A stretch of DNA of 64,000 nucleotides. It comes from Odiellus spinosus (lineage: Eukaryota > Arthropoda > Arachnida > Opiliones > Phalangiidae). The translations under genes and the position numbers were made by a program. The DNA lies in NCBI GenBank assembly GCA_963920705.1, contig OY987229.1:21829728-21893727 (forward strand), read 5' to 3'. This document shows positions 1 through 64,000 of this stretch, in pieces (the stretch's first letter is position 1; each line of letters starts with the position of its first letter). A model generated the notes under the pieces. It did no database searches and had not been told where the DNA came from. It saw only the letters and a list, made by a program, of their open reading frames with translations.

Positions 1-1
1 G

Positions 2-232
2 TGTCCTTCTGCCTTTAGAACGAAAGCGAATTTGAAAAGACACGAATTGGGTCATTTGAAGAAAACTGTTAACCTTGTTCCTGAGACAGAAATAAATTTG
101 CCTGTTGGTGAAAATGATCCCAATTCTTGCACGGATACCAATGCTCAAGAAGTTATTGAAAATAATCTTGTTCTAGCTGATAATAGTTTTATGAGTAGTT
201 TTCAAAACTGGTCCACCAACTACAATGTATAG
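2..232 (+). CDS. C2H2 zinc-finger protein, 3' end only (partial)
   Basis: The window opens inside a C2H2 zinc finger: the frame read from base 2 gives CPSAFRTKANLKRHELGH, followed by a ~56-residue tail and a stop ending at 232. The last finger is nearly identical to the last finger of the gene at 1624-3771, and both tails end in a similar motif (SFQNWSTNYNV here, SFQNWSSNYPG there). These are tandem paralogues. C2H2 arrays normally bind DNA in the nucleus; nothing here shows the target. Everything upstream of the last finger is outside the window. Confidence 0.85.
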   Translation, partial: CPSAFRTKANLKRHELGHLKKTVNLVPETEINLPVGENDPNSCTDTNAQEVIENNLVLADNSFMSSFQNWSTNYNV

Positions 233-532
233 TTATTTTGAGACATGTTTCCTAACATTTATTGTTATCAATTGGGTTACCTCAAATTCTCGCAAAACAT
301 TAGTTGGAAATATTCTTGGTATTATCTCAAGTTTAAAGTATAGAAATTTAATAAGTATTCAAAAGTATGTGGAGTAAATTTACTGAAAAATAATTCCATC
401 AAGTAGCAAGGTTCAGTTGAATTTTTAGTATATTGCAATATAGGATAGTGTTAGAAAAATGTTTATTTCCTCATTAACAACTTGCCCATATTTCTGTTAA
501 CTAAGACTATACCTTGTAAAAAGTGCTTAACA

Positions 533-538
533 AATAAA
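533..538 (+). promoter_or_regulatory. Possible polyadenylation signal of the partial zinc-finger gene
   Basis: An AATAAA hexamer lies about 300 bases after the stop at 232, a plausible place for 3' end formation. A run of about 20 A at roughly 608-627 follows it. The AT richness makes chance occurrence easy, so this is tentative. Confidence 0.35.
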
Positions 539-668
539 TTGAAAAGTTTATAAAAAGTAAAAAGATATCAAGTGTTATTAAAATATAATTTGAGTTAATC
601 TATAATGAAAAAAAAAAAAAAAAAAAATCTTTTACGCTGAGAAAAAAATTTAAACTCAACCCTTATGG

Positions 669-823
669 AAAAAAGTTAGTCTGATCTGAAGAGGTCTTCA
701 AGAACACTACAAAAGTCTAGGGGATGTCTTTAAGACTTCTTGGCATAATGGAAGACTTCCCCAAGACATCTTAAGACACCCAGAAGACTTCCTCAAGACA
801 TCTAAAGACTAACTTTTTTTGGT
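669..823. repeat. Imperfect inverted repeat, small MITE-like hairpin
   Basis: The left end reads AAAAAAGTTAGTCT and the right end AGACTAACTTTTTT. The interior repeats GAAGACTTCC and AAGACATC motifs, so both halves pair over most of ~150 bp. It resembles a foldback element in the spacer between the two zinc-finger genes. Target duplications are not clear. Confidence 0.5.
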
Positions 824-1553
824 AAGGGAAGGGCTTGGGACTATAGTTTCTCAAAAAGTGTTATATTTTGGTTTTTTAAATATCAATTGTGATATCAAAT
901 CAGATGATATTGGTTATTTATGCAATAGTTTGTCTTTTTTACTTTAATCTTGGCAAACAATTATACAAAATTCCTTAAAAAAACACAATCAGCATTTAGA
1001 CGTAAATTGACATACTATAAAAAAAAAACAGGGTTTCAATTTAAAAATGGTTTGGGTGGATCCAGCCACATGTTTTTTGTGTGTTTCTGGGTCGTTCGTT
1101 ATTTACAGTTATTAGCTCTTTCTCTTTAAAAGTATTGTGATCATTGAAGAGCATTTCATGAGTCTGTTTTATGAAAATAGGTGCTCGCTGTGAACCACCA
1201 GCCCTCCAAATTATATCAGGGCTGATTAAAAAATAAAAAGACCTTTGTCTGGGCTTATGATGATTGCATTTTTCTTAAATTCCTGACCAAGGTTTTCATT
1301 TCGGTTTACATTGTTTATATGAAATTTACCCTGGGGATGACATTTCAGCTCTGCATGACAAATCACAGTGTGATTTTTAATAGACTTTTGAATTTATCTA
1401 CTCCTTAGTTATACTTTTATTAATTCATGTCCAAAAACTCCTTTTTTTTTATGGGAAAAATCTAAATTATCCACGGTTTTATTTTCCTTTCATTTAGTGT
1501 TTTAGTCTGTTTCATATCTTATTTTATTTCAGATCTGTTCAAAACATCGCAAT

Positions 1554-1583
1554 ATGAAGTTCTATAAAAACTTAAGCCAGTAA
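1554..1583 (+). promoter_or_regulatory. Short upstream ORF in the probable 5' UTR of the zinc-finger gene
   Basis: An ATG at 1554 opens a nine-codon frame ending in TAA at 1581-1583, 40 bases before the ATG used for the 715-aa protein. If the transcript begins or is spliced just upstream (TTATTTCAG ends near 1532), this ORF would be in the leader and could reduce translation of the main frame. Its use is not shown. Confidence 0.35.
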
Positions 1584-1623
1584 TATTCTGGACGATTTTT
1601 CTGAAGACCAACGTTTTCTAACA

Positions 1624-3771
1624 ATGCATACCTTCAAGGAAGACGATTTTTTCATCCTCCCACTTAGTGTGTATGATGACAAAAATGTGGAATTTTTCAA
1701 AACAATTCGTCATAAGTGTGCCTATACGTATGACAGTGAGCCAGAGCAGGATAACAACGAAGACGCTATTGTTCCAGAGGAGAAAGGGAAACGAAGAATT
1801 GTCTCAAAGAAGGCTTCTGCGGGTAAAACAATGTACAAAAGACCCGTCAGTAGCAGGATTAAATTGCAAGCCAAGAAGAAAAGTTTCAACTTTGCTGCTG
1901 GCAAGAAAAGTAAATCAGTATCTCTAAAGCGAACTCTAAAAAACAATGATACCAAAAATGATAATGAGTTAAATATTGTTCCATCTTCTATAATTGAATC
2001 AGAAAATGACTCATCAGAACTTCCGGAAGCAGTGACTGATCCTCTTAGTAGCGACGTAGCTTCAGTATTATCACCATCAACAGAAAATTCGACCAAAGAT
2101 AACACCGAAGAAGAGATTGATTCGGATCGTATTGAAGAAGAAAATAATTCGGACAACACAGAAGAAGATAGTCATTCGAATAGATCCGACAAAGATGATG
2201 ATACAGATTGGATCCCTGTGGCTGCAAAGTTGAAATACGCGTGCGACCAGTGTGATAAATCATTCGCTTCTGATTTCGAATTGAGAAATCACAAAAAGTA
2301 TCATAACAAAGACAGACCATTTAAATGTCCAAAATGTGAAGCGTGCTTCAAATTGAAATCAATATTAAATGCCCATATCTTAATACACGAAGGAATTAAG
2401 CCTTTCAAATGCACTTATTGCGAATCCTCGTTTAGAATAAAATCGACTTTGAGGAAACATCTAATGACGCATACTGGAGAGAAACCACACCAGTGCGCTT
2501 ATTGCGGGTTTCGTACCAAGGTTAAAAGAGCTTTAGTAAATCACGAACGAATTCACACCAACGAACGTCCATTCGCTTGCGATCAGTGTGATATGAAATT
2601 CAGGTTGACTCATCATTTAAAGAACCACAAGTTAATTCATACTGGAGAGAAAGCGTACTTGTGTTCTACTTGTGGTAAGGAAAGCCGCCAATTAGCGCAT
2701 CATTTGAAGCACATAGCTATTCATAATAAATCACTTCAGAATCAACAAGTGACATGCGAAAAATGCAGTTTAACTTTCGATTCGGGTAAGGACTTAAAGA
2801 GTCATAACCAACAGGTTCACGAAGGAGGAAGTTCTTGGACATGTACCGAATGTTCCCGCGTTTTTCACAATTTAAACTCGTATAAAAGTCATAAACACCA
2901 AGCTCATTCTGAAAAAAAGCATCAGTGTGAAATATGCGGTTTGAAATGCAACAGCTTAGCTGTACTTAAAATACATGTTAGGACTCATACAGGTGAAAAG
3001 CCTTTCAAATGTAGTTTTTGTAACTACTCCGCAAATTTAAAAACAGCCATTAAACGCCACGAAACAATCCACACGGGTGAAAAACCTTTCCAATGTGAGA
3101 CGTGCGGGAAAGCCTTTCGAGTAAAAAGTCATTTGATAAGCCACGGTAACATCCATCTGGACGCGCGTCCTTTTAAATGCGAACAATGTGGCGACGCATT
3201 CAGGCAGCTCGCTCATCTCCTTCTCCACAAGAAAAGACACACGACTGATCTGCCCTTTTCTTGTGACGAGTGCGAAGCCTCATTCAGATTAAAGAAAGAA
3301 CTGAATAAGCATAAGATTCTGCATTTGACCAATAATCCCTTTAGATGCGATATTTGTGGATCAATTTTCCGGCTTAAGGAGCACTTGAAGCAACATTTGA
3401 AATCGCATCAAGATCTTCCCAAATGTTTCAAATGTGATCAGTGTGAATCGTCATTTACGCAACTTTCTCATTTGACGCAACATCAGAAATCTCATACTAA
3501 CGAACGACCTTTCAAGTGCCAACAGTGTCCATCAGCCTTCAGAACGAAGGCAAACTTAAAACGCCACGAATTGGGTCACATGAAGAAGAAGACTAATATT
3601 GTTGAAACTGATTCTCGAGTCAATTTACCAATAGTTAACGCTCCAATTGAGAATAACCCTATTGCTCATAGTGATACCACTGTTAGAGAAGACTTTGTTA
3701 TGAATCTCGCTACTGATAGCAATATATTTATAAACAGTTTTCAAAACTGGTCATCAAACTACCCTGGTTAA
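1624..3771 (+). CDS. C2H2 zinc-finger protein with 16 fingers, 715 aa
   Basis: Single uninterrupted exon. Residues ~55-105 are lysine/arginine rich and could act as a nuclear localisation region. Residues ~110-200 are acidic and Ser/Asp/Glu rich. Sixteen C2H2 fingers follow from about residue 205 to 652. Many are joined by TGEKP-like linkers (HTGEKPF, HTNERPF), which is typical of sequence-specific DNA binding. Fingers 6-8 are the most irregular in linker and spacing. The ~60-residue tail ends in SFQNWSSNYPG, shared with the upstream paralogue. No KRAB, BTB or ZAD domain is visible. The start is the first ATG of the long frame, shortly after a likely splice acceptor. Most likely a nuclear transcription factor from a lineage-specific expansion; target and role unknown. 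Confidence 0.93.
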   Translation: MHTFKEDDFFILPLSVYDDKNVEFFKTIRHKCAYTYDSEPEQDNNEDAIVPEEKGKRRIVSKKASAGKTMYKRPVSSRIKLQAKKKSFNFAAGKKSKSVSLKRTLKNNDTKNDNELNIVPSSIIESENDSSELPEAVTDPLSSDVASVLSPSTENSTKDNTEEEIDSDRIEEENNSDNTEEDSHSNRSDKDDDTDWIPVAAKLKYACDQCDKSFASDFELRNHKKYHNKDRPFKCPKCEACFKLKSILNAHILIHEGIKPFKCTYCESSFRIKSTLRKHLMTHTGEKPHQCAYCGFRTKVKRALVNHERIHTNERPFACDQCDMKFRLTHHLKNHKLIHTGEKAYLCSTCGKESRQLAHHLKHIAIHNKSLQNQQVTCEKCSLTFDSGKDLKSHNQQVHEGGSSWTCTECSRVFHNLNSYKSHKHQAHSEKKHQCEICGLKCNSLAVLKIHVRTHTGEKPFKCSFCNYSANLKTAIKRHETIHTGEKPFQCETCGKAFRVKSHLISHGNIHLDARPFKCEQCGDAFRQLAHLLLHKKRHTTDLPFSCDECEASFRLKKELNKHKILHLTNNPFRCDICGSIFRLKEHLKQHLKSHQDLPKCFKCDQCESSFTQLSHLTQHQKSHTNERPFKCQQCPSAFRTKANLKRHELGHMKKKTNIVETDSRVNLPIVNAPIENNPIAHSDTTVREDFVMNLATDSNIFINSFQNWSSNYPG

Positions 3772-4639
3772 TTATACGGAATGTTTTCGTATGTGTTTTC
3801 CACATTTATTTATGGTCGTTACTATTTCACAGCTTTGGAAACTACCATAAGAGCTTTGAATTGAAAAAAGTGGGAGGGGATGATGACGTTGAAGATATGG
3901 TGTTAAGTTCTTAACAGTTCAAAGACTAAATTACTTTTTTAGGTGGTTTCTAGGCTGTAAAATGTCATAATCCATCTTAAAATCTGTGAAACATTACATA
4001 TCACAATTTTCCTTAAAGTGAAGCTGTTACCATTATTTCGAAGGTCTATTCTATGATATATCTCTACTTAAATTCTATTTGGAGCTGTCAAAAGTCCTTG
4101 ACAGCTTCAATGTAAAATTTTCTTAAGAAAACTCCGAAAGACTATTGAAAATATTGCTAGTTTTTTATTTTTCCCTGGTGTTTATTAATCAAGTATAAAC
4201 ATTTTTTTCAATTATTTCAATAAGAAATATTACCAATCTTTTCTAGGCTCAGCAATGGGCTTCTATTTTAAAGAAGTGACTTACTGACCAATCAGAGCTA
4301 GCTAGGTTCTATACTCTATAGAATAGAGAATGTTTGTATATTGGAACTTTCAAAGATTCAGTCAGCTTTTCCGAAATTTAGTAAAACAAAACCTACAAGC
4401 TAATGAATTGGAAAAATGGGCATATTTGCTAGCAACAGATCGTGCCATGAGTTTTATTTAATACATTTAATACGAAATACAAAGTAAACACGGTCTTTCA
4501 ATACAACCCCGCTTGTCATGTTGATCACTAGCGAAATTCAAAAGTATTTTTAAGAGAATATCTTCTAAAATTGTATAAAAAAAATCCAGGGGTATATTTT
4601 AACATAAGCAATCAGAAAAAATACAATATTTCAGCTAAT

Positions 4640-5900
4640 ACCTTTAAAGGAACTATCTGCCATTTTTAAAGCCCCTTTAAAGTCGTCTTTTCTTTCTTAG
4701 CAGACGACGTTGGCCATAAATTGTAGTCAAATTAAGGCTTAGTGTATAATGGAAGATGATTTTAAAGAAAAAAGTCTCAGAGCAGATAGGGACTTTAAAG
4801 GGACTATCTGCGATTTATAAAGTTCCTTTAAAGTCACCTTCTTTCCTCGTTTAGCAGACGACGTTAATCATAGTAAATTGTACAAGGAAAGCTAGGCTGT
4901 GTGCCTAAGGGAAGATGGATTTTAAGGTCAGAAGGGTCTTCAAGGAGTATTTTACGAAAACTATACTTTTTTCTGATAACTGACTTCGATTTGTTTTCTA
5001 TTTTAGTTATCTAAACCTAGAACAAGATACTATTGTAAAAATTATAATGCTAATAAAATGTTTGGTGGTTATAAGGTCGTGTATTTTTGTATGGTATCAA
5101 AGGGGGTTTCCGCGATTTTTAAATCCCCTTTAAAGTCGCCTTCTTTTCTAGCTTAGCAGACGACTTTGACCATAACAAATTGTGCTGTCAAGTTAGGTTG
5201 TGTTTAAGGGAATAGCATTTTTTATCCGTGTGAAGTAAAGTGGGCGGGTATTAGTCATTAAAAATGTACACATTGTTTTTGACCAGTGTTGAATGTTGCG
5301 TTAATTTACGTCGTGAATTTGATTATGTTCATTGGATAAAGGCAGAAGCCGATGAAACCCTCCTTTGAAGTCTACTACTCCAATGTTCCATATAGCGCTC
5401 CTCTCTGTATGGGTAAAATTCCCAATTTTACGAGTTAGAAGGGGTCCTACTTCATCCCCCCCTGTCTACGGAAAATTGGAAATTCTCTCTCTCCACAAAC
5501 GACGACGTTTTTTGGACGAACTCCAAGGCTGCTAGAGATATTCGCTCGACGAGCTCCCGCTCCGAAAACATCTACCGTTAGGAGGCGTACGAATCGCGCC
5601 TTTTGAGAATAACCCATACAGAGAGGGGTAGACAAGACCCGGGAGTAATAGACTTCAAAGGAGGGTTTCATCGGCTTCTGATAAAGGTAAATATGCTAAT
5701 CCACTATTTTTTAAAGGGACTATTGGCGTTTTTTAAATTCCCTGTAAAGTCTACTTCTTTTCTCTCTTAGCAGACGACGATGGTCATCATAAGTTGTACA
5801 GTCAAAGCTAGACTGTGTGCACCAGGGAAGTTAATTTTCAAGGGGCAAATTCTAGAGCAGATAGGACCTTTAAAGACGCAAATTAAATTTTTTAGATATT
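4640..5900. repeat. Four degenerate copies of a ~150-bp repeat
   Basis: A block containing TTAAAGTC, a pyrimidine run, CTTAGCAGACGACG and a later AAATTGTA-like stretch recurs near 4,650, 4,797, 5,100 and 5,713. Each copy starts with a short inverted pair (AAAGGGACTAT and the complementary CCCTTTAAAGT). The copies have diverged by substitutions and small indels, and the MITE at 5,343-5,680 lies between the third and fourth. This is an old tandem or dispersed family without coding capacity. Confidence 0.6.
5343..5680. mobile_element. MITE, ~338-bp family (copy 1 of 7)
   Basis: Terminal inverted repeats start CAGAAGCCGATGAAACCCTC and end in the complement. They continue inward (CCTTTGAAGTCTA), and a second inverted pair (CTCTCTGTATGGG) lies subterminally. 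It is flanked by a 7-bp direct repeat ATAAAGG, taken as the target-site duplication. No transposase frame is present, so it is non-autonomous. The CA...TG ends resemble hAT or P superfamily elements, but the 7-bp duplication does not settle the class. Confidence 0.9.
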
Positions 5901-6404
5901 TCAATTTTAGGCCTCAAATGTTTAAGAATTCGCTAGAGTTCCAGTTGGCCTATGTATTGGCTTAAAATTATTTCAAATTATAAGTATATTTAAATCTGGA
6001 ACATCAGATAATTTGATTTTAAGTAAAAAAAACTCGGAAATGTATGAAAAACTCGGACATGATAGGTGTGACAACTCTATGGGTTTACCCATCTTGTTTA
6101 GAGTACTTTATTATAGGTAGGCACCTGGAAACAGATTGAAAATAGACTAGTAGGTCCGAAAATTTGTAATATACGATTAAATAAATTCTGACTTCGTTCT
6201 AACCTTGAAAAAAGGCAACATCTCCCCAAGAAACGGGTTCTATTTAACTGCTGTTTTTGTTAGTTTCAAGGTTGGCAAATCCTATACTTGGCTTCAAACG
6301 GGTGGTTTTTAACAGCTCTTTTATTCGTTTCCAAGGTTATTTTATAAAACCGTCTATTAGTGTGCCTTGAAATATGTACCTTAATTTCTACCGATAGTAT
6401 TTGT

Positions 6405-6810
6405 GGGGGGAAGGGTTAGTGAATGTCATCATAAATTTTATATTAAAACTATTACAAGTTCATTTCAAGAGTTCAAGACGGTGAAACTCTTTAATTCTTC
6501 AAAGTTTAATTTCTAATTTATCCAGTTTTTATTTGACAAGCGGACCATCTTTACGATGGCCCCAATGCGACGTCAAATAAAGTGGTTAACTAGTTCTGAT
6601 ACAAGCTGATTAGTAAAGGCCCGCTGTTAAGGCATTTAAGCGTAGAAAAGACATTGGGGATTTTGGGGGGGATGTGTTTGTGTGTGACATCATCACTTTT
6701 ATGTTAAAATTATTACAAGTTAAATTCAAGAGTTCAAGTTTAATTGCTAATTTATCCAGTTTTTATTTGACAAGCTGACCATCTTAACGATAACCCTGAA
6801 GAACTAGAGA
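6405..6810. repeat. Two direct copies of a ~140-160-bp sequence
   Basis: Both copies (about 6,408-6,570 and 6,667-6,805) run from a G-rich start through ATCATnA, TATTACAAGTT, AAGAGTTCAAG and ATTTATCCAGTTTTTATTTG to GACCATCTTnACGAT. The second lacks a stretch of about 25 bp. No coding frame. It lies just downstream of the P450 3' end. Confidence 0.6.
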
Positions 6811-6932
6811 AATGCAAGAAAGTCTATGCCCAGTTGCACGTCCTACTCCAATTATCCATTTCTGATTTGAACAACGTTTTTGCAGAACGTAGTTAATAAT
6901 CATACACATGAATAGATTGATTTGCATTATCT

Positions 6933-8575
6933 TTATTTCTCTTGTCGTTTCGTTAATTTTATATAAATTCCATTTTTGGCGCTTAACACAAAACCGGACA
7001 TTTCAATCGTTAAAGGTACTTCAGTTTTCGAGCAAGGTTGGAGTTGAAAAGCCTTCAAGATTTTAATCAAGGCGATTTTCAATTGGATCTGGGCGAATCT
7101 CTTTCCGACGCAGTTTCTAGGTCCGAGTCCGAAAGGCAAAAATGAACCGGGCGTGATATTTCTTTTGTTTTCCACCGAGAAACGGTCGGGATCGAATTTT
7201 TCGGGGTTGGGCCACAAGTCGGAATTATGGTGAATATGCCAGATTGGAATCAACGCGTGAACTCCTCTGGGAATAAATACATCACCAATAATTACGTTTT
7301 TCTCCGGAGATCTTAACACTCCGAGTGGTGCTACCGTGAAAATTCTAAGTACGAAAAATAAAGATTCAGAATTAACTTTCTACTTAAGAAGTCGATGCCA
7401 ATTCCTCTTAAAGACGGAGATAGAAACGAATTTGTTTTAATTTACCTCATGATTTCGTTCAATGTTTGATCCAAATAAGTCAGTTCCCGAATTTGTTCGT
7501 AAGTCAGAGAGTCATCGTCGTCCTTCAAATTACTGACGATTTCTTGATATAGTTTCTCTTGAATGTCTTGATGTAGAGCTAAAAGATATATGGCGAAACC
7601 TAGGGTCGCCACCGTTGTCTCGTATCCGGCTAAGATAAAGAAGACACCATTTCCGATGATGCCGTCTTTGCTCATAGTTTTCTTAATGTCATTTTCTTTA
7701 CGCTCCTCCAATAAAATTTGCATCATATCCAATTGGCGTTTTTTCGGGTCCTTGAGACGTTTTTGCGCCAATTCATTTACGCTGATCACCATTCTTTGAA
7801 TCATGCGGCCGAAAAGGGTCATTCTATTAATTAAATCCAACGCCCATAATATAAATGGAAAAGCCTTGAATAATATCAAAACAAAGCTAATGGAATTGGC
7901 GGAAGAATATCTATACGCTTTTAACATTTCGTGTTGAGGGTTCATTTGACTGTTTAAATCCAAGCCCAATACGGACGAGGTAGTCACGTCCAACGTAAAA
8001 GCTTCCAGAAATTCTACAATATTGATATCATTTTCTAACACGCGTTCCTGTAGAATCTTGATTAATAGATTCGATTTTTCGGTAATGTCCTTGCAATATA
8101 CCTTGAGTTTGTTATTTCCAAAAGCCGGGTTCAAAATAGCCCGGTAATCGCGCCAAATTTGACCCTTTGCGTCAAAGATGTTGTCTTTGCAGTCCCTGAA
8201 AATAGATTCGCCGCTGTGTCGGTCAACAAAGTCGTTGAAACGGCTGACTGTGATTTCTTTCGCTAAATCGACGTCATTGATTACCAGGTGTGCTTGGTGG
8301 CCAATAAAGAATCCGAAAATATTTCCGTATTGTTTTAGCCATTCTGAAACTTTTTCGTGGGGTAATCGTCCCTCCGTTTTCAACTGTAGGATATTTCCAA
8401 AAAAGAGCGTAGGTTTTGGGCCAGGAATCGAGAGATTTTTGAACAGTTGTAGAAAACGATAATTTTTCACGATTTGGTAGATTATAAATAGAACAATCGT
8501 TGAAGCGATGCTGATCGAAAAGTATTCTACCAAAGAATTTTTAATGGTAGTTTCTTGAAACGAAATTAATACCAT
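6933..8575 (-). CDS. Cytochrome P450, CYP3 clan, 513 aa, two exons
   Basis: Exons 8575-7446 and 7344-6933; the intron (7445-7345) has GTAAA donor and TTAG acceptor and splits an Arg codon in phase 2. The protein would be a microsomal haem monooxygenase oxidising small hydrophobic substrates. It has an N-terminal membrane anchor (~18-35), a proline hinge PGPKP (51-55), the I-helix oxygen-binding motif AGYETT (316-321), the helix-K ExxR (E374, R377), a PERF-like DPDRF (428-432) and the haem loop PFGLGPRNCVGKR with ligand Cys455. The helix-L and C-terminal region resembles the CYP3A type. Length is normal for the family and no key residue is missing. The stop codon lies within an AATAAA (6932-6937). 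Substrate unknown; subfamily needs a tree. Confidence 0.94.
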
Positions 8576-9534
8576 TTTCAGGTACAGAGGAAAATGAATA
8601 ATTTTAAATCAAACTTAATTTTGTAAAGTTAAGGCACCCTACAACCTGTGGAAACTTTAAAGAAGTGGTGTTATAGACTTGCAAAGCTTTTTGGTACACT
8701 ACACTTTAGTGGGCGTGGTGTATAATGATGTAAACGTTAGTAAAGAGTTAGTATGCACTCCTAACTCGAGTTTTAGTCTTCGAAATTTTATCTTTAAACA
8801 AGCCGCTTGGTAGCTTGATATAAAGAATATTTTCATTCGGGAAATAATTGGAGAAAGGTTTGGAATCTTTCGACAAAGTTATAAGTTATATAATAAATTA
8901 AAATGTTTATTTATTGTCTGTAGAAAGAAATAATTCCGAAAACTAATAAAATTGGAGTAGAAACTAACCCTTTAATTACGCTTACATCATTTCAGCTCTC
9001 GTACTCAAGTGTAGTATACAAAGGTTTTACAGCTATTGTAAAAATTCGGTTTCATCATTCGAAATATAATCCACAAAAAAGGCTTAGTTAGTTTTTTAAT
9101 TTATTATCAAAGTTTAAAGGCCTAAATATAGCCGATTTTAACGTGATTAGTTCCATTTTGAAGCTCTCCTTGAGTTCTTATGCAACCTATAGTCAGACAA
9201 AAAAGAATAATTTTTATGAAACTTGTCCTTTAAATATTAAATCCGTGATGTACATGTTTGCGCCGCTATTCGTCATGAACGCGGCATTGTGTTTTCTTGT
9301 GTTGGCAGCTCTTGCGAAACTAGGTGGCCCTTTACCTTTATGTTATAATTATTGGTAAAGGCACACACGCTACCAAATCTAGAGTTACGTTCACACTATA
9401 ACGTGTCATAAACCGATCTGTTATAGTTTCAGCTGTAATTAACGATATTTTTCATACGAAAGATAGTTGAATTTCTGGATATTTTAATTATTATTGTATT
9501 TATGTTAACAAATATATTCTAAAAAATACATTTT
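8576..9534. other. Spacer between the P450 and the small secreted-protein gene
   Basis: The stretch is AT-rich. A 71-codon frame at 9143-9358 (+) has no recognisable domain, start context or splice partner and I do not call it a gene. Around 9,385-9,425 there is a GTTCACACTA phrase also seen at the end of the element near 42,911. Confidence 0.4.
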
Positions 9535-10829
9535 TTAGTTCTGTCCTTTTACTCTCGCTAAGAGCATTTTTGATTGTTCCAAAATTGCACTCATATTTCC
9601 CGTTTTAATCGCATCTTGGAATCCTTGAAGTCTCTGCGTAATACCAGAGCCAATAGATCTGTAAAGAAGAGAAAAATGAACAAAATGTCGCTTATCAACC
9701 AACCAGAATAGGACATTATAAAATATTTTTATAAGGCATATATATTTTAACGATGTTTCCAAAATTGCTACAGCAATTCATAAAAATACGTTACAGCTTC
9801 ACTTTAAAATTAAAATTGAGTATCATTTTCGCAAAGATCATTAAAAAACGATTCAAAATATATATATAAATATATCATAGAAAATTCACCGGAACTGGAA
9901 AAATATAAATTTTATAATCGCCATTTTCAAAATTTTACAACTAAAATGGTATCGTCCCAATTGATCGACTTTTAAGTGATCGAAACCAGTTTTTTGGATT
10001 AAATGATCGAAATATTTAGGTTAGGTTAGGTTAGTTTTTTAACTCAATCGATCATATGAAATTCGATCATTTCGACCCAAATCACTAAAATTCCCCCCGA
10101 TTTTACGTCATCAATTTCGCAGGGGGACCAGACTTCCTATATTTCCTATTTTTTTCAATGCCTTCTTATAAATTCCTATAATTGAAGGTTTTCTCCTATA
10201 TTTTGCTATTTTTCACTTTTTTTCGGTTATCAGGTTATTCATTTTCAAATAAAAGTATAATTTAAAATTTCTCAAAAATAAAAAATTCCCACCAATGACA
10301 TCGAGTCAAAAACGGAAGAGATGAAGATTTTAAAGAAAATCAAAAAGCGATAAATATGTGGTAAAAATGATAAATTAACTGCGTATTAAAAGATATCCTA
10401 TTTTTTCCTGTAAATTCGCTTTTATTTATCCTATATTTCCTATTTTAAATTTTCAATCCTATTTTCTCCTATAATTTCTTATTTTTCCTATAAAATTTCA
10501 AGTTTTCTCTCTGGTCACTCAGAGGTATAAAATTTTGAATATGGCGAATGATAAAACTTAAAATATAAATTAATTAATATTCGAAACAATGGTGACAGTC
10601 CCACTTTATAAGAAAATTTCAATATGGTTCACCTAATGGCATCTTGAAAGTTGAAACTATGTGCACGCTCCAAACCTTTCAAAATCTTTTTGGCCAGAGC
10701 ATTTCCCTGGAGCATCTCTAGAATATTTTGGGCCTGGTTCGTATCGTCCTGCGCTTTAACTGCCATTACGACGAGCGTAAATACTAGAAAAGTCAAAATT
10801 ATAATATATTTTCTCTGCGTGTTAATCAT
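9535..10829 (-). CDS. Small secreted protein of unknown function, 106 aa, two exons
   Basis: Exon 1 is 10829-10633 and exon 2 is 9658-9535; the ~974-bp intron has GTGAAC donor and TTTACAG acceptor in phase 2, and the joined frame is continuous to TAA. The protein starts MINTQRK, followed by a hydrophobic core and a likely signal-peptidase site AVKA/QDD near residue 26, so the mature part would be ~80 residues, charged and probably helical, without cysteines. The pentapeptide FQDAI occurs twice, once ending exon 1 (before R) and once in exon 2 (before K), suggesting an internal duplication. An upstream in-frame ATG (10907) would bury the signal peptide, so I chose 10829. I recognise no family. 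It stands alone between the P450 and the receptor cluster. Confidence 0.65.
9955..10090. repeat. Imperfect inverted repeat with a short TTAGG run
   Basis: GTGATCGAAA and AATGATCGAAA on the left are mirrored by TTCGATCATTTCGACCCA and ATCACT on the right. Between them, 10,016-10,034 is TTAGG repeated 3.8 times. The element may be an old MITE. The TTAGG run is too short to be a meaningful telomere relic. Confidence 0.35.
10130..10520. repeat. Pyrimidine-rich stretches of CCTATA/TTTCCTAT
   Basis: Two low-complexity blocks (about 10,130-10,230 and 10,395-10,500) are built from irregular TCCTAT and TTTCC words. They lie in the intron of the small secreted-protein gene. Confidence 0.45.
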
Positions 10830-12204
10830 TTTCGATTCGATTTCACGCGTTGAATTGGAATAAATCGTACATTTTCCAGAACTTTTTATATCATCTTTTA
10901 AAATCAATTTTCTGTCTATTTAGAAAGTGTTTTGTTCGCCAATTCACTTATTTTGACATCGATCTATTGTGATTCTTAGATAATGATATAAAAATGTAGT
11001 TAAAAATGACAAAGACCTTTAGAAATAATTATTTAAATACCCAATGTGTATTTACATTTCAATGTTAGTTCAGCATACCTTATTTCTATGCTTAAAGTTT
11101 AGTACGGTACCTTTTAAAAGCTCCTCGCCTATTTCCGAAAGTTACCCCAAGAAGTGACAGACTTGGCATTAGTAAGACTGACCTCTTTTGGTTACGCAAA
11201 ATTACGTTTTTTCGATATTTAGGTGATAAAGCTAATTACGTGAAAACCTTTCAACGGGATAACCAATTAAAGGGAGAATGCAACCCAACAATTAGAACCT
11301 AATCCACCAATAAAACATTACAAATATTAAACTAGAAATAAATTTAAAACTTACCCGGATAAAATATTTTCTGAAACTTGCCAGATAACGTTTCTATAAC
11401 TATTTTTTTTTCTATTAGTTGAGACAATGTTAGTAAAGAGACGGGATTCACGTTGATTCAGTTTAATTTTCTTTAATTATTACAAGAAATATATAATTGG
11501 ATCTCTAATAATGTGAAAATTTAAATTATTTTATATTTAACAATACCTTCTTACCACAATTAATTTAAGTATATTTTTTAAGATGTTTATTCGTACCTTT
11601 CTTATTATTGTTTATATTAGAAGTTGGAGTTAAATATTTAATTTGTTTGATGATTCATCAGTGTCAAATAAAATGTATATTAATTTGGTATTTTATTGGA
11701 TTTTTAAAATTTTTTAGTGCCGATTTTAAAATATGATAAACTTCGTTGCAAACTCCGGTTGAATTTGAATTTTTATTTCAAAACACGTGCCGAGTTTGAA
11801 TTTTATTTTCAATTATCGCGAGACTCAATTTCAAATTATTTCAAATAACGATTAAGCCTAACGCGAGGCTTAAGCCTAATTTATTTATTATACGTTTCCA
11901 AGGCTAGAGATTTGACTACTATACAGCAAAGAAAGGGTTGGAAACAAATAACTTGTTTTTAATATTATAATAGTTATTGGTTATGCGCTGCATAATCATA
12001 TACTTTTAAAAAAAATCGTAATTTCCTCAGAAAAAGTGATTTGTTAGAAACATATTTGAGTATTGTGAAGTTATTGCCTGACTGTCCTGACATAAGTCGT
12101 CTGATAATCTGATAAAATATTACCAAATCATCCGACTACAATATTTATTTAAGAAATTTAGATAAAGAGAAGAGATTGATTAATTATGGGTGTCTGAAAT
12201 GCTT
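10830..12204. other. Spacer between the secreted-protein gene and IR-A
   Basis: AT-rich, with no coding frame I can support. It contains half of a TTAA-type MITE at 11,267-11,395; the rest shows no structure I recognise. Confidence 0.4.
11267..11395. mobile_element. Left half of the TTAA-type MITE family
   Basis: The sequence begins TTAAAGGGAGAATGCAACC and continues through TTAAACTAGAAATAA and TTTAAAACTTACCCGG, matching the left arm of the complete element at 27,231-27,669. The right arm is absent here. Confidence 0.6.
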
Positions 12205-14892
12205 TTATATTCTAGATCTTCTTCGATTTGAACGTGGTTTAGACACATTAAGTTCAATTACGAGGGAACATAACGCGCATGTCATGAGAAATACACTAAT
12301 AATTAAAAATAAATAGTAAATTTTTAATTCCAAAGGCAAGATTTCTGAGGTTTGTAATGTGTTCGACAAGATGCACCATCTCCCCAATGATTCCTGAACG
12401 TCCAATTTCTCCATTAGAATATGGTTTTCCGCTATCTTATTGGTCCTGCAAATAACGAGAAAAATACGTATTGATTTTTATTGCCTTTAAAAGAACGTGT
12501 TTTTTCTGTGCTTATTTTACTCTAAGATAGGTTGTAGAGCGCTATCTACATTTCTAAATCACTCCATGCCTACAGAATGTCATTTACTCGAAAAACTTAC
12601 ACAAATTTGATGGTATTTCGAATTTTAACATCAATGTCTTTTCTCATGTACAACGTGTAAAAGGACTCGCTGTAATATTCCTTCGCCATGTAGAGGTCCT
12701 TTAACAAACCGCACGCCAAGGCGGAATTAATTAATAGTCCTCTTGACATGCCCATGAGAACCAGTTCACTTTGCATAATTTCTAGTACAAAATCATAATC
12801 GTGCAATTCATCAACACCCATAGCAGTTTTCTCTCTGTAGACTTTATTCCAAATTTGTTCTTTGATTGGTTCGTGTGATGTCTAAAATAAGAGGTTTCGT
12901 CTAAACAAATGTTTTCCAACTTCCAATAGCCTAATTTAGTCATGTAAAGCAAAATGAACAATATCAAATTTTCCTTAATCATCACCTGTATGTCGTTGTA
13001 TGGAGAACTGTTTTCAATCAATGCCATTTTAATGTTTGGATGCTGCAAGACGTCTTCCAACGTCTCGTATCGAAAAGGCTCGTCCTTCTTGGCCAGTTTA
13101 GCCAATATAAGACCCGTGAATGATAAGGTCAATAACATGCAGGCCATAGTCCAGGAAATCCAGAGTAAACGTTCGTACGTTCGATTACTCTTCACGTTAT
13201 GATAATAATTGACGAGAACCACGGTTGAGGAGAATAAGTAATTTCCAAAAGTCTTGACGAAATTCCAGCCATTCCATTTTTGTTGTTTCACTAAATGGGT
13301 AATCACTGTCCGACTTAGCGCGTAGCAGAGCAGGACTACCATTAGCGTCTTCCATAACTGAAATTGAAGGTGCATAACTATTTAACCATTAGCAGAAGCC
13401 GATGAAACCCTCCTTTGAAGTCTATTAATCCCGGGTCTTGTCTACCCCTCTCTGTATGGGTTATTCTCAAAAGGCGCGATTCGTACGCCTCCTAACGGTA
13501 GATGTTTTCGGAGCGGGAGCTCGTCGAGCGAATATCTCTAGCAACCTTGGAGTTCGTCCAAAAAACGTCGTCGTTTGTGGAGAGAGAGAATTTCCAATTT
13601 TCCGTAGACAGGGGGGATGAAGTAGGACCCCTTCTAACTCGTAAAATTGGGAATTTTACCCATACAGAGAGGAGCGCTATATGGAACATTGGAGTAGTAG
13701 ACATCAAAGGAGGGTTTCATCGGCTTCTGCCATTAGTATTGTACTTGTTGCAAATTTATATTTCTTAATGCTTTTTTCTCTTAAAAGTTAGAAATTATAC
13801 CTTTTTTGAAACAATAAACATAATTTTCTTACTGATAATTCGAAAGACTTTATAGACGAAAAGTAATCGGTGTAGTATATTTTTGGTAAACCTGAAATCA
13901 AGGCCCATTCATCCGTTAACACGACTGTCGTGTAATCGAGCCATTTTACTCCTCTTTCCGTAAAGTACATTGGACCCACACTGAACTGGGTTTCCTTAGA
14001 AAAAAAGTCTTATTCGCGTCTAATTGACAACTTTCATTATGGGCAAGACACTTACGTTACGGATTAGAGATCCAAAAACCCCAGAACCATTTTTTTCCGA
14101 AAATAATTCGCCATATTCAAACGGTCCATAAGTAACGAGGCTAACGCGAAATCATACATAAATTTGTATGTGTGTTAATGTGAGGCTGTCACTTTTTTTT
14201 CGAATTCTTATGGATTATATCAGAAGCCGATGAAACCCTCCTTTGAAGTCTACTACTCTAATGTTTCATATAGCGCTCCTCTCTGTATGGGTAAAATTCA
14301 CAATTTTACGAGATCGGAGGGGTCCTACTTCATACCCCGTGTCTACTGAAAATTGGAAATTCTCTCTCTCCACAAACGACGACGTTTTTTTGACGAACTC
14401 CGAGGCTGCTAGAGATATTCGCTCGACGAACTCCCGCTCCGAAAATATCTAACGTTAGGAGGCGTACGAATCGCGCTTTTTGAAACTAACCCATACAGAG
14501 AGGGGTAAACAAGACCCGGTAGCAATAGACTTCAAAGGAGGGTTTCATCGGCTTCTGATATCAACTATTGTAGACTCTATACAATAGCGAAATCACGTGA
14601 CCGTTGCTATGACGTAGTTTTAAATTTATTTCTAGTTTAATATTTGGATTTAAACCATAAGGAATCGATAAAAAATCACTTGTTTTTAAGTTTAATTATA
14701 TTTTCGTACCTCGCGTTTATTTTTGTAAGCATTGCTTTCCATATTACCGAATATGGCCCTGTTAATCCCTCGGAGTTAGAAGCGTCTAAAAAGATTGGTA
14801 CCTGATAAAACAAATATTATCATTATGATTTTTATTTATATTTTATTCACGAAAGACGTTCTTGCCTCAGCCGCAGTAGCTTTTAGATCCAT
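12205..14892 (-). CDS. Ionotropic receptor IR-A, 419 aa, seven exons
   Basis: Exons 14892-14866, 14801-14710, 14140-14056, 13994-13833, 13357-12986, 12881-12601 and 12445-12205. The joined frame is open, with the same phases as its neighbours. Domain order: S1 half of the ligand-binding domain (exons 2-4, with FGSLIRN), M1, pore loop, M3 with SFTGLILAKL in place of the iGluR SYTANLAAFL, S2 half (exons 5-6), M4 and a short basic tail (exon 7). It is the only member whose S1 reads TER before GVKWLDYTT, placing an Arg at the position that binds the ligand alpha-carboxylate in iGluRs. Intron 1 has a GC donor (GAG/GCAAG). Two 338-bp MITEs sit in introns 3 and 4. Probably a ligand-gated cation channel of chemosensory neurons; ligand and partners unknown. 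Confidence 0.85.
13393..13729. mobile_element. MITE, ~338-bp family (copy 2), in IR-A intron 4
   Basis: Same termini as the copy at 5,343, flanked by the 7-bp duplication CCATTAG. The internal sequence is in the opposite orientation to copy 1. It lies between IR-A exons 5 and 4 and leaves both splice sites intact. Confidence 0.9.
14221..14557. mobile_element. MITE, ~338-bp family (copy 3), in IR-A intron 2
   Basis: Same termini and subterminal inverted pair as the other copies, with more substitutions (for example TTTCATATAGC, GATCGGAGG). The 7-bp flanks no longer match, which suggests an older insertion. It lies between IR-A exons 3 and 2. Confidence 0.85.
14611..14690. mobile_element. Right-arm fragment of the TTAA-type MITE
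   Basis: The phrases GTTTTAAATTTATTTCTAG, TTTAATATTTG and AAGGAATCGATAAAAAATCAC match the right arm of the element at 27,231-27,669. It is a short remnant in IR-A intron 2, close to the donor of exon 2. Confidence 0.5.
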
Positions 14893-15944
14893 ATCTTACG
14901 CAATATCTTATTTAGCAAGTCTGCAGAATGTACAAAAATAAAAATCCAAATGGAGGGCCGTAATTATCCCTCAAAATTACTCTTTAAATCAACTGCTTTT
15001 TTTTTACCTTAATTTTTCCACGCTGGTGTTTATTCTCCTAAGAAATTTATAAAATTCACAATAACTGACGAAGGTTTTTGAGAACCTTTTGAATTTGCTG
15101 CACCAAACGACACGGCACACTAAAAACCACGTTAACCAAATACGAGTTCATTTGGTATTAGTGTCAGGCAATCACGGTAGCGAAATATCCAAGCGAACAT
15201 ATCCCTATTGTTTGAGCACCGAATAGCAATCTTCAACTGTTATTTACGAAAATGGTTTAACTAGTATGGATCATACGAGATCTTAGTTAAATACAAACTC
15301 AAATATAAGCTACCAAGATATACAATTAATGATAAGGAACCAAAAAATAAACTGATTGCATATACTTATAGGGCTGGCCAGTAACGCTACGATCTAAGAG
15401 GTCACGCAATGCTTTTATGGTGCCACCATGTACCGAGATACTTAATACACATGGGAATTCATTATATTTCGATTTTAATTAAACTACCTATGCCTAGCTT
15501 TATATTAAGCACCTAAATATTTTGGATTTTTATACAGTGAAAGACTCTGACTTTTGTAAACATTTTCTAAATTTTATAAGTTTCAAAAATATTCTGTATT
15601 ATCACGCGTAACATAACTATGACATTTCTATTGTTTCAATGCTAAATTTCTTAGTTAAAGGGAGAATGAAAGGCCGAAACAACCTATTTTTAATCGTTTA
15701 AGAATGCTAAAATAATGAAAAAAACAATAATATAACCCACCAAAAATACTTCGTTATTTTATATTACCATCGACCTTTTTCTTTCGTCTTCCTTAAAAGG
15801 TTTGAAAGCATTTGAAGTGTTTTAAGTGAAATATTTTTCGAGACATAATAATTATTCGTCTTATTGTTAGCAGGGCAGATGTCAACAGATAATAGGTTAA
15901 TCAGTGTTGTCTGAAGGGCATTGTTTGTTTTAAGACAAAAATAT
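14893..15944. other. Spacer between IR-A and IR-B
   Basis: About 1.05 kb of AT-rich DNA holding the presumed promoter of IR-A and 3' end of IR-B. A TTAAAGGGAGAATG phrase near 15,655 resembles the end of the TTAA-type MITE, but the rest does not follow. I see no gene and no clear TATA or initiator. Confidence 0.35.
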
Positions 15945-17667
15945 TTAGTAATAAAAATTCAATTTTCTTGATCTTCTTCGATACTTTGATGGCGATGGCG
16001 ACACTATAAGTTCTATTACGAGGGAAGTCAGTCCGCATATCATGGGACAAATCCAAATAATTAGTAGAAAAGAGTACGTTTTGAAATCTAATGGCAAAGG
16101 TTCGGGTGTCTTCGTAGTCATGCATAATCTCCCCATGGATTCGAAAAATTCCAATTTCGCCATTAAAAGATGGTTTTCCACTATCTTCTGGGACCTGCAA
16201 TAAATCGTATATTTTAAAATTGACAGGGTTTTGTTTTATGAAAAACTATAGCTAATAAATCTATCCCTATTGTTGCAAAATTGTTAAAAACATTCAGCTT
16301 AAGTGATCGGAATTAAGGGAAGCTAGAAGAATAAGGCTGTTTGTTTTCACAATTTGATCCCATGGTACGTATTTAAATTGCTTTTATTTTTACTTACACG
16401 TCTTTTATGATATTTCGTATTTTAACATCTATTTCTTTTCTCATGTACAAAGTGTAACTGGACACGCTGTTAGTTTTCTTTGCGATATAAAAATCTGAAC
16501 ACATCCCGCACATTTTGGAGCAACCTATTAAAAATCCTCTTCTCATGACTATCCATATCAGTTTTCCTCGCTTCATTTCATTCATAACTTCTTCGTGATT
16601 CATATCATGCAGGTTTTTAACCGTATTTTCAAGGTTCACTTTATTCCAAATTTTTATTTTCGTTGGATCGTTGGATGCCTAAATAAGTTTTAGAAAAATC
16701 AATACGACCTTTTCCTTCAATACTTTTACGGTTTAATTATCTTTGTCAAGAACCCATTTTTGACTCGAAAAAAGATTGCTTTCCCTTTAAACCGCTAGTA
16801 AGAACTAAAGCAGGAGACGTCAATGGGTTCTTGCTTTAGAATTCCAAGCGAAATTAAATTATGTATTTATAATACATAAATTTCACCTTTATGTCGTTGT
16901 GTGGCCAAGTGTTTTCCATCAAAACTAGTTTTATGTGTGGATGTTGTAAAATGTCTTCCAACGTTTCGTAACGGAAAGACTCGTCCTTCTTGGTCAGTTT
17001 GGCCAATAGAAGACCGGTGAATGATAAGGTCAACAACATGGAAGCGATAGTCCAGGAAATCCAGCTGAGACGCTCGTAGGTTCGATTACCATTGACGTCA
17101 TGGTGCTGATTGACGAGTACTCTCACTGACGAAAACAAATAACTTCCAAATGATTTGATGAAATCCCAGCCTTCTCTTTTTGATTTCCCGAACAAGGCAA
17201 TCAACGTCCTGCACAATGCGTACAAGAATAGGATTGACACCAGCATTTTCCATAACTGAAATTTAAGATCCATTAATACGTTGTTCCCCTCTACTTTATT
17301 GATCACAGTTAAGTTTCAAGCAATTCTCTGTGTGGGATTCTCAAAATGCTTCCCGTCTCACGTTATGTCAAACGCATTTTATAAAGATAGTTAAAAACGA
17401 CATATAGGGTATGTCATAAAAAATTACCGCCACAGTAAAAATACATATTTTATTTTTGACTTTGAAACCGTAAAGAATCAATAAATCCAATTTTCTTACC
17501 GATGTTTCGAAAGACCTCAAAGAAGAATATTTATCAGCGAAGAATATTTGTGGTGGACCCGAAAGTAGGGCCCATTCTTCCGTCACCAAGAATGTCGTAT
17601 AATCAAGCCACCTCACTCCTTTTTCTGTGGCGTACAATGGGACCACGCTGAAATGGGTTTCCTAGGG

Positions 17668-17712
<45 letters not shown>

Positions 17713-18090
17713 ATTTTTCACAACAAAATTACAATTTTCAATAACACACGTACGTTCCGGATTAAAGATCCAAAAATCCCAGAACCACTTTTCTCCGAAA
17801 ATAACTCGCCGTATTCCAGAAATCCAAAAGTTAGAAGACTATAAAGAGATACGAGTGAATTATTCACTCCGTGCAAAATGTTGTTTTTCCTACCTAAAGT
17901 TCAATCTTGTACGCATTGTATCCCATATTATCGAAAATGGACCGCTTAATCCATCTCCATTTCTTTCTAAGAAAACTGGTATCTGCATTATAACCCAAAA
18001 TCATTATTAGTTTTCTACCTTCGAAGTTTCTGGCATGTTTTTAATCACGATAAACTTTTCTACCTCAGTCGCGACAGCTTTCAGATCCAT
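15945..18090 (-). CDS. Ionotropic receptor IR-B, 420 aa, seven exons
   Basis: Exons 18090-18064, 17982-17894, 17838-17754, 17661-17500, 17255-16887, 16678-16398 and 16194-15945; frame intact. It starts MDLKAVATE and enters S1 at once (IPVFLERNGDGLSG). S1 ends with TEKGVRWLDYTT, where Lys takes the place of the canonical Arg. M1, pore loop (SYLFSSVRVLVNQHHD), M3 (LSFTGLLLAKLTKKDE), S2 and M4 (YSFLLIIWICPMICGL) follow. It is most similar to IR-C and IR-D, which share the HHDVNGNRTYERLSWISWT stretch. The acceptor of exon 4 is preceded by 43 T on the transcribed strand (17,668-17,710). No transposon interrupts its introns. Probable chemosensory channel subunit, ligand unknown. Confidence 0.87.
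17668..17710. repeat. A43 homopolymer, the polypyrimidine tract of an IR-B splice site
   Basis: There are 43 consecutive A on the + strand, hence T on the coding strand, ending eight bases before the first base of IR-B exon 4 (TTT...CCCTAG/GAAACC). Paralogues IR-C and IR-D have ordinary short tracts here. The exact count is prone to sequencing error. Confidence 0.8.
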
Positions 18091-18780
18091 TACTTTTATG
18101 CTTTGGTAGCTGAAGATTTACAAATTAAAAATGCTCGTAACAATGGTTACAATTTCATAGTCGCTTGCTGGGCGGACGATCCGAATCCGATTACTTGGAA
18201 ATGTTCGATTATCGATTACAATTACTGAGTAAAGTAATCGATTACAGCTACTGAGTAAATTTGAAACCGATTTCGACAGTAAAGTATAAATATTCTTTTA
18301 GTTCTTAGTACTATTTATTATATAAAATTATTAATACTTCATTAAACGGGCGGTGAATACCTTACTCTGAACTTTAGTGGCCCTATTGTCCCTGTTTGTA
18401 CTGATGTGGATTTGTTACAATTGCCTGGATTTGTGAGAAACATTTCTCTCCAAAAGAAGTATTATATAATATTTTTCCAATTGATATTGTGAAATAATTG
18501 TTGCAAATCATAGTAAGCAAAATTATGTCGCTCGTTATAGCTTGGGAGATAAAAAGTCATAGTTTCGAACCGGTTACGTGGAAACGAAATTTACCTAAAT
18601 AGATAGTACCACATGATTTTGAGAACATTACCGTATAGAGAACACTTCGAATATCAAGAAAATATATCATTATAACTCAAAATTCGAGGTTTTTTTTTAT
18701 CAAAAATCAACACAAATTTCCTAATATTACCTATTTGAGGACACCATGGCAAAATCGAAACTGCAGAGCTTGCTTCTTAT

Positions 18781-18922
18781 AACAGTAGCGAATTTCCAGG
18801 GACTGTAGCTTATTTCTATGGACTGTAGCTTATTTCTATGGACTGTAGCGAATTTCTATGGACTGTAGCGAATTTCTATGGACTGTAGCGAATTTCTATG
18901 GACTGTAGCGAATTTCTATGGA
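18781..18922. repeat. Minisatellite, 20-bp unit, about seven copies
   Basis: The unit is GACTGTAGCGAATTTCTATG, with CTTATTT variants in two early copies. Further single units occur at about 19,143-19,172, beyond the inserted element at 18,941-19,123, so the element appears to have landed in or next to the array. Confidence 0.85.
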
Positions 18923-18940
18923 CAATACTTAGTTTTCACT

Positions 18941-19123
18941 AAAGCGGGTAAATTCCGTTCCCCCAGTGTTGTCAACCATTTGTGAGTGCAAACTGAAGCA
19001 CAGAGAAAGGCTAGTAGTTCAGTTTTGGTTCTGATCTATTTTGAACTGCACTCACAAGCTACTGGCAACCCTGCAATGAAAGTAAAGCTGGGAAAGAGGG
19101 GTAGAAATTTATTTTGCCCCTTT
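18941..19123. mobile_element. Short MITE-like element (copy 1 of 2)
   Basis: The ends AAAGCGGGTAAATTCC and GAAATTTATTTTGCCCCTTT are imperfect inverted repeats. The interior shares GCAAACTGAAGCA, AAAGGCTAG and TGGCAACCCTGCAATGAAAG with the copy at 42,453-42,623. No coding capacity; class unknown. Confidence 0.7.
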
Positions 19124-20100
19124 ATCGAAAACTATAATGAGGGAATTTCTATAGACTAGCGAATTTCTAGGGACAATATCAAATTAAAAAACTTCTTTTT
19201 ATCGTGCTAATATCCCTTTTATCGAGTAAAAAAATCGAAATTTAATGACGATAGATTTGCCAGTACCCTTCGTGTCTAGAAGTATTATTAATTTAGCCAC
19301 TTTCCGAGTAAAAAACAATACAATAAGTTGCGCAATGAATTTATTATATTAAAACGCGATATTTCAATCAATTCATTTTAGATGAAGGATAGTTGACATG
19401 AACTTCTTTCTTTTTAACATTATGTATTAATCCGCCTGAATTTTACAAAATTTACCAACTACCCTTGAACAGAAGTATAAATATATCTATAGTCGATTCA
19501 ATTAAGTTTAAATTAAATTTAAATCAGATTAAATCATGAGTTAGAAGTATCGAAAAAAAATAACTTAATTTTCCTTTTCACCCTCACTTTAGTTCCGAGA
19601 TAGTGTTTTAAGAAACTTGTTTTGGTAGGAGCAAACACAAGTCACGTGACGATTTTAATATATGACGTTAAAAAAATATGCATAATTGAGAAAAATTACG
19701 CGTGGCTATTCCTGTATTTCATTTTAAAATTAAATATAGTAATAAAATTAAAAAAATATGAGCTGTAGTTATAATAATGTAAAATAAATAAATAGATTTC
19801 CAATAAAACATCAAAATCAACCAAAAAAATTAATTTGTCCACCCTTAAGAAAAACCTCCCCGAATTTAAAACGTTAATATACTTTTAGGCCTACATCTTA
19901 ATAGTTTTTTTTTTATTTCGAAATTTTGTAAACTCGCCTACAGCTTCTTCGTAGTAATTTTAACGGTCTTAAATCCAAAGGTCGATTTCCGAATTGAATA
20001 AAATCGTATTGCAGTTTAGTGAAGAGTTCGTTCATTGTCGAGGGTTAATTCGATTGAGCACGATTATTATATACGCCGTTATGCTGCCCGAAGTCGTTCC

Positions 20101-20385
20101 TGTGCGAAGTTTGTTCCTGTATCAAATGGATTGTGTCCGAAGTTTGTTCCTGTATCAAATGGATTGTGTCCGAAGTTTGTTCCTGTATCAAATGGATTGT
20201 GTCCGAAGTGGTTCTTGTATCAAATGGATTGTGTCCGAAGTGGTTCTTGTATCAAATGGATTGTGTCCGAAGTGATTCTTGTATCAAATGGATTGTGTCC
20301 GAAGTGGTTCTTGTATCAAATGGATTGTGTCCGAAGTGATTCCTGTATCAAATGGATTGTGTCCGAAGTGATTCCTGTCTGAAGG
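20101..20385. repeat. Minisatellite, 32-33-bp unit, about nine copies
   Basis: Each unit contains CGAAGTGGTTCTTG or CGAAGTTTGTTCCTG followed by TATCAAATGGATTGTGTC. It starts at the end of the phrase GCCCGAAGTCGTTCCTG. Stop-free frames of 68-115 codons across it are by-products of the repeat. Confidence 0.9.
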
Positions 20386-23269
20386 GGTTCTTGACTTTCC
20401 GTCCTGTCAATTCTAGTTACTTGTGCTTGCCGTTAATTGGACTAATTACTTGTGCCTGCTTTTACCTGAACTTATTTGTGCGCGCTATCACCTGGATTAC
20501 CGATTATGAGTGAACTTTATCATCTAGATCATCTAATGGTATCGTTAAACGGGGTTTTTTTCAAATATTTTAACGCCACCCCAATTATTAGCTCAATTAC
20601 ATAAGTTAAAGTTTGGGATCGCTTAGATCCGCTGTTAGATTATGTTATCGTTTAGGTTAAAGGTCAATGTGGATTGACACTAAATGGGGTTATTTCTTAG
20701 ATTATTTTACGTAAGCTGAGCGTTTAAATAATTAGTCTTTGGTTAATTTAGGTAATTGCCGCGTTAGTTCTAGAGTGGGTTTGATGATATTTCCATCTTG
20801 CGGCCTTGGTTACCCAATCAGAATGAATTAATTAACCAGCCCTGTTGCGTTGGTTGGACGAGACAATTGTCTCGGTTTTTAGAAGTTTTTTCACAAGTAG
20901 TTAAAATTATTGATGGTTTTATTCAAAACCTGTTAGGTGAAGAACTTGTGGTTTAGGAATCAGTTCATGCCGGAAGTTATCATACCAAAAATATTTGTTT
21001 TAGGCTTTTACTAACATTATAAAACAGGTCTTTCCAATTTTAAGGCTTTTGGGGTTTATCATATTTCTTTAGTGTTATTAGTTTGGCGCGTGTCTTCTAT
21101 AGAGGTGTAATAATGATGGTATGACTGGTACGTAAACTAGTGAGTTTGTCCAAGTGGCAAAACTAGTTAAAATAAATTTAGTTTAGAACAGGATTTGATT
21201 TGCTGTTTATTAGCAATTGGCATTGATATTTTCTGGGTGATTAGGGCTGTAGGCGAGATATAGACTTATCCCTTATTGCAAATGCGGGAATTTCTAAGTT
21301 AACTTAAAAACTAATTATTTGAAACTTGGTTCATTTAAAATAAAATAAGACTTATTTTCATTTATTGGCGATTCATCTTGACCTTTGACCTTAACCTTAA
21401 CCGAATCTAATATTTAATTATTAGTTTATTTTCGAAGTAGATGTTTATAATCTACATGAAAGTTAATCGTAATTTATAAGATTAAGATTAACTTTAGGAC
21501 CTGACCACTTTCATTTTTTTTTTGGCGTTTTTATTTCATAGGCAAATGCGTGAAAGGTAACACATTTTCTGTTAAGGACCTCCTCGCCTGTACATGGCCT
21601 AGGGAACTCTAGTTTGGTAAAAGGGATATGAGTGGTCTCCTTTTTTCCAGCTATGAGCCTTTTTTTCTAAAGTGTATATTTTAAATTTAAATTTAAATTG
21701 GTACTTCTAGCTAGTTCTATTTTTTGCTTTTAAAAGCAAGGTCTCTTAAAGACGTCAATCGAACTTGTTCCATTGACATAGGTCTCTTAAAGACAATTTT
21801 AATTTTGGTTCTTTCAAGTACCTTATATTTATTAAAAGCAATACTATAACGATCATGCGTCATAAGTCCTTAAGACAAGTTACCAGGACTCGCGGTAGTT
21901 AGGTCTTAAATTATTCCTGGTGTAGGCCATTATGGCGACAAGCTTTTTCTAAATATTGTTTAATTGCTAGTAAATAAAAAAATTGAAGACTCATTAGCTC
22001 GGAGTTTAAAACTCGAACAAATGCAAGGATACTAGGTTTACAAGTACTTTGCGTTGTTAGAGTTGGAAAATCCGTTGAATTCTCAAGAATATTACTTTGA
22101 TCTTGAGTTTTTGCCCCACATTTTTTGGTTAAGCCATTAGTTTATAAGCATACTTATTTTTCGCCTTTTTTATCTTGCCCAATTAAGATTCGCGTTTTAT
22201 GTCAGTATTCGCACTCGGCATTTGTGTTTGGAAGGCTTGTCAACTCGCAGTTGTCTCAACTAGGGCTATCCTGTGCCGTCCTTGTTTTAAATGTTATCTT
22301 GTTCCCTGCAAAAGACAAGGAGTCTCGGTGATTCCCTTTCCTAGTAAGATGATGGACTAGGTTATGGAGGAGAGATTCCTCGTGGCCATTGCACAGTCAG
22401 CGTGACTATGGTCGCGTGGTCGATGCAGTTTGCAAGACCTTAGTGCGGACAACACAAGCGTACTTGACTATCCAAATACATAACGAACGAAATCTTTTTA
22501 CGGCGTGGCTACTGGATTTCTACGAGTTATGTTTAAGCTTCGCGCGCGCGTTTGAACCATTTAAAGTCGTACCGTTATTTCAGTTTGGTACCGTTACATG
22601 AGATATCGTTATTCTCGGTATAAACTCTTGGAACAGTGCCAGGTTGAAGTACCAGCTTTAGCGGGCTTTAAACCCTCTCATAGTCCAGGATCTCTTCGTC
22701 TTCAAGATGTCTCTGGTCTGAATTACTTCCACAAAACCTACTCCTACTCTTATATTTCAACAAGTTCGATGCAGAGGCCATTGCCTGTCTAGATTTAATT
22801 TCTTATGGTAATAGTATCGAGTCTCTGACCGTGCTATTAGCATACGTAAATTGGATCGTTCGAACAAATACCTACAGGACTTAGATGTCCTAGTTTTAAT
22901 GGTGGGTTGGTTTTTGATATTATTTGGGCTAGTGGTTGGAATAAAATGGTGATAATGGGAATAGTTCAATGCAAATATGATGTGTCTCTGGTCTCAATTA
23001 CTTTTTCAAACTGTACACGATGGACTAACAAAATCCTTTCCTCAAAGGCTTGAGTTTAAAAGAGGCACCGATAATCCCGCGTGCTAGGTTAAATGCCCCC
23101 CCTCTCTCAGCCGATAACATAGTTTGTAAGACATACATGTAGTTTGTAAGTTGACTTGAATTTCGCGTGGCTGTAAACTTTCGCGTTTGCTGTGGTTTTG
23201 CACTTTGTGCATTTTAGATGATTTGTATATATATATTTTTTTTTTGGATAATGTATAATTTAAATATTT

Positions 23270-23450
23270 TTGGAGTATTAACCATAATCATGTTTTTTTT
23301 CTTTACAGCTTTTAATATTAATATTTTAAAAGTGTTTAACCATATTGTTTTTCTCTTTACAGCTTTTTAATATAAGTTTTGAGTGTTTAACCATAATCAT
23401 TTTTTTTTCTCGTTACAGCTTCATAATTTCCATTTTTTTTTAAATTTTTT
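23270..23450. repeat. Three degenerate ~55-bp repeats with acceptor-like ends
   Basis: Three copies each carry TTTAACCATAAT followed by a T-rich run and TTACAGCTT. The T-run plus ACAG resembles a 3' splice site, but no exon is recognisable downstream. Confidence 0.6.
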
Positions 23451-25172
23451 TCAGCTGCAGAAATCTTTAGTTTAGTAAAATTAGATTTTAATATTACTTA
23501 ATTACTTAAATTAGTACAAAATCAGCTCGAAGAGCGTAATTCGCACTTTATTTTAAAATAGGTTAGGCCTAGTATTTCATGCATCTGACATAGTGCGTTG
23601 CTTTACTAACCAATTGAAATATATACCGAGCTAGCAGCCACTTTCACTAACCCTAACTTGCGTAAAATGTTTAGTCAATTTTTATCACTTATATAAGCGT
23701 AATTCGCACTAAAACATTGCAATTTTATTTAGTTTAGATAAGATTCTTGCAAAGTGCGTTGCTTAATTTTAATAACTCTAACAAAATAATAATATTAAAA
23801 CTTTTTATAGTTTTACTAGTGAAGTTTAGCTTAAAGTAGAAAATCAATTGCTACTAATAAAATAATGATACTAATATTAATATTTCTTCTACAGAAAGCC
23901 TAACCCGCACGTTTATTTTAATTGCCTGGCTACTTAAATTAAACGAGTTGAATATTAGCTATAATTAAAGGCAAGTGCGAAGATTTAAATATTTATATTT
24001 AAATATGCCCTCAATATTATATTAATCTAAGATACGTTTCGCTATAAGATGACTTACAAAATGAAGACGTAACTTTGAGATATATCTTCATTATCCCTTT
24101 AAAAACTGATTCAACTTTCAAAATTTTCAAAGTTGGTGAAATTGCGTTTGATTAGTGTTAAATATTGTTTCAAATGTCTTTAATATAACGCAAATCGTAG
24201 TTGGTCAAAAATAGATCTTATTTTCGATTTGGTATCATTTTATTCTAACCTTACTAACACCAAGGGCGTTTTAGATTGGTCTAAAACTTAACCCATTGAA
24301 GAATAATACTGAGAAACCTTCGTTTCTCATTATTATTACTCCTTGGTTGTAGTTAATTGGCTAATCTTTACGATTGATCAACACTGCCCATGGAGAAATA
24401 ATACAAAGAGATGAGTTTGATTTTCAACATCTCTTATTTATTACTTGTTGAGCATTGAAGAACAATTGTGGCGCCCTTGCAGTTCAAGTCCTACAGTATT
24501 TAGATTAGGTTTTAATTGGGGAATATTTGGGAGGAAGGGGGGAGGTTTTATAATAGTTTATGTAAACGGAAATTATATCTATCGCTTCGTTTAATTTTAT
24601 TTTAAAACGTAAGCCAAGGCCTAAATCGATTTGTTTTATATTAATTTCAATTGATCTTATTTAACGCTTTTCTTCGTAATTTACCAACTTTGAGAAATTT
24701 GGTTGTTGTTTCAGTTTTTGTTTTAGCGAAATGCATCTTGGTTGCCCCGACTCTCGAAGACGGAGTGCCATACCTCCCCGTGGTGAGAGTTGCTAACTAT
24801 TACTAATGGTAACGAAAAAAACAGTGAAATTTAACTGCAGTTAACTACTAGTAATGGTTACTAAATGGCCACGCTCTCGCCTAACTTATATCTATTAATA
24901 ACCAAACTTTAATTTCTATTTTCAGTTCCGTTTGTTTTGAAATCACCTAAATTTCAATAATTTTATTGTAATGAACTTTATTATTAATGCAATAAACATC
25001 ATATTTTGCTTTCTTAATCTGTTGTGTTTAGTTTAGTTAAGTTTAATTATAATACAGTAAAGTTACTTCGCGTCTCAGCAAAAACTTATCTAAAATTTCT
25101 CGGGTTTAATTGAGTTTTTGTGACCAAAAGTTCCAAAATAGGACCCTAACTAATAACGACAAAAGTGAACCA

Positions 25173-25386
25173 GAGCTTATACTCAGTCAATTAGTGGCAA
25201 TCAGAGCTTAAACTCAGTCAATTAGTGGCAATCGGAGCTTAAACTCAGTCAATTAGTGGCAATCAGAGCTTATACTCAGTCAATTAGTGGCAATCGGAGC
25301 TTATACTCAGTCAATTAGTGGCAATCGGAGCTTATACTCAGTCAATTAGTGGCAATCGGAGCTTATACTCAGTCAATTACTGGCTT
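25173..25386. repeat. Minisatellite, 31-bp unit, seven copies
   Basis: Units start at 25173, 25204, 25235, 25266, 25297, 25328 and 25359. Each reads GAGCTTATACTCAGTCAATT followed by AGTGGCAATCG, with single-base variants. It lies about 250 bp downstream of the IR-C stop codon. Confidence 0.92.
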
Positions 25387-25639
25387 CTTTTTAAATAGCG
25401 ACTTGTCAATTAAAAACTGATTTAGAAAATTTTTAAAATTCGGGTTCAAGTACTTCAACGGAAACTTTCTCGGGCCGAAACTGGTTATTAAACTGTAGGC
25501 TGTTATAATGCTTTGTATCTAAAACTCGCCTTAACTATAGATTTTAAATTTCTTTGTTTTGTTCTATTAGGTTACGTATGGTCACACGTTTTTAGATGTT
25601 GGCTGAAGGGCATAGTTAGTTTTAATACAACAAATATAT

Positions 25640-28450
25640 TTAATAAACCAATTTTCTTGATCTTCTTCGATATTTTGAAGGAGCTGGTGTCACGATAAGT
25701 TCTATTACGAGGGAAGTAAGTCCACATACCATGGGACAAATCCAAAGAATTAATAGAAAAGAGTAAGTTTTAAAATCTAATGGCAAAGGTTCGGGTGTCT
25801 TCGGCATCAAACATAATCTCCCCCTGGACTCAAAAAATTCAAATTTCGCATTTAAAAGATGGTTTTCCACTATCTTCTGGGACCTGTAATATATCGTATA
25901 TTAATTTCAAATGGACAGGGATTATGTTTTATGGAAAAACTCTTAACTAATAGTAGACCTCTCACGTAAAATGGTTCAAAACATTGTCTCTTCTGCAGTT
26001 TACGTTCAGAAAGAGCAGCTAGCAAAATATATAGGCTTTGTTTTCACAATTTGATTCTATCAAGAAGGATCAGATAAGGAGAGGAAAAGTGGGAACGGCG
26101 CGGCTCCTACTGCGTCGGCCTAAACTCCCACTCTGGGAGAACGGGGGACAGACGGGGGTAGAGATGCTTCGTGGTAAATTGTTGTCACGTGGGTAAAACG
26201 AATCCTTTATGACCACGTGACAACAGTTTACCTCGAGAATTTCCTATCCCCCCTTTCCACCCGAGTGGGAGGTTGGCTCTTCTCTCTCTAACTCAACGCA
26301 GCCCCACTTTTCCTCTCCTTATCTGATCCTTCTTGATTCTATGGTAGGTAGTTAACTTGCTTTTATTTCTACTTACACGAATTTGATGATATTTCGTATT
26401 TTAACATCTATTTCTTTTCTCATGTACAAAGTGTAACTGGACACGCTGTGGGTTTTCTTCGCGATATATAAATCTGAAAACATTCCGCACATTTTGGAGG
26501 AACCTAATAAAAGCCCTCTTCTCATGACCATGACTGCCATTTTTCCTCGTTTCATTTCAATCATAGTTTCTTCATGATTGCTATCGCTAATGTTTTCAAC
26601 CGTATATTCAAGGTTCACTTTATTCCAAATTTTTATTTTCGTTGGATCCTTGGATGCCTAAATAAGTTTCATAAAAAAACTATTTTGACCTCTATCATCA
26701 CTTCCTTTAAGCTTTAATTTCATTCGTCAAGAACCCATTAAATATAAAATTATTACTTAAATAAGTTTCACCTTTATGTCGTTGTATGGCCAAGTGTTTT
26801 CGTACAAAACAAGTTTCGTGTTTGGAACTTGTAAAATGTCTTCCAACGTTTCGTAACGGAAAGGATCGTCCTTCTTGGTCAGTTTGGCCAATAGAAGACC
26901 AGTGAATGATAAGGTCAACAACATGGAGGCGATAGTCCAGGAAATCCAGCTAAGACGCTCGTAGGTTCGATTACCATTGACGTCATGGTGCTGATTGACG
27001 AGTGCTCTCATTGACGAGAACAAGTAACTTCCAAATGACTTGATGAAATCCCAGAATTCTCTTTTTGATTTCACGAACAACGCAAACAACGTCCTGCACA
27101 ATGCGTACAATAACAGGACTGACATCAGCATCTTCCATAACTGAAATCGAAGAGTCGTATATACTTGCTTCGCTCCATTTTATTGATCACGTTTTAAGCA
27201 TCATCAAACCTAAAAAGCTCATTTAAGTAGTTAAAGGGAAAATGCAACCTAACAAGTGAATTTTTATCGATTCCTTATTGTTTAAATAGGCCTAATCCAA
27301 TACTGAAAATATTAACAAACAAATACTAAACTAGAAATAACTTTAAAACTTACCCTGAAAATAGGCTTAGTGGGATTCATGGAGGTCCTGTTTTCCTCGC
27401 GTGTAAGGTCTAGCGACCAATCGCGCGCGACGTAAGTCTCGTGAAGATCTCGCGTGAACGACGGGCCTTTGCTCATTGGTCGCTAGACCTTACACGGACG
27501 CGATTCAGGATCTCCATGAATCCCGCTAAGCCTATTTTCAGGATAAGTTTTAAATTTATTTCTAGTTTAATATTTGTATTGTAAACTTTTTATCGATGGA
27601 TTAGGCCTATTTATACGATAAGGAATCGATAAAAAAATCACTTGTAATTAGGTTGCATTCTCCCTTTAAGAACATGGAGCAAAAATATTCTAAACCTACC
27701 CTCGCGTACTTGATACAGGTTCATAAAATATTTAATCGAAAAAAAAAAAAAAAAATGTTTATAAGTATGTTTTAAGTTTGTTTTTAATCCTTTTAAAATA
27801 TATCAGATTAAACTTCGATGCATATACTTTTCTGATTATATTTCATTTTATTTTTGATTTTGAAACCGTAAAGAGTTAATAAATCCAATTTTCTTACTGA
27901 TGTTTCGAAAGACCTCAAAGATGAATATTTATCGGCAAAGAATATTTGTGGTGGACCTGAAACCAGGGTCCATTCATCCGCCATCAAGAATGTCGTATAA
28001 TCGAGCCACTTAACTCCATTTTCCGTGGCGTACAATGGGATCACGCTGAAATGGGTTTCCTAGAAGAAAGAAAAAATTTTATTTTTTGCAACAAAATTAC
28101 AATTCTCAATACACGTACGTTCCGGATTAAAGATCCAAAAATCCCAGAACCACTTTTCTCCGAAAATAACTCTCCGTATTCCAGAAATCCGAAAGTTAGA
28201 AGACTATAAAGAAACGAGTGAATTATTTACTCAATGTAAAATGTTGTTTTTTTTCCTACCTAAAGTTCAATTTGGTTCGCATTGTGTCCCATATCACCGA
28301 AAGAGAACCGTTTAATCCATCTCCATTTCTTTCTAAGAAAACTGGTATCTGCATGATAATCCAAAATCATTAGTTTTCTACCTTCGAAGTTTCAGGCATG
28401 CTTATAATTACGATAACCTTTACCTGAGTCGCAACAGCTTTCAAATCCAT
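25640..28450 (-). CDS. Ionotropic receptor IR-C, 418 aa, seven exons
   Basis: Exons 28450-28424, 28348-28260, 28203-28119, 28059-27898, 27140-26772, 26657-26377 and 25883-25640; intron phases 0,2,0,0,0,2. Residue map: S1 lobe 10-121, M1 ~122-144, pore loop ~155-172 (SYLFSSMRALVNQ), M3 ~186-207, S2 ~208-370 (acidic SDLYIAKK at the usual Asp/Glu site), M4 ~378-400, then a basic tail PSKYRRRSRK. The ligand-binding Arg position is Asn81 (TENGVKWLDYTT). The first exon encodes only MDLKAVATQ and has an in-frame stop shortly upstream, so there is no signal peptide or amino-terminal domain in this model. Introns 4 and 6 carry a TTAA-type MITE and a 275-bp MITE. Family assignment rests on the M1-pore-M3-S2-M4 order of the ligand-gated channel fold. 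Confidence 0.88.
26061..26335. mobile_element. 275-bp MITE in IR-C intron 6
   Basis: Terminal inverted repeats CAAGAAGGATCAGATAAGGA... and its complement extend ~33 bp. A GTCACGTGG inner inverted pair lies in the middle. It is flanked by a 7-bp duplication ATTCTAT. The ends are CA...TG with a 7-bp duplication, as in the 338-bp family, but the sequence differs. Only copy seen in this window. Confidence 0.9.
27231..27669. mobile_element. TTAA-type MITE, complete, in IR-C intron 4
   Basis: The element begins TTAAAGGGAAAATGCAACCT and ends in AGGTTGCATTCTCCCTTTAA, so TTAA abuts both ends. The arms pair for about 170 bp through TTAGGCCTAATCC-like, CTAGAAATAA and TAAGCCTATTTTC phrases. A central palindrome of GGTCTAGCGACCAATCG lies between them. 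A TTAA target with no open frame is typical of piggyBac-derived MITEs, though other TTAA-specific superfamilies exist. Relatives lie at 11,267, 14,611, 35,245 and 44,131. Confidence 0.85.
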
Positions 28451-28820
28451 TGTTTTTAGGCTTAGCTGACTGAGGATTTAAAAAATTAAAAATGCTCGCA
28501 ACAATGACTGCGATTGGGCTCGAACTTATACATTTTAGTGTCCTATGAAAATTGTAAAAGCGTATGGTCGAAGAAGACCAAGTGATATCGGTGTAACTAG
28601 AAAAAAATTTTGACTTGTATTCCGTGTCTGAGATTTTCCTCATTTAAGTAAAACAAAAATACAATTTGAGTAATTCGATCCACCAAACCTTTTCAGAAAA
28701 TTTCCTTTTTATAGGACACAAAAATGACGTACGTTGAGCTCAATCGCTTTGGTGCCATTCAATAAAGAGGAACCAAGGAACTATATGGAAATCATGACGC
28801 TTTCTTTTAACACATAGATC

Positions 28821-29156
28821 CAGAAGCCGATGAAACCCTCCTTTGAAGTCTACTACTCCAATGTTCCATATAGCGCTCCTCTCTGCATGGGTAAAATTCC
28901 CAATTTTACGAGTTAGAAGGGGTCCTACTTCATCCCCCCTGTCTACGGAAAATTAGAAATTCTCTCTCTCCACAAACGACGACGTTTTTGGACTAACTCC
29001 GAGGCTGCTAGAGATATTCGTTCGACGAACTCCCGCTTCGAAAACATCTACCGTTAGGAGGCGTACGAATCGTGCCTTTTGAGAATAACCCATACAGAGA
29101 GGGGTAGACAAGACCCGGGAGTAATAGACTTCAAAGGAGGGTTTCATCGGCTTCTG
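28821..29156. mobile_element. MITE, ~338-bp family (copy 4), upstream of IR-C
   Basis: Canonical termini, flanked by the 7-bp duplication ATAGATC. It lies ~370 bp upstream of the IR-C start, in a flank that is duplicated upstream of IR-D (32,340-32,880). The IR-D copy has the uninterrupted site near 32,383. Confidence 0.92.
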
Positions 29157-29650
29157 ATAGATCTTATACTGAAATATCAATAGCACCGAATGGCTAAAGC
29201 TCACGCGATATTGTTTTAACTTTAGACGCTTTAGGAGTCTTAATAGACTCGATACGTCATATCTGACATATGAAATAAAACTATTGCTTGAAAGCTTGTC
29301 CTTTTAAGACAGTTGAAAGGGACCACGAAACTTGTTTTTAAAAAGGCAAATGCATATTGATTTGTTTGAGCTTTTTTACGTCAGGTCTTTTCTTTAACTG
29401 AACCCCGGCTTGATGGAAAACATTTTCCCGAGCAGGGAGGTAGGGGGATAAAGTCAGTCTAGTTATCATTAACCTAATATTCTAAATCGATTGTGTCGCG
29501 CTCCCTTTAATGTTTGGTTAGGATTTTTGTTTTGTACATTTGAGAGAAACGTCGATTAATCATTTTCCTTCCACAAAACACCATAACTAAATGTAATAAT
29601 ATTTTAAATCATTATTTATTCTCCCTATAGTTTGCTAAGTAAATATCCGT
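29157..29650. repeat. 5' flank of IR-C, duplicated upstream of IR-D
   Basis: Shared phrases with 32,383-32,880, in order: CAATAGCACCG, AGCTCACGCGATATTGTTTT, AACTTTAnACGCTTT, GCTTGAAAGCTTG, TTGATTTGTTT and ACGATTAATCATTTTC. The receptor duplication unit therefore included several hundred bp of upstream DNA, which may hold the promoter. Confidence 0.75.
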
Positions 29651-30019
29651 ACACGATATACTCATATGACTCATGTGCTCGAAATTTACAGGGGTTGATA
29701 TTAATAAATATTGCACATTCTGATTTCATCAACGTCAATCCACGATTTTACATATACTCAGTTTTAACCCACATTAACCGCAATGTGACATCACAAAATC
29801 CCTAAGAGTGTGAAGTAGTTTGTATGTACTTGTATTTGATGGTATTTCTTAGTTTGAGATCTATTTCTTGGGGGATATAATGCTGTACTTTTAAACACAC
29901 CAAGACTAGGTTATTGTCATACTTCCATCTTTTGTTACTTATGGTCACGCAAAGAATAAAATTATATTAGATATAGGAAAGGTTAGTTGAAGGACATTGT
30001 TTTAAGACAACAAATATAT
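29651..30019. other. Spacer between the IR-C flank and the IR-D 3' end
   Basis: AT-rich, no repeat structure or coding frame seen. Near 29,830-29,900 a phrase TTGATGGTATTTCTTAGTTT resembles the 3' part of receptor exon 6 and could be a degraded exon fragment, but it is too short to call. Confidence 0.3.
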
Positions 30020-32261
30020 TTAATAATACATCAATTTTCTTGATCTTTTTCGATATTTTGAAGGCGATGGTGACACGAGAAGTTCTATTACGAGGGAAGT
30101 CAGTCCGCATATCATGGGACAAATCCAAAGAATTAATAGGAATGAGTAAGTTTTAAAATCTAATGGCAATGTTTCGGGTGTCTTCGGCATCGTACATAAT
30201 CTCCCCATGAATTCCAAAAATTCAAATTTCGCATTTAAAAGATGGTTTTCCACTATCTTCAGGGACCTGCAAAATATCGAATATTAATTTCAAATTGTCA
30301 TGTTTTATGAAAACTAATAGTAGAGCTATTCTTGGAAAATTGTTAAAAACTTTGCCCTTTTTTAATTGCACCCACGTTCGTAATCTCTAATTTACGTGAT
30401 CGGAAAGCGCAGCTAGAAGAATAAGGCTATTTGTTTTCCCAATTTGATCCCATGGAAAGTATTTAAATTGCCTTTATTTCTACTTACACGAATTTGATGG
30501 TATTTCGTATTTTAACATCTATTTCTTTTCTCATGTACAAAGTGTAACTGGACACGCTGTTGGTTTTCTTTGCGATATAGAAATCTGAAAATTTTCCGCA
30601 CATTTTGGAGGAACCTAATAAAAACCCTCTTCTCATGACCATCCATATCAGTTTTCCTCGCCTCATTTCATTCATAACTTCTTCGTTATTCATATCACTC
30701 AGGCTTTTAACCGTATTTTCAACGTTCACTTTATTCCAAATTTTTATTTTTATTGGATCTTTGGATGCCTAAATAAGTTTTAGAAAAATCAATTCGACCT
30801 TTTCCAGCAACTTCTTAACGGTTTAATTATCTTTGTCAAGAACATATTTACGACTCGAAAAAAAGATTGCTTTCCCTTTAAGCCTGGGATGGATTTTCTG
30901 CTAGTCCTCAAATAATATGATCAAATCACTAAAAAATATTTTAATTATTCCACTACACGGCATGCGAAATGGAACCGGGGTCGCTATAAGCTTATCCCTA
31001 GTATGAACTGAAGCAGTAGACTGTAAACGGTGTCGTGGTGCGGGTGGTGCAGTCGTATTCTACCTTCTTAAATTCGTCAATGGGTTCTTGATTTACAATT
31101 CGAAGCGAAGTTAAAAACCTCTTTTAAAATACATAAATTTCACCTTTATTTCTTTACATGGCCATGAGTTTTTTTCCAGTAATAATTTAATGTTTGGATG
31201 CTGTAAGATATCTTCCAACGTTTCGTAATGGAAAGGATCGTCCTTCTTGGTCAGTTTGGCCAACAGAAGACCAGTGAACGATAAGGTCAGCAACATCGAA
31301 GGGATAGTCCAGGAAATCCAGCTGAGACGCTCGTATGTTCGATTACCATTGACGTCATGGTGCTGATTGACGAGCGCTCTCATTGACGAAAACAAATAAC
31401 TTCCAAATGATTTGATGAAATCCCAGCCTTCTCTTTTTGATTTCACGATGAAGGCAATCGACGTCCTGCACAATGCGTACGAGAATAGGACTGACACCAG
31501 CATTTTCCATAACTGAAATCGAAGATCCATAAAATTTTGAATACTGCTTTTTAATAGTGTGATAAAACTGCAAATATAATCCATAGGCATACGACAAAAA
31601 TAGTCACAGCCTCTCTTCAACTTCCGCGCACATACTTCTGATTCTATTCCATTTTATTTTTGATTTTGAGTCCGTAAAGAGTTAATAAATCCAATTTTTC
31701 TTACTGATTTATCGAAAGACTTCAAAAACGAATAATTATCGGCGAAGAATATTTGTGGTGGACCTGAAATTAGAGCCCATTCATCCGTCAACAAGAAAGT
31801 CGTATAATCAAGCCACTTAACTCCATTTTCCGTGGCGTACAATGGGACCACGCTGAAATGGGTTTCCTGGGAAAAAACATTTCGTAGCAAAAATGCAATC
31901 ATTAATATGAATAAGACTTACGTTCCGGATTAAAGATCCAAAAACCCCTGAACCATTTTTGTCCGAAAACAATTCGCCGTATTGCATATGTCCCAAAGTT
32001 AGCTGAAGACTAACACGAGATATGAGTAAATTATTTTCGGGGTCTAAAAAGTTGATTATCCTACCTGAAGTTCAATTTTGTACGCATTGTGTCCCATATT
32101 ACCGAAAGAGGACCTGTTAATCCATCTCCCTTTCTTTCTAAGTAAACTGGTAGCTGCATGTTAACCCAAATTAATTATTAGTTTTCTACTTTCGAAGTTT
32201 CTGTGATGTTTTCAATCACGATAAACGTTTCTACCTCAGTCGCAATAGCTTTCAGATCCAT
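30020..32261 (-). CDS. Ionotropic receptor IR-D, 420 aa, seven exons
   Basis: Exons 32261-32235, 32153-32065, 32009-31922, 31866-31705, 31512-31144, 30768-30488 and 30266-30020; frame intact. Exon 3 has one extra codon (SLQLTLGHMQYGELFSDKN). It starts MDLKAIATE, with an in-frame TAG four codons before the ATG, which supports this as the true start. S1 has TENGVKWLDYTT (Asn at the Arg site). M1-pore-M3 (SYLFSSMRALVNQHHD, SFTGLLLAKLTKKDD) is nearly identical to IR-C, S2 retains SDFYIAKK, and M4 is followed by PSKYRKRSRK. No transposon lies within the gene. The coding region and upstream flank are both paralogous to IR-C, so the two arose by tandem segmental duplication. Ligand unknown. Confidence 0.88.
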
Positions 32262-33163
32262 TGTTTTTAGGCTTAGCTAGCTGAGGATTTAAAAATGAAA
32301 AATTTGCTTGAATATACTTGTTTTAAACACAACCGTCCTAAATGTTTTATGGAAATCATGGTCCTTTCTTTAGACATATAAATCGTATAGTGAAATAACA
32401 ATAGCACCGGAAGCTCACGCGATATTGTTTTAACTTTATACGCTTTCGAGGTCTTTCTACTCTTCATACATCATATCTGATATATTAAATAAAACCATGG
32501 CTTGAAAGCTTGACCTTTAAGACCATTCAAAGGGACAGCGAAACCTGTTTAACAAAGACAAATTCTTCTTGATTTGTTTCAGGTTATTTACTTCAGGTCT
32601 TAACTTTGCAGAGTTTATCAATTATTTCAGAAATATATAATCCCTACTTGATGAAAAGTCAGTTAAAGCTTTGAATCGCTTAGGTTATATTATAGTTATC
32701 AGTAATATTCCTAATCTCTTGTTTCGACGGGGTCCCTATAATATTTGTTTCCAGTTTCTATGTTTTATACATTAAAAGGGAGCGACGATTAATCATTTTC
32801 TCTTCACAAAACTCTTTGTGCTCCAAAGAAAATCGTTATTTTTCTGCCTATTTTGCTAAGTAAATATCTCTACCCGATACATATATAAACATACACGTTT
32901 TTTAAGCCTAACCAAAAAACGTACCGCCTTGGTATATTTTGTATCGATTTATCGGAAAAAAAAAGGGAAATAGGTAAAGGGATACTATGAAAATGTAATT
33001 TAGTTCAGGTCTATGATCTTTTGTCGTAATTAAATTATTTGGAAGACATTCTTGGGTTTTTCTAAGTCGATATTTTTCTGGAATTCTTTGTTTTAGACTC
33101 TGTAAGCTGAGGAAATACTAACACCCATAAATAAGCTATACATAGAAATGCTGTTGACTGTTA

Positions 33164-33290
33164 AGCCTAATCCTGACACGAGAACAAAGCCAGCTAAGCC
33201 TAATCTCGACTTCCATGCGAAACCCGCTCAGTCTAATCTCGATAACCACGCCAAGTCCACTAAGCCTAATCTTAACAATCGAGCAAAATA
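33164..33290. repeat. Degenerate 33-bp tandem repeat, three to four copies
   Basis: AAGCCTAATC followed by TCGACnnCCA recurs three times with ~33-bp spacing. Read in frame it gives KPNLDFHA, QSNLDNHA and KPNLNNRA. No other coding evidence. Confidence 0.55.
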
Positions 33291-34062
33291 TGTTTTAATT
33301 ATTAAGTACAAGGCAACGTTTGGCCAATCTATGTTAAAATTATACACTCTGACCTTTAACTCCTAGCTTTTCTGTCACACTTAATCTATTTATCCTCTTA
33401 TGCGTCTATAATTCAACAAAACCATTACCATGGCAATATTTTGTATATATTTAATGTTTGGGCGTTGATTGAACGTTTCATTTTCTTAGAATATAACAAA
33501 TAAATGATCTTAATTCATTTATTCTCACTATTTTGCATATTAAATATTTGTCCAAGACACCCTTGTTTAAGTAGAAAAACAGAATTCCCTACCATCCATC
33601 TTTATTATATGTCCCCATGGAAATAGTTTACTTTTTATACTTGAACCAATCGATTTTAAAAAAATATGAGATAGACATAGGGTGTATTATATTAGACCAA
33701 TATCTAATCGGAATGCAATTGCTTAAAACATCACGCAGTTGATTATAATATTTTATTTTATACATCGGTACAGAAAAGAGATAAATGAGAAAGAGTTGCC
33801 CCACTGTTTCCTAAAAACGTTAGCACGCCCAAGTCTAAAATGCTGGGCCATTAGAACGAAACAAGTCGATTTATGCTTATATAAAATAGAACAAACATTG
33901 TCACCGACTCGGCCACTGCTTGCTGTTAGTATACTGAGCGTATAGTAAGGTTATTACATTAGGTAAATAAAGACGAAAGTCCATCCCACAAAGGGTAAGG
34001 CGTTAATCAAACATTCCTTATTTGCAGAACCCGATCGAAAACAGGTTCACACTAGCGTATTC

Positions 34063-34352
34063 CAATAGTCCTGGTCGATTTGCCGGAAATGGGCCCTTGT
34101 CTCATAGCCGCGCCGCCATCTTTTTGTAGTAACAGGTTGCCAGACTATTTCTAATTTTATTTCCCACAAACCAAATTCAAGTTGTTAGTCCAACGCTTCC
34201 TATATGATAAAGTATAGGAGGCGTTGGTTAGTCTGTAGCTATTTTCACACTACAAAAAGATGGCGGACGATCACGTGACAAAAAGTTTTCCCCGCCAAAA
34301 TTTTCGCTAGGTTCTCTAGACTTCCGGTTTTGGAAATCGACCAGGACTATTG
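34063..34352. mobile_element. 290-bp MITE between IR-D and IR-E
   Basis: The ends CAATAGTCCTGGTCGATTT and AAATCGACCAGGACTATTG are perfect inverted repeats of 19 bp. Internal pairs are GCCGCCATCTTTTTGTAGT with ACTACAAAAAGATGGCGG, and AACGCTTCCTATA with TATAGGAGGCGTT. Target duplication unclear; no coding frame. Confidence 0.85.
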
Positions 34353-34958
34353 ATTTTAAAATATTTAATTCGCTCGGAATTCATTTAAGCTTTATCTGTT
34401 CACATATCATCTTCATAAACCGATTTGTAATAGTGTTATTTGTAGGTTAATGAAGCCGAATTGGCATATTTAAAATAAATATCAAATCGATTCGTATTTT
34501 AAAACCATATAAGAAAAGTAAAATCATCATTTGTTCTTTTTATATTTCCTACATGTTTCTAATATAAAATAAACTTGAGCTTGTACGACAACGATTGTAT
34601 TACGGTTTTCGTAACCTTGGCAGGATCGGATTAAAGAGGGAGGCCAAGGGGGCGAGTTTTGGGTTGCATTGAAATAAAGTTTGATTTTCCAATTTGGGAG
34701 CGCAAAACTGCTTAATCCGGCCCTAAACCATGGATTACGAATGTGAGTTTGATAACTACAACTACTTAATCGTTAATCGATGTAAATTGCCAGAAATATT
34801 GTGTAGTTGACAAGAATATTTTATTTTTGATTTTAAATTAGATACAGAAATATATTATGCATGGGTGGTTAAAGAGTATTTAATAGAAAAACCACTGTTA
34901 TGAGAGACATCCGCTGTTCTCACACACAATGAATGGGCAACGCTGTTTTAATAATCAC

Positions 34959-37497
34959 TTAGTAATAAATTAACCTTCTGGATCTTCTCCGATAATTTGA
35001 ACGCGAAAGTGACATTGTGATTTCCATTACTAAAGTAAATACGGCGCAGATCATGGGAAAAATACAAATAATGAGAATAAAATAATAAGCTTCTAAATCT
35101 AACGGTAATATTTCGTCTGTCTTCGATATCATGCACAATCTTCCCATAGATTCCTGGAAATCCAATTTTGTCTTTAAAATATGGGTTTCCGCTATCTGCT
35201 GCGACCTGAAATAATTAAAAATACCTTCATTAATAAGAATGATTCGTTTAAATTATTTTTACTATTAATTGGGCGATTCCTTGTCGTTCAAATAGTCCTA
35301 CTCCAAAAGAAATATATTTTACAAACAAATATTAAACAAGAAATCATTTTAAAACTTACCCGGAAAATAGGTTTATTTCCTGAATTTCTTCGATGGGTCA
35401 GCGACCAATCGAATATTATTGGAAATCTTATGAAGATCTCGCCTTTGCTCATTGGCCAATGACCTTTAAATGCGAAGATATTCAGGATCTCCATGAATCT
35501 AGCTAAGCCTATTTTCCGGGTAAGTTTTAAAATTTCTACTTTAATATTTGTTTTTTGTTACTGGTGGATTAGATTTATTTAAAATATAAGGAATCTATAC
35601 AAAAAATAACTTATTAGATTGCATTATCCCTTTAAATTCAGTTCAAATGCTCGCTTATTTACTTACACGTATTTTATGATTTTTCGTATTTTAAAATTCA
35701 TTTCTTTTCTCATGTACAATGTGTAACTCGACAAGCTGTAAGGTGTTTTTGATATATAGGCATCCGAAAATGTACCGCACATTTCAGCTGATACTAATAG
35801 CAACGCTCTGGTCATGACCATAATAGCCAGTTTTCCTTGCAATATTTCATTGAAAACATCTAGGTTGTTGACATCGTACGCGTTTGTAATAGTTTTTTCT
35901 TGGATCACTTTATTCCAAATTTTTATTTTTGTTGGATCGTTGGATGTCTAAAATGAGAACATTCATCTAAACACAATCTCAAGTGAAGATCTTCATAATT
36001 TTAGGGATGACCCCCCGTAATAAACCAATTACTAGCGCTAAAATTAACAGTCGAACCAGAGGGTGGCAGACGTTTGAACATTTTGAGATTGGAGAGAGTA
36101 AATTTCAATTTCTGCAATATTTCTCCCTCCCAACCCCACTTTTCTCAACATCAGAGATTGGAGAGAGTATATTTCAATTTCTACATTATTTCTCCCTCCC
36201 AACCCCACTCTTCTCAACCTCAGAGATTGGAGAGAGACAATTTCAATTTCCGCAATATTTCTCCCTCCCAGCCGCACTAGCTGCGTTTTTCTGTCAAGGA
36301 TGCCGATCCGTATACTTAGCATTGTAGCGTAATATGGAGGGTTTCATGTTCTCTTGATAATGTACATTCAAGCAGCGTTTCTTTCTCATTTCCGCCCTTA
36401 GTAGCCGTGAAAATAATAACCCGTTCTTATGATTAATAGATTTCACCTTTATGTCGTCGTATGGCCAAGTGTTTTCGATCAGTAATAGTTTAATTTTTGG
36501 ATGTTGTAAGATGTCTTCCAACGTCTCGTATCTAAAAGGCTCGTCCTTCTTAGCCAGTTTGGCCAATAGTAGACCAGTGAACGATAAGGACAACAGAAAG
36601 GAGGGCAGAGTCCAGGAAATCCAGGACATCCGCTCGTAGCTTCTATTACCCTTGACGTAATGGTATTGATTGACCAGAACTATCATTGACGAGAACATGT
36701 AATTTCCACAGATTTTAAAGAAATCCTTGCATTTTTTTCGTTTTGGTTTCACGAACTGGTTGATGAAGGTCCGGCATACAGCGTACAAGAGCAAGACGGA
36801 CACCAGCATCTTCCATAACTGATATGGAAAGGCTCATAAATATTTGATTCTTCTTTCGAAATAAACATAAACTTCTTACTGATATTTCGAAAGACCTCAA
36901 AGACGAAAAGTGATCGGTGAAGAATATTTTTGGTGAACCTGAAACCAGGGCCCATTCATCCGTTAACACAACTGTCGTGTAATCCAGCCACTTTATCCCC
37001 TTTTCCGTGATGTACATTGGTACCACGCTAAATTGGGTTTCCTAAATAAGATATTTTTAAGAAAATCTCAAAAATAAGACTATTTCTTTAGTTTTCCACA
37101 CTTTAAATCAATTAGCTCAATGATATTTTTGCCCAGATTACCATATCTTGACAAGTCTGATTAACCACACTTACGTTGCGAATTATGGAACCAAAAAGTC
37201 CAGAACCGTTTTTGTCCGAAAACGACTCACCATATTCCAAGGTTCCACGAATTATGACACTATATTTGAGGGAATTATGAATGAAATGTCTCTATTGTGT
37301 TAAATATGTTTAATTATTTACCTAAAGTTCAATTTCGTACGCATTGCGTCCCATATAACCGAAAATGGACCGCCTAATTCATCTCCATTTTTTGGTAAGA
37401 AAAATGGTATCTGATAACCAAAAAAATATTAGATTTAAATATTATTTTTAATCACTTTAGACTTTTCTACCTCAGTCGCGATTGCTTTCAGATCCAT
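34959..37497 (-). CDS. Ionotropic receptor IR-E, 420 aa, seven exons
   Basis: Exons 37497-37471, 37410-37322, 37259-37175, 37041-36880, 36818-36447, 35947-35667 and 35205-34959; frame intact. Exon 5 has one codon more than in IR-B to IR-D. MDLKAIATE start, with an in-frame TGA four codons upstream. S1: IPFFLPKNGDELGGPFSVIW, and TEKGIKWLDYTT with Lys at the Arg site. M1-pore (NYMFSSMIVLVNQYHYVKG), M3 (LSFTGLLLAKLAKKDE), S2 with FSDAYISK, M4 (YYFILIICIFPMICAV), tail SNYRRRSRR. It is more diverged from IR-B/C/D than they are from each other, and closer to IR-A and IR-F in the pore. Intron 6 holds a degraded TTAA-type MITE and intron 5 a 69-bp minisatellite. Confidence 0.86.
35245..35635. mobile_element. 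Degraded TTAA-type MITE in IR-E intron 6
   Basis: The right arm is well preserved (CAGGATCTCCATGAATC, TAAGCCTATTTTCCGGGTAA, ATTGCATTATCCCTTTAA) and the left arm is decayed. The centre keeps GTCAGCGACCAATCG and CTCATTGGCCAATGACC. Same family as 27,231-27,669. Confidence 0.75.
36085..36285. repeat. Minisatellite, 69-bp unit, three copies, in IR-E intron 5
   Basis: Units start at 36085, 36154 and 36223. Each has GAGATTGGAGAGAG, a TTTCAATTTC stretch and TATTTCTCCCTCCCA. Because 69 is divisible by three, stop-free frames of up to 114 codons appear on both strands; these are not genes. Confidence 0.9.
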
Positions 37498-38471
37498 ATT
37501 TTTTCAGTTTAGCAAACTGGAGATTTTCTATACTCAAAGAGTTTAAGTAAAAGTATATATTATAAAAGTAATTATCATTAAAAGGAAAACCAAAATTAAT
37601 TAGGTTCACTTATTTATTTCTACGTGTTTGGGTTACGATACGAATGGTCTCATTGCAACGTTTTTAACAGCTTCGTTATGGCTTGAAATTTTGACATTTA
37701 CGCTGACCAAGTAAACTTTAATAAATATTTCAGTTTTTAATGTTTATCGGATCTTGGATTGTCTCACAAAAGTCGTTCCTGTGTCCTCAAAAGATTATAT
37801 CTTAAATCATTATTTATTCTACCTATTTTTCTGTAAATATATGTATAGCCACGCGCGTGTTAAAGCCCAAAAAAATTGAGTTAGTCGTTCCAAAATTTAA
37901 GATATTCATAATTATTTTCAAATGACATTAAGAGTGTGGGAATAGTTTAACCCAAGACGTCTTATAAGGAGTCAAATCTTCAGAAAAACGTAATACACAC
38001 ATTGTGGAAATTCTATCAAAAATACGCTTAGTAAACAAAATTTACATACATAATTAATCTTCTTTTAAAGGAAACATATCATATTTAACTTAATCTACAG
38101 AATCAGCAAACCTGCCAATGATAAAGGGGTTCCTTCTCCTGACGGACAAATATTCCGACGCAGATGGCAAAAACAAAGGGGCAAAATTAATGTTTCAAGA
38201 AAAGGGTTTCAACTCATTGGTTGTATAACACTATTAAATATGACCAATCACAGATGCACATAAAGGATTCAGTCACACCACTGTTTATTTCTGAATTAAT
38301 GTGATTGGTTCACTTTAAAATGCAATCTATCCAAACTTTAGAAATTAAAATAAACGCAAAAATATCGTTTTGAAATTGAATTCTTTTTGGATGCAGATTC
38401 ATAAAATTAATTTCCAAATCATAATCTCGTTTTAAGGTTTAATCTCTAACATCATTAATTCGCTGAGCAGG
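37498..38471. other. Spacer between IR-E and IR-F
   Basis: AT-rich, about 970 bp, no coding frame or clear element. Some phrases near 37,690-37,870 resemble the flanks upstream of IR-C and IR-D only weakly. Confidence 0.35.
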
Positions 38472-41400
38472 TCAGGTGTGAGTTTTGTTTACACAAGTTG
38501 CCCTTTTCTTTCTCGCTTGTGATACCAATATTTCCAAAACGAAGCAACATATCCCGCAAATTATGTTAATAATATAGATAATTAATATAAAATATAAAGA
38601 TGTCAAAGATAACGACGAAAGTTCCGGCGTTTTAGTTACGATACAAAGTTTTCCCATAGTGGTCAAAAAGTCTAGTTTAATATCCAGAATATAGGTTTCC
38701 GCTATCTGTCGAGCCCTATGATAAACGAGAATTGAAATTATTAATGTCAAATCTATGAATGGCCGTTTAGGACCCATTGCAAACTAAGCTGCTCAGAAGT
38801 AAATAAAAAAATGGTCGATCTATAAGTAAACATCTAATTTTTTATTTATTTTTGATGCTATCACTATAAGCATAAGTAAATTAAAACATCCATAAGTAGC
38901 CAAGTTTAAATGGAGTCTATAGGTGCCTTGACTTCACGGTTTTGTAAAAAAATGCAGCTGATACTCTTGTACGACCTATAGCAGCACTACCTTAAGTAAT
39001 AATCTTTCCGTAAGTAAGCGTAAGTTCGAAAGACCATCTCTCTCCTCTCGCGATGAGGGAATTTGTTCGAATAGTTACCTACCCCTCCATTTTTCATTTC
39101 AATTATAGGTACATGAGTAGTCTCTATAGCTTCTCCGAAACCAATATAAGCACTGACGTCATAGAAATGCTACATTTGGCTTCCTAGAGGTGTAATTTAC
39201 TTTTGCTATAATGAACTACGTTTTCATCATCGCGTGGGAAACAAATCACTCTCCTATTATCACCGTAAAATTGATAAAATTAACTGACACGTATTTTATG
39301 GTGTTCCTTATTCGTTGATCCAAGTCTCGTCTCATGTACAAAGTGAACATGCTCTCGCTGTAAGGCTTTTTAGAGACATTGATCTCGTTAATTAATCCGC
39401 ATACTACAACCGATCCTCCGAAGAAAACTCTCGTTAAGGTCAAGATTGCCATTCTGCCTTCCATTGTCTGTTCGAACGCTTCAGCCAGATTGAAATCCTC
39501 CCAATTTAGAACTGTCTTCTCTCGGTTAACTTTATTCCATATTTCTCTTTTAATCGGGTCGTTGGATGTCTGAAATAATATCACACTAAGTACTTTTTAT
39601 GAAAGGGAGTGAATTAAACGCCTTAGTTAGTCAGGGACGGACTGGCAAGCCTCAGAGTAAACGACAATCTTCATCAAATGGGCCCCCAATTTCTGTCAGG
39701 GACGGGGGCATAGCCAAACATTTTTGGTAGGACCAAGCAAATTATTTTATTTATTATTACAAAACATGAAAAAACATTGACTTTGAGAGTTTGATGATGA
39801 ATTAATTTAAATTTTAGTCAAACCCCGATTGGGCCCCCCACTGGTCAGTGGCCGTACCGGTCCTATGGTCAGTCCAGCCCCGTGCTACAATATTCCCGGT
39901 GGATGAAGTCAGTGATATCGCCTATTCTTACAGGATTGGTACAGTCTTTACAACAAACGCAAATTGTTCGTGTTTATGAATTTGGAACTTAGCAAATTTC
40001 ACCTTTATGTCCTCGCATGTGGGAGTGTTTTCGGTCAATAATAGTTTCATATTGGAATCTTGCAAAATATCTTCTAAAGTCTCGTATCGAAAAGGCTTGT
40101 CCTTCTTAGCCAATTTGGCCAATAGAAGACCGGTGAATGATAAGGACAACAGCATGCAGGGTAGAGTCCAGGAAATCCAAGAGAGACGCTCGTGCGTTCG
40201 ATTACCCTTGTCGTAATGGTACTTATTAGCGAGTACTATCATTGACGAAAACAAGTAATTTCCAAAGGATTTTACGAAATCCCAGCCATTCCGTTTTGGT
40301 TTCAAGAACTGTGTGATTACGGTTCTATATAGCGCGTAAAAGAACAAGACTGATCCTAACATCTTCCACAACTGAAATCGAAGATCCATAAATACTTAAT
40401 TATGGTCCAATTTAGAGTTAATTTTAAATAAAAAATTAAGTTTATTACTGATATTTCGAAGGACCTCAAAGATGAAAAATAATCTTTGAAAAAAATTTGC
40501 GGTGGCCCTGAAATAATATTCCATTCTTCTTTACACAGAATTGTTGTGTAGTCAAGATACGAAACTCCCTTTTCGGTAACAAACATTGGTACTACGCTAA
40601 AATGACTTTCCTACAGAAAACAAAGAAATACGGATATTAATTTGAATAATTTACACCAAGGGTTCCTAAAGGATAAAGTTTACCCCCTGAAAATAAGCTT
40701 ACATTGCGAATTAGAGATCCAAACAGTCCAGAGCCGTTTTTATTCGAAAACAACTCTCCAAAATCAATGGTTCCGTGACTTATCAGGCTATTACGCAAAT
40801 TAAAAAAAAAAAAGTTGAATTTCTCATGGTCCAAACGAATACTTATTCGTACCAGAGGTATATAATAACCCCTTTCGGAGGGAAGTATGAAAGGTAGGCA
40901 AAATCGACGAACAACGAGTGCCCGGCGTAAATCGCGGCGGATCGACACACCGCTTTACTCCCAAAAAATAGTTACACCATTTTGAACCTCACTAAATTTT
41001 CCCTACGCGCACTTCCGGAACTCGCGAGCTGAAGTCAACCTTCGACTCCATTTTAACAGACAGCCTGACTCCCGAGACAGGAAGTTCTAAACACAAATCG
41101 AGCCGTCTTGTTTATACAAAGACCATTTACTAGAGTAGCGACATTGAGAAGTCCAGCGCGAGCTAGTGGCCTAGATAGTCAGCAGCGGGCTCTTGTTGTT
41201 CGTGATTTTTAGCATTGGTAGTATAGGGGCTGTCATACTTTCCCCCCGAAGGGGGTTATTATATACCTCTGTTCGTACGTATTTGAATAATCCATTCATT
41301 TACCTGAAATTTAATTTGGACCTCAACGCGTCAAATAATACGGAAAACGGGCCTTCTATTCTATCTTCTACTATCTCCAAGACCATAGGTATCTGAAAAG

Positions 41401-41551
41401 AGGAAACCCCCAAATATTATCAAGAATACGTAAAATCAAAAGTAGCGTTACACTTTCGACTACCGCAGTCCTAGTATGAACGCGATTGGTTTTAATTATC
41501 GTTTGTTTATCTAAAATTATTCACCTCAGTTGAGATACCAATTAGATCCAT
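38472..41551 (-). CDS. Ionotropic receptor IR-F, 418 aa, seven exons
   Basis: Exons 41551-41525, 41392-41304, 40787-40703, 40610-40449, 40371-40003, 39569-39289 and 38715-38472; frame intact. The first exon is MDLIGISTE. S1: IPMVLEIVEDRIEGPFSVLF, then SLISHGTIDFGELFSNKN, and TEKGVSYLDYTT with Lys at the Arg site. M1-pore (NYLFSSMIVLANKYHYDKG) has NKY instead of NQY/NQH after the pore. M3 LSFTGLLLAKLAKKDK. S2 has INEINVSKK, so Glu is at the acidic site. M4 is YFILIIYIINIICGI, and the tail SQARKKRATCVNK lacks the KYRRRSR motif of the others. Introns 2 and 5 hold inverted-repeat elements. A more diverged member, but with no break. Confidence 0.86.
39632..39884. mobile_element. hAT-like MITE in IR-F intron 5
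   Basis: The ends CAGGGACGGACTGGCAAGC and GGTCAGTCCAGCCCCGTG are imperfect inverted repeats. CAGGG...C(C)CTG-type ends are usual for hAT elements. The right flank does not match the left, so any target duplication has decayed. Interior GGGCCCCC stretches, no coding frame. Confidence 0.65.
40836..41290. mobile_element. ~455-bp inverted-repeat element in IR-F intron 2
   Basis: The left arm contains CAGAGGTATATAATAACCCC and the right arm GGGGGTTATTATATACCTCTG, paired for ~55 bp out to TTCGTACC/CGTACGAA. The interior is non-coding. The exact ends are uncertain by ~10 bp. Confidence 0.75.
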
Positions 41552-41740
41552 CTGGTATTTAAGTTTGAAAATTACGCGCGTTGCATATCATTTTCGCCAA
41601 ATTTAGGAATTATGGTTTCTGAAGAAAAATAATAAAAATTAATGCTATCGTGTATACAAGCGTATTGTTACTTACCAATTAATTACCTAGTGGGAATATT
41701 ACCCTGAAATCTATCAAAATACATACGCTTTGTTGTTTTA

Positions 41741-42285
41741 TGATCTCAAAATATCAGTCAAAATCTTATGATCTCAAAATATCAGTCAAAATCTTATGAT
41801 CTCAAAATATCAGTCAAAATCTTATGATCTCAAAATATCAGTCAAAATCTTATGATCACAAAATGTCAGTCAAAATCTTATGATCTTAAAATATCAGTCA
41901 AAATCTTATGATCTCAAAATATCAGTCAAAATCTTATGATCTCAAAATATCAGTCAAAATCTTATGATCTTAAAATATCAGTCAAAATCTTATGATCTTA
42001 AAATATCAGTCAAAATCTTATGATCTCAAAATATCAGTCAAAATCTTATGATCTCAAAATATCAGTCAAAATCTTATGATCTCAAAATATCAGTCAAAAT
42101 CTTAAGATTGCAAAATATCAGTCAAAATCTTATGATCACAAAATGTCAGTCAAAATCTTATGATCTCAAAATATCAGTCAAAATCTTATGATCTCAAAAT
42201 ATCAGTCAAAATCTTATGATCTCATAATATCAGTCAAAATCTTATGATCTCAAAATATCAGTCAAAATCTTATGATCTCAAAATC
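41741..42285. repeat. Minisatellite, 28-bp unit, about 19 copies
   Basis: The unit consists of TGATCTCAAAATATCAGTCA followed by AAATCTTA. Copies are nearly identical, with occasional CACAAAATG or TTAAAAT variants that recur at intervals, which suggests block duplication. It lies in the spacer upstream of IR-F. Confidence 0.95.
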
Positions 42286-42452
42286 TTGGATAAAATTCCC
42301 ATATCTCAAAATTCCTCACATGAAAATGGAGAAGATCCGACCATTCGTATTAAATTCAATGCAACAAATGTTACTTGAAGGTTTGGTATTCCTTATAAGA
42401 GCAGCAGCTGGAGGAATGTTATTCTCCTATCATATCAATCATATTTTCCACT

Positions 42453-42623
42453 AAAGGGAGTAAATACCATTACCCCAATCTAGCCAGCCACTTATGAGCG
42501 CAAACTGAAGCAGAGATAAAGGCTAGCAGTTTCATTTTAGAACTGCGCTGACAAGCTCCTGGCAACCCTGCAATGAAAGGTAAAGCAGGGAAATAGGGGA
42601 GAAATTTTCTTTTACCCCTTTGA
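42453..42623. mobile_element. Short MITE-like element (copy 2 of 2)
   Basis: The ends AAAGGGAGTAAATACC and TTTTACCCCTTT are inverted. The interior shares GCAAACTGAAGCA and TGGCAACCCTGCAATGAAAG with 18,941-19,123. It again lies close to a minisatellite, ending ~170 bp upstream. Confidence 0.7.
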
Positions 42624-42910
42624 AAACGTTGTATATCTTTTGACTTATGACGATTTTCCCACGATTACATATTTTTTTTCCTAAATTTTTAGTGCAATAA
42701 TAATATTATAAGCCATTAACCAATCACAATAAAGTTTCATCGTAGCTAAGCAACATGTTTTTATTTTACCGAAATTTACCAAAATAAATGAAATAAATAC
42801 AATCCTTGCTATTGTAGGCAAGCTACCTTAAGTTAGCTAGGTAACATTGATCGAAAACACACGTGTGAGATTGCTTCAAGTGAGGCTGTCACAAATTTTT
42901 CTCAAGAGCT

Positions 42911-43150
42911 ACGGTCACACTAGCATTTCTTAATCGGTTTGAAATGATATTCAAATCGCCACGAATCGTTTTAAGCGTCACGCGTTCACGCATTATCGTT
43001 CTAAATCGATTTATCGTAGCTTCATCTATCGGCAGTTGAAACCAGCCGAATCGGTACGAAACTGGTTCGCGAATCAGTTTTAAGAAAATGAATCAAATCG
43101 ACTAAAGCGAAACGGTTTAAATCGATTCCAAGGCCTAGTATGAACGCGAC
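42911..43150. mobile_element. Probable MITE between IR-G and IR-F
   Basis: The left end GGTCACACTAGC and right end CTAGTATGAACGCGAC are complementary in outline. The interior is rich in AAATCGATT and TCGATTTA phrases pairing across the middle. Related end phrases occur near 41,470 and 9,385. Boundaries and class are uncertain. Confidence 0.45.
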
Positions 43151-43240
43151 TAAATTATTGTTAGCTTGTGAACCAGCAACATGAGGAAACGAAGCTATAA
43201 GCTGTTTCAATATTAGCCTCAAAATTTAACAGATCTTTAG

Positions 43241-46200
43241 TTAATGACCTAGACGATAATGAAAGGTTAAATAATGTATAGAATCAATTCGAATTAAATT
43301 TAGACAAGGACGCCGTTTTCTACGACCAATCGCGTTTCTTCTCGTTATTAGAATTGTTTCCTTTTTTTTCTTGAAAATTTTCGAAAGTTTTCGCGCTATT
43401 TTTCCATACGAAAATGACATTTTTTCTATGATTAATACTAAAACCGCCAATGATATTAAAAATCCATAAACAAACAATATAAAGTAAAATTTTTCTAATG
43501 TCAAAGGTGAATGTCCAGCAATCTTCGGTTCGCTACATAGCTTTCCAATAGAAGTTATGAAGTTGACTTTTGAATCAATCAAATTACATTCGACAACTTT
43601 TTGAGCCCTGGAAACAAAACATTACTATTAATTGCGTGGTTTTTTATCCAAGGAACGCTGTTAAGTCTTAATTATTGAAGGAAATCGTGTAATAACTTAA
43701 TTTATAGATTTTTTAGACCATAAATTATGTTAATTAATACCAGAAGCCGATGAAACTCTCCTTTGAAGTCTATTACTCCCTGGTCTTGTACACCTCTCTC
43801 TTTATGGGTTAGTTTCAAAAAGCGCGATTCGTACGCCTCCTAACGGTAGATATTTTCGGAGCGGGAGTTCGTCGAACGAATATCTCTAGCAGCCTTGGAG
43901 TTCGTCAAAAAAAACGTCGTCGTTTGTGGAGAGAGAGAATTTCCAATTTTGCGTAGACAGGGGGGTATGAAGTAGGACCCCTCCGATCTCGTAAAATTGT
44001 GAATTTTATCCATACAGAGAGGAGTGCTATATCGGACATTAGAGTAGTAGACTTCAAAGGAGGGTTTCATCTACTTCTGTTAATACAAAAAAGACCCAAA
44101 ATAATTAAATTGCGAAATAACCCTTCAATTCGAAGAAATTCAAGATCTCCATGAATCTCGCTAAGCCTATTTTTCGTGTAAGTTTTAAATTTATTTCTAG
44201 TTTAATATTTGTTTGTAAATTTTATTTACTGGTGAATTAGGCCCATTTAAACTATAAGGAATTGATAAAAAAAGCAATTGGTACGATGAAGTTTAGAGAA
44301 ATTTGTGACAACTCACACGAATTTTATGTAGTTCTTAATTTCAGGGTCTAATTCCCGTCTCATGTAAAGGACAAACATAGTCACGTCGTGAACTTTTTCT
44401 GAAATATGTATGTCGGTAATGCTACCGCAAAATATCGAGCATGCAGTTAGAAACACTCTCCTCAGTATCGTTAGGGCCATTCTACCTTCCTGTAGTAAAG
44501 CAACCATTTCTCCAAAATTATAGTCTTCAAATTCCTTTGCCATATCATCTCGTAAAGCTCGTTCCCAAAGAGCTTTGTGTATTTCATTTGAAGATGCCTA
44601 AAAAACAAGTTTAAGTCTATCACTCTATTCCATTAAATTAAACAACGCCCCGTAACCAGGGACGGAAATAAGAAATTTTTCTTATTGGACAAATGTCCAG
44701 TAACCCCCCTTAAAAATTCAAAAGTTATCGGTCATTTAACAAAATTACCGGACAATGCTACATTTCTTGTATTGAAAAGTACTTTTTTTATCGGACATTT
44801 GTCCAGTGACCTCCTCTTAAAAATAAAAAGTTATCGGACATTTTGAAAATTTATCGGACAATGTCCAGTGACTTGTGCTTATTTCCGTCCCTGCCCGTAA
44901 CTTAATGCTTTCGGCAAAGTTCCAGTTTTACGTCATCATCACTAAAAAATAGACAAAAAAGGCATCACCCCCGTCTCGCTCAAGTGGTTTGAACTCTTCC
45001 GCGATATTTTGAGTCGGGAGAGAGGGACGGAATTTAGACAGTCCGCGCTTGGCTATATTATTTTCCTACCAACTCCGGAATTTCTCCAAAGATTAGCGTT
45101 TCCGATTTCGCTATTTACAACGACTGCGGCCGATAGAGTGTCTCGTATCAGAATCTGCCGGTACATTTACCCGTACCTTTGCTGGTAGTATCAGAAGCCG
45201 ATGAAACCCTCCTTTGAAGTCAACTACTCCAATGTTCCATATGGCGCTCCTCTCTGTATGGGTAAAATTCCCAATTTTACGAGTTAGAAGGGGTCCTACT
45301 TCATCCCCCCTGTCTAGGGGAAAATTGGAAATTCTCTCTCTCCACAAACGACGACGTTTTTTGGACGAACTCCAAGGCTGCTAGAGATATTCGCTCGACG
45401 AACTCCCGCTCCGAAAATATCTACCGTTAGGAGGCGTACAAATCGCGCCTTATGAGAATAACCCATACAGAGAGGGGTAGACAAGACCAGGGAGAATAGA
45501 CTTCAAAGGAGGGTTTCATCGGCTTCTGGTAGTATTAAGCTACGGGGAATTGTCTACTTTTATTGAATAAAATGATAGACTTTTGGTAATATAAATATGC
45601 AGAAACTTTTGTTAAAAGTCGAGAACGTACGAAGATCTGGGAGGAAGTATCGCGAAGGAGAAGAAAAAAGTATATAGCTGTCCTAAAAGATGTGTAGACA
45701 AAAAGGAAAGTGCCACCCAAGCGGAGGTTTTAAATTATTTGCGCAAGCGCGTGAGCTCTTGATATTACCTTCATAGTGTCGTAAATCGGTGTATTTTTCA
45801 ATAAAGGAAATTTCATATCGAGATCGTCTACGATGTCTTTGAATTCTTCGTATCGCAGCGGCTCGTTCCTTTTAGCTAGTTTTGCTAGAAGTGTACCAGT
45901 AAATGAAAGGGACAAGCACATGGACGCCACTCTCCAAGAAATCCAGCACAGTCGCTCGTGCAATCGATCACTCCTGACGTATCGATATTGATTGACAAGC
46001 ACGATCACGGATGAGAATAGATAATTACCAAACCGCTTTACAAACTCCAAAGAGGAATGATTGCGGTTTACTGATTGAGAAATTAGAGTCCAAGATAAAC
46101 TGTATAGCATCAATGCGAAGAATACAGCCATCCACAACTGAAATAATGATTTATACCGTTTTAAGCTAGTTTCTCACTTTCGACCGAAAAGCACGTCGGA

Positions 46201-47071
46201 AAATAACGCCAGTGAAATTTTAATAGAGAAGGGTAGAGAAAATGACAAATGGAATTTAAAGCGAACGAAAATTGTGGGTCACGTGGCAATCGAATTACTC
46301 TGAAGCAGAAGCCGATGAAACCCTCCTTTGAAGTCTACTACTCCAATGTTCCATATAGCGCTCCTCTCTGTATGGGTAAAATTCCCAATTTTACGAGTTA
46401 GAAGGGGTCCTACTTCATCCCCCCTGTCTACGGAAAATTGGAAATTCTCTCTCTCCACAAACGACGACGTTTTTTGGACGAACTCCAAGGCTGCTAGAGA
46501 TAATCGCTCGACGAGCTCCCGCTCCGAAAATATCTACCGTTTGGAGGCGTACGAATCGCGCCTTTTGAGAATAACCCATACAGAGAGGGGTAGACAAGAC
46601 CCGGGAGTAATAGACTTCAAAGGAGGGTTTCATCGGCTTCTGTCTGAAGTTAAATAATAATAAAATCGATTAAACACTGAATAAATAGTTTAAACGCTTA
46701 ATTTAATTTGAATTATTATAATTTAATTATAATCACGAAAAAAATTAATTGTTGAAGTAAATCTTAATCCTTTTTCAAATTATTTTAATCGCAATTACGT
46801 CGAACTCAGAGTAGATATTTTATTGTTGAGCCAGTTACGTCGGGTTTTCGGTCAAGTGTGAATCTAGTATCAATATTATAATATGAAAAATTATCGTTAA
46901 TTAGCTTACAGAATGTTCAAAAACATTGAGCGATGAAAAATAGTCCACTATGAAAATTCTAGGTGGCCCCGTAATGATATTCCATTCTTCTCTGGCTAAA
47001 ACCGGAGTGTAGTCCAAAAACATTACCCCTTCTTTCGTCAGATACTGAGGAACCACGCTGATCTGGGTTTC
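43241..47071 (-). CDS. Ionotropic receptor IR-G, exons 4-7 only (5' part missing)
   Basis: Exons 47071-46910, 46137-45769, 44597-44317 and 43607-43241 correspond to exons 4-7 of its neighbours, with the same phases, and read through to a stop (393 aa from exon 4). S1 end: TKEGVMFLDYTP, with no Arg and Pro for Thr. M1 (LWMAVFFALMLYSLSWTLI), pore (NYLFSSVIVLVNQYRYVRS), M3 (LSLSFTGTLLAKLAKRNE), S2 with ITDIHISEK, M4. The C-terminal tail is ~40 residues longer than in the paralogues and strongly basic (KKKK, RRNAIGRRKRR). Exons 1-3 are absent: upstream of 47,071 the DNA turns into satellites within ~20 bp and no exon appears by 64,000. Either intron 3 contains at least 17 kb of satellite or the gene is 5'-truncated. 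Each of the three visible introns has one 338-bp MITE. Confidence 0.8.
43741..44079. mobile_element. MITE, ~338-bp family (copy 5), in IR-G intron 6
   Basis: Canonical left end; the right end is slightly decayed (TTTCATCTACTTCTG). Flanked by the 7-bp duplication TTAATAC. Internal orientation as in copy 2. Confidence 0.9.
44131..44281. mobile_element. Right half of a TTAA-type MITE in IR-G intron 6
   Basis: The phrases CAAGATCTCCATGAATCTCG, CTAAGCCTATTTTTCGTGTA and AATTTATTTCTAGTTTAATA match the right arm of 27,231-27,669. The left half is absent. It lies beside the 338-bp MITE in the same intron. Confidence 0.65.
44657..44893. mobile_element. hAT-like MITE in IR-G intron 5
   Basis: Perfect 16-bp ends CAGGGACGGAAATAAG and CTTATTTCCGTCCCTG are flanked by the 8-bp duplication CCCGTAAC. 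CAGGG termini with an 8-bp duplication fit the hAT superfamily. The interior repeats TTATCGGACA and TGTCCAGTGAC phrases. No coding frame. Confidence 0.88.
45192..45528. mobile_element. MITE, ~338-bp family (copy 6), in IR-G intron 5
   Basis: Canonical termini, flanked by the 7-bp duplication GTAGTAT. Internal sequence close to copies 1, 4 and 7. It shares this intron with the hAT-like element. Confidence 0.92.
46306..46642. mobile_element. MITE, ~338-bp family (copy 7), in IR-G intron 4
   Basis: Canonical termini, flanked by the 7-bp duplication TCTGAAG. It is nearly identical to copies 1 and 6, consistent with recent activity. Confidence 0.93.
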
Positions 47072-47091
47072 CTAAACCAAATATATTATAT

Positions 47092-47450
47092 ATTTTCAAA
47101 GATTGTTTTATTTTCAAATGTTTTTTTATTTTCAAAGGGTGTTTTATTTTCAAAGGGTGTTTTATTTTCAAAGAGTGTTTTATTTTCAAAGGGTGTTTTA
47201 TTTTCAAAGGGTGTTTTGTTTTCAAAGGTTGTTTTGTTTTCAAAGGTTGTTTTATTTTCAATCGGTGTTTTATTTTCTATCGGTGTTTTATTTTCAAAAG
47301 TTTTGTTTTCAAAGGTTGTTTTATTTTCAAAGGTTGTTTTATTTTCAAAGGTTGTTTTATTTTCAAAGGTTGTTTTATTTTCAAAGGTTGTTTTATTTTC
47401 AAAGGTTGTTTTATTTTCAAATGTTGTTTTATTTTCAAAGGTTGTTTTAT
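47092..47450. repeat. 18-bp satellite, about 20 copies, abutting IR-G exon 4
   Basis: The unit is AAAGGTTGTTTTATTTTC, with a GGGTGTTTT variant in the first third. It starts about 20 bp upstream of the IR-G exon 4 acceptor. The GGGTGT plus T-run plus CAAA pattern resembles the 17-bp satellite further right (GGGGGTGTATTTTTACA), so it could be a distant relative. Stop-free frames across it (FENKTT repeats) are artefacts. Confidence 0.9.
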
Positions 47451-47461
47451 TATATATATAT

Positions 47462-47755
47462 AAGGGGTACCCCTTGTAAAAAAAAATCAATTATTTTTTA
47501 CAGAGGGTGTATTTATTATTATTTTTTTTACAGGGGGTGTATTTATTATTTTTTTTTTTTACAGTTGGTGTATTTATTATTTTATTATTATTTTTTTTTT
47601 TTACAGGAGTGTATTTATTATTATTTTTTTTTACAGGGGATGTATTTATTATTTTTTTTACAGGGGGTGAATTTATTATTTTTTTTACAGGGGGTGTATT
47701 TATTAAAAATCTATTATAATTTTTTTTACAAGGGGTACCCCTTGTAAAAAAAATT
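47462..47755. repeat. Irregular 17-bp-like units bounded by AAGGGGTACCCCTTG repeats
   Basis: About ten copies of TTTTTTACAGGGGGTGTATT are separated by variable TTATTATT filler, so the core equals the main satellite. The block is bounded on both sides by a direct repeat beginning AAGGGGTACCCCTTGTAAAA (47,471 region and 47,730 region). The right copy is part of a perfect 38-bp palindrome (47,718-47,755). Confidence 0.85.
47718..47755. repeat. Perfect 38-bp palindrome made of two head-to-head satellite-like units
   Basis: The left half is AATTTTTTTTACAAGGGGT and the right half is its exact complement. Each half resembles one 17-bp satellite unit, so the palindrome is a miniature of the strand switch at 56,445/56,446 with the same G-rich-strands-converging orientation. 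Confidence 0.9.
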
Positions 47756-47772
47756 CAATTATTATTATTTTA

Positions 47773-48500
47773 CAATCTCAATTTTCCAAATCTCAAAAAT
47801 CTCAATTTTCCAAATCTCAAAAATCTCAATTTTCCAAATCTCAAAAATCTCAATTTTCCAAATCTCAAAAATCTCAATTTTAAAAATCTCAAAAATCTCA
47901 ATTTTCTAAATCTCAAAAATCTCAATTTTAAAAATCTCAAAAATCTCAATTTTCCAAATCTCAAAAATCTCAATTTTAAAAATCTCAAAAATCTCAAATT
48001 TCCAAATCTCAAAAATCTCAATTTTAAAAATCTCAAAAATCTCAATTTTCCAAATCTCAAAAATCTCAATTATCCAAATCTCAAAAATCTCAATTATCCA
48101 AATCTCAAAAATCTCAATTTTCCAAATATCAAAAATCTCAATTTTCCAAATATCAAAAATCTCAATTTTCCATATCCCAAAAATCTCAATTATCCAAATC
48201 TCGAAAGTCTCAATTTTCCAAATCTCAAAAATCTCAATTTTCCAAATCTCAAAAATCTCAATTTTCCAAATCTCAAAAATCTCAATTTTCCAAATCTCAA
48301 AAATCTCAATTTTCCAAATCTCAAAAATCTCAATTTTCCAAATCTCAAAAATCTCAATTTTCCAAATCTCAAAAATCTCAATTTTCCAAATTTCAAAAAT
48401 CTCAATTTTCCAAATCTCAAAAATCTCAATTTTCCAAATCTCAAAAATCTCAATTTTCCAAATCTCAAAAATCTCAATTTTCCAAATCTCAAAAATCTCA
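47773..48500. repeat. 24-bp satellite, left flank
   Basis: The unit is CAATTTTCCAAATCTC followed by AAAAATCT, about 30 copies. TTTTAAAAATC variants alternate in the first third. Its reverse complement starts at 63,961 on the far side of the inverted block. Confidence 0.9.
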
Positions 48501-48655
48501 ATTTTCCAAATCTGAATTTTCCAAATCTCAATTTTCCCAATCTCAATTTTCCCAATCTCAATTTTCCCAATCTCAATTTTCCCAATCTCAATTTTCCAAA
48601 TCTCAATTTTCCCAATCTCAATTTTCCCAATCTCAATTTTCCCAATCTCAATTTT
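48501..48655. repeat. 15-bp satellite, left flank
   Basis: The unit is CCCAATCTCAATTTT, about ten copies. It is the 24-bp unit without its AAAAATCT part. It joins the 17-bp array directly (CTCAATTTT/CAGGGGGTG at 48,655/48,656). Confidence 0.9.
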
Positions 48656-51600
48656 CAGGGGGTGTATTTTTTCAGGGGGTGTATTTTTACAGGGGGTGTA
48701 TTTTTACAGGGGGTGTATTTTTACAGGGGGTGTTTTTTTACAGGGGAAGTATTTTTACAGGGGGTGTATTTTTACATAGGGTGTATTTTTTACAGGGGGT
48801 GTATTTTTTACAGGGGGTGTATTTTTTCAGGGGGTGTATTTTTTCAGGGGGTGTATTTTTACAGGGGGTGTATTTTTACAGGGGGTGTATTTTTACAGGG
48901 GGTGTATTTTTACAGGGGGTGTATTTTTACAGGGGGTGTATTTTTACAGGGGGTGTATTTTTACAGGGGGTTTATTTTTACAGGGGGTGTATTTTTTCAG
49001 GGGGTGTATTTTTACAGGGGGTGTATTTTTACAGGGGTGTATTTTTACAGGGGGTGTATTTTTACAGGGGAAGTATTTTTACAGGGGGTGTATTTTTACA
49101 TAGGGTGTATTTTTTACAGGGGGTGTATTTTTTACAGGGGGTGTATTTTTACAGGGGGTGTATTTTTTCAGGGGGTGTATTTTTACAGGGGGGGGATTTT
49201 TACAGGGGGTGTATTTTTACAGGGGGTGTATTTTTTACAGGGGGTGTATTTTTTACAGGGGGTGTATTTTTTCAGGGGGTGTATTTTTACAGGGGGTGTA
49301 TTTTTACAGGGGGTGTATTTTTACAGGGGGTGTATTTTTACAGGGGGTGTATTTTTACAGGGGGTGTATTTTTACAGGGGGTGTATTTTTACAGGGGGTG
49401 TATTTTTACAGGGGGTGTATTTTTACAGGGGGTGTATTTTTACAGGGGGTTTATTTTTACAGGGGGTGTATTTTTACAGGGGGTGTTTTTACAGGGGGTG
49501 TATTTTTACAGGGGGTGTATTTTTACAGGGGTGTATTTTTACAGGGGGTGTATTTTTACAGGGGGTGTATTTTTACAGGGGGTGTATTTTTACAGGGGAA
49601 GTATTTTTACAGGGGGTGTATTTTTACATAGGGTGTATTTTTTACAGGGGGTGTATTTTTTACAGGGGGTGTATTTTTTCAGGGGGTGTATTTTTTCAGG
49701 GGGTGTATTTTTACAGGGGGTGTATTTTTACAGGGGGTGTATTTTTACAGGGGGTGTATTTTTACAGGGGGTGTATTTTTACAGGGGGTGTATTTTTACA
49801 GGGGAAGTATTTTTACAGGGGGTGTATTTTAACATAGGGTGTATTTTTTACAGGGGGTGTATTTTTTACAGGGGGTGTATTTTTTCAGGGGGTGTATTTT
49901 TTCAGGGGGCGTATTTTTACAGGGGGTGTATTTTTACAGGGGGTGTATTTTTTACAGGGGGTGTATTTTTACAGGGGGTGTATTTTTTCAGGGGGTGTAT
50001 TTTTACAGGGGGTGTATTTTTACAGGGGTGTATTTTTACAGGGGGTGTATTTTTACAGGGGGTGTATTTTTAACAGGGGGTGTATTTTTTACAGGGGGTG
50101 TATTTTTTACAGGGGGTGTATTTTTACAGGGGGTGTATTTTTACAGGGGGTGTATTTTTACTGGGGGTATATTTTTCCAGGGGGTATATTTTTCCAGGGG
50201 GTATATTTTTCCAGTGGGTGTATTTTTCCAGGGGCTGTATTTTTCCAGGGGGTGTATTTTTCCAGGGGGTGTATTTTTCCAGGGGGTGTATTTTTCCAGG
50301 GGGTGTATTTTTCCAGGGGGTGTATTTTTCCAGGGGCTGTATTTTTCCAGGGGGTGTATTTTTCCAGGGGGTGTATTTTTCCAGGGGGTGTATTTTTCCA
50401 GGGGGTGTATTTTTACAGGGGGTGTATTTTTACAGGGGGTGTATTTTTTCAGGGGGTGTATTTTTTCAGGGGGTGTATTTTTACAGGGGGTGTATTTTTA
50501 CAGGGGGTGTATTTTTACAGGGGGTGTATTTTTACAGGGGGTGTATTTTTACAGGGGGTGTATTTTTACAGGGGGTGTATTTTTACAGGGGGTGTATTTT
50601 TACAGGGGGTGTATTTTTACAGGGGGTGTATTTTTCCAGGGGGTGTATTTTTCCAGGGGGTGTATTTTTCCAGTGGTGTATTTTTCCAGGGGGTGTATTT
50701 TTCCAGGGGGTGTATTTTTCCAGAGGGTGTATTTTTACAGGGGGTGTATTTTTACAGGGGGTGTATTTTTACAGGGGGTGTATTTTTACAGGGGGTGTAT
50801 TTTTACAGGGGGTGTATTTTTACAGGGGGTGTATTTTTACAGGGGGTGTATTTTTACAGGGGGTGTATTTTTACAGGGGGTGTATTTTTACAGGGGGTGT
50901 ATTTTTACAGGGGGTGTATTTTTCCAGGGGGTGTATTTTTCCAGGGGGTGTATTTTTCCAGGGGGTGCATTTTTCCAGGGGGTGCATTTTTCCAGGGGGT
51001 GTATTTTTCCAGGGGGTGTATTTTTCCAGGGGGTGTATTTTTCCAGGGGGTGTATTTTTCCTGGGGGTGTATTTTTACAGGGGGTGTATTTTTACAGGGG
51101 GTGTATTTTTACAGGGGGTGTATTTTTACAGGGGGTGTATTTTTACAGGGGGTGTATTTTTACAGGGGGTGTATTTTTACAGGGGGTGTATTTTTACAGG
51201 GGTGTATTTTTACAGGGGGTGTATTTTTTCAGGGGGTGTATTTTTACAGGGGGTGTATTTTTACAGGGGGTGTATTTTTAAAAGGGTGTATTTTTACAGG
51301 GGGTGTTTTTTACAGGGGGTTTATTTTTTACAGGGGGTGTATTTTTTCAGGGGGTGTATTTTTACAGGGGGTGTATTTTTACAGGGGGTGTATTTTTACA
51401 GGTGGTGTATTTTTACAGGGGGTGTATTTTTACAGGGGGTGTATTTTTACAGGGGGTGTATTTTTCCAGGGGGTGTATTTTTCCAGGGGGTGTATTTTTC
51501 CAGGGGGTGTATTTTTCCAGGGGGTGTATTTTTCCAGGGGGTGTATTTTTCCAGGGGGTGTATTTTTCCAGGGGGTGTATTTTTCCAGGGGGTGTATTTT

Positions 51601-54600
51601 TCCAGGGGGTGTATTTTTCCAGGGGGTGTATTTTTACAGGGGGTGTATTTTTCCAGGGGGTGTATTTTTACAGGGGGTGTATTTTTACAGGGGGTGTATT
51701 TTTACAGGGGGTGTATTTTTACAGGGGGTGTATTTTTACAGGGGGTGTATTTTTACAGGGGGTGTATTTTTACAGGGGGTGTATTTTTACAGGGGGTGTA
51801 TTTTTACAGGGGGTGTATTTTTACAGGGGGTGTATTTTTACAGGGGGTGTATTTTTCCAGGGGGTGTATTTTTCCAGGGGGTGTATTTTTCCAGGGGGTG
51901 TATTTTTACAGGGGGTGTATTTTTACAGGGGGTGTATTTTTACAGGGGGTGTATTTTTACAGGGGTTGTATTTTTACAGGGGGTGTATTTTTCCAGGGGG
52001 TGTATTTTTCCAGGGGGTGTATTTTTCCAGGGGGTGCATTTTTCCAGGGGGTGTATTTTTCCAGGGGGTGTATTTTTCCAGGGGGTGTATTTTTCCAGGG
52101 GGTGTATTTTTACAGGGGGTGTATTTTTACAGGGGGTGTATTTTTACAGGGGGTGTATTTTTAAAAGGGATGTATTTTTACAGGGGGTGTATTTTTACAG
52201 GGGGTGTATTTTTCCAGGGGGTGTATTTTTACAGGGGGTGTATTTTTACAGGGGGTGTATTTTTACAGGGGGTGTATTTTTTCAGGGGGTGTATTTTTAC
52301 AGGGGGTGTATTTTTACAGGGGGTGTATTTTTCCAGGGGGTGTATTTTTACAGGGGGTGTATTTTTACAGGGGGTGTATTTTTCCAGGGGGTGTATTTTT
52401 CCAGGGGGTGTATTTTTCCAGGGGGTGTATTTTTACAGGGGGTGTATTTTTACAGTGGGTGTATTTTTCCAGGGGGTGTATTTTTACAGGGGGTGTATTT
52501 TTACAGGGGGTGTATTTTTCCAGGGGGTGTATTTTTCCAGGGGGTGCATTTTTCCAGGGGTAGTATTTTTCCAGGGGGTGTATTTTTCCAGGGGGTGTAT
52601 TTTTCCAGGGGGTGTATTTTTACAGGGGGTGTATTTTTACAGGGGGTGTATTTTTACAGGGGGTGTATTTTTACAGGGGGTGTATTTTTACAGGGGGTGT
52701 ATTTTTACAGGGGGTGTATTTTTACAGGGGGTGTATTTTTACAGGGGGTGTATTTTTACAGGGGGTGTATTTTTACAGGGGGTGTATTTTTACAGGGGGT
52801 GTATTTTTACAGGGGGTGTATTTTTACAGGGGGTGTATTTTTTCAGGGGGTGTATTTTTACAGGGGGTGTATTTTTACAGGGGGTGTATTTTTACAGGGG
52901 GTGTATTTTTACAGGGGGTGTATTTTTACAGGGGGTTTATTTTTTACAGGGGGTGTATTTTTTCAGGGGGTGTATTTTTACAGGGGGTGTATTTTTACAG
53001 GGGGTGTATTTTTACAGGGGGTGTATTTTTACAGGGGGTGTATTTTTACAGGGGGTGTATTTTTACAGGGGGTGTATTTTTACAGGGGGTGTATTTTTAC
53101 AGGGGGTGTATTTTTCCAGGGGGTGTATTTTTACAGGGGGTGTATTTTTCCAGGGGGTGTATTTTTCCAGGGGGTGTATTTTTCCAGGGGGTGTATTTTT
53201 ACAGGGGGTGTATTTTTACAGGGGGTGTATTTTTACAGGGGGTGTATTTTTACAGGGGTTGTATTTTTACAGGGGGTGTATTTTTCCAGGGGGTGTATTT
53301 TTCCAGGGGGTGTATTTTTCCAGGGGGTGCATTTTTCCAGGGGGTGTATTTTTCCAGGGGGTGTATTTTTCCAGGGGGTGTATTTTTCCAGGGGGTGTAT
53401 TTTTACAGGGGGTGTATTTTTACAGGGGGTGTATTTTTACAGGGGGTGTATTTTTAAAAGGGATGTATTTTTACAGGGGGTGTATTTTTCCAGGGGGTGT
53501 ATTTTTCCAGGGGGTGTATTTTTACAGGGGGTGTATTTTTACAGGGGGTGTATTTTTACAGGGGGTGTATTTTTTCAGGGGGTGTATTTTTACAGGGGGT
53601 GTATTTTTACAGGGGGTGTATTTTTACAGGGGGTGTATTTTTACAGGGGGTGTATTTTTACAGGGGGTGTATTTTTCCAGGGGGTGTATTTTTCCAGGGG
53701 GTGTATTTTTACAGGGGGTGTATTTTTACAGGGGGTGTATTTTTACAGTGGGTGTATTTTTCCAGGGGGTGTATTTTTACAGGGGGTGTATTTTTACAGG
53801 GGGTGTATTTTTCCAGGGGGTGTATTTTTCCAGGGGGTGCATTTTTCCAGGGGTAGTATTTTTCCAGGGGGTGTATTTTTCCAGGGGGTGTATTTTTCCA
53901 GGGGGTGTATTTTTACAGGGGGTGTATTTTTACAGGGGGTGTATTTTTACAGGGGGTGTATTTTTACAGGGGGTGTATTTTTACAGGGGGTGTATTTTTA
54001 CAGGGGGTGTATTTTTACAGGGGGTGTATTTTTACAGGGGGTGTATTTTTACAGGGGGTGTATTTTTACAGGGGGTGTATTTTTACAGGGGGTGTATTTT
54101 TTCAGGGGGTGTATTTTTACAGGGGGTGTATTTTTACAGGGGGTGTATTTTTAAAAGGGTGTATTTTTACAGGGGGTGTTTTTTACAGGGGGTTTATTTT
54201 TTACAGGGGGTGTATTTTTTCAGGGGGTGTATTTTTACAGGGGGTGTATTTTTACAGGGGGTGTATTTTTACAGGGGGTGTATTTTTACAGGGGGTGTAT
54301 TTTTACAGGGGGTGTATTTTTACAGGGGGTGTATTTTTCCAGGGGGTGTATTTTTCCAGGGGGTGTATTTTTCCAGGGGGTGTATTTTTCCAGGGGGTGT
54401 ATTTTTCCAGGGGGTGTATTTTTCCAGGGGGTGTATTTTTTCAGGGGGTGTATTTTTACAGGGGGTGTATTTTTACAGGGGGTGTATTTTTACAGGGGGT
54501 GTATTTTTACAAGGGTGTATTTTTACAGGGGGTGTTTTTTACAGGGGGTGTATTTTTTACAGGGGGTGTATTTTTTACAGGGGGTGTATTTTTTACAGGG

Positions 54601-56445
54601 GGTGTATTTTTTCAGGGGATGTATTTTTACAGGGGGTGTATTTTTCCAGGGGGTGTATTTTTTCAGGGGGTGTATTTTTACAGGGGGTGTATTTTTACAG
54701 GGGGTGTATTTTTACAGGGGGTGTATTTTTACAAGGGTGTATTTTTACAGGGGGTGTTTTTTACAGGGGGTGTATTTTTTACAGGGGGTGTATTTTTTCA
54801 GGGGATGTATTTTTACAGGGGGTGTATTTTTCCAGGGGGTGTATTTTCCAGGGGGTGTATTTTTCCAGGGGGTGTATTTTTCCAGGGGGTGTATTTTTCC
54901 AGGGGGTGTATTTTTCCAGGGGGTGTATTTTTCCAGGGGGTGTATTTTTCCAGAGGGTGTATTTTTCCAGGGGGTGTATTTTTCCAGGGGGTGTATTTTT
55001 CCAGGGGGTGTATTTTTACAGGGGGTGTATTTTTACAGGGGGTGTATTTTTACAGGGGGTGTATTTTTACAGGAGGTGTATTTTTACAGGGGGTGTATTT
55101 TTACAGGGGGTGTATTTTTACAGGGGGTGTATTTTTACAGGGGGTGTATTTTTACAGGTAGTGTATTTTTACAGGGGGTGTATTTTTACAGGGGGTGTAT
55201 TTTTACAGGGGGTGTATTTTTACAGGGGGTGTATTTTTTCAGGGGGTGTATTTTTACAGGGGGTGTATTTTTACAGGGGGTGTATTTTTACAGGGGGTGT
55301 ATTTTTTCAAGGGGTGTATTTTTTCAAGGGGTGTATTTTTACAGGGGGTGTTTTTTACAGGGGGTGTATTTTTTACAGGGGGTGTATTTTTTACAGGGGG
55401 TGTATTTTTTCAGGGGGTGTATTTTTACAGGGGGTGTATTTCTTCAGGGGTGTATTTTTTCAGGGGGTGTATTTTTACAGGGGGTGTATTTTTACAGGGG
55501 GTGTATTTTTACAGGGGTGTATTTTTACAGGGGTGTATTTTTACAGGGGGTGTATTTTTACAGGGGGTGTATTTTTACAGGGGGTGTATTTTTACAGAGG
55601 GTGTATTTTTACAGAGGGTGTATTTTTACAGGGGGGTGTATTTTTACAGGGGGTGTATTTTTACAGGGGGTGTATTTTTACAGGGGGTGTATTTTTACAG
55701 GGGGTGTATTTTTACAGGGGGTGTATTTTTACAGGGGGTGTATTTTTACAGGGGGTGTATTTTTACAGGGGGTGTATTTTTACAGGGGGTGTATTTTTAC
55801 AGGGGTGTATTTTTACAGGGGGTGTATTTTTACAGGGGGTGTATTTTTACAGGGGGTGTATTTTTACAGGGGGTGTATTTTTACAGGGGGTGTATTTTTA
55901 CAGGGGGTGTATTTTTTCAGGGGGTGTATTTTTACAGGGGGTGTATTTTTACAGGGGGTGTATTTTTACAGGGGGTGTATTTTTACAGGGGGTGTATTTT
56001 TACAGGGGGTGTATTTTTCCAGGGGGTGTATTTTTACAGGGGGTGTATTTTTACAGGTTGTGTATTTTTACAGGGGGTGTATTTTTACAGGGGGTGTATT
56101 TTTACAGGGGGTGTATTTATACAGGGGGTGTATTTTTACAGGGGGTGTATTTTTACAGGGGGTGTATTTTTACAGGGGGTGTATTTTTACAGGGGGTGTA
56201 TTTTTACAGGGGGTGTATTTTTACAGGGGGTGTATTTTTACAGGGGGTGTATTTTTACAGGGGGTGTATTTTTACAGGGGGTGTATTTTTACAGGGGGTG
56301 TATTTTTACAGGGGGTGTATTTTTACAGGGGTGTATTTTTACAGGGGGTGTATTTTTACAGGGGGTGTATTTTTACAGGGGGTGTATTTTTACAGGGGGT
56401 GTATTTTTACAGGGGGTGTATTTTTACAGGGGGTGTATTTTTACA
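48656..56445 (+). repeat. 17-bp satellite, left arm (G-rich strand on +)
   Basis: About 7.8 kb of TTTTTACAGGGGGTGTA, roughly 450 units. Subtypes differ before the G run (TTTTTACAG, TTTTTCCAG, TTTTTTCAG) and cluster in blocks; CCAG dominates for example at 50,180-50,410. Rare variants mark higher-order repeats: AAAAGGGATG at ~52,166 and ~53,460, and AGGGGTAGTATT at ~52,556 and ~53,850, both 1,294 bp apart. GGGGAAGTATTTT followed by ACATAGGGTG occurs four times between 48,746 and 49,840. No stop codon exists in the + strand unit in any frame, which explains the very long open frames (up to 1,718 codons). Not protein-coding by any other sign. Confidence 0.97.
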
Positions 56446-59400
56446 TACACCCCCTGTAAAAAATACACCCCCTGTAAAAAATACACCCCCGGTATAAATA
56501 CACCCCCGGTATAAATACACCCCCTGTAAAAATACACAACCTGTAAAAATACACAACCTGTAAAAATACACCCCCTGTAAAAATACACCCCCTGTAAAAA
56601 TACACCCCCTGTAAAAATACACCCCCTGTAAAAATACACCCCCTGTAAAAATACACCCCCTGTAAAAATACACCCCCTGTAAAAATACACCCCCTGTAAA
56701 AATACACCCCCTGTGAAAATACACCCCCTGTAAAAATACACCCCCTGTAAAAATACACCCCCTGTAAAAATACACCACCTGTAAAAATACACCCCCTGTA
56801 AAAATACACCCCTGTAAAAATACACCCCCTGTAAAAATACACCCCCTGTAAAAATACACCCCCTGTAAAAATACACCCCCTGTAAAAATACACCCCCTGT
56901 AAAAATACACCCCCTGTAAAAATACACCCCCTGTAAAAATACACCCCCTGTAAAAATACACCCCCTGTAAAAATACACCCCTTGTAAAAATACACCCCCT
57001 GTAAAAATACACCCCCTGTAAAAATACACCCCCTGTAAAAATACACCCCCTGTAAAAATACACCCCCTGTAAAAATACACCCCCTGTAAAAACACACCCC
57101 CCTGTAAAAATACACCCCCTGTAAAAATACACCCTCTGTAAAAATACACCCCCTGTAAAAATACACCCCTGTAAAAATACACCACTGTAAAAATACACCC
57201 CTGTAAAAATACACCCCCTGTAAAAATACACCCCCTGAAAAAATACACCCCTGAAGAAGTACACCCCCTGTAAAAATACACCCCCTGAAAAAATACACCC
57301 CCTGTAAAAAATACACCCCCTGTAAAAAACACCCCCTGTAAAAATACACCCCTTGAAAAAATACACCCCTTGAAAAAATACACCCCCTGTAAAAATACAC
57401 CCCCTGTAAAAATACACCCCCTGAAAAAATACACCCCCTGTAAAAATACACCCCCTGTAAAAATACACCCCCTGTAAAAATACACCCCCTGTAAAAATAC
57501 ACCCCTGTAAAAATACACCCCCTGTAAAAATACACCCCCTGTAAAAAATACACCCCCTGTAAAAAATACACCCCCTGTAAAAATACACCCCCTGTAAAAA
57601 ATACACCCCCTGTAAAAATACACCCCCTGTAAAAATACACCCCCTGTAAAAATACACCCCCTGTAAAAATACACCCCCTGTAAAAATACACCCCCTGTAA
57701 AAATACACCCCCTGTAAAAATACACCCCCTGTAAAAATACACCCCCTGTAAAAATACACCCCCTGTAAAAATACACCCCCTGTAAAAATACACCCCCCTG
57801 TAAAAATACACCCCCTGTAAAAATACACCCCCTGTAAAAATACACCCCCTGTAAAAATACACCCCCTGTAAAAATACACCCCCTGTAAAAATACACCACC
57901 TGTAAAAATACACCCCCTGTAAAAATACACCCCCTGTAAAAATACACCCCCTGTAAAAATACACCCCCTGTAAAAATACACCCCCTGTAAAAATACACCC
58001 CTGTAAAAATACACCCCCTGTAAAAATACACCCCCTGTAAAAATACACCCCCTGTAAAAATACACCCCCTGTAAAAATACACCCCCTGTAAAAATACACC
58101 CCCTGTAAAAAATACACCCCCTGTAAAAAATACACCCCCTGTAAAAAATACACCCCCTGTAAAAAATACACCCCCTTTAAAAATACACCCCCAGTAAAAA
58201 TACACCCCCTGTAAAAATACACCCCCTGTAAAAATACACCCCCTGTAAAAATACACCCCCTGTAAAAAATACACCCCCTGTAAAAAATACACCCCCTGTA
58301 AAAATACACCCCCTGTAAAAATACACCCTCTGTAAAAATACACCCCCTGTAAAAATACACCCCCTGTAAAAATACACCCCCTGTAAAAATACACCCCCTG
58401 TAAAAATACACCCCCTGTAAAAATACACCCCCTGTAAAAATACACCCCTGTAAAAATACACCCCCTGTAAAAATACACCCCCTGTAAAAATACACCCCTG
58501 TAAAAATACACCCCCTGTAAAAATACACCCCCTGTAAAAATACACCCCCTGTAAAAATACACCCCCTGTAAAAATACACCCCCTGTAAAAATACACCCCC
58601 TGTAAAAATACACCCCCTGTAAAAATACACCCCCTGTAAAAATACACCCCCTGTAAAAATACACCCCCTGTAAAAATGCACCCCCTGTAAAAATGCACCC
58701 CCTGTAAAAATACACCCCCTGTAAAAATACACCCCCTGTAAAAATACACCCCCTGTAAAAATACACCCCCTGTAAAAATACACCCCCTGTAAAAATACAC
58801 CCCCCTGTAAAAATACACCCTCTGTAAAAATACACCCCCTGTAAAAATACACCCCTGTAAAAATAGACCCCTGTAAAAATACACCCCCTGTAAAAATACA
58901 CCCCCTGTAAAAATACACCCCCTGAAAAAATACACCCCTGAAGAAATACACCCCCTGTAAAAATACACCCCCTGAAAAAATACACCCCCTGTAAAAAATA
59001 CACCCCCTGTAAAAAACACCCCCTGTAAAAATACACCCCTTGAAAAAAAACACCCCTTGAAAAAATACACCCCCTGTAAAAATACACCCCCTGTAAAAAT
59101 ACACCCCCTGAAAAAATACACCCCCTGTAAAAATACACCCCCTGTAAAAATACACCCCCTGTAAAAATACACCCCCTGTAAAAATACACCCCCTGTAAAA
59201 ATACACCCCCTGTAAAAAATACACCCCCTGTAAAAATACACCCCCTGTAAAAAATACACCCCCTGTAAAAATACACCCCCTGTAAAAATACACCCCCTGT
59301 AAAAATACACCCCCTGTAAAAATACACCCCCTGTAAAAATACACCCCCTGTAAAAATACACCCCCTGTAAAAATACACCCCCTGTAAAAATACACCCCCT

Positions 59401-62400
59401 GTAAAAATACACCCCCTGTAAAAATACACCCCCGGTAAAAATACACCCCCTGTAAAAATACACCCCCTGTAAAAATACACCCCCTGTAAAAATACACCCC
59501 CTGTAAAAATACACCCCTGTAAAAATACACCCCCTGTAAAAATACACCCCCTGTAAAAATACACCCCCTGTAAAAATACACCCCCTGTAAAAATACACCC
59601 CCTGTAAAAATACACCCCCTGTAAAAAATACACCCCCTGTAAAAAATACACCCCCTGTAAAAAATACACCCCCTGTAAAAAATACACCCCCTGTAAAAAA
59701 TACACCCCCTGTAAAAAATACACCCCCTGTAAAAATACACCCCCTGTAAAAATACACAATCTGTAAAAATACACAACCTGTAAAAATACACCCCCTGTAA
59801 AAATACACCCCCTGTAAAAATACACCCCCTGTAAAAATACACCCCCTGTAAAAATACACCCCCTGTAAAAATACACCCCCTGGAAAAATACACCCCCTGG
59901 AAAAATACACCCCCTGGAAAAATACACCCCCTGGAAAAATACACCCCCTGGAAAAATACACCCCCTGGAAAAATACACCCCCTGGAAAAATACACCCCCT
60001 GGAAAAATACACCCCCTGGAAAAATACACCCCCTGGAAAAATACACCCCCTGGAAAAATACACCCCCTGTAAAAATACACCCCCTGTAAAAATACACCCC
60101 CTGTAAAAATACTTCCCCTGTAAAAATACACCCCCTGTAAAAATTCACCCCCTGTAAAAATACACCCCCTGTAAAAATACACCCCCTGTAAAAATACACC
60201 CCCTGTAAAAATACACCCCCTGTAAAAATACACCCCCTGTAAAAATACACCCCCTGTAAAATACACCCCCTGTAAAAATACACCCCCTGTAAAAATACAC
60301 CCCCTGTAAAAATACACCCCCTGGAAAAATACACCCCCTGGAAAAATACACCCCTGTAAAAATACACCCCCTGTAAAAATACACCCCCTGTAAAAATACA
60401 CCCACTGTAAAAATACACCCCTGTAAAAATACACAACCTGTAAAAATACACCCCCTGTAAAAATATACCCCCTGTAAAAATATACCCCCTGTAAAAATAC
60501 ACCCCCTGTAAAAATACACCCCCTGTAAAAATACACCCCCTGTAAAAATACACCCCCTGTAAAAATACACCCCTGTAAAAATACACAACCTGTAAAAATA
60601 CACCCCTGTAAAAATACACCCCCTGTAAAAATATACCCCCTGTAAAAATATACCCCCTGGAAAAATACACCCCCTGGAAAAATACACCCCTGTAAAAATA
60701 CACCCCCTGTAAAAATACACCCCCTGTAAAAATACACCCCTGTAAAAATACACAACCTGTAAAAATACACCCCTGTAAAAATACACCCCCTGAAAAAATA
60801 TACCCCCTGTAAAAATATACCCCCTGTAAAAATATACCCCCTGTAAAAATACACCCCCTGTAAAAATACACCCCCTGTAAAAATACACCCCCTGTAAAAA
60901 TACACCCCCTGTAAAAATACACCCACTGTAAAAATACACCCCTGTAAAAATACACAACCTGTAAAAATACACCCCCTGTAAAAATATACCCCCTGTAAAA
61001 ATATACCCCCTGTAAAAATACACCCCCTGTAAAAATACACCCCCTGTAAAAATACACCCCCTGTAAAAATACACCCCCTGTAAAAATACACCCCTGTAAA
61101 AATACACAACCTGTAAAAATACACCCCTGTAAAAATACACCCCCTGTAAAAATATACCCCCTGTAAAAATATACCCCCTGGAAAAATACACCCCCTGGAA
61201 AAATACACCCCTGTAAAAATACACCCCCTGTAAAAATACACCCCCTGTAAAAATACACCCCTGTAAAAATACACAACCTGTAAAAATACACCCCTGTAAA
61301 AATACACCCCCTGAAAAAATATACCCCCTGTAAAAATATACCCCCTGTAAAAATATACCCCCTGTAAAAATACACCCCCTGTAAAAATACACCCCCTGTA
61401 AAAATACACCCCCTGTAAAAATACACCCCCTGTAAAAATACACCCTCTGTAAAAATACACCCCCCCTGTAAAAATACACCCCCTGTAAAAATACACCCCC
61501 TGTAAAAATACACCCCCTGTAAAAATACACCCCCTGTAAAAATACACCCCCTGTAAAAATACACCCCCTGAAAAACACACCCCCTGTAAAAATACACCCC
61601 TTGTAAAAATACACCCCCTGTAAAAATACACCCCCTGTAAAAATACACAACCTGTAAAAATACACCCCCTGTAAAAATACACCCCCTGTAAAAATACACC
61701 CCCTGTAAAAATACACCCCTTGAAAAAATACACCCCCTGTAAAAATCCACCCCTTGTAAAAATCCACCTCCTGTAAAAATCCACCTCCTGTAAAAATCAA
61801 CCCCCTGTAAAAATACACCCCCTGAAAAAATACACCCCCTGAAAAAATCCACCCCCTGAAAAAATCCACCCCCTGAAAAAATACACCCCCTGAAAAAATA
61901 CACCCCCTGAAAAAATACACCCCCTGTAAAAATACACCCCCTGTAAAAATACACCCCCTGTAAAAATACACCCCCTGAAAAAATACACCCCCTGAAAAAA
62001 TACACCCCCTGTAAAAAATACACCCCCTGTAAAAAATACACCCCCTGTAAAAATACACCCCCTGTAAAAATACACCCCCTGTAAAAATACACCCCCTGTA
62101 AAAAAACACCCCTTGTAAAAATACACCCCCTGTAAAAATACACCCCCTGTAAAAATACACCCCCTGTAAAAATACACCCCCTGTAAAAATACACCCCCTG
62201 TAAAAATACACCCCCTGTAAAAATACACCCCCTGTATAAATACACCCCCTGTAGAAATACACCCCCTGTAAAAATACACCCCCTGTAAAAATACACCCCC
62301 TGTAAAAATACACCCCCCTGTAAAAATACACCCCCTGTAAAAATACACCCCCTGTAAAAATACACCCCCTGTAAAAATACACCCCCTGTAAAAATACACC

Positions 62401-63490
62401 CCCTGTAAAAATACACCCCCTGTAAAAATACACCCCCTGTAAAAGTACACCCCCTGTAAAAGTACACCCCCTGTAAAAATACACCCCTTGTAAAAATACA
62501 CCCCCTGTAAAAGTACACCCCCAGTAAAAATACACCCCCTGTAAAAATACACCCCCTGTAAAAATACACCCCCTGTAAAAATACACCCCCTGTAAAAATA
62601 CACCCCCTGTAAAAATACACCCCCTGTAAAAATACACCCCCTGTAAAAATACACCACCTGTAAAAATACACCCCCTGTAAAAATACACCCCCTGTAAAAA
62701 TACACCCCCTGTAAAAATACACCCCCTGTAAAAATACACCGCCTGTAAAAATACACCCCCTGTAAAAATACACCCCCTGTAAAAATACACCCCCTGTAAA
62801 AATACACCCCCTGTAAAAATACACCCCCTGTAAAAATACACCCCCTGTAAAAATACACCCCCTGTAAAAATACACCCCCTGTAAAAATACACCCCCTGTA
62901 AAAATACACCCCCTGTAAAAATACACCCCCTGTAAAAGTACACCCCCTGTAAAAGTACACCCCCTGTAAAAATACACCCCTTGTAAAAGTACACCCCCTG
63001 TAAAAATACACCCCCTGTAAAAATACACCCCCTGTAAAAATACACCCCCTGTAAAAATACACCCCCTGTAAAAATACACCCCCTGTAAAAATACACCCCC
63101 TGTAAAAATACACCCCCTGGAAAAATACACCCCCTGTAAAAATACACCCCCTGTAAAAATACTTCCCCTGTAAAAATACACCCCCTGTAAAAATACACCC
63201 CCTGTAAAAATACACCCCCTGAAAAAATACACCCCCTGTAAAAATACACCCCCTGTAAAAATACACCCCCTGTAAAAATACACCCCCTGTAAAAATACAC
63301 CCCCTGTATAAATACACCCCTGTATAAATACACCCCTGTATAAATACACCCCCTGTATAAATACACCCCCTGTATAAATACACCCCCTGTAAAAATACAC
63401 CCCCTGTAAAAATACACCCCCTGTAAAAATACACCCCCTGTAAAAATACACCCCCTGTAAAAATACACCCCCTGTAAAAATACACCCCCT
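56446..63490 (-). repeat. 17-bp satellite, right arm (G-rich strand on -)
   Basis: About 7.0 kb of the same unit in reverse complement (TACACCCCCTGTAAAAA), roughly 410 copies. A ~1,690-bp higher-order repeat is marked by CACCCCTGAAGAA at ~57,246 and ~58,932 and by CACCCCTTGAAAAA pairs after each. A ~520-bp higher-order repeat between ~60,430 and ~61,470 is marked by ACACAACCTG and TATACCCCC variants. CCTGG (CCAG subtype) units cluster at 59,880-60,060. Open frames of up to 2,336 codons on the - strand are by-products of the stop-free unit. It ends at CACCCCCT/AGAAAATGG. Confidence 0.97.
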
Positions 63491-63960
63491 AGAAAATGGA
63501 GATTTGGAAAATGGAGATTTGGAAAATGGAGATTTGGAAAATGGAGATTTGGAAAATTGAGATTTGGAAAATTGAGATTTGGAAAATTGAGATTTGGAAA
63601 ATTGAGATTGGGAAAATTGAGATTGGGAAAATTGAGATTGGGAAAATTGAGATTGGGAAAATTGAGATTGGGAAAATTGAGATTGGGAAAATTGAGATTG
63701 GGAAAATTGAGATTGGGAAAATTGAGATTGGGAAAATTGAGATTGGGAAAATTGAGATTGGGAAAATTGAGATTGGGAAAATTGAGATTGGGAAAATTGA
63801 GATTGGAAAAATTGAGATTGGGAAAATTGAGATTTGGAAAATTGAGATTTGGAAAATTGAGATTTGGAAAATTGAGATTTGAAAAATTGAGATTTGAAAA
63901 ACTGAGATTGGGAAAATTGAGATTTGGAAAATTAAGATTGGGAAAATTGAGATTTGGAAA
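63491..63960. repeat. 15-bp satellite, right flank
   Basis: AAAATTGAGATTGGG and AAAATTGAGATTTGG units, about 31 copies, reverse complement of the block at 48,501-48,655. The first few units read AAAATGGAG. Confidence 0.92.
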
Positions 63961-64000
63961 ATTGAGATTTTTGAGATTTGGAAAATTGAGATTTTTGAGA
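63961..64000. repeat. 24-bp satellite, right flank (runs off the window)
   Basis: GAGATTTTTGAGATTTGG begins here, the reverse complement of the 24-bp unit at 47,773-48,500. Only about two units are visible before the window ends. Confidence 0.8.

Follow-up and report, generated by a model that had tools for sequence, protein, structure and literature searches.

A palindromic satellite block of Odiellus spinosus belongs to a genome-wide class of convergent arrays

The closest published case found in an open-literature search is the macro-dyad symmetry of Tribolium satellites (PMC13081366); the one other paper found with the term 'macro-dyad' only cites this work, and the sequence of the 17-bp unit described below was not found in that search. 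In Tribolium madens, T. freemani and T. castaneum, the arrays are mostly made up of a pair of subarrays in inverted orientation that measure from kilobases to tens of kilobases, and more than one satellite is intermingled in the macro-dyads (PMC13081366). By their own statement, the authors verified the macro-dyads against HiFi reads, and they propose that hairpins or cruciforms are formed (PMC13081366). Inverted arms are also known from Tetris and other foldback transposons, and these arms can seed satellites (PMC4079207). In yeast, foldback priming at short inverted repeats leads to inverted duplication (PMC10622511).

In this study, we analysed a block of short tandem repeats of ~18 kb in a window of 64,000 nucleotides of O. 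spinosus, the whole stretch of DNA under study. The block adjoins a receptor-gene cluster, and in the assembly sequence its strand flips once, at 56,445/56,446, where ...GTATTTTTACA is directly followed by TACACCCCC... in head-to-head orientation. On the left, Tandem Repeats Finder detected a 17-bp satellite (CAGGGGGTGTATTTTTA, 458 copies, 48652..56445) with its G-rich strand on the plus strand, then a 15-bp satellite (48494..48656, called as period 30) and a 24-bp satellite (47774..48513), both in plus orientation. The right arm repeats this order on the minus strand, with the 17-bp satellite (415 copies, 56445..63490, G-rich strand on minus), the 15-bp satellite (63492..63969) and the 24-bp satellite, which starts at 63947, passes the window end at 64000 and continues to C5:21894778. 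The word ACAGGGGGTGTA occurs 277 times to the left of 56445 and 0 times to the right, TACACCCCCTGT 0 and 284 times, respectively, and the two 17-bp arms have opposite G-C skews, +0.65 on the left and -0.69 on the right. The mirrored order from 17-bp through 15-bp to 24-bp satellite that the initial annotation had described is confirmed, and both of the similar 17-bp/15-bp border strings that it quoted are present. Outside the left 24-bp array lie two copies of a palindrome, P (AAGGGGTACCCCTT, 47462..47475 and 47730..47743), degenerate plus-strand relatives of the 17-bp unit of 27-30 bp (ACAGGGGGTGTATTTATTATT..., 47494..47705) and, as the outermost layer, a plus-strand 18-bp satellite (TATTTTCAAAGGTTGTTT, 47091..47451). 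Past the right 24-bp array, a cluster of AAGGGGTACCCCTT-like palindromes extends to ~C5:21895214, which places the end of the block ~1.5 kb beyond the window. A rightward continuation of the mirror had been suggested as a check; in the next 20 kb neither an array of the 18-bp satellite nor its 11- to 15-base words were found, and there was no match to the IR exon.

The three satellites had been described as unrelated-looking. This holds for the 15/24-bp unit, which, judged by its letters, is probably the odd one out, whereas a T-run, CA or CAA, a G-run and TG recur in the 17-, 18- and 22-bp units as well as in the AAGGGGTACCCCTT palindrome, which seem to form a single family. Each unit carries a run of five G's, and the 17-bp unit contains its own mini-hairpin, TGTA-TTTT-TACA, into which both strands of the array fold. 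Of the 26-bp palindrome around the AAGGGGTACCCCTT core, the genome contains 3467 exact copies. Clusters of P near the beginning of C1 are separated by ~0.2-0.54 Mb (seven intervals, among the matches listed); no regularity is claimed for this spacing.

The head-to-head arrangement recurs across the genome. Neighbouring 17-bp cores that change strand within 30 bp are head-to-head in 155 cases and tail-to-tail in 13, and at 31-60 bp in 279 and 27 cases, respectively; in these raw matches nested ones are counted more than once. After merging of nested rows on C1-C4, where the lists are complete, 43 head-to-head pairs stand against 4 tail-to-tail pairs at up to 30 bp. Eleven blocks were read out at length, and all 11 are plus on the left and minus on the right: 1969 plus cores stand against 3 minus cores in their left arms and 8 plus against 2509 minus cores in their right arms, and the 15/24-bp unit follows without exception (left 246 plus/0 minus, right 0 plus/336 minus). 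The same polarity was observed at nine of nine head-to-head loci that had been selected for a switch (L029-L037; left 299 plus/0 minus, right 1 plus/375 minus), in 8/8 blocks probed afterwards from one-armed hits, at both of two unselected C1 loci listed whole, and at 6/6 both-strand loci among the matches listed. Adjoining unlike satellites are co-oriented in 968 pairs (471+497) and opposed in 18 (4+14), and the direct-pair pattern of convergent units has 82,146 matches in the genome, unevenly divided between the strands (31,319 to 50,827). Blocks of ~4 to at least 18 kb are found at many places along the chromosomes, and the switches are not confined to one region (C2 0.86-14.4 Mb, C3 9.3-29.0 Mb). 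The block in the window is therefore a member of a genome-wide class and no single rearrangement, and the near-constant direction of the flip across many blocks suggests a shared palindromic origin, not a local accident. Exceptions are few. Anti-oriented cores number 11 of 4489 in the 11 blocks, 18 of 986 pairs of unlike satellites are opposed, and at C3:27.05 Mb the strand alternates. The polarity lock is looser in the outer palindrome zones, with plus-sense relatives of the core in the right zone at C4:14.60 Mb and C6:18.89 Mb (L069).

The arms of a block have drifted apart. In the window they have 255 single-copy 40-mers in common, out of 2098 on the left and 2963 on the right, so that the near-identical, collinear arms expected of a recent inverted duplication are not seen, and no duplication of the outer flanks was found. 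Local alignment of unit strings between mirrored arms scored little or no better than the reversed-order control (59 vs 55 in the window, 40 vs 46 at C3:29.00), and at several loci the right arm of another block scored above the block's own mirror arm. Since runs of a single variant align both ways, a test with rare, informative four-unit words was used instead. Ten such words are common to the window arms in mirror order and 0 in reversed order; in the 10 other blocks, none of them recurs in a right arm, and no left arm has more than one. Inverted copying between the window arms, or later exchange, has thus occurred. At the other loci 0-3 rare words are common to a block's own arms in mirror order, and at 6 of 11 loci there is none. 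Both arms have the same commonest spacer beside the switch at 16 of 20 loci (in two cases by a tie), which is weak evidence where that spacer is also the most frequent one genome-wide. At C1:29.54 Mb (L032), the arms adjoining the switch are built from two clearly different units with the same core. An expansion in layers from the centre outward was also considered; it is unsupported, because local homogeneity, judged by eye, has no clear symmetric trend outward from the switch.

The junctions are diverse. Among 43 positions we counted 31 different junction sequences, the commonest of them present seven times, and of 32 junctions with a gap of at least 12, only five have the same first six spacer bases on both sides; most seams are therefore not simple mirror copies. 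Seven of the 43 junctions have the sequence that a snap-back at the TGTA/TACA hairpin within the unit would produce. At two C1 loci (L095, L096), where the units are longer and looser, P palindromes occupy the switch, and one of the two loci also has a matched, mirrored seam. The half seam of these P-centred loci occurs only seven times, at four places; in the 11 blocks examined at length, P is absent from the switch. The block edges at eight loci, inspected on one or both sides, differ from each other, and no common terminus or target-site duplication was seen there by eye.

The reading that we favour, with a probability of about 0.47, is that these blocks form a dispersed class of palindromic, convergent satellites that descends from an old palindromic founder and has since undergone orientation-keeping turnover. 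We infer that each block would have begun as a palindrome of short or medium length. This palindrome would have been either a copy of a head-to-head seed such as TTTTACAAGGGGTACCCCTTGTAAAA or the product of a foldback inverted duplication in which copying ran back across the borders of the array. Growth and turnover of the arms may then have proceeded by slippage, unequal exchange and homology-guided copying between blocks. Such processes would keep orientation, so that left-arm units still point right and right-arm units left; the mirror order of the layers would persist as lengths and variants, and in some blocks the unit families, diverged. The polarity counts, the co-orientation of unlike satellites, the mirror-order words of the window, the equal commonest spacers, the P-centred C1 loci and the snap-back junctions speak for this reading. 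Against it stand the diverse seams and block edges, the absence of P from the switch in the 11 blocks, the rarity of the half seam, the six loci without a mirror-order word and the looser lock of the outer zones. The initial annotation had proposed a large inverted duplication, and one recent, local duplication of a 9-kb array would explain the mirror order, the 10:0 words and the alike borders in the window. Only the inverted copying, or later exchange, between the arms survives of this proposal: the few long words in common, the unduplicated flanks and the recurrence of the polarity at other loci largely refute a recent local event, which we regard as very unlikely. An assembly or read artefact, from a missed adapter or a chimeric palindromic read, is extremely unlikely, as the arms differ in length, in variants and, at L032, even in unit, and the outer flanks are not mirrored. 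A fusion of telomeres was rejected as well, because the telomeres are TTAGG (TTAGG or CCTAA was found at one end of 7 of 8 large contigs) and the arms are not telomeric repeat.

The blocks might instead be copies of a non-autonomous DNA transposon whose long terminal inverted repeats, themselves tandem arrays, later expanded into satellites. Mirrored arrays, variable arm lengths and dispersal are in line with such a foldback element, and Tetris of Drosophila virilis is a precedent (PMC4079207); however, the listed switches lack a middle domain and a conserved centre, and the edges of the eight loci lack common ends and target-site duplications by eye; we consider this origin unlikely. Replication, or a DNA-bound factor that acts in a polar way, could also dictate the polarity, which we consider similarly unlikely. 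Each switch would then lie in a zone of initiation or termination, and arrays would expand or survive only with the G-rich strand on one template strand; in a variant, the core would be a one-way fork barrier and convergent arrays would form a trap. The same local fork direction would lock unlike satellites too, and the lock indeed covers unlike units, arms of different units (L032) and 31 junction sequences, mostly not mirror copies. The run of five G's per unit also fits, and in yeast the G-rich minisatellite CEB1 is reportedly unstable in an orientation-dependent manner. On the other side stand the anti-oriented cores and opposed mixed pairs and the alternating locus at C3:27.05 Mb, and for the equal spacers at 16 of 20 loci common descent is the simpler explanation. 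That the convergent units form a genome-wide, strand-polar system which records or imposes local replication direction, for example as facing one-way fork barriers, with switches marking initiation or termination zones, would be quite unlikely on the sequence evidence.

Satellite arrays are usually regarded as free to point either way. Here the polarity is head-to-head with few exceptions at the loci examined, also between unlike units, and the blocks of this genome can therefore serve as natural replicates in studies of the origin of palindromic arrays, of why they escape destruction, and of whether descent or replication sets their direction. Should polarity prove to follow the direction of the forks, the sequence alone would map replication in this animal.

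Among the known systems, foldback priming of the yeast type would be allowed by 7 of the 43 junctions; its outcome in yeast is a dicentric inversion chromosome, whereas the blocks described here are interstitial and their arms have drifted (PMC10622511). With Tetris and foldback transposons the blocks have inverted arms of tandem repeats in common, but the repeats of Tetris are ~220 bp long, and the element has a middle domain and target-site duplications of 8-10 bp, whereas no fixed ends were seen here (PMC4079207). The Tribolium macro-dyads resemble the blocks most closely in their two oppositely oriented subarrays. They are built from units derived from ~110 bp, lie in multi-megabase, putatively (peri)centromeric regions and have inversion sites that are 98-99% conserved, whereas in O. 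spinosus units of 15-24 bp form blocks at many chromosome sites, with 31 sequences among 43 junctions, several satellites arranged in layers and a head-to-head bias that was measured (PMC13081366).

The mirrored, nested order described in the initial annotation was confirmed in the assembly: outward from the strand switch at 56,445/56,446, the 17-bp array is followed by the 15-bp and then the 24-bp satellite on both sides, in opposite strand sense. The right-hand 24-bp array stops at C5:21894778 (C numbers denote contigs; the window is C5:21829728-21893727 of a 443-Mb genome with TTAGG telomeres) and is followed by a cluster of AAGGGGTACCCCTT-like palindromes, as is the left side. In the 18.5 kb read to the right, no further arrays of these satellite families were found beyond this cluster, and neither the 18-bp satellite nor the receptor exon of the left flank, for which a search there in reverse orientation had been suggested as a check, returns. 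Thus, the mirror symmetry is limited to the satellite block and excludes its flanks. Named by sequence appearance, the window also holds a zinc-finger gene (1624-3771), P450-like exons (6933-8575) and, on the minus strand, an ionotropic-receptor-like exon family (12782-46137), with seven tblastn matches to one exon within the window, query exon included. A dispersed repeat of ~340 bp and MITE-like look (92-96% identical and in both orientations among the matches listed) lies at ~28.8, 43.7, 45.2 and 46.3 kb, with several copies in the right flank (pieces L009-L010). In the last 1.5 kb of each end of eight large contigs (L039-L054), TTAGG was seen at one end in seven (six right, one left, neither in the eighth). 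At the opposite end of these seven, six show no extended telomeric repeat and one (C2) reads N, as would be expected if the chromosomes were one-armed or if the assembly stopped short at centromere ends.

The window block belongs to a class. When a 301-base query spanning the switch was searched against the genome, it gave full-query matches at other places, and of 20 pieces of 10 kb taken, 11 blocks, the window block included, had the switch inside the piece; C5:24.08 Mb (L028), plus throughout its 10 kb, was left out of this count. In all 11, most of them discovered via the switch itself, motif runs were plus to the left of the switch and minus to its right, and the layer order was mirrored in part or whole (at C11:21.03 Mb 17, 22, 15, 24, 18 leftward and 17, 22, 16, 24 rightward). 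The core of the 17-bp unit was counted 1969 times plus and 3 times minus on the left, and 8 times plus and 2509 times minus on the right; plus:minus counts left and right were 246:0 and 0:336 for the 15/24-bp unit, 364:0 and 0:367 for the 22-bp unit, and 97:0 and 0:28 for the 18-bp unit. Nine further switch-selected head-to-head matches (L029-L037) gave 299:0 and 1:375 cores. The same polarity was observed without selection for a switch. Eight loci with query matches listed for one arm only were probed with five samples of 300 bases each (40 in total); arrays were plus left and minus right in 8/8, although many outer samples missed the block, and a switch lay within two samples (L062 and L083). 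A direct-pair search listed two C1 loci whole, both plus to minus, and a third still plus as far as listed, and among the matches listed for neighbouring 15-bp and 17-bp units, all six loci with both strands ran plus to minus.

Genome-wide, adjacent exact cores changed strand head-to-head (plus then minus) in 155 raw matches and tail-to-tail in 13 within 30 bp, and in 279 versus 27 at 31-60 bp, nested matches being repeated in these counts; backward-read control patterns gave no matches. With nested rows merged, C1-C4 held 43 versus 4 within 30 bp (binomial P ~1e-9 under equal likelihood, which is optimistic since some junctions copy each other). An inversion inside an array would yield both junction kinds equally, so the large head-to-head excess rules out ordinary within-array inversions as the origin of most blocks. 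Neighbouring 15-bp and 17-bp units were co-oriented in 471+497 matches and opposed in 4+14. Direct pairs of the 17-bp core numbered 31,319 plus and 50,827 minus; right arms may be larger in the assembly. Exceptions to the polarity are one inverted unit within a plus array (C14:12.52 Mb, L038), a repeated junction (C3:16.23 Mb, L029), a right arm with five plus cores (C5:24.42 Mb), and an alternating palindrome series at C3:27051850-27060820 with five head-to-head and four tail-to-tail junctions over ~9 kb, mostly ~2 kb apart; a junction of this series recurs at C3:28.42 Mb. Plus-sense core relatives also lie in the right outer palindrome zone at C4:14.60 Mb, and two stand amid AAGGGGTACCCCTT palindromes on the right-hand outer margin of the C6:18.88 Mb block (L069).

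The switch points are diverse, with 31 different sequences at the 43 junction positions among the matches listed for C1-C4. Thirteen form perfect stems whose loops do not exceed 8, including seven that are the exact snap-back product of the unit's TGTA-TTTT-TACA hairpin. Folding predicted one hairpin of this type per unit on either strand (beating 200/200 shuffles) and a long hairpin for the switch sequence. Simple foldback is nevertheless counted against by the junctions with gaps of at least 12, where the first six spacer bases match across both sides in just 5/32. At two C1 loci, whose units are longer and looser, the AAGGGGTACCCCTT palindrome occupies the switch, in one case with a matched mirrored seam alongside, and the half seam is present at four places; in the 11 blocks read at length this palindrome is absent from the switch and confined to outer parts. 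The 26-bp palindrome centred on the AAGGGGTACCCCTT core has 3467 exact copies in the genome, and its clusters at C1:0.19-2.7 Mb are ~0.2-0.54 Mb apart among the matches listed, perhaps regularly.

Likeness between arms is limited. The window arms have 255 single-copy 40-mers in common (from 2098 left and 2963 right) and ten informative four-unit words in mirror order against none in reversed order, one group near mirror distance (~1.05 kb left, ~0.85 kb right). Of such words, none is shared with a right arm of the ten other blocks and at most one with a left arm. Arms of other loci have 0-3 words in common in mirror order and 0-1 reversed. The commonest spacer beside the switch is identical between arms at 16/20 loci (two via a tie); it differs at L030, L034 and C3:29.00 Mb, less than at L032 (C1:29541001-29544000), where the arms are plainly different units. 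These units have the core in common, and the left arm carries several short CCCCT-rich interruptions. With few common 40-mers, sparse mirror words and partly unlike spacers, the symmetry looks old, whether from copying or founding, and the arms have since drifted.

The polarity and the drifted arms fit a palindromic founder that would start each block, followed by turnover that would keep orientation while the arms drift, a reading to which we give a probability of roughly 0.47. The 5/32 spacer result and the exceptions in the outer zones lower our confidence in such a founder and raise it in replication, where growth directed by replication would set the polarity. We consider this improbable; it would be the more surprising outcome. 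That the blocks record or impose the local direction of replication appears slightly less probable again, and gains a little from the same two results. The nearest pattern found in print is the macro-dyad symmetry of Tribolium satellites. The Odiellus spinosus blocks depart from it in the size of their units, the diversity of their junctions, their layering and, so far as one can judge, their location.
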